A stretch of 35,791 nt of DNA from a virus. Of this stretch, positions 1 to 35,791 are shown piece by piece. Numbering within the stretch: the stretch's first letter is position 1; each line of letters opens with the position of its first letter. Under the pieces are notes generated by a model. The model was not told where the DNA came from. It worked only from the letters and a program-made list of their open reading frames with translations, and made no database searches. The stretch lies in the IMG/VR virus record IMGVR_UViG_3300012931_000053, positions 1 through 35,791 of that record. One strand, 5' to 3'. Both the position numbers and the translations under genes were made by a program.

Positions 1-9
1 AAATAGTTG

Positions 10-38
10 TTGACCTTGGGTGTCACTTCTGATATTCT
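10..38 (+). promoter_or_regulatory. candidate sigma70 promoter before first gene
   Basis: TTGACC at 10-15, a 17-bp spacer, then TATTCT at 33-38, preceded by TGA (extended -10). The predicted start near 45 leaves a very short leader that still contains the GGAGG at 46-50. The same TGN extended -10 appears in the other candidate promoters of this window. The match is partial (4/6 at -10), so this is tentative. Confidence 0.35.
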
Positions 39-55
39 GAATTTCGGAGGATATT

Positions 56-439
56 ATGGCTAAGAAAAAACCAAAGTTAGGTGAACTCATTGATCAACTA
101 TGGACGAATGAACAAGATCAAAAACAACTGACCACCGCTCTTGAGACTCTGAGAAAAGATGCGGCGACTCTGGAAGTCACGATCATGAATCTTTTGAAAG
201 AGTCTGGCATTGAGTCGGCCAAGGGTGAGAATGGTAATGTGACTCTGAAGAAAGACACCGTTCCAGCCGTTAAGGATTGGGATAAGTTTTATGCATACAT
301 TGTCAAGAACAAGGCTTTTGAACTACTTCAGAAGAGGGTAGGTCTGAAGGCTTATCGTGAGCGCCTTGAAGAAGGCGAGGTAATCCCCGGCGTTGAGGCT
401 TTTGAAAAAGAAACCCTATCATGCACTACAAACAAATAA
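56..439 (+). CDS. hypothetical early phage protein, DNA-metabolism operon
   Basis: A 127-residue soluble protein with a Lys-rich N-terminus, a predicted helical/coiled-coil stretch at about 15-50 and a mixed charged C-terminus. The start is supported by GGAGG at 46-50. It is the first complete gene of the + strand operon and lies 12 bp before the Cys-rich gene and about 1 kb before the DNA polymerase. I do not recognise the family with certainty. Its position suggests a small accessory replication or recombination protein, but this is inference. No signal peptide or membrane segment is visible. Confidence 0.75.
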   Translation: MAKKKPKLGELIDQLWTNEQDQKQLTTALETLRKDAATLEVTIMNLLKESGIESAKGENGNVTLKKDTVPAVKDWDKFYAYIVKNKAFELLQKRVGLKAYRERLEEGEVIPGVEAFEKETLSCTTNK

Positions 440-451
440 GGAGGTAACAAA

Positions 452-1228
452 GTGGCAAAGAAGACAGTAGCAAAGAAAGCAAAGAAAGAAGAGACAGCGA
501 TAGCGGTCGTTGAGCCGCAGACCCAAGAGCTTGCCGTGTGGGAGAAGGAGCTTGCCGATGCCGCGCTGGTTGAATCCAGCCGAGAGATCACTGGCGGAGC
601 CTCTTACATTTCCCTGAAAGACCGGAAATTTAAATACATGGACGAAGTGCTTTCTGATCCTCTTCAGGTTGTGGTGCTTCAGACAAGCTTCGACAATGCC
701 TATTACCCGGAGAAGTTTGATCCAAAGAACCCCAAGCCCCCGGTGTGCTTCGCGGTAGGTCTGGACAATGACAAACTTGCTCCGCATCCTTCATCCCCGG
801 AGAAACAGCACGATGGCCTGTGTGCTGACTGTCCTCAGAATAAATGGGGAAGTAGTGGTAAAGGCAAGGCATGTAAGAACAATCGTCGCCTGAGTGTTCT
901 GCCTTATGATCCTAAGTTTGACCCGGCCAACACTGAACCGGCCATCCTCAAGCTTGGCCCTACGAGCACAGCGCCATGGGCTCGGTACGTCAAGAAGCTT
1001 CTGGCAATGGTCAACCGGCCGTTCTTTGGGGTTGTAACGGCGCTGACCTTCGATGATACAGTGGATTACGAAAAGGTCCTGCCGGAATATGTGTCAAACA
1101 TTCCGAGCAAGTTTGGCGCGGCGATTGTCAAGCTTCGCAAGTCTGTGGAGCCTGATCTCCTTGCGCCTTATCAGACCAAGGCCGAAGAGAAGCCGGTCAC
1201 AAAGAGTAAGAAGCAGGGAAAACTGTAA
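452..1228 (+). CDS. Cys-cluster phage DNA-metabolism protein (possible ssDNA-binding)
   Basis: A 258-residue protein read from a GTG start with AGGAGG about 8 bases upstream. The N-terminus is Lys/Ala-rich (about 1-15). A four-Cys or Cys/His cluster lies at about 113-130, with the pattern HDGLCADCPQNKWGS followed by GKACKN and RR, which looks metal-binding. Short proteins with this CxxCPxN...GKxCK pattern recur in phages next to replication genes. Some are annotated as single-stranded DNA-binding or simply hypothetical, so the binding role is an informed guess. The Lys-rich C-terminal tail (about 240-258) differs from the acidic tail of classical SSBs. It sits between a small hypothetical gene and the polymerase block. 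Confidence 0.7.
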   Translation: MAKKTVAKKAKKEETAIAVVEPQTQELAVWEKELADAALVESSREITGGASYISLKDRKFKYMDEVLSDPLQVVVLQTSFDNAYYPEKFDPKNPKPPVCFAVGLDNDKLAPHPSSPEKQHDGLCADCPQNKWGSSGKGKACKNNRRLSVLPYDPKFDPANTEPAILKLGPTSTAPWARYVKKLLAMVNRPFFGVVTALTFDDTVDYEKVLPEYVSNIPSKFGAAIVKLRKSVEPDLLAPYQTKAEEKPVTKSKKQGKL

Positions 1229-1229
1229 A

Positions 1230-1370
1230 CTTTCAGGTCGTGGCCAGCGGTAATGTGAGAACGATTAATGCGAAGATGTCCGGCCAACACTGTTCTCATC
1301 CTGAATCGGGCGGGGTATCCTAGTGTCATGGCTCACCCATAAGAAGCTCTAGGCCCCGTCCACAATTTTT
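1230..1370 (+). promoter_or_regulatory. structured intergenic RNA region before polymerase block
   Basis: This 150-bp gap has two strong pairings. TGAGAAC at 1256-1262 pairs with GTTCTCA at 1292-1298. A long helix is formed by GGGCGGGG (1308-1315) and CCTAG (1319-1323) with CTAGG (1349-1353) and CCCCGTCC (1354-1361), interrupted only by a TAT bulge. TGGCC at 1241-1245 can also pair with GGCCA at 1282-1286 inside the first hairpin loop, which would give a pseudoknot. ACAATTTTT follows the helix and runs into the GGAGG of the next gene. It could be an attenuator/terminator, a protein-binding leader or a small RNA. The identity is not known. Confidence 0.45.
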
Positions 1371-1378
1371 GGAGGTTT

Positions 1379-1468
1379 ATGAATCGATTCGATGTTGATG
1401 AACAAATGGCAATTGGCATTTTAGCGGGTATGATCTTGGCGTTGTTATTGGGGATATTTGTTCGATGA
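1379..1468 (+). CDS. 29-residue single-pass membrane microprotein
   Basis: A tiny ORF with GGAGG at 1371-1375, spaced 3 bases from the ATG, encoding a hydrophilic N-terminus (about 1-9) and one predicted transmembrane helix (about 10-28). Its TGA overlaps the ATG of the DNA polymerase (ATGA at 1465-1468), so polymerase translation is probably coupled to it. It may be a genuine small membrane protein or mainly a translational leader for the polymerase. The close SD and precise overlap argue that it is translated. Function unknown. Confidence 0.55.
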   Translation: MNRFDVDEQMAIGILAGMILALLLGIFVR

Positions 1469-3174
1469 TCGCACTTGATTTTGAAACCTATCCTATTGTC
1501 AATGATGGACCTACTCCCCCGGACCCGCTTGGTCTTGCCGTTCATGGTCCGGGCGGGTCAAGCTATGCTGATCAGGGGCCTAAAACATTGTGGACCTTTC
1601 ATCAAAAAGATGAGCCTATTTTTCACAATGCCAAGTTTGATCTATCCGTCGCTTTAAATCAGGGCTGGGCTCTGCCTGATCAATATCACGACACAATGAT
1701 ACTCGGCTTTCTACTTGATCCCTACTCCGATGAATTAGGGCTGAAGCAGCTTGCCGAGCGTTATCTTCATATACTCCCTTCTCAGCGCGATAAATTGAAG
1801 GAATGGATTCTCAGTAATGAGCTGAGTGCTACTGAAAAGAATTATATGAATTTTCTATCTACTGCCCCGGCCAATCTCGTCGGTAAATATGCCATGGCCG
1901 ATGTGAAGATGACAGCGAAGCTCTTTCAATATATGGCCGCGAAAGTCAAGAAGGAGGGGATGTGGTCTGCATACAAGCGCGAGTTAAATCTTCTTCCCAT
2001 CGTTATCGGCATGGAGCGCCAAGGGGTACGGGTGGATGTACCTCGCCTTGAGAAAGACATGGTGAAGTGGGAACGCCAAGTCAAAAAATTTGATAAGCAA
2101 ATTTATAAAATACTTGGTTCTACTTTTAACATTGACTCATCGGCACAATTAGCGGATGCTCTGGATAAAGCTGGCGTTGTGCATGAGTGGATTATGACTG
2201 ATCCCACCGGCGCTCACCCGGATGGTCAGCGCTCCGTTGCGGAGCCCGCACTAAGAAAAATTTTACTGGATGAATCCGATCTGCTCGATCTAATTCTTAC
2301 GCGCTCAAAACTTAAAACTTTTATTAATACTTTTGCAAAGAAGTGGCTCGACATTGCCGGGAGGTATAGTGGAAAAATATATCCCAAGTTTAACACCACT
2401 AAACAGGATTATGATGCGGGGGCTCGAACAGGGCGTTTTTCCTCGGCTCATCCTAATCTCCAAAATGTCCCGCGCAACCAGACAGATAAGCGTTTGCCCA
2501 ATATGCGCGACTATCTTCTTCCCCCGGATGGTTGTATATGGGTCGCAGGCGACTTCAACCAGCAAGAAGTAAGGATGCTTGGTCACTTTGTCGAAGGCCA
2601 TCTTCAGCAAAGATTTACTGATCCCACATTCAGTATTCACAAAGATACCCACGCTTTTTTGTTGAAGAACAGTGTGGACATAGATTATTATGATACTAAG
2701 ACCACGGTGTTTTCGATCATCTATGGGTCCGGGGTAACAGGTGTCAGCAATAAACTAGGTGTTACAAAAGAAAAAGCCAAGCTGATACGCGACACGATCT
2801 TCGACGCTTTGCCTCAGCTCAAAACGGCGATGGACAAGATGCGAGAGTATGAGCATTTCAACATCCCCATCATTACATGGGGCGGCCGTAAGTATTATTG
2901 TGAGAAAGGGAAAAGTTACAAGATGCTCAATTATCTAATTCAAGGGTCCTGCGCTGATGTAACTAAGGAGGCTATGATCCGGGTTGCCTCAGCCCCGGAT
3001 TACACAATCAACTTGCAGATACACGATGAGCTCTTGGGGTTTTGTGAAAAGGGCAAGGAGGCACAGGCAGTTAAGCAATTGAAGGATGCAATGGAATCAA
3101 TTGAGACAGATGTTCCCATGACGGCGACCATCAAAACTGGAAATAATTGGGGAGGAATGAACGAATGGAAGTAA
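1465..3174 (+). CDS. family A DNA polymerase with 3'-5' exonuclease domain
   Basis: A 569-residue replicative polymerase lacking a 5' nuclease domain: Exo I (DFE, 5-7) starts almost at the N-terminus. Exo II is FHNAKFDL (53-60) and Exo III is YAMADVKMT (142-150). Polymerase motifs follow: TGRFSSAHPNLQNVP (322-336), motif A DFNQQEVRM (363-371, catalytic D363), motif B with K412, F416 and YG (420-421), and motif C HDE (520-522). Compared with E. coli Pol I, motif A is divergent (DYSQIELR becomes DFNQQEVR), and the Arg normally four residues before the motif B Lys is not seen. The Phe at the ddNTP-discrimination position is kept. Its start overlaps the upstream microprotein stop. Confidence 0.96.
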   Translation: MIALDFETYPIVNDGPTPPDPLGLAVHGPGGSSYADQGPKTLWTFHQKDEPIFHNAKFDLSVALNQGWALPDQYHDTMILGFLLDPYSDELGLKQLAERYLHILPSQRDKLKEWILSNELSATEKNYMNFLSTAPANLVGKYAMADVKMTAKLFQYMAAKVKKEGMWSAYKRELNLLPIVIGMERQGVRVDVPRLEKDMVKWERQVKKFDKQIYKILGSTFNIDSSAQLADALDKAGVVHEWIMTDPTGAHPDGQRSVAEPALRKILLDESDLLDLILTRSKLKTFINTFAKKWLDIAGRYSGKIYPKFNTTKQDYDAGARTGRFSSAHPNLQNVPRNQTDKRLPNMRDYLLPPDGCIWVAGDFNQQEVRMLGHFVEGHLQQRFTDPTFSIHKDTHAFLLKNSVDIDYYDTKTTVFSIIYGSGVTGVSNKLGVTKEKAKLIRDTIFDALPQLKTAMDKMREYEHFNIPIITWGGRKYYCEKGKSYKMLNYLIQGSCADVTKEAMIRVASAPDYTINLQIHDELLGFCEKGKEAQAVKQLKDAMESIETDVPMTATIKTGNNWGGMNEWK

Positions 3175-3332
3175 GTATCAAAAAAATACAGAACCTCGAA
3201 GCAAAGATTCTTGATGCGGTTCAGGGCGAGTATCGTCCTGCTGAAATTAGCATAGCTCTGGATCGGGTTAAGACAGCGATCTTCCTTCACACGTCCGGTT
3301 ATCGTAATCCGAATGGAGATTTCAATGAGTAA
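3165..3332 (+). CDS. small hypothetical protein
   Basis: A 55-residue protein. The ATG at 3165 is chosen over an upstream TTG because GGAGG (3151-3155) sits at correct spacing. The start lies inside the last codons of the polymerase gene, so the two are probably co-translated. It is mostly helical, with a charged N-terminal half. No motif is recognised. Confidence 0.6.
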   Translation: MEVSIKKIQNLEAKILDAVQGEYRPAEISIALDRVKTAIFLHTSGYRNPNGDFNE

Positions 3333-3600
3333 GCGATCAGATGCCGCACTGCTTCGGAGAGGCATGGTGCGCTGGAAGCCGGGTGAAGATATAGAGTCTA
3401 TTTCAACCCGCACCAAGACAATGATAAAGATTCGGGATGAGTCTTTCCCACAAGGTATGCCGGTCCTTGCGCCTGATAACCGGGGCGTGAGTATGAAGAA
3501 GCGTGAGTATATGAAGGCGCTTGGTTGTCGGACATGGAAAGCGGCGAGGAAGCTTATTACCCGTCATAACACTTTAGTAAAGATTGGGGTAATTGAATGA
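3325..3600 (+). CDS. small hypothetical protein, DNA-binding-like
   Basis: About 91 residues, basic (many Arg/Lys). It starts at the ATG at 3325, a few codons downstream of another in-frame ATG at 3313, with GGAG (3315-3318) just upstream, and overlaps the previous gene by 8 bases. The C-terminal part (about 55-91, SMKKREYMKALGCRTWKAAR) resembles a helix-turn-helix style segment, but I cannot assign a family. Its stop overlaps the next start in an ATGA, placing it in the replication operon. Confidence 0.6.
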   Translation: MSKRSDAALLRRGMVRWKPGEDIESISTRTKTMIKIRDESFPQGMPVLAPDNRGVSMKKREYMKALGCRTWKAARKLITRHNTLVKIGVIE

Positions 3601-4265
3601 AATCAGCGTGGAGCTACTCACGGCTCAGTATGTTTGAACAATGCCCGACGAAATATAAATTCAAACATATTGACAAATTAAAAGAGCCAGACTCCCCGGC
3701 CATGGCGCGGGGTAATGAGATACACAAGATGGGTGAGGAATATCTCCAAGGCAAATTGAAAAAGGTACCAGAGCCTTATAAATTATTTGCCAAGGAAATG
3801 AAGTTTCTGAAAAAGATCAAGGCTAAATCCGAAGAGCAATGGGCTTTTGATGAAGATGGTGAGTCTGTCGATTGGTTTGATCCCACTGTCCGGCTTCGGA
3901 TTAAAATGGATGCTTACTACAGAGTCGCTGATGATATCATTGTGATTGATTTCAAAACAGGCAAGCCCCACGCTGCGGAGCACGAAGATCAATGCAAATT
4001 GTATGCTTGTGGCGCGCTGCTAAAATTTCCCGATGCTCGTATGTTCTGCGTGGAAATGTGGTATCTTGATCAGGCCGGTGCCCTGAATACGCCTGTTAAA
4101 TCAGTGTTTAACTATACCAAAGATCAGGTGGAGAACTTGATTCCCCGCTTCGCAGATCGAGCGTCAAGAATTGACAAAGAAAAGAAGTTTGACGCACGGC
4201 CCGGTTTCCAATGCCGGTGGTGCACGTTCTCATCCACAAAAGGCGGTCCGTGTAAGAAAGGATAG
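3597..4265 (+). CDS. RecB/Cas4-type PD-(D/E)XK exonuclease with Fe-S cluster
   Basis: A 222-residue nuclease. The N-terminus (SYSRLSMFEQCP, about 6-17) is typical of the PDDEXK_1/Cas4/AddB group. Active-site motifs are GNEIH (about 39-43), VIDFKTGK (about 119-126, carrying the catalytic D and K) and a QxxxYA motif (about 136-141). C16 near the N-terminus together with three C-terminal cysteines (CRWC...GGPC, about 206-219) match the four ligands of the 4Fe-4S cluster known in AddB/Cas4 enzymes. It probably degrades or processes DNA ends for replication or recombination. No Cas genes or CRISPR array are nearby. Confidence 0.88.
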   Translation: MKSAWSYSRLSMFEQCPTKYKFKHIDKLKEPDSPAMARGNEIHKMGEEYLQGKLKKVPEPYKLFAKEMKFLKKIKAKSEEQWAFDEDGESVDWFDPTVRLRIKMDAYYRVADDIIVIDFKTGKPHAAEHEDQCKLYACGALLKFPDARMFCVEMWYLDQAGALNTPVKSVFNYTKDQVENLIPRFADRASRIDKEKKFDARPGFQCRWCTFSSTKGGPCKKG

Positions 4266-4268
4266 ATA

Positions 4269-4607
4269 ATGGCAAAAAAACGGATAGGGCCTCCGGCTTC
4301 ACACCTGAAGGTGCTGATATGGGAGGCTCAAGTAGATGTCTTTGTCTGCCGGGGTATGCTCGATAACCCTAAAAAAGATTTGGGAAATCAGGAGCCCGGA
4401 ACAAATAGAATTATCATCAGCCCTGATATTGAATCAATGCACGAATTATTAGATACTTTTGTGCATGAGGTCTTGCATTTTGTTTTGGGCACGGATGAAG
4501 AACTGGTTGAGGCTTGTACAGCGAAGATTATACATTCATTGACTGGCTTTGAACGTAAACGCTTGTTTTTAAAGTTTGCTCAATCCTTGAAAAAGGTGGA
4601 GGGATAA
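4269..4607 (+). CDS. HExxH zincin-like phage protein
   Basis: A 112-residue protein with HEVLH at about residues 66-70, followed by a glutamate-containing segment (GTDEELVEACTAKI) typical of the third metal ligand in small zincins. It is much shorter than SprT or ImmA proteases. Similar short HExxH proteins are found in phage early regions, with unknown substrates. It could be a protease or a degenerate metal-binding protein. It lies 3 bases after the RecB-like nuclease, and its stop overlaps the start of the next gene. Confidence 0.75.
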   Translation: MAKKRIGPPASHLKVLIWEAQVDVFVCRGMLDNPKKDLGNQEPGTNRIIISPDIESMHELLDTFVHEVLHFVLGTDEELVEACTAKIIHSLTGFERKRLFLKFAQSLKKVEG

Positions 4608-4867
4608 TGTATAATTATTGGATCACCTTTATATCCTCATTTGCGTTCATAGCACTAAGGGCTTTCCAGCAATTGAATGTCGTTCACAATAACAGAATCT
4701 TGATTATTCCTACCAGCCTTCTCATGGCTGCGTGTGAAACAGTTGTGATTGTCAATGTGGCCCGAAATGGCTTTGGTATCATTGTGCTTTTTACCGGCTT
4801 CGGGGCTGGGATAGGCGCACTATTCGCTATGTGGTTGCATCAATGGCTGATGAAAAAAAAGGTGTAG
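4607..4867 (+). CDS. small multi-pass membrane protein
   Basis: An 86-residue hydrophobic protein with predicted transmembrane helices at about 6-20, 30-49 and 56-79, a Gly-rich third helix (GFGAGIGALF) and a Lys-rich cytoplasmic tail. The start overlaps the zincin-like stop (TAATG). Function unknown. The position among early genes makes a late holin role unlikely, and an early membrane or superinfection function is possible but unsupported. Confidence 0.65.
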   Translation: MYNYWITFISSFAFIALRAFQQLNVVHNNRILIIPTSLLMAACETVVIVNVARNGFGIIVLFTGFGAGIGALFAMWLHQWLMKKKV

Positions 4868-5049
4868 GGCGGCCGCGCCAAGAACGATGTAAACGCGGTC
4901 ATGAGTTTTTGCGAGAGAATACGTATTTTGAACAGAGTATTAAAAATGGAAAGATATATATTTTTAAACGCTGTCGAATGTGTAGCGCGCAAAAAGTTTT
5001 AGTTCATTATTATAGGAGAAACCATTGTGGCGAAAATCAAAATTCTTAA
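4843..5049 (+). CDS. CxxGH-CxxC zinc-binding small protein
   Basis: About 68 residues from the ATG at 4843; an in-frame ATG at 4831 is also possible. After a basic GRPRQ stretch comes a putative zinc module: CKRGHEF, about 25 residues, then CRMC and a Tyr/Arg-rich tail. The same layout forms the C-terminus of the HNH endonuclease at 8042-8455 and the N-terminus of the protein at 33552-33887. The gene is AT-richer than its neighbours and overlaps both, which could mean it derives from a mobile endonuclease that lost its nuclease domain. A DNA-binding role is inferred. Confidence 0.6.
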   Translation: MADEKKGVGRPRQERCKRGHEFLRENTYFEQSIKNGKIYIFKRCRMCSAQKVLVHYYRRNHCGENQNS

Positions 5050-5776
5050 TCGAAGCTTTAAAGAAACAATCAATATCTACCCTCTTTGCTGTATACACAT
5101 TGGTTCCAAAAACGCGGCGTTGGAGAAGGCTGCGGCTCTGGTTGATAAGATTAGGTCAGAAAAAAATTCTTACGCCTTACTCATGGGAGATACTGTTGAA
5201 AATGTTATCCCCGACACCGCCCAAAAACACAAAGGCTCAATGTATGACCAGATCATGAACCCGGAGGATCAGAGAGCCTACGCGGTGAAGTTTCTTTCTC
5301 CCATCAAGGATAAAATCATCGCCTTTCTTGAAGGGAACCACTCTATTCGATCATGGTACGCCGCACAGTTTAGTCCTGAGCGCGACATTGCTGAGAAGCT
5401 TGGCGCTCCGTTTCTCGGTGTAGATGGCTTATTCCGATTCACCGTAGGGAAACAAGTTTACAAGGTCCATGCCACCCATGGGCACGGCAACACCGGCACC
5501 TCCGGGGGGGTACTAACCAAGATCGAGAAACAGATGGGCCGGATGGTAGGCGCTGATTTGCATATCATGGGTCACTATCACACCCCCTGCGCAGTGAAGA
5601 AACGCATCATCAACATTGAGACAGGCGAATTGGATGATCGGACTTTCGTTGCAACGGGATCATTCATGGACTATCTTGACTCTTACGCGCACCGGGCACT
5701 TATGAGCCCATCAGCGTTGGAGATTCCAAGGATCACGTTGTATTCAAACATTAAAAAGGCGGAGGTATTACTATAA
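5027..5776 (+). CDS. calcineurin-like metallophosphoesterase
   Basis: A 249-residue protein from a GTG start, with AGGAG about 10 bases upstream. Family motifs appear in order: IHIGS near the N-terminus (the usual DxH is altered), MGDTVEN (GD, about 53-59), EGNHS (GNH, about 101-105), THGHG (about 150-154) and GHYHT (GHxH, about 181-185). These are the dinuclear-metal phosphoesterase signatures, although the first metal-ligand motif is atypical. Targets of phage members include nucleic acids and nucleotides. Being beside the nucleases and polymerase, it probably acts in DNA processing or nucleotide turnover. Confidence 0.85.
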   Translation: MAKIKILNRSFKETINIYPLCCIHIGSKNAALEKAAALVDKIRSEKNSYALLMGDTVENVIPDTAQKHKGSMYDQIMNPEDQRAYAVKFLSPIKDKIIAFLEGNHSIRSWYAAQFSPERDIAEKLGAPFLGVDGLFRFTVGKQVYKVHATHGHGNTGTSGGVLTKIEKQMGRMVGADLHIMGHYHTPCAVKKRIINIETGELDDRTFVATGSFMDYLDSYAHRALMSPSALEIPRITLYSNIKKAEVLL

Positions 5777-6483
5777 TGGGCCCGGATCGAAATGCAACTT
5801 TTGAAGAAGTACAGATTGGTCAAAAATTGTGGGATGAGATTGAGGGTGAATGTGAGGTGATAGGTATTGATTCTGTCGATAAAGAAATAACTATTAAATG
5901 CCGAAACTTTGCGATCCTTACTTTTACCTTTAATGGCCGTCATATATATTCATCTAAACGAACCTTATATTGGTGGCCTGATGATGAGAAGACTTCAGGT
6001 GATGTAAAACAATTTATTAAAGACCTTGAACCTACAATTAAAAAACTTACCTTTCCTGAGTCTGCGTCGATATGTGGATCACAGACCCTCGGCGCTCCGC
6101 CCTCAAAAGGTTTGAATAAAGATAACGGCAAGCTCCGTGTCGATCTCGTTCCCGTGTCAGCCATTGAAGCCATTGCCGAAGTGCTTGGTAAAGCTTGTGC
6201 TCCCACCCCTGATGGCAAGCCACCCAAATATCCAGAGCGTAATTGGGAAAACGGAATTGCTTATAGCCGAGTCTATGCTAACGTCCAGCGCCATTTGCTA
6301 GCATGGTGGAAGGGCCGGGACATTGATCCTGAGTCCGGTTTGCACACCTTAAAGCATGCCTTGTGCCGTCTCTCGATGTTGGTTGAGTATGTAGAAAGAG
6401 GCATGAATAATTTTGATGATCGTCCCCATAAACCAGAGGTGCTACATGCGGGAAGCAACCCTGCAAAAGAAAATAAAAGCTGA
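5776..6483 (+). CDS. dATP/dGTP diphosphohydrolase-like protein with N-terminal beta domain
   Basis: A 235-residue two-domain protein. Residues about 8-70 form a small beta-rich phage domain (VQIGQKLWDEIEGECEVIGI ... RTLYWW). Residues about 115-205 match the dATP/dGTP diphosphohydrolase (DUF5664/MazZ-type) family: NGKLRVDLVPVSAIEAIAEV, KYPERNWE, RVYANVQRHLLAWWKG, DPESGLHTLKHALCRLSML. The RH...D.ESG.H...H pattern carries the conserved metal and nucleotide residues. The expected role is to hydrolyse dNTPs and bias the pool. In some phages such enzymes belong to 2-aminoadenine DNA synthesis, but no purZ is seen here. It overlaps the metallophosphoesterase stop by one base. Confidence 0.78.
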   Translation: MGPDRNATFEEVQIGQKLWDEIEGECEVIGIDSVDKEITIKCRNFAILTFTFNGRHIYSSKRTLYWWPDDEKTSGDVKQFIKDLEPTIKKLTFPESASICGSQTLGAPPSKGLNKDNGKLRVDLVPVSAIEAIAEVLGKACAPTPDGKPPKYPERNWENGIAYSRVYANVQRHLLAWWKGRDIDPESGLHTLKHALCRLSMLVEYVERGMNNFDDRPHKPEVLHAGSNPAKENKS

Positions 6484-6721
6484 TCTCGAAGAAGCTGGCT
6501 GGCTTGTTTTCAAGCTTTCTACGCCGGGTCAAACCGGAGTGCCTGATTTACTAATCATGCGTGGTGGATGCTTTGAGTTTATTGAAATCAAGACAACTGG
6601 CGGTAAACTATCACCCAAACAAAAGTGGTGGCATGAGCAACTTAATCAAAAAACAAGTCGAGTGGTAATTGTGATTTTGTCTCTTGAGCATTGGAATGAG
6701 TTGAAGGATCAGATTTTATGA
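6446..6721 (+). CDS. VRR-NUC domain nuclease
   Basis: A 91-residue protein with the complete VRR-NUC layout: an N-terminal helix REATLQKKIKADLEEAGW, then TGVPDLLIMRGG (catalytic D of the PD motif), FIEIKTTGGKLSPKQKWW (ExK motif) and a C-terminal VVIV strand. The ATG at 6446 matches the family N-terminus better than the in-frame ATG at 6413. Stand-alone VRR-NUC proteins cut structured DNA such as Holliday junctions or flaps. It overlaps the following helicase by ATGA, and in other phages this nuclease is often paired with an SNF2-type helicase. Confidence 0.9.
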   Translation: MREATLQKKIKADLEEAGWLVFKLSTPGQTGVPDLLIMRGGCFEFIEIKTTGGKLSPKQKWWHEQLNQKTSRVVIVILSLEHWNELKDQIL

Positions 6722-8055
6722 AGTGGAACCCCCACAACTACCAAAAAGAGTCCGTGAAGTTTATGCTGTCTCATCCTGAGTCCGGTTTATTCCTTTCGCC
6801 GGGTTCAGGGAAGACTTCTATCATACTTCATTACCTGAAGATACTCAAATCCAAGAAGCGGATGTCAACACTCGTAGTTGCCCCTTTCAGGGTCATGAAT
6901 GTATGGTGTGAAGAAATTGAAAAGTGGGGGCTCCCATTCACATTCACTATTCTCCACGGGTCCACGAAAGATGAGCAAATCAAAAAAGTGTATGATGTCT
7001 ACATCACCAACTATGATTCTCTTGAATGGTTGGCGAAGCAGGGAAATAAATTTGACATCCTTGTGCTGGACGAGTCCTCAAAGATCAAACACCATGGGAC
7101 AAAAAGATGGAAGACGCTCAAAAAACTTTTGAACAACTTTTCCCGGAGACATATTCTTACCGGCTCTCCCGCTGCACAATCGCTGCTCAACCTCTTCACT
7201 CAAGTCTATACATTGGATGGGGGAGTTGCCCTTGGACGATATATCACACATTACAAGAACGAGTTCTTTTACCCGGCAGGGTATGGCGGATACGAATGGA
7301 AGCCCATTCCCGGCGCGGAGGAAAAGATATTCAAGCGCATAGAGCATCTGGTTCTGCGCTTCCAGAATAAGCTGGACCTTCCCCCGTGCCATAAGGTTTA
7401 TCACAAGATCGAATTGCCGGACGATGTGAAGAAGCTTTATTACAAAATGGAGCGGGAGCTCTACTTCCAGTATGAAGAGAAGGAGGTCGTAGCGGCCAAT
7501 GCCGCCGTCGCTTCCAACAAGCTTCGGCAGATCGTAGGCGGCAACGTATATGGCGAAAAGGGCGAGGCGATCGCCTTCCATAACATCAAGGCCGAAATGG
7601 TCAAGGACCTTGTAGAAGAAATGCAGGGCCAGCCATGCCTTGTGGGATACGAGTTTACCCACGACCGTGACGCTTTGCTCAAAGCACTAGGCCCTGAGAC
7701 ACCATATATCGATGGCACAGTGAGTTCCACAAAAGCCGATTACATTCTGAAAAACTTCAACTCAGGTAATTGCCCGGTGCTCCTTGGGAATACGACCTCG
7801 CTTGCCTATGGGCTTAATCTTCAGGCTGGTAAAGCAATTATTTTTTATAGTATACCGTGGAGTCTTGAAATTCGAGATCAATTTGTGCAAAGAATTTGGA
7901 GACAGGGCCAAAAAGACACAACCTTTATACATTATATTATAGCTAAGTCTTCTATTGACGAAGCTATATTAAATAAGCTAGAATGTAAAGATAAGGCTCA
8001 AAACTTATTATTTTCTGCGCTTGAAGAGGTTTTTAAAAAATATGTTACCAAATGA
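6718..8055 (+). CDS. SNF2-type superfamily 2 helicase
   Basis: A 445-residue protein. Motif I is SPGSGKT (27-33), motif Ia VVAPFRV, motif II DESS (118-121, replacing DEAH), motif III LTGSPA (147-152), motif V region YGLNLQAG (about 364-371) and motif VI QRIWRQGQ (391-398). The order and the C-terminal RxxRxGQ box are those of compact phage SNF2/ATP-dependent translocases. It probably drives dsDNA translocation or branch migration with the adjacent VRR-NUC nuclease. No DnaB-like helicase is visible in the window. From about 7830 on, base composition shifts abruptly to AT-rich while the reading frame and motif VI stay intact. Confidence 0.92.
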   Translation: MKWNPHNYQKESVKFMLSHPESGLFLSPGSGKTSIILHYLKILKSKKRMSTLVVAPFRVMNVWCEEIEKWGLPFTFTILHGSTKDEQIKKVYDVYITNYDSLEWLAKQGNKFDILVLDESSKIKHHGTKRWKTLKKLLNNFSRRHILTGSPAAQSLLNLFTQVYTLDGGVALGRYITHYKNEFFYPAGYGGYEWKPIPGAEEKIFKRIEHLVLRFQNKLDLPPCHKVYHKIELPDDVKKLYYKMERELYFQYEEKEVVAANAAVASNKLRQIVGGNVYGEKGEAIAFHNIKAEMVKDLVEEMQGQPCLVGYEFTHDRDALLKALGPETPYIDGTVSSTKADYILKNFNSGNCPVLLGNTTSLAYGLNLQAGKAIIFYSIPWSLEIRDQFVQRIWRQGQKDTTFIHYIIAKSSIDEAILNKLECKDKAQNLLFSALEEVFKKYVTK

Positions 8056-8455
8056 TTTTCATGTACGTTTTAGATTTCGATCTAATGGTTGTTGGGAATG
8101 GATAAGTAAAAATAAATTTGGGTATGGGAGCAGTGTCCGTATTGCTGGAATTAAAATCCCGCCCCATGTTGTATCATATAGACATTTTTTAGGGCCTTAT
8201 CCAATAGGGTTTGATCTTGATCATCTTTGTAGAAACCGCTCATGTATTAATCCTGAACATTTAGAACCTGTAACCCGTGCTGTTAATAATAGTAGACGAG
8301 TATTTATAAAGAAAACACATTGCAAGCATGGACATGAGTGGGACCCGGCAAACACTAGATTTAATCAAACGCCTAAGGGTGGCTACCAGCGTACTTGTCG
8401 TAAATGTGCTGTGATTGTAACCGCACGCTACCGTAAAAACCAAAAGGAGAAATAA
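8042..8455 (+). CDS. HNH endonuclease (HNH_3 type), free-standing, homing-like
   Basis: A 137-residue protein. The first half has the HNH_3 pattern: GCWEW, HVVSYRHFLGP, DLDHLCRNRSCINPEHLEPV and NNSR. The C-terminal part carries the CKHGHEWD ... CRKC module shared with two other small genes here. It starts inside the last codons of the helicase gene (start 8042, helicase stop 8055). The coding sequence is clearly AT-richer than the upstream helicase body. Such genes are usually selfish homing endonucleases that cut cognate phage DNA near their insertion site. The next gene begins 1 base after its stop. Confidence 0.9.
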   Translation: MLPNDFHVRFRFRSNGCWEWISKNKFGYGSSVRIAGIKIPPHVVSYRHFLGPYPIGFDLDHLCRNRSCINPEHLEPVTRAVNNSRRVFIKKTHCKHGHEWDPANTRFNQTPKGGYQRTCRKCAVIVTARYRKNQKEK

Positions 8456-8456
8456 A

Positions 8457-8765
8457 ATGGAAGAAGCAAGATTAATTTTGTTTGCATGGAACGGCAAGAC
8501 AATTGTTGCAAAGCGCAACGCAGACGGCACTATTGTTGAAGCAATTGAGGTGAGGCACATTATGACCGTTCAGGGCCCCGGTATCAGCTCAGATCAGATT
8601 GGTAACTTCAATCCGTCCTTTACCCCGGATGTTTTTACTTTTCTGCCGGATGCTACAAAGAGCGACTATACTCGGAATTATAACAAATGCACTACCGGGG
8701 TAGATGTGCTTGAAGGCGTGTCACAGGCGAAGAACCTCATTGACATTAACAAGCACAGGAGATAG
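8457..8765 (+). CDS. hypothetical early protein
   Basis: A 102-residue protein with a good Shine-Dalgarno (AAGGAG about 8 bases before the ATG). The N-terminal half reads as beta strands (ARLILFAWNGKTIVAKR, then GTIVEAIEVRHI) and the C-terminal half is loop-rich. No catalytic motif or membrane segment is visible. It follows the HNH gene directly, so it probably marks the resumption of the original operon. Function unknown. Confidence 0.65.
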   Translation: MEEARLILFAWNGKTIVAKRNADGTIVEAIEVRHIMTVQGPGISSDQIGNFNPSFTPDVFTFLPDATKSDYTRNYNKCTTGVDVLEGVSQAKNLIDINKHRR

Positions 8766-8767
8766 GC

Positions 8768-9040
8768 ATGAGCGGGATACGCGAGACCTTTCACAACATT
8801 CCCCAATCGGATTGGGATCGGATATTCAAAAGTAAAAAAGAACCAGAGCTTGATGACAATGGGCAGCCAAGACTACCACGGTTTATTGTGGTAGTCGGGC
8901 TGCTCGTCGAGGCACAGACCAAAGCTGAGGCCATTGAGTCCACAAAAGAATTGATTGAGGTGGAAGGGTCTTACTTCTTCCAGCACGGTCAGCCTGAGAT
9001 AACATCTATTGAATCGGTGGAGGCAGCATCATGTGGTTAA
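8768..9040 (+). CDS. hypothetical early protein
   Basis: A 90-residue acidic protein with a central strand/helix region (RFIVVVGLLVEAQTKAEAIE, about 38-57) that looks like a small alpha/beta fold. Its 3' end overlaps the i-spanin gene by 10 bases, so it is probably translationally coupled to it. No family is recognised. Confidence 0.65.
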   Translation: MSGIRETFHNIPQSDWDRIFKSKKEPELDDNGQPRLPRFIVVVGLLVEAQTKAEAIESTKELIEVEGSYFFQHGQPEITSIESVEAASCG

Positions 9041-9426
9041 GTTTACTGGCAAACAAATATACCGGGATCATCCTTTTGTATGTGGTTCTGCTGGGCTATA
9101 TCGGCATTGAGAAGATCGAACTCAAGCATAAAAATAATGAGATCGCTGAGCTGACACAACAGAAGGCTGATTTACAAGCGGGGATCAGTGTGCAGAACCT
9201 AGCTATTAACCAGCTCTCAACATACAACAAGATCAAGACTCAGCAAGTTGCCGATGCCGAGCACCTCGCAGAGAAGCTTCAGGACGAGATCGACCTGAAG
9301 GCTCAGGCCATTCAGAATCAGAAGACAACCATTGACCAGAAGTTTACGGACCTCAAAGGGTGCCGCGCGCAGTTAGCCCGGATCAAGTCTTATATGACCG
9401 GGGCTGAAAAGGAGTTTAAAAAATGA
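9031..9426 (+). CDS. i-spanin (Rz-like), inner-membrane lysis protein
   Basis: A 131-residue protein with one N-terminal transmembrane helix (about 10-27) followed by a long Gln/Lys/Glu/Ala-rich coiled coil (about 30-105). This is the topology of Rz-type inner-membrane spanins. The assignment rests on that topology plus the o-spanin lipoprotein that follows with an ATGA overlap. Spanins fuse the inner and outer membranes at the end of Gram-negative lysis. Unusually, it ends the + strand early arm instead of lying beside the endolysin, which is on the other strand. Confidence 0.85.
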   Translation: MWLSLLANKYTGIILLYVVLLGYIGIEKIELKHKNNEIAELTQQKADLQAGISVQNLAINQLSTYNKIKTQQVADAEHLAEKLQDEIDLKAQAIQNQKTTIDQKFTDLKGCRAQLARIKSYMTGAEKEFKK

Positions 9427-9725
9427 AAGAATTTTTGAGTAAAGTACTCAGCCCTTTTGAATGGTTTGTGGTTATAGTTTGCTTAGTGCTGCTGGCACTA
9501 ACTTTTGCAGGATGCGCCCACGCCCCCACGACCCAAACGGTTGAGGTACCTATAGCCGTGCGACCGGCCCATGTTGAGAATCCCAAGTGCCCCGATCTAC
9601 CCATCAAAGCTCTAAGAGACGAAGACACTTGGGATGTCCGGCTCAAGGCATGGTGGAGCACCATTATTATTCAAGATGGCTGTATCAAAGCCAAAGACAA
9701 AGTATTGGAGGAATTAAATAAATGA
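9423..9725 (+). CDS. o-spanin (Rz1-like) outer-membrane lipoprotein
   Basis: A 100-residue protein with a hydrophobic signal (about 14-29) ending in a lipobox TFAGC, with the lipidated Cys at residue 31, followed by AHAPTT. The mature part is about 70 residues with two further Cys. It overlaps the i-spanin stop by 4 bases (ATGA). The pair is of the overlapping/adjacent type, not the fully embedded Rz/Rz1 type. Expected to sit in the outer membrane and bind the i-spanin across the periplasm. Confidence 0.87.
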   Translation: MKEFLSKVLSPFEWFVVIVCLVLLALTFAGCAHAPTTQTVEVPIAVRPAHVENPKCPDLPIKALRDEDTWDVRLKAWWSTIIIQDGCIKAKDKVLEELNK

Positions 9726-9973
9726 GCGACAAAATCAATCACCCGAATCATTACAACACAGGTAAGATCGAAGTAATCGACGCGATTGATGATTGGAAAC
9801 TTTGCTTCTATGCGGGAAATGTGGTCAAGTATGTGGCTCGCGCGAAGCACAAGGGGGATGAGTTGGCAGATTTAATGAAGGCTAGGTGGTACCTAGAGCG
9901 ATTGATTTCACAGCTTATGGAGGCGAAGGCTTGTCCTTCAAGTCTGCAAAGCTCTTCCCAACCATTGCAGTAA
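9722..9973 (+). CDS. DUF3310 family protein
   Basis: An 83-residue protein with the DUF3310 signature: INHPNHYNTGKIEVIDAI at the N-terminus, FYAGNVVKYVARAKHKG in the middle and DLMKARWYLERL after it. DUF3310 proteins are widespread in phages and are sometimes labelled nucleotide kinase-like, but no kinase motif is present and the role is unproven. It is the last gene of the + strand arm. Its last 59 bases overlap the 3' end of the convergent holin gene, so the C-terminal tail (after about residue 65, Ser/Gln-rich) is probably not conserved. Confidence 0.88.
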   Translation: MSDKINHPNHYNTGKIEVIDAIDDWKLCFYAGNVVKYVARAKHKGDELADLMKARWYLERLISQLMEAKACPSSLQSSSQPLQ

Positions 9974-10145
9974 GAATACCCCACAATACTTGAACCATCC
10001 CGGAGGGGATGTCTGCCAGCTTCCCCTCTTTCAAACTTACAATAGCCCAAGCGATAAAGACCATGAAGAATGATATGGCCATAATAAGACGGAAGGGGCA
10101 CAGGCTGTCCTGATTATCTGTAAGCATTTCAAGAATCTTTTTCAT
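9915..10145 (-). CDS. putative holin, two transmembrane helices
   Basis: A 76-residue protein with predicted transmembrane helices at about 18-37 and 46-63 separated by a short charged turn (LKEGKLAD), and a charged C-terminal tail. Size, topology and position right after the endolysin fit a class II-type holin that opens the inner membrane for lysis. It starts with an ATGA overlap with the endolysin stop and is the last gene of the late arm. No sequence motif proves holin function. Confidence 0.7.
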   Translation of the reverse strand: MKKILEMLTDNQDSLCPFRLIMAISFFMVFIAWAIVSLKEGKLADIPSGMVQVLWGILTAMVGKSFADLKDKPSPP

Positions 10146-10591
10146 CCCTTTATTATCATCCCTTCTAGTTCAATTGCGCGAGGCCCTACCTCAGTGTACC
10201 ATGGACTGTTCTTCATTTCAGCGGCGCATTCCGGCCACTCCCCGGCCTCGGCATGGGCGAGCATTTTATGAAATCCCCGGAACCGCACAGGACCAAGATT
10301 GAAGCGCATATCGGCCAGCGCGATCTGCCTATTATCAGAGATTAGCGTATACCATGGAAAACTGGTATAGAGATCGGCCAGCACTTCATCGATGTCGTTC
10401 TTCAGCATGAGTGCGATCTCATCCGGCCGCACGCCTACATCCGTCAGGTTGCGCCCCACCCCTATTGTAATCTTGCCGGGTGTGTTGATACGGCCCACTT
10501 TGTCATCATAAGGTTTGGTTTCGGGTACCCCGCCCTTACACTCATGAATACGAAGTCTCTGTTCAAGTATTACTCTCGACGCTATGATCAT
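10142..10591 (-). CDS. endolysin, T4-lysozyme-like (GH24) muramidase
   Basis: A 149-residue single-domain lysozyme. The catalytic Glu is E17 (RLRIHECKGG), followed by D29/D30 and T42 in GKITIGVGRNLTDVG, which is the E-D-T arrangement of T4-type lysozymes. A later segment (ALADMRFNLGPVRFRGF) matches the conserved helical half. There is no signal sequence, so export needs the holin. Genes on both sides are small membrane proteins, and the spanins are on the opposite strand about 0.5 kb away. Confidence 0.92.
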   Translation of the reverse strand: MIIASRVILEQRLRIHECKGGVPETKPYDDKVGRINTPGKITIGVGRNLTDVGVRPDEIALMLKNDIDEVLADLYTSFPWYTLISDNRQIALADMRFNLGPVRFRGFHKMLAHAEAGEWPECAAEMKNSPWYTEVGPRAIELEGMIIKG

Positions 10592-10806
10592 TTAAACCCC
10601 AACCATGATTTAAAAACCTCGAAGCCAAGAGCTACGCCTCCGCTTACGACCACGAAGTAAGTTTTTATTTTGGTAATATCCTTGTCAATTTTTGGATGGA
10701 CTTTGAGCAGATGATTGTCCAGCTTTTCTTCCATTCGTTTTTGGCCTTCAAGGATCAGTGTTAATTGACCTTCAACCCTTCCTAAATCTCTTTCATTGTC
10801 CGACAT
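10588..10806 (-). CDS. small coiled-coil membrane protein (XhlA-like holin accessory)
   Basis: A 72-residue protein with a charged heptad-like coiled coil (about 6-45) followed by a single C-terminal transmembrane helix (about 48-65, TYFVVVSGGVALGFEVF). This layout resembles haemolysin XhlA-type holin partners or antiholins. It overlaps the endolysin start by ATGA. A lysis-regulation role is inferred from topology and position only. Confidence 0.65.
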   Translation of the reverse strand: MSDNERDLGRVEGQLTLILEGQKRMEEKLDNHLLKVHPKIDKDITKIKTYFVVVSGGVALGFEVFKSWLGFK

Positions 10807-10966
10807 CTGCTTTTACTCTTTCCGGGAATTGTCTGTTCAAGTACATAATTAATGAGGTTCGCCAACCGCAATTCAAACACTTAATTTGGTTGTCTACCTC
10901 GCCTTCGTCCACGATTCTTTCGTTGACCAGAGCCCCTTTGCACCGGGGGCATTTTTGATCTATCAT
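10793..10966 (-). CDS. zinc-ribbon microprotein
   Basis: About 57 residues from the ATG that overlaps the preceding stop (ATGA at 10963-10966). An upstream in-frame ATG at 10990 is less likely. It carries two CxxC knuckles (CPRC and CLNC about 28 residues apart), a classic zinc ribbon. It lies between a tail protein and the lysis genes. Possible roles are nucleic-acid binding or late regulation, with no direct evidence. Confidence 0.6.
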   Translation of the reverse strand: MIDQKCPRCKGALVNERIVDEGEVDNQIKCLNCGWRTSLIMYLNRQFPERVKADVGQ

Positions 10967-11472
10967 TTTGCCGTTATCTCCATTGCCCAAAGATTAATTT
11001 GTGCTGTAGTATCACAGTAAATAATACCAGTTCCTGTTTGCATTTGTGCTACAATATCAATTGTATGAGCACCTACTGACAATTGCTGTATCCAAAATAT
11101 ATTATAAGGATTTTGAGCACCACTTACAGATATACCTAATCCGTCGAATTTTCCTGTGACTTCAACTCCATCTATTGCAAAAGATATAATTAAACTTCCC
11201 GGATTAGCAGCAATAGTTCGGGGCATTGATGCAAAAATAAACCATGTTCCTCCGCCCGAAGTAATCGCAAGATGAACTGGTTTCTGAGGTAGTACAGCAA
11301 AAGTTGCCGATACAATGGTGTTATTGGTTGCATTATCTCCGCCCACCGAAACGTGTTGAAGCGTAGTGGCATTAATCCACGGGGCGTTTTCAATAAACAC
11401 TCTGGTAATGTTTTGTCCAGTGGGGTTTGTGCCCTGCCCAAATTTATCTTGTCGTCCCTCAGAACCAGCCAT
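10963..11472 (-). CDS. beta-rich tail/receptor-binding type protein
   Basis: About 169 residues from the ATG at 11472; an in-frame ATG at 11499 is possible. It is rich in Thr, Gly, Asn and alternating hydrophobic strands, with no catalytic motif. The C-terminal half (SVGAHTIDIVAQMQTG) looks like a beta-sandwich domain found in phage tail or fibre proteins. It follows the ATP-grasp gene and overlaps its end. Being the last structural gene before lysis, it may be a fibre tip or a virion decoration. Confidence 0.55.
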   Translation of the reverse strand: MAGSEGRQDKFGQGTNPTGQNITRVFIENAPWINATTLQHVSVGGDNATNNTIVSATFAVLPQKPVHLAITSGGGTWFIFASMPRTIAANPGSLIISFAIDGVEVTGKFDGLGISVSGAQNPYNIFWIQQLSVGAHTIDIVAQMQTGTGIIYCDTTAQINLWAMEITAK

Positions 11473-12721
11473 GTTTTTTAAACCACCCCAATTCTTCATC
11501 GATTAGCTTCTTGCCAATATCCACCCGGTACCCAAGCCAAGATGGAAAATCATACTTCTTGATATAATCATACACTTTTTTCTGAGTCTCTTCAAGCGAG
11601 TTGCCGGTCGCGACCGTAACCAACGCCGCCCCGGAGGACCCACACGTTTGATATCCTTCCTTGGTCTTCTCGATCTCATAGAAGTAGAGGTGCTCCGGGG
11701 AGTCTTCCTTGATCCCCGGTATAATTTTGCCCTTCCCGTGTTTGACATAGCCTTCCTTAAACGGATAGCCGGGGGCAGACAATACTACATTGACCACCCA
11801 AGTATTCTTCATTGGCAAAGCTTCCAACGTGCCGTTGGCGATCTCATAGAAGTATTCACCCACATCCATCTTGGTGTTCTCAATCTGCATAAAGATCGCG
11901 GGATATCCCAAGCGCGAAGTAGGCTCCATGACAAATGCCTTGTCTTCAGTGAGCATAAAATTTAAATCAAAATCCGTGCTGTACCCGGTGTTTGCCAGCC
12001 ATGGGCGAAGCTTCTCAATCTCGGTAATAAGACGATTCTTGGAAAGGTAGGCCGCGACAGTGCCTTGCTCTCCGGTGTTGGGGCCTAGATTACCGGCAAG
12101 AAGCTTCTTATGTTCCCAATTGATTTGGAAAGGATAGATGAACCGATCAGCGCAGAAGGATGAGCCGATAGCCATTTCATGACCTTTAATAAACTCTTGG
12201 AGGATGGCGCCTTGTTTGATATTGAGGCCCTTCTTCTTCCATCGTTCAACTTCTTGGATTAAATCATCCGCATCCCGAGAGACATAGGTAAGGTCTCGAT
12301 CCTGCTGGCCGGAGGGCTTAATCACCCACCTCTTAGGTGTTTTCTTGACAAAGGTAATGATTTGATCAAGAGTCTTAAATGGGCCTACCCATGGGGGAAC
12401 TGTGCAGCCATACTTCTCAAGAAGCCTCATACCATAAGCCCGGTCGTCTTCGAGTTTGTCTGTGGCTTCTGTACCGCAGGAGACTAGGATTCCGGCCTTG
12501 CGCCACTGATCCATTTCCTTACCATAACCAGTAGAGTCCACAATGACCACATCAGCCCACCGAGCATGGCTCCGATAATCAGGAACCAGATTAATGATAC
12601 CTCGGCCAATATCGAGAGACTCTTTATCTTTGCACCATACTTTAACTTCATGGCCTTCATCCTGCAATCGTGTGAGTAATCCAAGGCTGTCTATTTCGTC
12701 ACTGATGATTAGATATTTCAT
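11459..12721 (-). CDS. divergent PurD-like ATP-grasp ligase
   Basis: A 420-residue protein aligning over its length with phosphoribosylamine-glycine ligase (GARS). The N-terminal Rossmann-like part lacks the GGREHA loop. Then come VIKPSG (133-138, ATP lysine), LQEFIKGHEMAIG (174-186), GNLGPNTGEQGT (210-221), EPTSRLGYPA (266-275) and a GARS-C-like domain (about 308-405, VVLSAPGYP ... GYRVDIG). In true GARS the metal loop reads ExNxRxGDPE; here Asn is Thr and DPE is YPA. It lies among virion genes with ATGA coupling to the 1034-residue internal protein, not with nucleotide genes. An altered substrate or a protein-modifying ligase is plausible. Confidence 0.8.
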   Translation of the reverse strand: MKYLIISDEIDSLGLLTRLQDEGHEVKVWCKDKESLDIGRGIINLVPDYRSHARWADVVIVDSTGYGKEMDQWRKAGILVSCGTEATDKLEDDRAYGMRLLEKYGCTVPPWVGPFKTLDQIITFVKKTPKRWVIKPSGQQDRDLTYVSRDADDLIQEVERWKKKGLNIKQGAILQEFIKGHEMAIGSSFCADRFIYPFQINWEHKKLLAGNLGPNTGEQGTVAAYLSKNRLITEIEKLRPWLANTGYSTDFDLNFMLTEDKAFVMEPTSRLGYPAIFMQIENTKMDVGEYFYEIANGTLEALPMKNTWVVNVVLSAPGYPFKEGYVKHGKGKIIPGIKEDSPEHLYFYEIEKTKEGYQTCGSSGAALVTVATGNSLEETQKKVYDYIKKYDFPSWLGYRVDIGKKLIDEELGWFKKHGWF

Positions 12722-15700
12722 TTTAGACTCTTCATAATATCGCGTTTAGCTTTACGCTCTTCGGGAGAGATGTATGGGTTTGCATAGACTCCAAGGAACC
12801 CAAGAAGCGAGAGTGGCCCCTCTTTCTGACCAGAAGCGTAGTCTTCAATGTTTTTAAATGGGAATACAATCTTCTCCGCCTGACTCTGAGCGAAATCTGT
12901 CATAATTTGCGGTACAGAGTCTTGCGGATTAAAAATCATTTGGCTCATTGCCATTTTACTCTTGCCCATCTGAGTGAAGTGCATTTTATTATTTGCGATC
13001 AACTCAATCAGGCCAGTGTAATGAGAGAACAGTCTGCGCCATGATTCCTGCCCTAGGTGTGATGGCAAATTAGCAAGATAGTCTTTTGCAGCATTGAGAG
13101 CATCTTGACCTCCGCGCCAAGCCTGATATGATTCAACTGCTTTACTCGCGCCTGTTACATTAAATGCTGTCTTCCACACACCGGGTAAGCCCATATAAAT
13201 CGGATGGCCTTCTTTGTCACGACCAACCATAATATCAAATTTATGGCCGGAGTCATTATCCCACATCATCTTATCCGAGTTAAGATAGTTGACAAAATTT
13301 GCTATGGTCAGTGGAGCAGCAAAAGCCATAGGCGTATGCTTCAATGTTCCTAGGATGCGAGGCAGGGTCGAACTCTCCCATCCCCAAAACTCAACCAAAC
13401 GGCGCGCTGTGGTGCGCTCACCGGCTGACATAAGCCGGGGATTATACTGTCCCAAAGTCTGATTGACAAATTTACGCATCTGAGCCGGAGCATAGTTAGG
13501 GTTCCAGTCTTTGAGTGTATTGTAGAGCATGACACGGAATTGAGGATCAACTCGGCCCTCGGCGAAAAGAAAGTTGTGATTAAACTTCAACAGCTTCTTG
13601 AAACCTTCTGCAAACTTTGTAAACTTAGTTGCATTTAATGGATCGACGGTGAGCTCGCCTAAAATACCATGTGGAGCAACCCATCCTTCACGAATGCCTT
13701 GGATATAAGCTGCATGATCCTCCGGGCTCCACTTCTTCACAATAGAACGATATAAAGCCCCAACAACTTTTGCCGCCGCAAGCGGAGCCATACGAAGAGC
13801 ATAGGCTTGATTACGAATTGTGCCCATATCTTTGATTGGTGAAACAAGCCTCAAATAAGCTGAAGTTGCGGCATTGAGCCAGTGTGGAGCCCCAAACGGA
13901 GTGAGGCCCACACCAAGCCCTTTCACAACATTGGCAGTTTTATCAAGCCAGTTTATACTCTGTTTGAATGTAGCCTCATCCTGTAGGAATCGCAGTTCTT
14001 GAGCGCGCACATGGACCGGGGTGTTGGTCAAAGGAATGTAGCCCTGCTTAGGGGTCTTGCTGACCAAATCAGGCCGTGTCTCGGCCAAGGCAACGATCTT
14101 GTCGTAAGCTGCTTTATTATGGATGGCATTGATCGACCGCATAACGCGGGACCGGCCCCACAAGATCGGATCGAATATAGGGGTAACAGCCGTATCTTTA
14201 AAGATCGCCATCGCCTGTTCCGGGCTGGTGATGGTCTTTTCTAATGCTGATTTATTATAAGGGGAGCCAATAGCCTGACGGCGCTTGCTATTACCAAACG
14301 CATTAAATATATCTTCCGGGCGCGCAACTTTGCCTGTCTCAAGATTTTTATACATCCCCATGTAATAGTGGGTCCGCACATCTTCAGGCTTTAAGAAGCC
14401 AGTCTTGACATCATGATCCGCAATTTCTTTCATTAACTGTGTCATGGCGTTAGCACTCGATTTGATCTCAGGAGTATGGGCAGGATATTTGCCGGGATTC
14501 GCCATTTCATAAGTTACGCGCTCCCGATCCGCATCGGATAATCCATCCATGATCTTATCCATTCGATCAAAATAAATCTTCATATCGGCTGTTTTGTCGC
14601 CATGCAGAGCTGTAACCACATCTACAATCGCCTGATCAGCCTTCATAGTTCGGAAATCACCGATCACATCAAGTGATGGATTAAGTTGTTCCGATATAAT
14701 TTTTAAAAAAGTATTCGGTTTCGGATCAGCCAACATAGTCAAATCTTTGGCCGGTACCGGAATAGAGTTTGAAACAGTGCGCTCTGTCGGCGTTGAGTCC
14801 GGGGTCGGCGCATCCTTCTTCATCATTTTGTCAATAGCGTTGCGCGCCAGCTCCGGGGAGTAGGGGATATTATAGAGATCGTAGATCGAATCAACTTTTG
14901 GCGTTGACTTTACCATTGGATTATTGATAGGATAGTTTTTTGCGTGTGTTTCTTTAACCAGATCAAGGACTGATTTGAGCTCATCAGTACTTGGTGAAAG
15001 TTTCTTGCGAAGCGATTCAATATCGGATTGAATGGCTGTCATGTCTTTATTAAGCTTCTCAGTTGGATTCTTTTGCCATTCGGCTTTCATTTGCTCCAAA
15101 GCAAAAGTTTTATTCACAATATCGGAGCGCGTCGCAACAAGGTTCTGTGAAGACCCAGCCTGTGCCTTTACTTTATTGTACTCAGACTCGACGGATTTGC
15201 TTTGTTCTTCAAAATTCTGAGCGCGTTGATTCTGTACTTGCTCCGCTGCTTTATTGAGCTCGGCTTCTTTCCCTGCTTCCATGACTGTCATGACCGGACG
15301 CTCGGCCACAACCGGCCTCAGTTTAGCCAAACCGAGAAATGGTATAAGGGATAACATAGTGCCGGGGGCATCTTGTTTAAAAGCTTCTACGAGCGGATTC
15401 CCTCGGCCTTCTTTACCAAGAGCTTCAAGAGGTGTTTGCTGCTCATAGGCTTTTTCATAAACAGCACTACCCGGTATCAGCGACTTAGCTGTGGACTCAA
15501 TTGCATCTTTAATTTTACCTTGGTACAGCATTTGGCCTAGTTGAGCAATACCTTTGCCTGCGGCAAAAGGAACTTCTAAAGGCAGCGCGAGTGCTGCGCC
15601 TGCTACATCTATGGTTTTTCCAATAAGTGATTTTTCAGGAGGGGCTTGTCTGAAAACCAGATCAGAAGGCAGAGTAGGACCGGCCGTTATTGAAGGAGGC

Positions 15701-15822
15701 GCGGCTTTGGCTTCAGTCGGTTTGGGCTTAAACGGATCAACTATTTTGGAAGCAGCGGTATCGAAGGGATCAACGATAGTTGACTTCTTTGGCTGATCAA
15801 ACGGGTCAACTATGGCGGCCAT
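12718..15822 (-). CDS. large internal virion (ejection-type) protein
   Basis: A 1034-residue protein, the largest here. The N-terminus has three near-identical IVDPF[DK] repeats within 35 residues, then a Pro/Ala linker and a hydrophobic stretch (about 70-95, GAALALPLEVPFAAGKG). A long coiled coil at about 185-275 follows, then a mostly helical body with no recognised catalytic motif. Length, position after the nozzle and helical content match podovirus internal core proteins that are ejected with DNA. A lytic-transglycosylase EG..Y motif was not found. GGAG precedes the ATG, which shares one base with the upstream stop. Confidence 0.75.
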   Translation of the reverse strand: MAAIVDPFDQPKKSTIVDPFDTAASKIVDPFKPKPTEAKAAPPSITAGPTLPSDLVFRQAPPEKSLIGKTIDVAGAALALPLEVPFAAGKGIAQLGQMLYQGKIKDAIESTAKSLIPGSAVYEKAYEQQTPLEALGKEGRGNPLVEAFKQDAPGTMLSLIPFLGLAKLRPVVAERPVMTVMEAGKEAELNKAAEQVQNQRAQNFEEQSKSVESEYNKVKAQAGSSQNLVATRSDIVNKTFALEQMKAEWQKNPTEKLNKDMTAIQSDIESLRKKLSPSTDELKSVLDLVKETHAKNYPINNPMVKSTPKVDSIYDLYNIPYSPELARNAIDKMMKKDAPTPDSTPTERTVSNSIPVPAKDLTMLADPKPNTFLKIISEQLNPSLDVIGDFRTMKADQAIVDVVTALHGDKTADMKIYFDRMDKIMDGLSDADRERVTYEMANPGKYPAHTPEIKSSANAMTQLMKEIADHDVKTGFLKPEDVRTHYYMGMYKNLETGKVARPEDIFNAFGNSKRRQAIGSPYNKSALEKTITSPEQAMAIFKDTAVTPIFDPILWGRSRVMRSINAIHNKAAYDKIVALAETRPDLVSKTPKQGYIPLTNTPVHVRAQELRFLQDEATFKQSINWLDKTANVVKGLGVGLTPFGAPHWLNAATSAYLRLVSPIKDMGTIRNQAYALRMAPLAAAKVVGALYRSIVKKWSPEDHAAYIQGIREGWVAPHGILGELTVDPLNATKFTKFAEGFKKLLKFNHNFLFAEGRVDPQFRVMLYNTLKDWNPNYAPAQMRKFVNQTLGQYNPRLMSAGERTTARRLVEFWGWESSTLPRILGTLKHTPMAFAAPLTIANFVNYLNSDKMMWDNDSGHKFDIMVGRDKEGHPIYMGLPGVWKTAFNVTGASKAVESYQAWRGGQDALNAAKDYLANLPSHLGQESWRRLFSHYTGLIELIANNKMHFTQMGKSKMAMSQMIFNPQDSVPQIMTDFAQSQAEKIVFPFKNIEDYASGQKEGPLSLLGFLGVYANPYISPEERKAKRDIMKSLK

Positions 15823-16817
15823 TATTTTACTCCGCCATATTTCTCGTTCCAGTATTTTTCTAAATCAGCATCAGGCACACCCGGATTTGATTTACGTGCC
15901 GCAGACATGAAATCAGATTTGCTTGGGCCTTTCGCTCCGGCACCACCAGCAGGGCCTCCACCACCAGCACCACCAGTCGGGGTCATCGGAATCATCATGT
16001 TCATTGTGTTTTCAATTTGCTCTCTCTGCAAATCAAGATCACGCATTTCAGCAAACAATGGAGTGAGTCTTTTATCAACCTCTTCAGGAGATTTTAGAAT
16101 CTTTGCATCAAACTCTTTTTGAACACCCTCAATTTCTTTTGTAATTGTGTTGGCGCGCAACTCAATTCCCTTGATTCGTGAATTAGCCATGTTCGCGGCG
16201 AAGCTTAAATTTTTATCGCCTTTAGCAAACTGAAGGCGCATTTTCATCGTATCCATCGAACCTTTTACACGGGTCAATAAATCTTGATGCCGCTGTGCCA
16301 AGCTGTCACGCTGTAATTGAATACGCTGTTCACCAAGCTTTAATTTTTCTTCAGTCTCAGCTTTTTTAAGAATTGGCTGTTCATAAGCTTTCATAATATC
16401 AGCCAGTTCTAATGGTGTTCCTTTAATAGCCCCAAGAGTCGTCGGAGCTTCGGGTTTTTTTCCTTCAGCGGTTACAGGACCAGCTACACCTTCAGATGTG
16501 ATCATACGATCTTTATACATCGGCTCACCACCAAACATTGAGGCCATAGTTGTCTGTTGTTTCGGAGGGGTGATGCGGCCAGCAAGAAGGGCTTGCATAA
16601 GCACACGGGGGCCTTGAGAAGCGGCAATTTTAAACTCCGGGGTGTTCTTCATTGCCACACCTTCAGGGCTTTGATCTAAACTGCTCATCAATGTATCCAT
16701 CTGCTTTTTGTCTTTAAACTTTTGCAGCATTGAGGCAATGCCCTGCATTCCACCACTACTTAGAAATTGTGAAATGTCAGAAGGGGCTTGATATGGTTGT
16801 CCGTAAGAAACTGGCAT
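15822..16817 (-). CDS. internal virion/ejection-type coiled-coil protein
   Basis: A 331-residue protein, predicted largely helical: Met/Gln/Lys-rich N-terminus, long coiled coil (about 140-265), Gly/Pro-rich hinge (about 275-295, AGGGGPAGGAG) and a short C-terminal region with KSDFMSAARKSNPGV and LEKYWNEKYGG. The tail resembles the capsid- or scaffold-contact tails of other phage internal proteins. It lies between a Gly-rich small gene and the 1034-residue protein, so it probably belongs to the ejection complex. Confidence 0.65.
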   Translation of the reverse strand: MPVSYGQPYQAPSDISQFLSSGGMQGIASMLQKFKDKKQMDTLMSSLDQSPEGVAMKNTPEFKIAASQGPRVLMQALLAGRITPPKQQTTMASMFGGEPMYKDRMITSEGVAGPVTAEGKKPEAPTTLGAIKGTPLELADIMKAYEQPILKKAETEEKLKLGEQRIQLQRDSLAQRHQDLLTRVKGSMDTMKMRLQFAKGDKNLSFAANMANSRIKGIELRANTITKEIEGVQKEFDAKILKSPEEVDKRLTPLFAEMRDLDLQREQIENTMNMMIPMTPTGGAGGGGPAGGAGAKGPSKSDFMSAARKSNPGVPDADLEKYWNEKYGGVK

Positions 16818-16831
16818 TTAATTATCCTTTA

Positions 16832-17392
16832 TTAAGGTAGCGCACCGAGTAACGCCCCAAAGCCGCCCATCAGACCACCTATATCAGCCGCGCCCGATGA
16901 GCCTGCGCCTTGAGGTGCTACTGCACGGGGCGGTGCCAAGCCTAGGTACGAAAGAATCTGCTGCATCATCTGATTTGCTTGCTGTGTTCGCAAACCAGTA
17001 ATATCCATCGCCTCTTCTTTTGACCCAACACCGGAATAAAAAGTTCCACGCTCAGCTTGTGAACCTCGTATATCTTGTTCATATCTTTTTGTTAGTGCGT
17101 CCATACCGGGGAGATTAGACCAATCACCACTAAGAAGTTTTTGAAAGGTTACATCTTCGCCGGTCAAATAGCTGGGCATATAACCAAACCAATCACCTGT
17201 TGATGCCTGTGGCGCATCGGGGGTCATACCACCAATAGTCGGTAAGTCTGATTTGGCTGAAGTGTCTGGTAATGGGGGTGCGAACGAACCACGGCCCCAT
17301 CCTCCTCCGCCCCAACCTCCTCCAGCCCCATAGGAGGATGTTGCAGGATCAAATGTTGATCCAAATACAGGTTTTGCCGGTGCATAAGCCAT
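16832..17392 (-). CDS. Gly-rich virion-associated protein
   Basis: A 186-residue low-complexity protein with a Gly/Trp-rich N-terminus (GAGGGWGGGGWGRG, about 22-35), a mixed helical centre and an Ala/Gly-rich hydrophobic C-terminus (about 160-186) that could insert into a membrane. AAGGAG lies 9 bases before the ATG, directly downstream of a candidate promoter. It heads the set of probable internal virion genes. No family is recognised. Confidence 0.6.
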   Translation of the reverse strand: MAYAPAKPVFGSTFDPATSSYGAGGGWGGGGWGRGSFAPPLPDTSAKSDLPTIGGMTPDAPQASTGDWFGYMPSYLTGEDVTFQKLLSGDWSNLPGMDALTKRYEQDIRGSQAERGTFYSGVGSKEEAMDITGLRTQQANQMMQQILSYLGLAPPRAVAPQGAGSSGAADIGGLMGGFGALLGALP

Positions 17393-17419
17393 TTAAATAA
17401 GCTCCTTAGATAATACTTT

Positions 17420-17448
17420 ATTATACCACATCTTATCTCATTCGTCTA
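17420..17448 (-). promoter_or_regulatory. candidate extended -10 promoter for internal virion genes
   Basis: On the - strand, TAGACG (17448-17443), a 17-bp spacer ending in TGG, then a perfect TATAAT (17425-17420) followed by AAAG. The extended TGN motif compensates for a 4/6 -35. It overlaps the end of the upstream 263-residue gene and sits about 27 bp before the start codon at 17392, so it would boost the internal virion gene group. Confidence 0.6.
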
Positions 17449-18224
17449 GCCCGGATTGTGCCGTAGGCTTTAAGAGTTGATACAGTGAAAACACACTGAG
17501 TAACTAAATAGATCGTTGTGGTCGCGTTTAAACTGAGCCGTACAATAGGTGTAAGCAGAGCCATATCCACCGCTGCGGTCGGTACGTTTCCGGCCAGCGC
17601 AAGCACTGAGAAAGTATCTTGGCCGCCAAGAGTAGCGGATACTGTACTGATGCCTTGCCGTAGCGCGGTAAAGTTGGTCGTTGCACCAAAAGTATAATCA
17701 ACCGCGCCACTCACATCCCAATCTCCGGCCGTCAGACTGAGGCTGGTCACATTAGCCCCAACCGTTGTGGAAAGCGAGATAGATGCGCCTGTAGCAATAG
17801 TGGCGGTACCATATTCACCTACTATACCAGCCGCCGCGTTATCATTGGTCGTGGTGCCGGGACCAATAAGTTGCAGACGGGTATACGTCACGGTACCAGA
17901 ATTTCCAAACCAGTTAGTGTCAATAAGTTGTGCTTGAGACAATATGACATTACCAGTTCCGACGAATAACGCAACGCCCGTAGGCCCATCTATACCGCCT
18001 TGTACGGTTAATGTCACCCCGCCATTAATTGAGAGTTGTCCTGCATCAATGAACCGAAGGCGAATTGTATTTGGGATGACAAGATTAGTAACAATAGATT
18101 GAACATCCATTATTACCAATGTCGCCGGGGTGGAGCCAAGGGCAGTAACGGCCGTAGCCACATCAGTATAGGTCGTGAGATTCGTGCTTGTCACCGCTGA
18201 CACAGCATAAAGTTGAATTGCCAT
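17433..18224 (-). CDS. beta-rich tail/head-associated structural protein
   Basis: A 263-residue Thr/Val/Ala/Gly-rich protein predicted almost wholly beta. The first 110 residues (VSAVTSTNLTTYTDVATAV then INGGVTLTVQGG) resemble a parallel beta-helix start. The second half (SLTAGDWDVSGAVDYTFGA, GISTVSATLGG) matches a repeated domain common in phage tail and structural proteins. No catalytic residues are visible. It is read directly after the nozzle gene, so a tail appendage is likely. Confidence 0.65.
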   Translation of the reverse strand: MAIQLYAVSAVTSTNLTTYTDVATAVTALGSTPATLVIMDVQSIVTNLVIPNTIRLRFIDAGQLSINGGVTLTVQGGIDGPTGVALFVGTGNVILSQAQLIDTNWFGNSGTVTYTRLQLIGPGTTTNDNAAAGIVGEYGTATIATGASISLSTTVGANVTSLSLTAGDWDVSGAVDYTFGATTNFTALRQGISTVSATLGGQDTFSVLALAGNVPTAAVDMALLTPIVRLSLNATTTIYLVTQCVFTVSTLKAYGTIRARRMR

Positions 18225-18233
18225 TTGATCTCC

Positions 18234-21101
18234 TTAGATCATTAAAAGCTGACTATTGGCTTGAGTTAAATATGTTGATTGGCTTGGGCTAAATCCACCA
18301 TCAACATTTGTTTTGATAATCATATAAGTAAATTTCATATTACCGAGTAATCCAATTTGGCTATTGCCTAATGCGGTAAATGAAACTAAAAACGAGATAC
18401 GTCGTCCTTTTACCGCTTGTTTAAATTGAAAAAATGTTGTTTGATTAGCATGATCAGTAGTTAAATAGGTTTTTGCTAATGCTGCCATTGCTACTCCATC
18501 CATTACCGGCGTACAAGTAATTACTACACCAGCATAGCAATTATACAGATCAAAAGATAATCTGTCAATAACCTTCACAGCATTCGGATCGTCCAGCGTA
18601 AAATCTTTCGTCTGGAATCGACCTTGAATAGTAGGGGTTGTATTAATAGCCTGAAACTCATAGATAGATGTGCCACTAATATAAAGATGTTCAGGCAAGC
18701 CTGAATTACCGCTGGTCACATTAAAATATGGATAGGTGATGGATTGCAGACCGTCCTGAACCGACACACCCGGCCAATTAAACCATTTATCAAGACTGAA
18801 TCGATAGGCCCATTGTGCAGGATAATTTGTAAATGCACCTGTGCGCGATGTCTGTGTTAAGATAATCAAATGATCATCATGATAAAACATCTTGGTACCA
18901 TTGGGTGTGATCACAAAACTATTTCGCACATCATTACTTAGAATTTTTGGAAGCACCGATTGGCCGTCGGTAAGGCGAAGCTGTCCATATTGATCAGCAA
19001 ACACAATTCCGTAAGGTGTCGGACAAATAGTAGATTGGCTTAATAAACCAATTCCGGGAGCCATTAATGAAATAATCGCTTGCTTACTTGGGTCACCAGT
19101 TAAAGTATAAATTGCATTCTTACAAAAAATAAGAAGGCGACCCCCCCATCCATGTGTTGCAACAAGATCACCAATATCGCCTTCAATAAAATCATAGTAA
19201 TTTGTTGAAAGGCTATCGCTTGTTGAACCAAAAACCACAGCGGGAAGATTTGTAAAATATAATCGATTGCCAGAAGTACAAGCCCAAAGACGTGATTTAA
19301 ACCACGAAATATGATTTGCAAAATAATTCGCTGCACCACCAAAAGTAATTTGTACGCAAGGTATCCATGAGATTGTATACGAGCCATTCCCCGGTGCTGT
19401 GTAAAGTAATAAAGTTGTTGGGGTTACTGCCGCGACAATAAAACCACCATTCCCATCATCACCACCTGTTGTAATCCCTGAAAAAGTAATAATACTTCCG
19501 GGAGCAATGTTAGCAGTAAAAACTGTGCCAGATGAATAAGTAACAGATAAACCTGAGACAGTACCGATAGATTGGTTTGGACTTTGAGTACCATATATTA
19601 ATGGAAGATATACATATACTTTATTTTGAAGCCCAACAAAAGCTCGCATAGCGGTTTGCACTTGGGTAATGCTGGCTGATGTCATAACCGATCCCAAAGT
19701 ACCATTATTTGACAACGCCACAAAAGTATTGTTACTGAAGACTAAGCCAATCCACGCTATATCTGAAGGAGTGGCAAGTATCGACCATGCAACGCCATCA
19801 GTAGAGTATATGGACCGATTACCTATACCTGTAGATGATACAGCCATAAATAAACCATTACCATAAGATACTGAGGTCCATGTATTGTTGGCTGGTGTGG
19901 TACTATTATTCCATACAGCGACAGACGATGCAAAATTTGTTGTTGATAAAACCCCTCCCGCATAGACGAAAACATATATACCAGAACCATAGGTCATAGA
20001 ATTAGTATAATAAGTTGTAGTATATAAGGGAAGGGTAGGTGTGTTGAAGACCCAATTAATGCCATCGGTTGAATACGTATACGCCATTTTTGGTCCGCCT
20101 GCCGGTGCACTAAATGACGATACAAATTGAATAAAATAATTGTTTACCGCATAGATTGGAGATGAAGTAAACATTACGGCAGTATATGGTTGCCGTAATG
20201 TCCATGTTATACCATCGGGAGATGTCATATATGTTATAGTAGTAGGGTATAATATAGAGTCTGTTCCTGATTGTGAGTATGAAGCTACAAATAAATTATT
20301 AGCCCACACAACACAAGTCCATGGCAGTACACAATTAGCGGGGACAGCACGCAGGGTCCATGTTATACCATCAGGCGAGGTCATTACAGTATTTGCCGTT
20401 GTACCATTATTTGATACAGCAACAAATAAATTCGCACTAGATACTGTACCAGAACAAACAGATTGCCATGCCACATCAGCAGCAGAAGTTCGTGTTGTCC
20501 AAGTAACTCCATCAGGAGAAGTCATCACTCGCGTACCTGTGCCTGTTGATGCAACTGCTACAAATAATTTTGAACCAGAAACAGTTCCAACACCAATTCC
20601 ATTCCATGTATTCGTTGAAGCTGCGTTACGAACAGTCCAATTAGCTGAGTTAATTAAAGCATTATTATTAATAAGTGTTAATACACTTCCAACATAACGA
20701 TTTGGTGCGAAGCCCCAATCTTCTGCCGCAGCAATACGCGTAGCCGTGGATAAGGATAAATCCATAAGCATAACATAACCTGTGCTAACAGACATCACAT
20801 TACGCACAGTAAAATATAGCGGAATAGTGCTAAAATTTACTTTGTCCCATTGCATCGGTTCATAGATATGACGCAACGCTGTCGTACCATAAAAATTTGT
20901 ATTAAGAATGAAGTTGTTCAGAACGGATGGAATAAGTGTTGGCACCGCAAGAACATTACTATCCCCAGCATCACCGACGAGATCAAAATTCTCAAGAAGC
21001 TGAAATTCATCATCACCGATCAAAGTCGGAGCTTGAGAAGTATTCAACGAAGTGAATTGAGGTATTACTTTAGTTTGCCAAGCTTGTTGAGTGGGAGGCA
21101 T
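18234..21101 (-). CDS. tail nozzle-like protein with inserted beta-propeller
   Basis: A 955-residue protein. The start (TKVIPQFTSLNTSQAPTLIG) and the beta-rich C-terminal two-thirds, with the segment VATHGWGGRLLIFCKNAIYT, match the large nozzle/stabilisation proteins of P22- and T7-like podoviruses. Between about residues 152 and 482 lie six or seven repeats of about 45 residues ending in (T/Y)SPDGxTWT or STDGxxW and containing LFVAV strands, as in seven-bladed propellers of the BNR/kelch type. Read alone, the flanking parts look continuous, so the propeller is probably an inserted adhesion domain. The gene follows the adaptor gene directly. Confidence 0.78.
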   Translation of the reverse strand: MPPTQQAWQTKVIPQFTSLNTSQAPTLIGDDEFQLLENFDLVGDAGDSNVLAVPTLIPSVLNNFILNTNFYGTTALRHIYEPMQWDKVNFSTIPLYFTVRNVMSVSTGYVMLMDLSLSTATRIAAAEDWGFAPNRYVGSVLTLINNNALINSANWTVRNAASTNTWNGIGVGTVSGSKLFVAVASTGTGTRVMTSPDGVTWTTRTSAADVAWQSVCSGTVSSANLFVAVSNNGTTANTVMTSPDGITWTLRAVPANCVLPWTCVVWANNLFVASYSQSGTDSILYPTTITYMTSPDGITWTLRQPYTAVMFTSSPIYAVNNYFIQFVSSFSAPAGGPKMAYTYSTDGINWVFNTPTLPLYTTTYYTNSMTYGSGIYVFVYAGGVLSTTNFASSVAVWNNSTTPANNTWTSVSYGNGLFMAVSSTGIGNRSIYSTDGVAWSILATPSDIAWIGLVFSNNTFVALSNNGTLGSVMTSASITQVQTAMRAFVGLQNKVYVYLPLIYGTQSPNQSIGTVSGLSVTYSSGTVFTANIAPGSIITFSGITTGGDDGNGGFIVAAVTPTTLLLYTAPGNGSYTISWIPCVQITFGGAANYFANHISWFKSRLWACTSGNRLYFTNLPAVVFGSTSDSLSTNYYDFIEGDIGDLVATHGWGGRLLIFCKNAIYTLTGDPSKQAIISLMAPGIGLLSQSTICPTPYGIVFADQYGQLRLTDGQSVLPKILSNDVRNSFVITPNGTKMFYHDDHLIILTQTSRTGAFTNYPAQWAYRFSLDKWFNWPGVSVQDGLQSITYPYFNVTSGNSGLPEHLYISGTSIYEFQAINTTPTIQGRFQTKDFTLDDPNAVKVIDRLSFDLYNCYAGVVITCTPVMDGVAMAALAKTYLTTDHANQTTFFQFKQAVKGRRISFLVSFTALGNSQIGLLGNMKFTYMIIKTNVDGGFSPSQSTYLTQANSQLLMI

Positions 21102-21107
21102 CAGACA

Positions 21108-22016
21108 TTACCTGTTCTGCCAAATGGTTTTCTGAATTGCAAATTCATCCAGACTGATTTCACTCCGTCTGAAATCATAAGGTTCAAACTGTGGAGGATC
21201 ATCAAATAAATTATAATCTCTCGCCATCATATTCCGAAGCTGCGTGAAGTTCTGTTCACAGGATTGAAAGCGCGGGTCTGTACCATTAGGGTCCCGATAG
21301 AGATCAGCAAGAGCTCCTTCAACAATCGCTCTGCGATATGGTTCAGGTATGACGATGGCATCCGCATCAGCCGCGAGATCAGCTACGGACCGAATATAAA
21401 TCCCTTTGATCATCGCCGCCTTGACTGCGGGAGGATAGAACACCATCTGAGGCGTAGTCGTGCCGTTGTAGTCCAGAGACATTTCGCGGGGATAATCAAA
21501 ATACAATTGAGTCAGGCGCTTCATGATCGTTCGCATCCCAACAAAATCGAGAGGCGGTACGGTCCAGAAATTTACCACCCCGGTCGTGGGAACGCGGAAA
21601 TCGGTCGGCATAGCATAGCGAAGCTGATAAAGCCAATAAGACACATTGGTGAAATTGTCTGTCGCGATAGGGGTTTTAAGTGTCAGGGTGGTCCCGTTCG
21701 GAACCGATAAGACTTCATACCACTCGTTACCGGCTGTCGGGGCAAGTATCCAGCCAGCATGACCGGCTACAAATGACGTGCCCGTGCCGGTAACTGTGAC
21801 CGACCCATTCGTGCCAGTTATTGTGCCGGTACTGTATGGAGCCACAAGATTGAGAGTGAAGGTGCTTTGAAGGAAAGGCCAAGACCGGAACGCGAGAATT
21901 TCCTTGTGCCGATTGTTGACGAAAGTTTTCACTAGCGCCAACCTATCGGCATCGACGGAAGTATTCTGCGTTCGGTTTAGAACCTCATTGTAGCAGAGTA
22001 AAAAAGTGTCGAGCAT
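21108..22016 (-). CDS. head-tail adaptor / tail tubular A-like protein
   Basis: A 302-residue protein with a helical N-terminus (LLCYNEVLNRTQNT...VKTFVNNRHKEILAFRSWPFLQ) followed by a beta insertion rich in Gly/Thr (about 60-115, TGTITGTNGSVTVTGTGTSF), then a helical C-terminal half (AVKAAMIKGIYIRSV... RRAIVEGALADLYRD). This helical-beta-helical pattern is typical of podovirus adaptor/gatekeeper proteins that join portal to nozzle. It lies exactly between capsid-side genes and the nozzle gene. Confidence 0.8.
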   Translation of the reverse strand: MLDTFLLCYNEVLNRTQNTSVDADRLALVKTFVNNRHKEILAFRSWPFLQSTFTLNLVAPYSTGTITGTNGSVTVTGTGTSFVAGHAGWILAPTAGNEWYEVLSVPNGTTLTLKTPIATDNFTNVSYWLYQLRYAMPTDFRVPTTGVVNFWTVPPLDFVGMRTIMKRLTQLYFDYPREMSLDYNGTTTPQMVFYPPAVKAAMIKGIYIRSVADLAADADAIVIPEPYRRAIVEGALADLYRDPNGTDPRFQSCEQNFTQLRNMMARDYNLFDDPPQFEPYDFRRSEISLDEFAIQKTIWQNR

Positions 22017-22025
22017 CGCTTCTCC

Positions 22026-22652
22026 TTAATTCAAGTTAAAGCTGAAGTACGCGACAACCCCTTTAATCGAATAAACGCCTGTGTTCTGTAGTACAGCCTG
22101 CCACTCAAAAGTAGCCAACGCATCCTGAGTGTTGAAGAAGATCGGCGTTGTCACCGTAATCGTATCAACATAAGGATTGGCCTGTGTCGCCGTATGCAAG
22201 GTCCCGGTAACTGCCGAGACAGTGGTTACAGCCGTTGCCACGTTGTTAGAGTAAGCCGTCTGCTGGAACCCGGTTACTGTATGACTGGTCAGAGCCGCGA
22301 CAGTGACCTGATGAATCACATCAAATTTGGTGATCTTGAATCCTTTGGATTGTGTCAAACCACCGCCGGGGGTCGTCTGATCATAGACCACACCGAGTCT
22401 GCCGATAATCGCCTGAGTTAAAACGATACGGAAATTGTAGGTTTCAGCACCCGCTGCCGTGCGCTGTCTGCTCCAATCACCCGCCGCCGCGCGAACAATC
22501 GCCATATTCGTGTTGTTATCCGAATCAAGATCGGGGCCGCCAAACATTATAAACCCGTCCGGCGCGTCATTATCGACAATTAAGGGGCCAGAAAACCGGG
22601 AAGGACTCCCGGCCCCAATAGTATTTGGCCGTGCAAAACTTACCGCTGCCAT
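22026..22652 (-). CDS. virion structural protein, probably head decoration or fibre
   Basis: A 208-residue beta-rich protein (repeated Thr/Val strands, FRIVLTQAIIGRLGV, and a C-terminal VYSIKGVVAYFSFNL). No enzymatic motif. It lies between the capsid and the adaptor genes, where phages often encode head-decoration, head-fibre or completion proteins. The exact role cannot be chosen from the sequence. Confidence 0.6.
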   Translation of the reverse strand: MAAVSFARPNTIGAGSPSRFSGPLIVDNDAPDGFIMFGGPDLDSDNNTNMAIVRAAAGDWSRQRTAAGAETYNFRIVLTQAIIGRLGVVYDQTTPGGGLTQSKGFKITKFDVIHQVTVAALTSHTVTGFQQTAYSNNVATAVTTVSAVTGTLHTATQANPYVDTITVTTPIFFNTQDALATFEWQAVLQNTGVYSIKGVVAYFSFNLN

Positions 22653-22662
22653 TTAATTCTCC

Positions 22663-23556
22663 TTACAGCGAACCCGCGTACAATCCGAGGTAGTGGCTCG
22701 CTCCGGTTGAAAGATAATATGATCCGAAAACCATTTCGTCGTTGTTGAATGGATCATGTTCATGCCGCACGCGGAGTCCGCCATGCTCATAAGCATAGAC
22801 ATAATACACATCACAAATGACAAACCACATAGTCGTGGAAGTCAAGAACGGGTTCACGATCAACTCCACACCGGGGGTCATATCCTTCAACTGATTATCC
22901 GCGCGATTCGCGGTATCCGGCCGTCCGGCAGATTTCAGAATTTCACGCGCAACCAGTTCCGATGCAGGGTGCACAACCAATTTTCTCGGAATCTGTTGGA
23001 TCAGCGTTCCACGTTCATCAACCTGTGTACGAAGGGCTGTAATGACCGATTGATAAGAGGTGTAGCTCAGAGCCGCCTGAGTCGAGAGGATGTTGGCGAA
23101 CGTCGCACCTGATCCGGGATAGCCGGGATGAGAGGTAGAGAACAGAGGCACGCCATCCGCGAGGTTGGTCGTTCCGCCCTGATTATAAACCAGAGCCGCA
23201 GTCGTTTCTTTGGTGATCCGGGCCTTGTCTCCCATGTCACGGGCCCTGTCGCCCATCGTGACATATTTTCCAAACCGCATCAGGTCTTCAGTCACACGGA
23301 AGTATTTCGTGTATTTGAAGAGCTGAATTTTGGTGTAATAGCCCTGATACATTTCGTCCTGATGGTAACTTTCGCCATCACCAGTAACCGAGAAGAGGCC
23401 ATACCCGACTTCAGTGTTATGCTCTTCATACCACCGATTAGTGGGAAGAACATTCATGATTTTGTCATAAACGGTGCCGACTCTTTTCTGCTCCGCAAAT
23501 ATGACTTTGGACAAAGCCGGATATACGTCGCGGCTAAAACTAACTGTATTTGCCAT
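22663..23556 (-). CDS. major capsid protein (HK97-fold type)
   Basis: A 297-residue protein with the length and layout of an HK97-fold capsid protein. An N-terminal helical part (SRDVYPALSKVIFAEQKRVG) is followed by an E-loop-like stretch (VGYGLFSVTGDGESYHQDEM), a P-domain and an A-domain ending in YYLSTGASHYLGLYAG. The arrangement resembles Mu gpT-like capsids (DGVPLFSTSHPG, RKLVVHPASELVAREIL). Its place after scaffold and a small decoration gene, and before the adaptor, supports it. Confidence 0.88.
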   Translation of the reverse strand: MANTVSFSRDVYPALSKVIFAEQKRVGTVYDKIMNVLPTNRWYEEHNTEVGYGLFSVTGDGESYHQDEMYQGYYTKIQLFKYTKYFRVTEDLMRFGKYVTMGDRARDMGDKARITKETTAALVYNQGGTTNLADGVPLFSTSHPGYPGSGATFANILSTQAALSYTSYQSVITALRTQVDERGTLIQQIPRKLVVHPASELVAREILKSAGRPDTANRADNQLKDMTPGVELIVNPFLTSTTMWFVICDVYYVYAYEHGGLRVRHEHDPFNNDEMVFGSYYLSTGASHYLGLYAGSL

Positions 23557-23569
23557 CTAAAAAATCTCC

Positions 23570-24082
23570 TTAAATCAGCGCAGCGACCGTGTTGATAAAC
23601 TCCACGACCACTCTCACGTTTGTATCCCCAATACCGCCGTCACCAATTCCGGGGGTGTTCGGAATTTCGACAATTGTGAAAAGCTTCTGCGTTGTGTTTG
23701 TACCATCAACGGTATGTACGTTGCTGGTAAGCAGAATCCCATACTGTGCACCAAGATCAGTGGCAGCCAGCGCCTTCCCGGTTAAGGTCATTTTAAACCT
23801 CATTCCGGCATGAAGCCGAGCAACAGGAATACCATTGAACCCTGACGCAGGACCAATAGCAGTTCGAGCATTAAGGCTGCCAGAGGGAAGATCAACCGCC
23901 CTACCAAGGGTAAAACCAGAAGAGCCAGTCGCGGCCGAAGCCGTCACAGTCGCTTTGCCAGAAACAAGGGATACAAACTCATTGGCCTCAAAAGTCTGTC
24001 CAACCGTAACATCCCACATCTGCTTACTGTCTGAAAAATCATCTTGCAGAACAGGCTGTAAAATTGTTAATGTAGCCGCCAT
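23570..24082 (-). CDS. putative capsid decoration protein
   Basis: A 170-residue beta-rich protein (FEANEFVSLVSGKATVTASA, FKMTLTGKALAATDLGAQYG). It immediately precedes the major capsid gene, the usual place for head decoration/cement proteins. Size and absence of helices fit a trimeric decoration protein. No family is recognised with certainty. Confidence 0.68.
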   Translation of the reverse strand: MAATLTILQPVLQDDFSDSKQMWDVTVGQTFEANEFVSLVSGKATVTASAATGSSGFTLGRAVDLPSGSLNARTAIGPASGFNGIPVARLHAGMRFKMTLTGKALAATDLGAQYGILLTSNVHTVDGTNTTQKLFTIVEIPNTPGIGDGGIGDTNVRVVVEFINTVAALI

Positions 24083-24093
24083 CTAAACTCTCC

Positions 24094-24246
24094 TTATTTC
24101 AAATTACCAAATTCGGAAGGCTTGGTATCACTACCCGGCTTTCCATGATTAATATCATTGCCATCCACATTCACCTCATGCTCAGTCGTATTCATGACCG
24201 GCTGCTCATAAGGTTTATGTTTCTGCTGACTTGCCATTTTGTTCAT
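24094..24246 (-). CDS. 50-residue polar microprotein
   Basis: A hydrophilic, probably disordered peptide rich in Asn, Lys, His and Gly. The ATG at 24246 is favoured because AAGGA lies 8 bases upstream; the in-frame ATG at 24237 is further away. It lies between two small structural-region genes, with the decoration gene start 12 bases beyond its stop. It may be a minor assembly factor. Function unknown. Confidence 0.55.
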   Translation of the reverse strand: MNKMASQQKHKPYEQPVMNTTEHEVNVDGNDINHGKPGSDTKPSEFGNLK

Positions 24247-24248
24247 TC

Positions 24249-24431
24249 TTATTTTCCTTCTGACTTTTCCAGCTCTTTCAATTGCTGAAGTTCAGGACCC
24301 CCACCACGCGCACCAGCATAGGTTGTATCTTTTGGGGCAGAACCTTTAGCTTCGGTCTTCTGTGCATTAGACTGAGCTGATCGTTTATCATGCTCATCAG
24401 TCCAGCGTTTGATTGAAATTTCTCCGGGCAT
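24249..24431 (-). CDS. 60-residue hydrophilic protein
   Basis: A Lys/Glu/Gln/Ser-rich, probably disordered protein with a Gly-rich turn (AGARGGGPE) and a C-terminal helix (LQQLKELEKSE). It lies between the scaffold block and the decoration/capsid genes. It could be a small assembly accessory. No family is recognised. Confidence 0.6.
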   Translation of the reverse strand: MPGEISIKRWTDEHDKRSAQSNAQKTEAKGSAPKDTTYAGARGGGPELQQLKELEKSEGK

Positions 24432-24433
24432 TT

Positions 24434-24847
24434 TTAACCTTTAATTTTCATTGATATGTCCTGCATATCAGTCTGTTCACCCGACATGGCTCGGTCCGGG
24501 TCGGCTTCTCTACGAATACGATTCTTGCGAGCCCGTTCTGCTTTTTCTTCTTTTGAAAGCCCAATACCGAGAGCTCGTTTCTGCATTTCCAAAAGCTTTC
24601 CACCATTATGATCACGCTGGAATTTTTCATTAATTTTGTCCGGGGCCTCAACAAGAAAAATTCTTCCGGGCTTCCCGTTATTTCCACAGGGATCATCCAG
24701 CTCAACAATTGGAGCTTTTTTGGAATCCTGTTTTACTTTTTCAAACCCATGATTCGTAAAACGTGATAACTGATCTTCACGAATCCACATTCTCTTGAAA
24801 CCATCACGTGACGCTGCCGAACTTAATTCATCTTCATGTACGCTCAT
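24434..24847 (-). CDS. hypothetical head-region protein, basic
   Basis: A 137-residue protein. The first half has mixed strands (GKPGRIFLVEAP, DKINEKFQRDHNGG); the second half is a highly charged helix (KEEKAERARKNRIRREADPDR). Its start shares one base with the scaffold stop (TAATG). The charged helix suggests a protein- or DNA-contact role in the procapsid, but nothing specific is visible. Confidence 0.65.
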   Translation of the reverse strand: MSVHEDELSSAASRDGFKRMWIREDQLSRFTNHGFEKVKQDSKKAPIVELDDPCGNNGKPGRIFLVEAPDKINEKFQRDHNGGKLLEMQKRALGIGLSKEEKAERARKNRIRREADPDRAMSGEQTDMQDISMKIKG

Positions 24848-25608
24848 TATTGGGCTCCTTTATAGATCGACATAAAATCATCCTCGCTTAATCTTAAACC
24901 TTGCTGAATAGCACGAAGCTCGTCGGTCATAACCACTTTAGGTGCATCCTGACGAGAGCCATTTCCAAGCGGGGCTGCTATCTTCTTTGCTTCATCTTTA
25001 GCGAGGCGCTCTTCCAATCGCCGTAATTTAACGGCCTTTGCTGAGTCATACAGAAGGCTTAAATCATTTGGCTTTCCATACCGCTGTGTTCTCTGCTGCC
25101 AATCTGCGGCAACTTCATCAGCAAACTCCGAATCGTAGTTCTTCGATTGCTTGTTGATCATCGGGAAATCTTTGTTGATTTGCTTCAACGAGTCCCTTTG
25201 ATTCAGATCGGTACGGACCGCATTTGTAATACGCTCTTCTGTTTTCCGAACCCATTCTGTCGGGTTCGTTGCCAATAACTGCATATCTTCTGCATTCGGC
25301 TCAGACTTGGCTGGGTCTTGCGCCGGGAGTGTAGATGTTTTGATCGCGGCAATAAAATTATCTTGCGCTTCTATTCGCTCAATTGATTTAGCGAGCTTTC
25401 TTTCCAACTCTGCAATCTTGTTGGTAAGAGGAACACCGCGCTCATCAACCGGGGGTTTAACATCTGCTTTTAGTTTATCATCAGCAGGAGGGTTTACGTT
25501 CTCAGTCGGTTTGTTATTATCAGATGGCTCAGTTTGCCGACTGATAATATCTGCTTCTGTTTCACCACTAGGCTCTAAATTAGCTAGAGCTGCCGCTTCT
25601 ACACTCAT
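24847..25608 (-). CDS. capsid scaffolding protein
   Basis: A 253-residue acidic protein with a disordered Pro/Glu/Asp-rich N-terminus (about 1-60), a coiled coil (about 61-90, LERKLAKSIERIEAQ), charged central helices and a C-terminal segment (LSEDDFMSIYKG) suited to binding the capsid protein. Composition and location between portal and capsid are typical of scaffolds. No protease domain is seen. AAGGAG lies about 7 bases before its ATG, below a candidate promoter. Confidence 0.75.
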   Translation of the reverse strand: MSVEAAALANLEPSGETEADIISRQTEPSDNNKPTENVNPPADDKLKADVKPPVDERGVPLTNKIAELERKLAKSIERIEAQDNFIAAIKTSTLPAQDPAKSEPNAEDMQLLATNPTEWVRKTEERITNAVRTDLNQRDSLKQINKDFPMINKQSKNYDSEFADEVAADWQQRTQRYGKPNDLSLLYDSAKAVKLRRLEERLAKDEAKKIAAPLGNGSRQDAPKVVMTDELRAIQQGLRLSEDDFMSIYKGAQ

Positions 25609-25681
25609 TTGATACTCCTTTTAACGAAGGGAATTGACTCGATAGTGCCGTGTAACGTACCGGCTTCGATAGGATAGTTTT

Positions 25682-25710
25682 ATCTTACCATGACTATACT
25701 TTTTTGTCAA
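25682..25710 (-). promoter_or_regulatory. candidate sigma70 promoter for capsid operon
   Basis: On the - strand, a perfect TTGACA (25710-25705), a 17-bp spacer ending in TGG, then TAAGAT (25687-25682) followed by AAAA. It overlaps the last codons of the 92-residue gene and precedes scaffold and capsid genes by about 75 bp. The leader carries a GCCG...CGGC inverted pair and two TCGATAG copies. A strong match, so this probably boosts the scaffold-capsid gene set. Confidence 0.65.
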
Positions 25711-25972
25711 GTGATTCGTCAAGTGTTCGCCGCGCAATTTCTTGCTGCTGCTCAATAAAAATCAACGCTGCTTTCACGCCATCATATTTTCCAACATGAT
25801 AATCATGTTTTGACGCGCCGCCTGTCAACACATCTTTAAGAAGCTTCTCTTCCAGCTTCCTAACCTCACGACGAAGAACAGTCCATCCAACAGAGTCAAG
25901 TGTGTTTATTACTTCACTAGCAGATGACAAACCCTCTAATGATAAAAAATACTTATCAGGATCAAAGCTCAT
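25694..25972 (-). CDS. small helical protein after portal
   Basis: A 92-residue highly charged, mostly helical protein (KLEEKLLKDVL, ALIFIEQQQEIARRTLDESL). It overlaps the portal stop (ATGA at 25969-25972), so it is translated with it. It may be a head assembly accessory. No motif is recognised. Confidence 0.65.
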   Translation of the reverse strand: MSFDPDKYFLSLEGLSSASEVINTLDSVGWTVLRREVRKLEEKLLKDVLTGGASKHDYHVGKYDGVKAALIFIEQQQEIARRTLDESLDKKV

Positions 25973-28146
25973 ACGAGTGGACCTCCGGGTGCGGCGGAAG
26001 GGCCCCCAGCTTGGCCGGGAGTTGGGGCACCACCTCCTTGAGCCATCGGTGCTTCAGGCCCGATACCGCCAATTAATGCTTGCGCCATTTGTGATTGCTG
26101 TGCCTGTGCTGCTTGTTTGCCTTGCATTTGTTTTTGGTGATCATCAATATGTTTTTTTAAACGCTGTGCAACCATTGGGGAAGTTTCAGCACCTTGTTTT
26201 GAAACAATATCAAGCACAACCTGATGCTCCATTATGTGCTGCTGATCATCATCAGCCGGGCTCACCTGTGCATCAAGACCTTGCAGCATTAACCAGTTCT
26301 CTTCTTTCGGAGTTTTGGATTTTGCATCAGGTGGTGCAGTAAGGTATTCATCCGGGTCAAGGATTGCTGATAAACGAAGCAAATCTTTTGCTGCGTTGTA
26401 CACATTCTTGGGACTCACGATCTTCATCTGTGCAAGATTAGGATTCATGATCGTTGATAATACCAACTGAGCTTTCTGAAGCTCTTTTACTTCATTGAGT
26501 TTGTTGACATCAATGTTGAGCGTGATGCTAAAGTCGTCGGACTTCGGGAGGCTGATCTTTACCGCCTTACCACCAGTCTTATTGATGAAATCCAACTCAT
26601 CCCCAAATTCACGATACAGATCAGCAATGATCACAAGAAGACCGGCAAGACCTGTCATGGTACCAATACTCCCAATGCAGCGCGAAAAGATACGAGCAAA
26701 ACGAATGTTCAGTTCATTTTGTGCAATCTGTGATTGGCCAAGTGTACGGGGTGATGGCTTCTTCATGAGCTGCGTCTCATTCACACCATCGAGTGATTGT
26801 GCAGTCTGATCTAAGCGAGCCGTCAGATTAAATAATGGCCCTACATCCGAATTGAAGTCCGGTATGTAAATTGCATCACGAAGATTACCGCTAGTAGGAA
26901 GCGGCATAGAGTGGCCGCTTCCGGGCGCTATCTTACGCCTTTCATTCTTGATCGCATTATCATCGCCATAAAAATAAAATTTAATGGCAGCAAGCGTTGA
27001 TGCGTCCATCACCAGATTATGAATGGCTGTCTCTTCTTCAGCAAGATCGAAAATCATGGATGGAACACCAAATGCCACCGAATGTTTGCCGGGAATTTTT
27101 TGAATCAAGATTTCACTATATGGCCGATGCCGATACCCAGCTTCACTTCGGCTGATATTGCGAACAATCTTTTGTGTGCCATTAAATTTTGTAATGATCC
27201 GATCTTCAAGTATTCCATCGCCTTCAAAATCATCAAGCACACAGGCTTCAATAAACTCATACTTATCTTCGGATCGATCTGTATGGCCTGACACATCATC
27301 ACGATTAACTTGTATTGCTTCGCGTGTATCACTAGTTGCGGCGCGATCCCCTTTTTTTTCATTCACAGGCGGAGTGTAGAACTTTTTTTTGGTCTCTTCA
27401 TCTATTTCAATGTTGGTAAATTCACCACTTTCAACCAGTGTCCTAACTTCATTCCAGTTTAAAAAATATCTGTGCATAACTTCATGACAGGTTTGAATTG
27501 GACCTTTTGATTTTTTGAAATCTTCTGGTTTGATGATCTCAACCTTTACACCATTGAAAGTCACTTTATTGTATACAATTGTGACTTTTACATTATCTTT
27601 TTTGATTTTATATGTAAGGGTTGCTGTTTGTGTTTTTCCATCACGATCAAATGTGACCTTCCACCGGCCTTCAGATGTGACTTTCAAATTGAAGTTTGTA
27701 AAAATTTTTGAAAGCTTCTCATTGATAAACGAGAAGATATGTTCTGCCGTACCTTCAGAAGGCGCATCCGGGGGAATGGAAAGCTCCCATGACTCAGTGA
27801 TTTTCTGAATCTCTTTGCACCATCTAGCTTTAGCTCTTCTCGCCCCGCCGATTAATGCCTCACGGAACCACTCATCCGTCACTTCCATAATCCCTACTTC
27901 ATCATTAATCTTTTTGTTGAAATAGAACTCAGATGCGGTGGATGAATCTTTATCTCCGCAATTAAAATGAATGAGCGGATCAGACTTCTCAAGCGTCATC
28001 ATGATCCGGGAATGAATAGACTCCACATGGCCTTGCACCATCATCCCGCTAATGTCAAGATTGGAAGCATTATTAAAAGGCAGATTCTCTGTCGCCTTAC
28101 GACGCTTACCTATATAAAGCTCTAGGTCTTTACGTTCACGTTCCAT
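25969..28146 (-). CDS. portal protein
   Basis: A 725-residue protein, the same length class as P22-type portals. It has a polar N-terminal region, a long beta/alpha clip-wing region, a conserved-looking central helix region (LAEEETAIHNLVMDASTLAA), a DGVNETQL/PSPRTLGQSQIAQNE segment near the stem and crown, and a C-terminal Gln/Ala/Gly/Pro-rich tail (about 665-725). It follows terminase and a nuclease gene. The ATG at 28146 has only a weak SD; the frame stays open upstream for 31 codons into the endonuclease VII gene, so the true N-terminus is uncertain. Confidence 0.87.
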   Translation of the reverse strand: MERERKDLELYIGKRRKATENLPFNNASNLDISGMMVQGHVESIHSRIMMTLEKSDPLIHFNCGDKDSSTASEFYFNKKINDEVGIMEVTDEWFREALIGGARRAKARWCKEIQKITESWELSIPPDAPSEGTAEHIFSFINEKLSKIFTNFNLKVTSEGRWKVTFDRDGKTQTATLTYKIKKDNVKVTIVYNKVTFNGVKVEIIKPEDFKKSKGPIQTCHEVMHRYFLNWNEVRTLVESGEFTNIEIDEETKKKFYTPPVNEKKGDRAATSDTREAIQVNRDDVSGHTDRSEDKYEFIEACVLDDFEGDGILEDRIITKFNGTQKIVRNISRSEAGYRHRPYSEILIQKIPGKHSVAFGVPSMIFDLAEEETAIHNLVMDASTLAAIKFYFYGDDNAIKNERRKIAPGSGHSMPLPTSGNLRDAIYIPDFNSDVGPLFNLTARLDQTAQSLDGVNETQLMKKPSPRTLGQSQIAQNELNIRFARIFSRCIGSIGTMTGLAGLLVIIADLYREFGDELDFINKTGGKAVKISLPKSDDFSITLNIDVNKLNEVKELQKAQLVLSTIMNPNLAQMKIVSPKNVYNAAKDLLRLSAILDPDEYLTAPPDAKSKTPKEENWLMLQGLDAQVSPADDDQQHIMEHQVVLDIVSKQGAETSPMVAQRLKKHIDDHQKQMQGKQAAQAQQSQMAQALIGGIGPEAPMAQGGGAPTPGQAGGPSAAPGGPLV

Positions 28147-28187
28147 TTCACCACTATTGTCGGTGCTTCGGTCTGCCCACCATTGTT

Positions 28188-28703
28188 TTATACTACTTGA
28201 GAGAATTTCATCTGACCAGATGGCACACCTCCTGCTAAATAATTAGCGGCAAATTGACAATTATTAATTGAATCTTTGAAATGACCTAGACCTGTATTAC
28301 AGTTGTTACATAAAAGACCCCGAAATTTTCCTGTGATATGGTCATGATCATAGTGTGTAGTTCGAGCAAGAAACTTTAAAGTCTTTAAACAAATGGCACA
28401 CCAACCATCTTGTTTGCACCATGCTTCAATATAATTTTTCTTTGCATCAGGACCATATGCTCTCAGCAATGCTTTAAACATCAAAGCATCCTTATCCTGT
28501 TTTTTTATGTAGATATAAAGTCTAGGATGCGGTTGATATGTTTCTTTATTATAATCTCTTTGCTTATCCAAAATAGCTTTGCGATTTTTTTGATACCAAA
28601 TTTTCTTTTTCATCAAAAGCTCTTCATGGTGAGCCTGACGATATTCGGCTTTTTTAGCTTTGCCTTTTTCCGACTGTGCATATCGTTGTTGAGGTGCTTT
28701 CAT
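28188..28703 (-). CDS. endonuclease VII-like (His-Me finger) nuclease
   Basis: A 171-residue protein. The N-terminal half is a Lys/Arg/Tyr-rich helical DNA-binding region. The C-terminal half has the recombination endonuclease VII pattern: CAICLK, DHDHITGKFRGLLCNNCNTGLGHF. The four Cys (two CxxC) bind zinc, and DHDH provides the catalytic His. T4 gp49 relatives resolve branched DNA before packaging, and free-standing copies also act as homing enzymes. It sits between terL and portal. Its start overlaps the preceding stop by ATGA, suggesting stable integration in the operon. Confidence 0.92.
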   Translation of the reverse strand: MKAPQQRYAQSEKGKAKKAEYRQAHHEELLMKKKIWYQKNRKAILDKQRDYNKETYQPHPRLYIYIKKQDKDALMFKALLRAYGPDAKKNYIEAWCKQDGWCAICLKTLKFLARTTHYDHDHITGKFRGLLCNNCNTGLGHFKDSINNCQFAANYLAGGVPSGQMKFSQVV

Positions 28704-29041
28704 AAAACCAACCCGTTAAAAGTTATTGTTGCGTGCGTAATCACATTGTGATCAGCATGATATATGCCGGTCACAACCGCGCTCGTATATCTGAATTTTG
28801 AATCCTCAAAAAATACTTGACAGGACACATCAACTAAAACCGCTACCGCTGTACCTTCTGCTGATCGAAAAGGATATAAGGTAAATTTAGTTGTGCCAAA
28901 CGCGCAACCGTTTATTACAATTCTTCCTTGCGTCGTGATCATCTGCTCATCATGAGAAGCCGGATCATCGGCCAAATCAGATAACTCCATAAACTGTGGA
29001 GTTGAGATCAGCATTAGTAAAGCAAATAATATCCCCATCAC
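28700..29041 (-). CDS. exported OB-fold-like small protein
   Basis: A 113-residue protein beginning with a hydrophobic stretch (about 1-16) that looks like a signal peptide or anchor without a clear charged n-region. After a polar linker, short strands (MITTQGRIVINGC, TKFTLYPF, VLVDVSC, TSAVVTGIYHAD) suggest an OB-like beta barrel with two Cys. It lies between terL and endonuclease VII with ATGA overlaps on both sides. An exported protein expressed with packaging genes might act at the cell envelope, but this is only inferred. Confidence 0.55.
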   Translation of the reverse strand: MMGILFALLMLISTPQFMELSDLADDPASHDEQMITTQGRIVINGCAFGTTKFTLYPFRSAEGTAVAVLVDVSCQVFFEDSKFRYTSAVVTGIYHADHNVITHATITFNGLVL

Positions 29042-30498
29042 CCTCGGTCTCCTTTTAGTTTTGATTCAATTTCTGAATCGTCCGGCGCGGCATAATGATT
29101 ACCAATATATGTTACTCCCTCTATTGTATCATGGTTTCGATTTTGAAACAACCATGGCCGCATAGCCATTACATATTGAGTGCAGTCTACAAAATCATCG
29201 TCTACTTTAAGAATTTTTTCTTTAAAATCTTTGGTCCCATCATTATCAGTAAAGCGATAATTCTTCATCTGCTTAATAGTTGTTTTACAGTTGGAGAAGA
29301 AATACAAAAGTGGTAAAGATGTTTTTTCATTCTTAAGCCGGTCCTTGACGAGCAAGATGTTATCCCATTTGGATTTTTTATTTGCATTAGAAAAGCCAAG
29401 ACCCATACGATTAATAATGTCACGTAACGATTTACCATTCCCTTTTTTGTGCAGGACAGTCGATAGACTATAATCAAGGACACGATATATCGTTGCTCCC
29501 TTACTGTGTTCACGCTCGCGAGCCAACATAGCAAGTAAAAAATCTTGAAATGAGTCTTCAGGTGTGCTTTGGAGCTCATCATAAATATAACCCTCATCAC
29601 CATCCGGTGATTGTGCATACCATAATCCGCACATTGGTTTTGCCATGTGTGGGTCCAGCGCAAATACGCGAATCCAGTGGGAAGGAATGTTAAATGGCTC
29701 CACGACATGCAGGGCCGAGTCCCACTCTTTAAAAACGGCTCCTTCAATAACAATATCCCAACTACCTTTAAGATATCGCTCCACCCAACTGCGCGGAAAC
29801 TTCTCCATCAAATCTTTAATATAATTTGGCCGTTGTTTTAAAAGATCAACATTATCTGATGGTGACAAATGAATATAATTGTGATGCGGCTTGTTGTCAT
29901 CTATAAAAACAGACTTTGGCCATGCCGGTGTGGGGTTAGCCGTAAGGACCATCAGGAACGGTGCGTCCTTGGGACTGTTTGGAAAAGGCCGCAACCGCGT
30001 ATCCATCGCCATATAAATATCGTAGTCAACTTCTCCACACTCATCAATGACCACCATGTTGACTTCCAGCCCAAACTTCCCGGACAGGTCCTTCAATTCA
30101 CGAAACATAATCAGACTGCCGTTTGTGAATGTCACATCCTTGCACATATCGGCAAGATCAGCCAGCGCGGTTTTGGGAGAGCGTATCATAGAAGGGGGGC
30201 AAAGTGAAATGAAGTCTTTGTAGGTAGTGTCTTTTAAATCTGTTGCGTCTTTTCGTGTGACGTAAATACGTGAGCCGGGGTAGCGCGAAGCATATCCAAT
30301 AACCAAAGCCACAAGACACTTGGTTTTACCGCCACCAATGGCTCCACCAATAAGCCAATAACTATTATGATCACGGGGAGCATGATTGAATACCCTGTTA
30401 AAAAACTTATTTTGGGCATTGTCCTGCGCTTGAAAATAGCGAGTTACAACGCCGGTCTCCCGGTTAGTCCCTTCGATTTTGAATAATGTCTTGGCCAC
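29038..30498 (-). CDS. terL: terminase large subunit
   Basis: A 486-residue DNA-packaging motor. ATPase: Walker A GGAIGGGKT (51-59), Walker B MVVIDE (148-153) and coupling motif LTANPT (185-190). Nuclease domain: acidic residues D282 (FALDPH), D342 (VLDYS) and D438 (VDCTQY). It acts with the portal to pump DNA into the prohead. No canonical small terminase is obvious; the 140-residue gene at 31429-31851 is a weak candidate. The start at 30498 overlaps a microprotein by 35 bases. Confidence 0.96.
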   Translation of the reverse strand: MAKTLFKIEGTNRETGVVTRYFQAQDNAQNKFFNRVFNHAPRDHNSYWLIGGAIGGGKTKCLVALVIGYASRYPGSRIYVTRKDATDLKDTTYKDFISLCPPSMIRSPKTALADLADMCKDVTFTNGSLIMFRELKDLSGKFGLEVNMVVIDECGEVDYDIYMAMDTRLRPFPNSPKDAPFLMVLTANPTPAWPKSVFIDDNKPHHNYIHLSPSDNVDLLKQRPNYIKDLMEKFPRSWVERYLKGSWDIVIEGAVFKEWDSALHVVEPFNIPSHWIRVFALDPHMAKPMCGLWYAQSPDGDEGYIYDELQSTPEDSFQDFLLAMLAREREHSKGATIYRVLDYSLSTVLHKKGNGKSLRDIINRMGLGFSNANKKSKWDNILLVKDRLKNEKTSLPLLYFFSNCKTTIKQMKNYRFTDNDGTKDFKEKILKVDDDFVDCTQYVMAMRPWLFQNRNHDTIEGVTYIGNHYAAPDDSEIESKLKGDRG

Positions 30499-30628
30499 AC
30501 TTCTTAACCTTTTTCTTTTTTGATCGTATGGATTTTACAAGAAAGTCTTTATGAATAATTTTACTCTGCGCCCGATCTAAAGTTGTGTGTGGTTCAAACG
30601 TAATTCGCCCGACAACCAGCTCTCCCAT
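30464..30628 (-). CDS. 54-residue basic microprotein before terL
   Basis: Read from the ATG at 30628, which has a GGGA-type SD 7 bases upstream; the longer reading from 30667 is less likely. The first half is GELVVGRITFEPHTT and the second half is Lys/Arg-rich. It overlaps the terL start by 35 bases. The basic tail could touch nucleic acid. Function unknown. Confidence 0.5.
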   Translation of the reverse strand: MGELVVGRITFEPHTTLDRAQSKIIHKDFLVKSIRSKKKKVKKCGQDIIQNRRD

Positions 30629-30629
30629 T

Positions 30630-30773
30630 TTATTTTCCCTTGTGCTTAGGCTTCTTACCAGTTGCAAGTGATTTGCCGGTTTTGCTTTGGGCGATGCGCG
30701 CTGCGCTTCCTTTTGAATAACCCTGCCGCTTTAAGGCACGATACATTTTATCAACTTTTGTTCCGCGAGGCAC
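30630..30773 (-). CDS. 47-residue basic phage microprotein
   Basis: Read from a GTG start with AAGGAT at suitable spacing. It is a very basic protein (PRGTKVDKMYRALKRQGYSK, then AARIAQSKTGKSLATGKKPK) of a type common in phage small-gene clusters; the AA.IAQ..TG.SLATG pattern is recurrent in those clusters. Function unknown. It lies between two other microgenes and overlaps one of them by 23 bases. Confidence 0.6.
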   Translation of the reverse strand: MPRGTKVDKMYRALKRQGYSKGSAARIAQSKTGKSLATGKKPKHKGK

Positions 30774-30894
30774 GTTTCTTATCCTTACCAAAATTTGATT
30801 CGTGATACCGCTGTATGTCTTTCTTCCGTTCGCGGTTCACGCTGTCATTCTGAATCTCATACTCTCCGGGCTTCTCAATCTTATCTTTTTCCAT
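30751..30894 (-). CDS. 47-residue charged microprotein
   Basis: A hydrophilic Lys/Glu/Arg/Asp-rich protein (EKDKIEKPGEYEIQND, RKKDIQRYHESN). Its ATG is directly at the stop of the zinc-knuckle microprotein (TAATG-type junction at 30894), indicating translational coupling. No family is recognised. Confidence 0.5.
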   Translation of the reverse strand: MEKDKIEKPGEYEIQNDSVNRERKKDIQRYHESNFGKDKKRASRNKS

Positions 30895-31040
30895 TACCAC
30901 CTCGGATGGGGAACGTCAGCAGCTTCTCTTGCCTGACACTCAACGCATTTCATACCAGTATCGGTACTTTTATGAGGCTTGGTACATCTGCACGTTCCAC
31001 AATACTGAAAGTGCTGTCTATCATCATTGGGCTGATCCAT
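30894..31040 (-). CDS. 48-residue Cys-rich microprotein
   Basis: Has CGTCRC and CVEC, five Cys in total, consistent with a small zinc-binding knuckle, plus His residues between them. GGAG sits 6 bases before the ATG. It begins the run of microgenes ahead of terL. A nucleic-acid or protein adaptor role is possible but unsupported. Confidence 0.55.
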   Translation of the reverse strand: MDQPNDDRQHFQYCGTCRCTKPHKSTDTGMKCVECQAREAADVPHPRW

Positions 31041-31052
31041 TTTATTCTCCGA

Positions 31053-31451
31053 TTAAATTTCTACGATTACGCAGACCTTCTCGCCATTAACAGTTGAATC
31101 AACCCAAATTTCATTCAGGTCTGACAACGAAAGTCCGGGCGCTGTCTCACTCGCATTAAGCTCCCAATAGCTTCCGCCTGTTATGGAACCGGCCGAGGGG
31201 CCCAGCTTCATCTTGCCGGTGTTGGCAGACATGGCCCGAACATTAGCGCGGCACCCACTTCCGGGGAGCGGCTGACTGGTGTTCACCACCTGTACCGGCG
31301 TACCGGCTGTAGCGACGGTTACGATCTTGACAAAGAATGTGCTGCGGCCAATGTCAATGAAACCGCCGCTTCCCCCGCCTATCGGCGCAAAACCCGCCGC
31401 TTTAAGTTTTTTCATCCAATACCAATTTTTAATTCGCCTGAATAAATTCAT
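31053..31451 (-). CDS. small beta-rich virion-type protein
   Basis: About 132 residues from the ATG at 31451, which has AGAGG about 6 bases upstream. A short basic amphipathic helix leads into a Gly-rich turn (GGGSGG) and then beta strands with an SANTGKMKLGPSAGS segment typical of small phage structural domains. Its start lies within the previous gene end. It may be a minor virion protein. Not recognised. Confidence 0.55.
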   Translation of the reverse strand: MNLFRRIKNWYWMKKLKAAGFAPIGGGSGGFIDIGRSTFFVKIVTVATAGTPVQVVNTSQPLPGSGCRANVRAMSANTGKMKLGPSAGSITGGSYWELNASETAPGLSLSDLNEIWVDSTVNGEKVCVIVEI

Positions 31452-31851
31452 CCTCATCCTCTTGTGGCATCACAACTGTGATGTTCTCTACTTTGTGAAA
31501 ATTCATTTCAATGATTGGAGCTCTTGGCGTTGCCTTGTCTTTCTCCATCATTTCCTTGGCATACTTAAATGCCAAATCAGTTGAAGGGCTGTCATCAATC
31601 TCCGTCACAACCTCCCGCGTACCCTTGAGCCCTTTGTATCCATCAGGTTGCTTGCTTATTACCTTGCGCTTGCGCTGAAACAACGGTCCTGTTAAAAATA
31701 AAAAGTGATTATAAAATAACGCCTGTGTCTCTCTGGCTGAGTCGGCTAAGTTCTTAGGAAGCTCGCTCACAGTTGACAAAGCACTAAGTAGCTCCGGGTT
31801 TAGGGCCGGTGGTGCGGGCTTGCTAGGGATTATCGCGTTCTTAGGTGCCAT
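31429..31851 (-). CDS. hypothetical protein, possible small-terminase-like
   Basis: About 140 residues from the ATG at 31851; an in-frame start at 31866 lies inside the promoter and is disfavoured. A Pro-rich N-terminus is followed by a helical region (LSALSTVSELPKNLADSARE) and a charged C-terminus. It heads the operon that leads to terL, which is where small terminases lie, but no helix-turn-helix is clear. The candidate promoter places the transcript start at or just before the ATG, so a leaderless mRNA is possible. Confidence 0.55.
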   Translation of the reverse strand: MAPKNAIIPSKPAPPALNPELLSALSTVSELPKNLADSARETQALFYNHFLFLTGPLFQRKRKVISKQPDGYKGLKGTREVVTEIDDSPSTDLAFKYAKEMMEKDKATPRAPIIEMNFHKVENITVVMPQEDEDEFIQAN

Positions 31852-31856
31852 GCTTA

Positions 31857-31886
31857 ATAATACCACAACTGGCGGTAGGCTGTCAA
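31857..31886 (-). promoter_or_regulatory. candidate sigma70 promoter, possibly leaderless
   Basis: On the - strand, a perfect TTGACA (31886-31881), an 18-bp spacer ending in TGG, then TATTAT (31862-31857) followed by TAAGC and the ATG at 31851. The distance from -10 to the ATG is only 5 bases, so transcription would start at about the A of the start codon. Seven T lie just before the -35. It probably drives the packaging operon. Confidence 0.6.
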
Positions 31887-31908
31887 AAAAAGGTGCCAGT
31901 TTGTTTTA

Positions 31909-31971
31909 TATCGGTTAGCTGGCTTCCGATACATGATACAGGAAAAATGTTAGTTTAAAACCTGTATCATG
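31909..31971. repeat. two inverted repeats upstream of packaging-operon promoter
   Basis: A perfect 11-bp inverted repeat, CATGATACAGG (31932-31942) and CCTGTATCATG (31961-31971), is separated by 18 AT-rich bases. Directly beside it lies a second repeat, TATCGG (31909-31914) and CCGATA (31926-31931). They lie between the HAD gene stop and the candidate promoter at 31857-31886. This could be an operator, or hairpins ending the upstream transcript; neither repeat is followed directly by a T tract on the - strand. Confidence 0.6.
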
Positions 31972-32013
31972 GGAGGGTGATGCTTTTAGATTAGCACAAC
32001 AGGTGCTTACTGT

Positions 32014-32409
32014 TCAACCCTTCAGTTTATAATGCTTGTCGAAATGTGAGTTAGTCCCAAGTATCTTACCCGTATTCTGCTCGACCGGCACCGCCCGGTC
32101 ATCGAAGAACAGGACCATCATCGGGTCCTTGATATTCGTAATACGCATCTTGGGGAGCCCGTGCTGTCCCAGCCAGTACATGATCTTCTCTTCAGAACTC
32201 GGATAGACAGCCCTCGCCGTGAAGATCACCACCTCGTAGCCCGTGTTGATGAAGTATTTGATCCGGTTCACCATCGACTGTATAGGGGCCCCGATGGAGT
32301 GATCCTTCTTCTCCTTGTCGCCGTAGTAAGCCAACGTGCCGTCAAGATCGACGGCAACAACTGGCTTCCTTTTTTCTTCTACGGCTGTGGGTTTATTTGC
32401 CTGTGACAT
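32014..32409 (-). CDS. HAD-superfamily phosphatase
   Basis: A 131-residue protein. Motif I is VDLDGTLA (20-27, nucleophile D and acid/base D), motif II FTAR (63-66), and motif IV FFDDRA (101-106). It lacks a clear large cap domain, so it is a compact HAD phosphatase such as a nucleotide or polynucleotide 5'/3' phosphatase. It overlaps the upstream membrane microprotein by 17 bases. Substrate unknown. Confidence 0.88.
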   Translation of the reverse strand: MSQANKPTAVEEKRKPVVAVDLDGTLAYYGDKEKKDHSIGAPIQSMVNRIKYFINTGYEVVIFTARAVYPSSEEKIMYWLGQHGLPKMRITNIKDPMMVLFFDDRAVPVEQNTGKILGTNSHFDKHYKLKG

Positions 32410-32533
32410 CTTTCTTCACTTCCTCGGCAACATTAGCCACGTTCTCGATCTTGCTGTGGTTCCGCGACCCAACGAACACGCCGACCGCAAAGCTCGCGGC
32501 GACGGTTAAAAGAATCTCAACGATGTGCTGCAT
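32393..32533 (-). CDS. 46-residue single-pass membrane microprotein
   Basis: Predicted N-terminal transmembrane helix at about 4-22 (VEILLTVAASFAVGVFVG) and a charged C-terminal helix. GGAG lies 6 bases before the ATG. It overlaps the HAD gene, so the two are probably coupled. Function unknown. Confidence 0.6.
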   Translation of the reverse strand: MQHIVEILLTVAASFAVGVFVGSRNHSKIENVANVAEEVKKDVTGK

Positions 32534-32576
32534 TATTTACTCCTTGTGAAGTTATTCTTGAATCCTATCATAATTT

Positions 32577-32882
32577 TTAAACCAAGTCAATCCCGGATAC
32601 ATAGATGTCTATGACAGGCACATTAAACCTCGCAGCCAAGATAACTCTGTATCCCTGCATGAACGTAAGACGCGCCTTGGTATCCACGTCAACACAGACG
32701 AAGAATCCCCAACACGCACCCATATCTTTCATATCGTGCGCGAAGTCACAGGGTCCGTAGACCTGAGCAAATTGAGCACTTAGCTCGGAGCGCGTAGTCT
32801 CGATGAGCGATGAAAGAGTGGGCGAGCCGTTGTGATCAAAAGCAGGAATATGGACTTCGTATTGTGCATACTTGGTTGCCAT
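32577..32882 (-). CDS. hypothetical protein, first gene of late arm
   Basis: A 101-residue alpha/beta-looking protein with a central Cys-containing stretch (DMGACWGFFVCVDVD) and C-terminal strands (FNVPVIDIYVSGIDLV). AGGAG lies 8 bases before the ATG, below an extended -10 promoter. It is the first gene read leftwards from the control region, so it may be early-expressed or regulatory. Not recognised. Confidence 0.65.
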   Translation of the reverse strand: MATKYAQYEVHIPAFDHNGSPTLSSLIETTRSELSAQFAQVYGPCDFAHDMKDMGACWGFFVCVDVDTKARLTFMQGYRVILAARFNVPVIDIYVSGIDLV

Positions 32883-32908
32883 GCTCGTAGCTCCTTTGAT
32901 GTAACTTT

Positions 32909-32917
32909 AGTATAACA
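32909..32917 (-). promoter_or_regulatory. candidate extended -10 promoter, leftward
   Basis: On the - strand, TGTTATACT: TGN followed by TATACT and then AAAG. The -35 at 17 bp is poor (TAGCGT), so the extended -10 would carry it. Predicted start near 32902, giving a leader of about 20 bases with AGGAG before the ATG at 32882. Confidence 0.5.
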
Positions 32918-33051
32918 TAAAGATTATAATTACGCTACTATTTAATAAGGTCTATGTTATTAAATTCTAAGCGCAAAGGTTTATTAAAAATTCGAGGTCG
33001 AAATTTTGAGGGTGTCTGTAGTTTGCCGGAACTGTTATTTAGATCGTCGCG

Positions 33052-33075
33052 CCCCGTCCCTCCCCCCTCCCCCCC
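33052..33075 (-). promoter_or_regulatory. putative G-quadruplex tract
   Basis: On the - strand the order is seven G, A, six G, A, three G, AC, four G. These four runs of at least three G separated by 1, 1 and 2 bases satisfy the usual G-quadruplex pattern; the + strand is the matching C-rich tract. It immediately flanks the CTAAGC repeats. It may influence replication or transcription, which is inferred. Confidence 0.55.
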
Positions 33076-33076
33076 T

Positions 33077-33153
33077 GCGCTAAGCCCTAAGCGATAGGCA
33101 CTAAGCGTTAAACTTTCAACGATAAGCTCTAAGCACTAGGCACTCAGCACCAA
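33077..33153 (+). repeat. iteron-like CTAAGC repeat cluster
   Basis: Exact CTAAGC at 33080, 33087, 33101 and 33129, plus ATAAGC at 33122 and near-copies (ATAGGCA, CTAGGCA, CTCAGCA). Spacing is irregular (7, 14, 28), yet all are multiples of 7. Such clusters can bind an initiator or a regulator. The protein that would bind is unknown. Confidence 0.5.
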
Positions 33154-33275
33154 GTAACCACGAAATAAGTATAGTTAAGCTATTCACTATGCGCAGAGTA
33201 TCCAAGCTATTCAGGTTTAAAGGTTTTTGGCGGGAAAATCGAAGTTGCAACCGACGGAAGGGGCATGGATAAAGG

Positions 33276-33392
33276 GCGAAGTCAACGAAGGTTTGAGGTT
33301 TAAGGATACTTTATACTACTATTAGAACAGAGTGTATATTTATATATAAGAGTTTGAAATGAGTTTAAACCTCAAACCTTTTGGCACTTCGC
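33276..33392. repeat. large interrupted inverted repeat
   Basis: AAGGTTTGAGGTTTAA (33288-33303) is a perfect inverted match of TTAAACCTCAAACCTT (33365-33380). Outside a symmetric 5-base mismatch, GCGAAGT (33276-33282) matches ACTTCGC (33386-33392). The 61-bp centre is AT-rich with alternating TA. It could form a cruciform or bind a dimeric initiator or repressor. Confidence 0.75.
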
Positions 33393-33442
33393 GCTCTGTT
33401 TGCAGTGCTTCGAGAGGTTGCAACTTGATAAAAAAAGAGCCA

Positions 33443-33490
33443 AAAAACCCCTGTTTTTAGGGTCTAAAAATAAACCTTTAACCTTTAACC
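33443..33490 (+). repeat. overlapping hairpins and CCTTTAA repeats before rightward promoter
   Basis: AAAAAC (33443-33448) can pair with GTTTTT (33453-33458), and TTTTTAG (33454-33460) can pair with CTAAAAA (33464-33470). The two are mutually exclusive. Then CCTTTAA repeats at period 7 reach the -35 region of the rightward promoter. Possibly a switch or spacer; no function is shown. Confidence 0.35.
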
Positions 33491-33499
33491 ATTTTTTGA

Positions 33500-33505
33500 T
33501 ATAAT
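33500..33505 (+). promoter_or_regulatory. candidate extended -10 promoter, rightward
   Basis: A perfect TATAAT preceded by TGA (extended -10) and followed by AAAAT. The -35 at 17 bp is weak (TTTAAC). Predicted start near 33512, about 40 bases before the ATG at 33552, with AAGGAG in the leader. It would drive the right-hand + strand genes. Confidence 0.6.
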
Positions 33506-33551
33506 AAAATAAACATCAAGTTGAAACCTCAGCGCAAGGAGCTAAGACACA

Positions 33552-33887
33552 ATGAGCGAAGTATTTAAATGGGAGTACGGCAAAGGTTTTTGTAAAAAAG
33601 GCCATAAGATTTCGGATGATTGCTACACAGATAAAAGACAAAACAAAGTGTATTGCGCTAAGTGCATGCGGGCATTTCAACAAAAATATAAACGCCAAAA
33701 TAGACAACTGATATTAAACGCAAAACCACCAGAAAGGCTAGACTTCAACACACAGTTAAAGATTGACTGGCAATCAATTCTTGAGCGATTAGAGAGCGTG
33801 CGTAAAATGTCTCCTCGTTTTGCTTATGACATGATCCTAGGAATGAAGAAGGAATTAAATGAGTTTAGCCTGCGAAGAAAGGTTTAA
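33552..33887 (+). CDS. CxxGH-CxxC zinc-binding protein, possible regulator
   Basis: A 111-residue protein. The N-terminal zinc module is CKKGHKISDD ... CAKC (Cys at about 14, 35 and 38) with a following basic Lys/Arg/Gln stretch. It is the same pattern as the HNH endonuclease C-terminus (8042-8455) and the small gene at 4843-5049. The C-terminal part (about 65-111) is helical and charged. As the first gene rightward of the control region it could be a DNA-binding regulator, though it may equally be a domesticated remnant of an endonuclease. Confidence 0.65.
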   Translation: MSEVFKWEYGKGFCKKGHKISDDCYTDKRQNKVYCAKCMRAFQQKYKRQNRQLILNAKPPERLDFNTQLKIDWQSILERLESVRKMSPRFAYDMILGMKKELNEFSLRRKV

Positions 33888-33896
33888 CACAAAGCG

Positions 33897-33930
33897 ACAA
33901 ATTTTTACCACAAAGTGTGACAAAATTTGT
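33897..33930. repeat. inverted repeat, candidate operator or activator site
   Basis: ACAAATTTT (33897-33905) and AAAATTTGT (33922-33930) are a perfect 9-bp inverted repeat with a 16-bp spacer. It also has two offset copies of CACAAAG. It lies about 100 bp upstream of the predicted start of the sigma54-like promoter, a usual distance for an enhancer site. The binding protein is unknown. Confidence 0.5.
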
Positions 33931-33983
33931 TTATTGTCAATCGTGCTTTGATCGTGTTTTCAAGAAAATCAACACCTTGTATT

Positions 33984-34001
33984 TTGGCATGGGAATTGCT
34001 T
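33984..34001 (+). promoter_or_regulatory. candidate sigma54 (-24/-12) promoter
   Basis: TTGGCATGGGAATTGCTT: TGGCAtG, four bases, then TTGCT, against the consensus TGGCACG-N4-TTGCW with one mismatch. GG and GC are 12 bases apart as required. It lies in the 140-bp gap after the 33552-33887 gene. Predicted start near 34011, followed by the first small gene at 34080. No enhancer-binding activator is seen in the window, so it would depend on the host. Confidence 0.5.
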
Positions 34002-34079
34002 CTTAATACAGTCATCTAGCCCGCAATCATGCGGACTGAATCAAGGGGAATCATTGAACAATTAACCAAGGGGTTAAAA

Positions 34080-34250
34080 ATGTATCAAATTAAACCATGG
34101 GAAGACAAGCCGGTTTTAATAAATGTAGTTGTCACCTTTCCCGATGGACGAGAGGATAAATACAAATCGGCAATTAGTGAAGATTGCCTAAGCGGTTCCT
34201 TTGGCCTGATTTACTATGGCTATGAAATGATGAATGACATCTATTTTTAA
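34080..34250 (+). CDS. 56-residue hypothetical protein
   Basis: The ATG at 34080 is chosen because AAGGGG followed by TTAAAAA precedes it; the in-frame ATG at 34029 has no SD. It is a small beta-looking protein (VLINVVVTFPDGRED) with an acidic centre. First gene of the right-hand block below the sigma54-like promoter. Function unknown. Confidence 0.6.
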   Translation: MYQIKPWEDKPVLINVVVTFPDGREDKYKSAISEDCLSGSFGLIYYGYEMMNDIYF

Positions 34251-34270
34251 AACTAAACAAGGGGGTTAAA

Positions 34271-34540
34271 ATGAGAAACACTAAGAGCAAAGTTCTAAGT
34301 CACTTTGAAGCGAAGAGCACAGAAGAAAAGAACCAAGAAACAATTCAAAACCTTGTAGCCATGGGGTTTGATTCGTATATCGACGAGGAGGGGAAATTAA
34401 GACTTTCCCGGCGCAAAGATTTTGTAAAGCGTATCATGGTTGAAGCAAGGCAGGATTTTTCAAGAGGGAGTATGAGGAAAGCAACCTATACCAAGATAGA
34501 GTCTTTTTATAGCGACTACCTGAAAATGAAAGGTAAATAG
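34271..34540 (+). CDS. 89-residue charged hypothetical protein
   Basis: A mostly helical protein rich in Lys, Arg and Glu (FEAKSTEEKNQETIQNLVAM, KDFVKRIMVEARQDF). A strong AAGGGGGTTAAA leader precedes the ATG. No family is recognised. It may be an early host-interaction protein, by analogy with other phage small-gene blocks. Confidence 0.65.
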   Translation: MRNTKSKVLSHFEAKSTEEKNQETIQNLVAMGFDSYIDEEGKLRLSRRKDFVKRIMVEARQDFSRGSMRKATYTKIESFYSDYLKMKGK

Positions 34541-34542
34541 CG

Positions 34543-34671
34543 ATGAAACCCTTTATTTATTGGCTCAAAACGGATTTCGTGCCGGGCCTGTTTATTTTCA
34601 TTGCCATTGAAACCTGTATAGGATTATTCGCTTATGGAATGACTCTATACATTAGATTAGCGGGGGGGTAA
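34543..34671 (+). CDS. 42-residue membrane microprotein
   Basis: One predicted transmembrane helix (about 13-32, VPGLFIFIAIETCIGLFAYG), beginning 2 bases after the preceding stop. No strong SD is visible, so it relies on coupling. Its stop sits in the G-rich leader of the next gene. Function unknown. Confidence 0.5.
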   Translation: MKPFIYWLKTDFVPGLFIFIAIETCIGLFAYGMTLYIRLAGG

Positions 34672-34672
34672 A

Positions 34673-35068
34673 ATGCTAAGTCATGCGCTCAATAAGAAAA
34701 TCCTATCCCTTGCGCCTCGTTTCAAAGTGGTTGATTATCAGATTGACTTTGAAGCATTGAAAGCTTGCAAGGGCAAGATCATTCCCGTATGGTCGGGAGG
34801 TAGTGAGAAGACCATCTACGGAAACCCTCTTGTCAATTATGCGTTTCGGGCATGGCATGATAGTGTTCCTATACAAACCGGGCAAGGCTTTACCCTACCA
34901 GAAGAAACCATTGTTTCCCACTATCAGGCGGGGAAGCTAGGCGGTACTTTCGGGGAGATTATCAACATTGAGGTGATCGATCAAATAAAATTTTTTCAAA
35001 AGACAAATAATTTTCTTGACAATCAAGTTGAATTTTGTTTAAAGTTACTGCGTGAAAGGGGTTTTTAA
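34673..35068 (+). CDS. 131-residue hypothetical protein
   Basis: An alpha/beta-looking protein with a central conserved-looking segment GGSEKTIYGNPLVNYAFRAW, followed by HDSVPIQTGQGF and PEETIVSHYQAGK. The WHD and HYQ residues resemble conserved residues of small phage proteins that I cannot name firmly. GGGGGGG followed by TAAA precedes the start. Function unknown. Confidence 0.65.
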   Translation: MLSHALNKKILSLAPRFKVVDYQIDFEALKACKGKIIPVWSGGSEKTIYGNPLVNYAFRAWHDSVPIQTGQGFTLPEETIVSHYQAGKLGGTFGEIINIEVIDQIKFFQKTNNFLDNQVEFCLKLLRERGF

Positions 35069-35069
35069 A

Positions 35070-35237
35070 ATGAAAACTTATAATATACTGTGTGCGCCAT
35101 GTTATGCAGGAGAGCATAGACATTGCAGAATAAAAGAGTGCGGTTGTCCTTGTCAAATTGGGGAAGAGTGCCTGTCTTGTGGCAATCTAGGGTTTTTAAC
35201 AACAGGAAAAATTTGTGAAGACTGTAGCCATAAATAA
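35070..35237 (+). CDS. 55-residue Cys-rich zinc-knuckle protein
   Basis: Ten Cys in 55 residues: CAPC (8-11), CRIKECGCPC (19-28), CLSC (34-37) and CEDC (49-52). This spacing suggests two or three zinc sites. The ATG at 35070 follows AAAGGGG and is favoured over 35052. It may bind nucleic acid or a host protein; nothing further is visible. Confidence 0.65.
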   Translation: MKTYNILCAPCYAGEHRHCRIKECGCPCQIGEECLSCGNLGFLTTGKICEDCSHK

Positions 35238-35248
35238 AAGGAGGCAAG

Positions 35249-35791
35249 ATGAAATTACTTACAAGCGGAAAAACAAACTATAAAATCGCCAAAGGTGAAG
35301 GGCAAGGATACCTGAATTTTATTCTTTCCCTTTCCCCCTCAGACCTAAGCGGTTATAATACTTGCCCAAAAGCTTCGCCGGGATGCCGTGAAGCTTGTTT
35401 GAACACGGCAGGGAGGGCGGTTTTTTCCAATGTGCAAGAGTCACGGTTACGAAAAACCCGGTACTATTTTATAAACCGGGAGGGTTTTTTAAATGACTTG
35501 CGGGAAGATTTGCGCCTAGTAGAGAAACAGGCGCACAAAAAGGGTTTACTCCCGGTTGTAAGGCTAAATAGTACTTCAGATTTAAATTGGAATGACATAA
35601 TCCGAGAGTTTCCTAGCATCCAATTTTACGATTACACAAAAGTTTTAAAACGGTTTCAAAACAAACCGTCAAACTATCATTTGACTTTTTCAAAGTCTGA
35701 GAAAAACAACAGCGAAGTAAAACAAGCCATTGCGCAAGGTTATAATGTAGCAATGGTTTTCAATCACAATGAGGGATTGCCCGCCCGTTAT
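35249..35791 (+). CDS. GP88-family protein, 3' end cut by window
   Basis: 181 codons are present and the frame is open at the window edge. AAAGGAGG precedes the ATG. The sequence shows the GP88 pattern: NTCPKASPGCREACLNTAGR (Cys at about 39, 46 and 50), RLRKTRYYF, RLNSTSDLNW and FYDYTKVLKRF. GP88 proteins (named after a mycobacteriophage gene) are widespread in phages, with unproven function. The conserved Cys cluster may bind metal. The C-terminus cannot be judged. Confidence 0.85.
   Translation, partial: MKLLTSGKTNYKIAKGEGQGYLNFILSLSPSDLSGYNTCPKASPGCREACLNTAGRAVFSNVQESRLRKTRYYFINREGFLNDLREDLRLVEKQAHKKGLLPVVRLNSTSDLNWNDIIREFPSIQFYDYTKVLKRFQNKPSNYHLTFSKSEKNNSEVKQAIAQGYNVAMVFNHNEGLPARY

Follow-up and report, generated by a model that had tools for sequence, protein, structure and literature searches.

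The locus and its gene arms

The window analysed here is the whole of virus record IMGVR_UViG_3300012931_000053, a 35,791-bp fragment of a tailed phage genome. A leftward late arm, running from ~32882 down to 10142, carries the TerL, portal, capsid, tail and tape-measure genes, and rightward genes extend from 33552 to the right end, with a further rightward block at 56-9973. This block (+) encodes a gp157/DUF7307-like protein, a PolA-type DNA polymerase, a PD-(D/E)XK-type nuclease, an SNF2-type helicase, an HNH endonuclease, and holin- and amidase-like proteins; the second conserved gene of the replication module, at 452-1228, is without a family match. A GP88-like gene at 35249-35791 (+) is cut by the contig end and is ~50 residues shorter than its relatives, indicating that part of the phage genome is missing from the contig, and joining the window's end to its start leads to an immediate stop. 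No primase-helicase gene was found on this fragment, either next to the iterons described below or elsewhere.

Several other genes and sites were recorded along the contig. The sequence TTGACC-17-TATTCT at 11-39 (+), just before the gp157-like gene at 56, resembles a replication-operon promoter. The early/replication arm includes the holin-like (4607-4867, +) and amidase-like (5776-6483, +) genes, and the late arm a second lysozyme-like gene (10142-10591, -). The late arm also includes, as an odd neighbour of the tape-measure gene, a 420-aa gene product (11459-12721, -) that resembles PurD (phosphoribosylamine-glycine ligase), with an NCBIfam match at E 1.4e-25 that falls under its cut-off and Pfam GARS domains that pass theirs. 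A 955-aa protein encoded at 18234-21101 (-), in a stretch of ~40% GC, is without a match in Pfam, PHROGs and NCBIfam.

The two arms diverge from a gap that is the largest in the contig (the next is 385 bp) and that contains only short open reading frames of 47 aa or less, none of them a plausible gene. A preliminary description of this DNA had placed a 669-bp non-coding gap exactly here, and these coordinates are confirmed; the reading frames at 32577-32882 (-) and 33552-33887 (+) bound it. It further described a G-run tract, iteron-like repeats, repeated GGTTTAA motifs, a large inverted repeat around an AT-rich core and flanking divergent promoters. The features as we now define them are listed from left to right:

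32577-32882 (-): first leftward gene, 101 aa, no family match
32883-33551: non-coding gap separating the late (leftward) and early (rightward) arms, 669 bp, 39% GC
32891-32896 (-): ribosome-binding site sequence AAGGAG of the first leftward gene
33052-33075 (-): G-tract, the genome's only G4-type motif
33079-33155 (+): period-7 array of ~11 degenerate NCTAAGC copies (GCTTAGN in the leftward sense)
33213-33226 (+): outer left iteron pair, AGGTTTAAAGGTTT, with AGGTTT at 33213 and 33221
33238-33429: imperfect palindrome of ~190 bp centred at ~33334, with outer arms GAAGTTGCAACC / GGTTGCAACTTGAT
33289-33303 (+): inner left iteron pair, AGGTTTGAGGTTTAA, with AGGTTT at 33289 and 33296
33304-33364: AT-rich core, candidate melting site, 61 bp, 75% AT against 55% for the contig
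33365-33380 (-): inner right iteron pair, TTAAACCTCAAACCTT, with AAACCT at 33367 and 33374
33471-33490 (-): outer right iterons, TAAACCTTTAACCTTTAACC, with a period of 7
33478-33505 (+): candidate rightward (early) promoter TTAACC-16-TATAAT, 10/12 consensus, TG before the -10 box
33515-33530 (+): third copy of the palindrome outer arm, ATCAAGTTGAAACCTC, candidate operator; an inverted repeat, 94% complementary
33536-33541 (+): ribosome-binding site sequence AAGGAG of the first early gene
33552-33887 (+): first rightward gene, 111 aa, zinc-ribbon-like, weakly similar to part of an HNH endonuclease family

Iterons, palindrome and promoters

The word AGGTTT, with its complement AAACCT, clusters more significantly than any other word in the genome, occurring eight times between 33213 and 33529 (log10E -4.9), and in this form the repeated GGTTTAA motifs of the preliminary description are borne out. 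Scored as an oriented dyad, the same word reaches log10E -6.1, the strongest non-coding dyad of the genome: four copies of AGGTTT lie on the left and four of AAACCT on the right (orientation ----++++), both sets facing inward, and the inner left pair is the perfect complement of the inner right pair. The large inverted repeat around the AT-rich core is likewise the genome's best and lies beyond all shuffles, with a gapped inverted-repeat score of 56, where the runner-up in the genome scores 35 and the highest of 200 shuffles 38; it is this gapped statistic that is significant, an early ungapped statistic having not been so. The third copy of the palindrome arm sits just downstream of the rightward -10 box.

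The remaining elements vary in strength. The period-7 array gives 46 of 70 lag-7 matches (maximum 35 in 300 shuffles), the best value in the genome, and is thus real. The G-run tract is present as the sole G4-type motif, but it is weak, lies on the minus strand and is not significant alone, since 26% of shuffled genomes contain such a motif. A pair of divergent promoters can be upheld on one side: the rightward candidate, which overlaps the outer right iterons, agrees well with the consensus, but the best leftward candidate in the gap matches at just 8/12 positions and is unsupported, and promoter-like sites in total show no excess (5 compared with 3.9 +/- 2.0 in shuffles). No TTATNCACA with one mismatch or less was found within 32883-33551, and the gap thus lacks the DnaA-box cluster of a DnaA-dependent origin; an Rfam search of the region gave no credible match.

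Comparable layouts in phages that share the replication module

When the region or its surrounding arm was used as a DNA query against phage and plasmid collections, the only matches were short and at chance level; an exact-pattern scan of viral contigs for the inner palindrome returned none, and single-protein searches with TerL, the helicase and the portal protein yielded no close relatives. Because no close nucleotide relative was found, our comparison rests on phages that share the gp157-PolA-nuclease-SNF2-helicase module, at 25-46% protein identity. Other candidate sources of relatives were rejected: loci gathered through GP88 are not syntenic, except L076, which has a TerL match; the divergent gap of L076 is AT-rich with small ORFs and has no comparable layout; and ct7ZZ929 (MW202601), nearest to the window in its virion genes, carries a replication module of another kind.

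All loci were scanned at a single threshold for non-coding clusters of words that face inward or outward. A strict non-coding dyad was present in 5 of the 22 module-sharing contigs of a first set (the window not counted), compared with 10/262 other loci (p=0.003) and 4/160 unrelated loci (p=0.0015), a comparison that is not an independent test because the scan method was developed while viewing this set. A second, independently fetched set comprises 75 loci new to the analysis, drawn from a PolA-based search and scanned with the threshold unchanged. Here 16 loci have a strict dyad, or 14/73 once three near-duplicates are taken into account, compared with 4/160 unrelated controls (p=3e-5, a value that treats the phages as independent despite their shared ancestry). 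Most module phages fail the strict dyad scan.

The position of these dyads is related to the primase-helicase gene. In 8 of the 14 second-set contigs (L402, L403, L413, L414, L432, L452, L454, L460) the dyad lies within ~0.5 kb 3' of that gene, as it does, at ~0.5 kb or less, in two first-set contigs, G011 and G012; the G015 cluster is ~0.9 kb from it, and the remaining related clusters are either 5' of it or several kb off. DUF5906 matches occur in 15/22 first-set contigs and in 11/14 second-set dyad contigs. Where a contig includes TerL, the cluster is on the upstream side of TerL and separates that gene from the primase or replication arm. One contig, G033 (L439), has the window's own arrangement, with TerL leftward, the dyad in the divergent gap, and the primase-helicase rightward followed by the module. 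By analogy, the initiator for the window may be encoded in the sequence lost between 35791 and 1. The L439 gap (1600-1960) contains a CTAAGGGA dyad and further palindromes, for example AAGTAAGCACTTACT and GAACGAACGTTCG.

The words themselves differ from phage to phage, with GGTTACT in L107, GGTAACC in G011 (first set), AGGTTACA in L460, CCTAGGTT in L416, GGTAGTCA in L452 and GGGGTGCA in L414, and there is no conservation between phages beyond chance; nor does an additional motif that two loci have in common close to their iterons (CTAAGTGCTTGTTTT) exceed chance overall. By eye, the dyads read GGTAGTCAGGTAGTCAGGTA ... AT core ... TACCTGACTACCTGACTAC in L452, AACCTAGGTAACCTAGG ... CCTAGGTTACCTAGGTT in L416 and AGGTTACAGGGTTACAGGTTACA ... 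GTGTAACCTGTAACCT in L460. The strict match in G015 is to CCCCTA, another word than that of the favoured GTAGGATA cluster. In G007 the whole iteron dyad occurs twice in tandem at the contig start (114-259 and ~320-466), representing either a duplication or an assembly effect. Across these relatives, then, it is the layout and its position that are conserved, and not the nucleotide sequence.

A probable origin and early-gene switch

The layout at this gap is in statistical excess and recurs at the same place in module-sharing phages. Given this recurrence among phages with the same replication genes, the region is most likely the replication start and the switch of the early genes, and the comparison supports the suggestion of the preliminary description that it is a 'replication origin or master switch'. 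Judging from the sequence, we consider it probable that the two functions are combined, as a phage replication origin and an early/late transcription switch.

How such a site might operate can be proposed in outline. The two inward-facing sets of 7-8-bp iterons (AGGTTTRA) that flank the AT-rich core would both be bound by a phage initiator, perhaps as two hexamers. This initiator would most likely be a DUF5906-type primase-helicase encoded in the missing part of the genome; it may melt the AT core and load itself on both strands, giving a bidirectional start, from which replication would be carried on by the PolA-type polymerase and SNF2 helicase that the phage itself encodes. The early promoter has its -35 box in overlap with the outer right iterons, so binding of the initiator would also repress the early operon.

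Cumulative GC skew, proposed earlier as a check on an origin, is uninformative here. The minimum of the window is at 32734, ~600 bp from the iteron cluster, and gene direction flips there too; in related contigs the skew minima do not track the clusters. Since skew and gene direction flip together, and since the related minima are off their clusters, the skew test is not decisive.

A purely transcriptional role would have the AGGTTT repeats and the GTTGCAAC arms serve as operators at which a repressor or activator of the phage controls the balance of early and late transcription, with replication starting elsewhere. Such a role would suit the divergence of the arms at the gap, the overlap of the rightward promoter with the right iterons, the placement of the third palindrome-arm copy (33515-33530) at the expected transcription start, and the fact that no initiator gene adjoins the repeats in the window. 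We nevertheless think it unlikely, as the layout in related phages is mostly 3' of the primase-helicase gene and not at a promoter, the AT core is always present there, and two inward-facing sets around an AT core of ~60 bp are a rare arrangement for operators.

It is very improbable that the repeats are the stem of a large RNA hairpin, or of an attenuator or terminator, in a leader transcript: the palindrome does fold strongly as single-stranded RNA (z = -5.9), but it is equally extreme as DNA (z = -6.7), there is no Rfam match and no intrinsic terminator that passed the criteria, the stem leaves out most of the additional iterons (33213-33226 and 33471-33490), and the repeats are kept in related phages where the arms formed are short. 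A cos or pac site for packaging, close to the end of the late arm that holds the terminase genes, is scarcely credible either; packaging sites are often upstream of terminase genes and the gap is on that side, but it is 2.7 kb from TerL in the window, the layout in related phages is tied mostly to the primase-helicase gene, and an iteron-flanked AT-rich core is the layout of an origin.

Comparison with known replication origins

Read as an origin and switch, the region does not stand apart from named families, as had been supposed: its layout matches that of PICI/SaPI origins, in which two iteron sets flank an AT-rich region (PMC6092414). SaPI Rep helicases bind the iterons, apparently as two hexamers (PMC7581432). 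Two elements of that layout, the two sets of short iterons and the AT-rich region between them, are present in the window; the third, a position immediately 3' of a rep/primase gene, is absent from this contig and present in many related phages. As in the PICI/SaPI origins (SaPIbov1, EcCICFT073; PMC6092414, PMC7581432), the iteron words of the related phages vary by element, and their origin would be 3' of the primase-helicase gene. The contig is not itself a PICI element, as it encodes TerL, portal, capsid and tape-measure proteins. In contrast to those satellites, the window belongs to a tailed phage that encodes a polymerase and virion proteins of its own, its site is in the divergent early/late gap, and the initiator gene is not seen alongside in this contig. 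With two features of the layout present and the position 3' of rep lacking on this truncated contig, we suggest that the site works like a PICI origin and do not say that it is one.

Further parallels can be drawn with a cassette and with phages. The putative origin of SCCmec Cch2 (PMC7581432) is alike in that short iterons downstream of the gene for a D5/Primase_Cterm-type helicase are bound by that helicase, and in that a PolA-like partner polymerase is in the operon; unlike the window, it has just three 5-nt iterons and belongs to an integrated cassette and not to a phage. Two isolates, Stenotrophomonas phage AXL_3 and Pseudoxanthomonas phage PW916, share the PolA-nuclease-SNF2-helicase module and have the primase at the junction of the diverging arms, but unlike the window they show no clear iteron dyad in the same scan; by eye, the divergent gap of AXL_3 contains an AT-rich inverted repeat. 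At the ori of bacteriophage P4, iterons are recognised by the alpha primase-helicase initiator, as we propose for the window. P4 differs in being a satellite phage.

It is conceivable, and we put it forward tentatively, that a broad lineage of non-satellite tailed phages starts replication at PICI-type origins located at the junction of the early and late arms, with the iteron word of each phage matched to its own primase-helicase and a single site acting as both origin and early/late switch. If so, natural pairs of initiator and iteron word would be available in large numbers for the study of specificity change, origins could be located from sequence in uncultured phages, and a layout described for PICI and SaPI elements would not be confined to satellites and would be found in phages with full sets of virion and polymerase genes.
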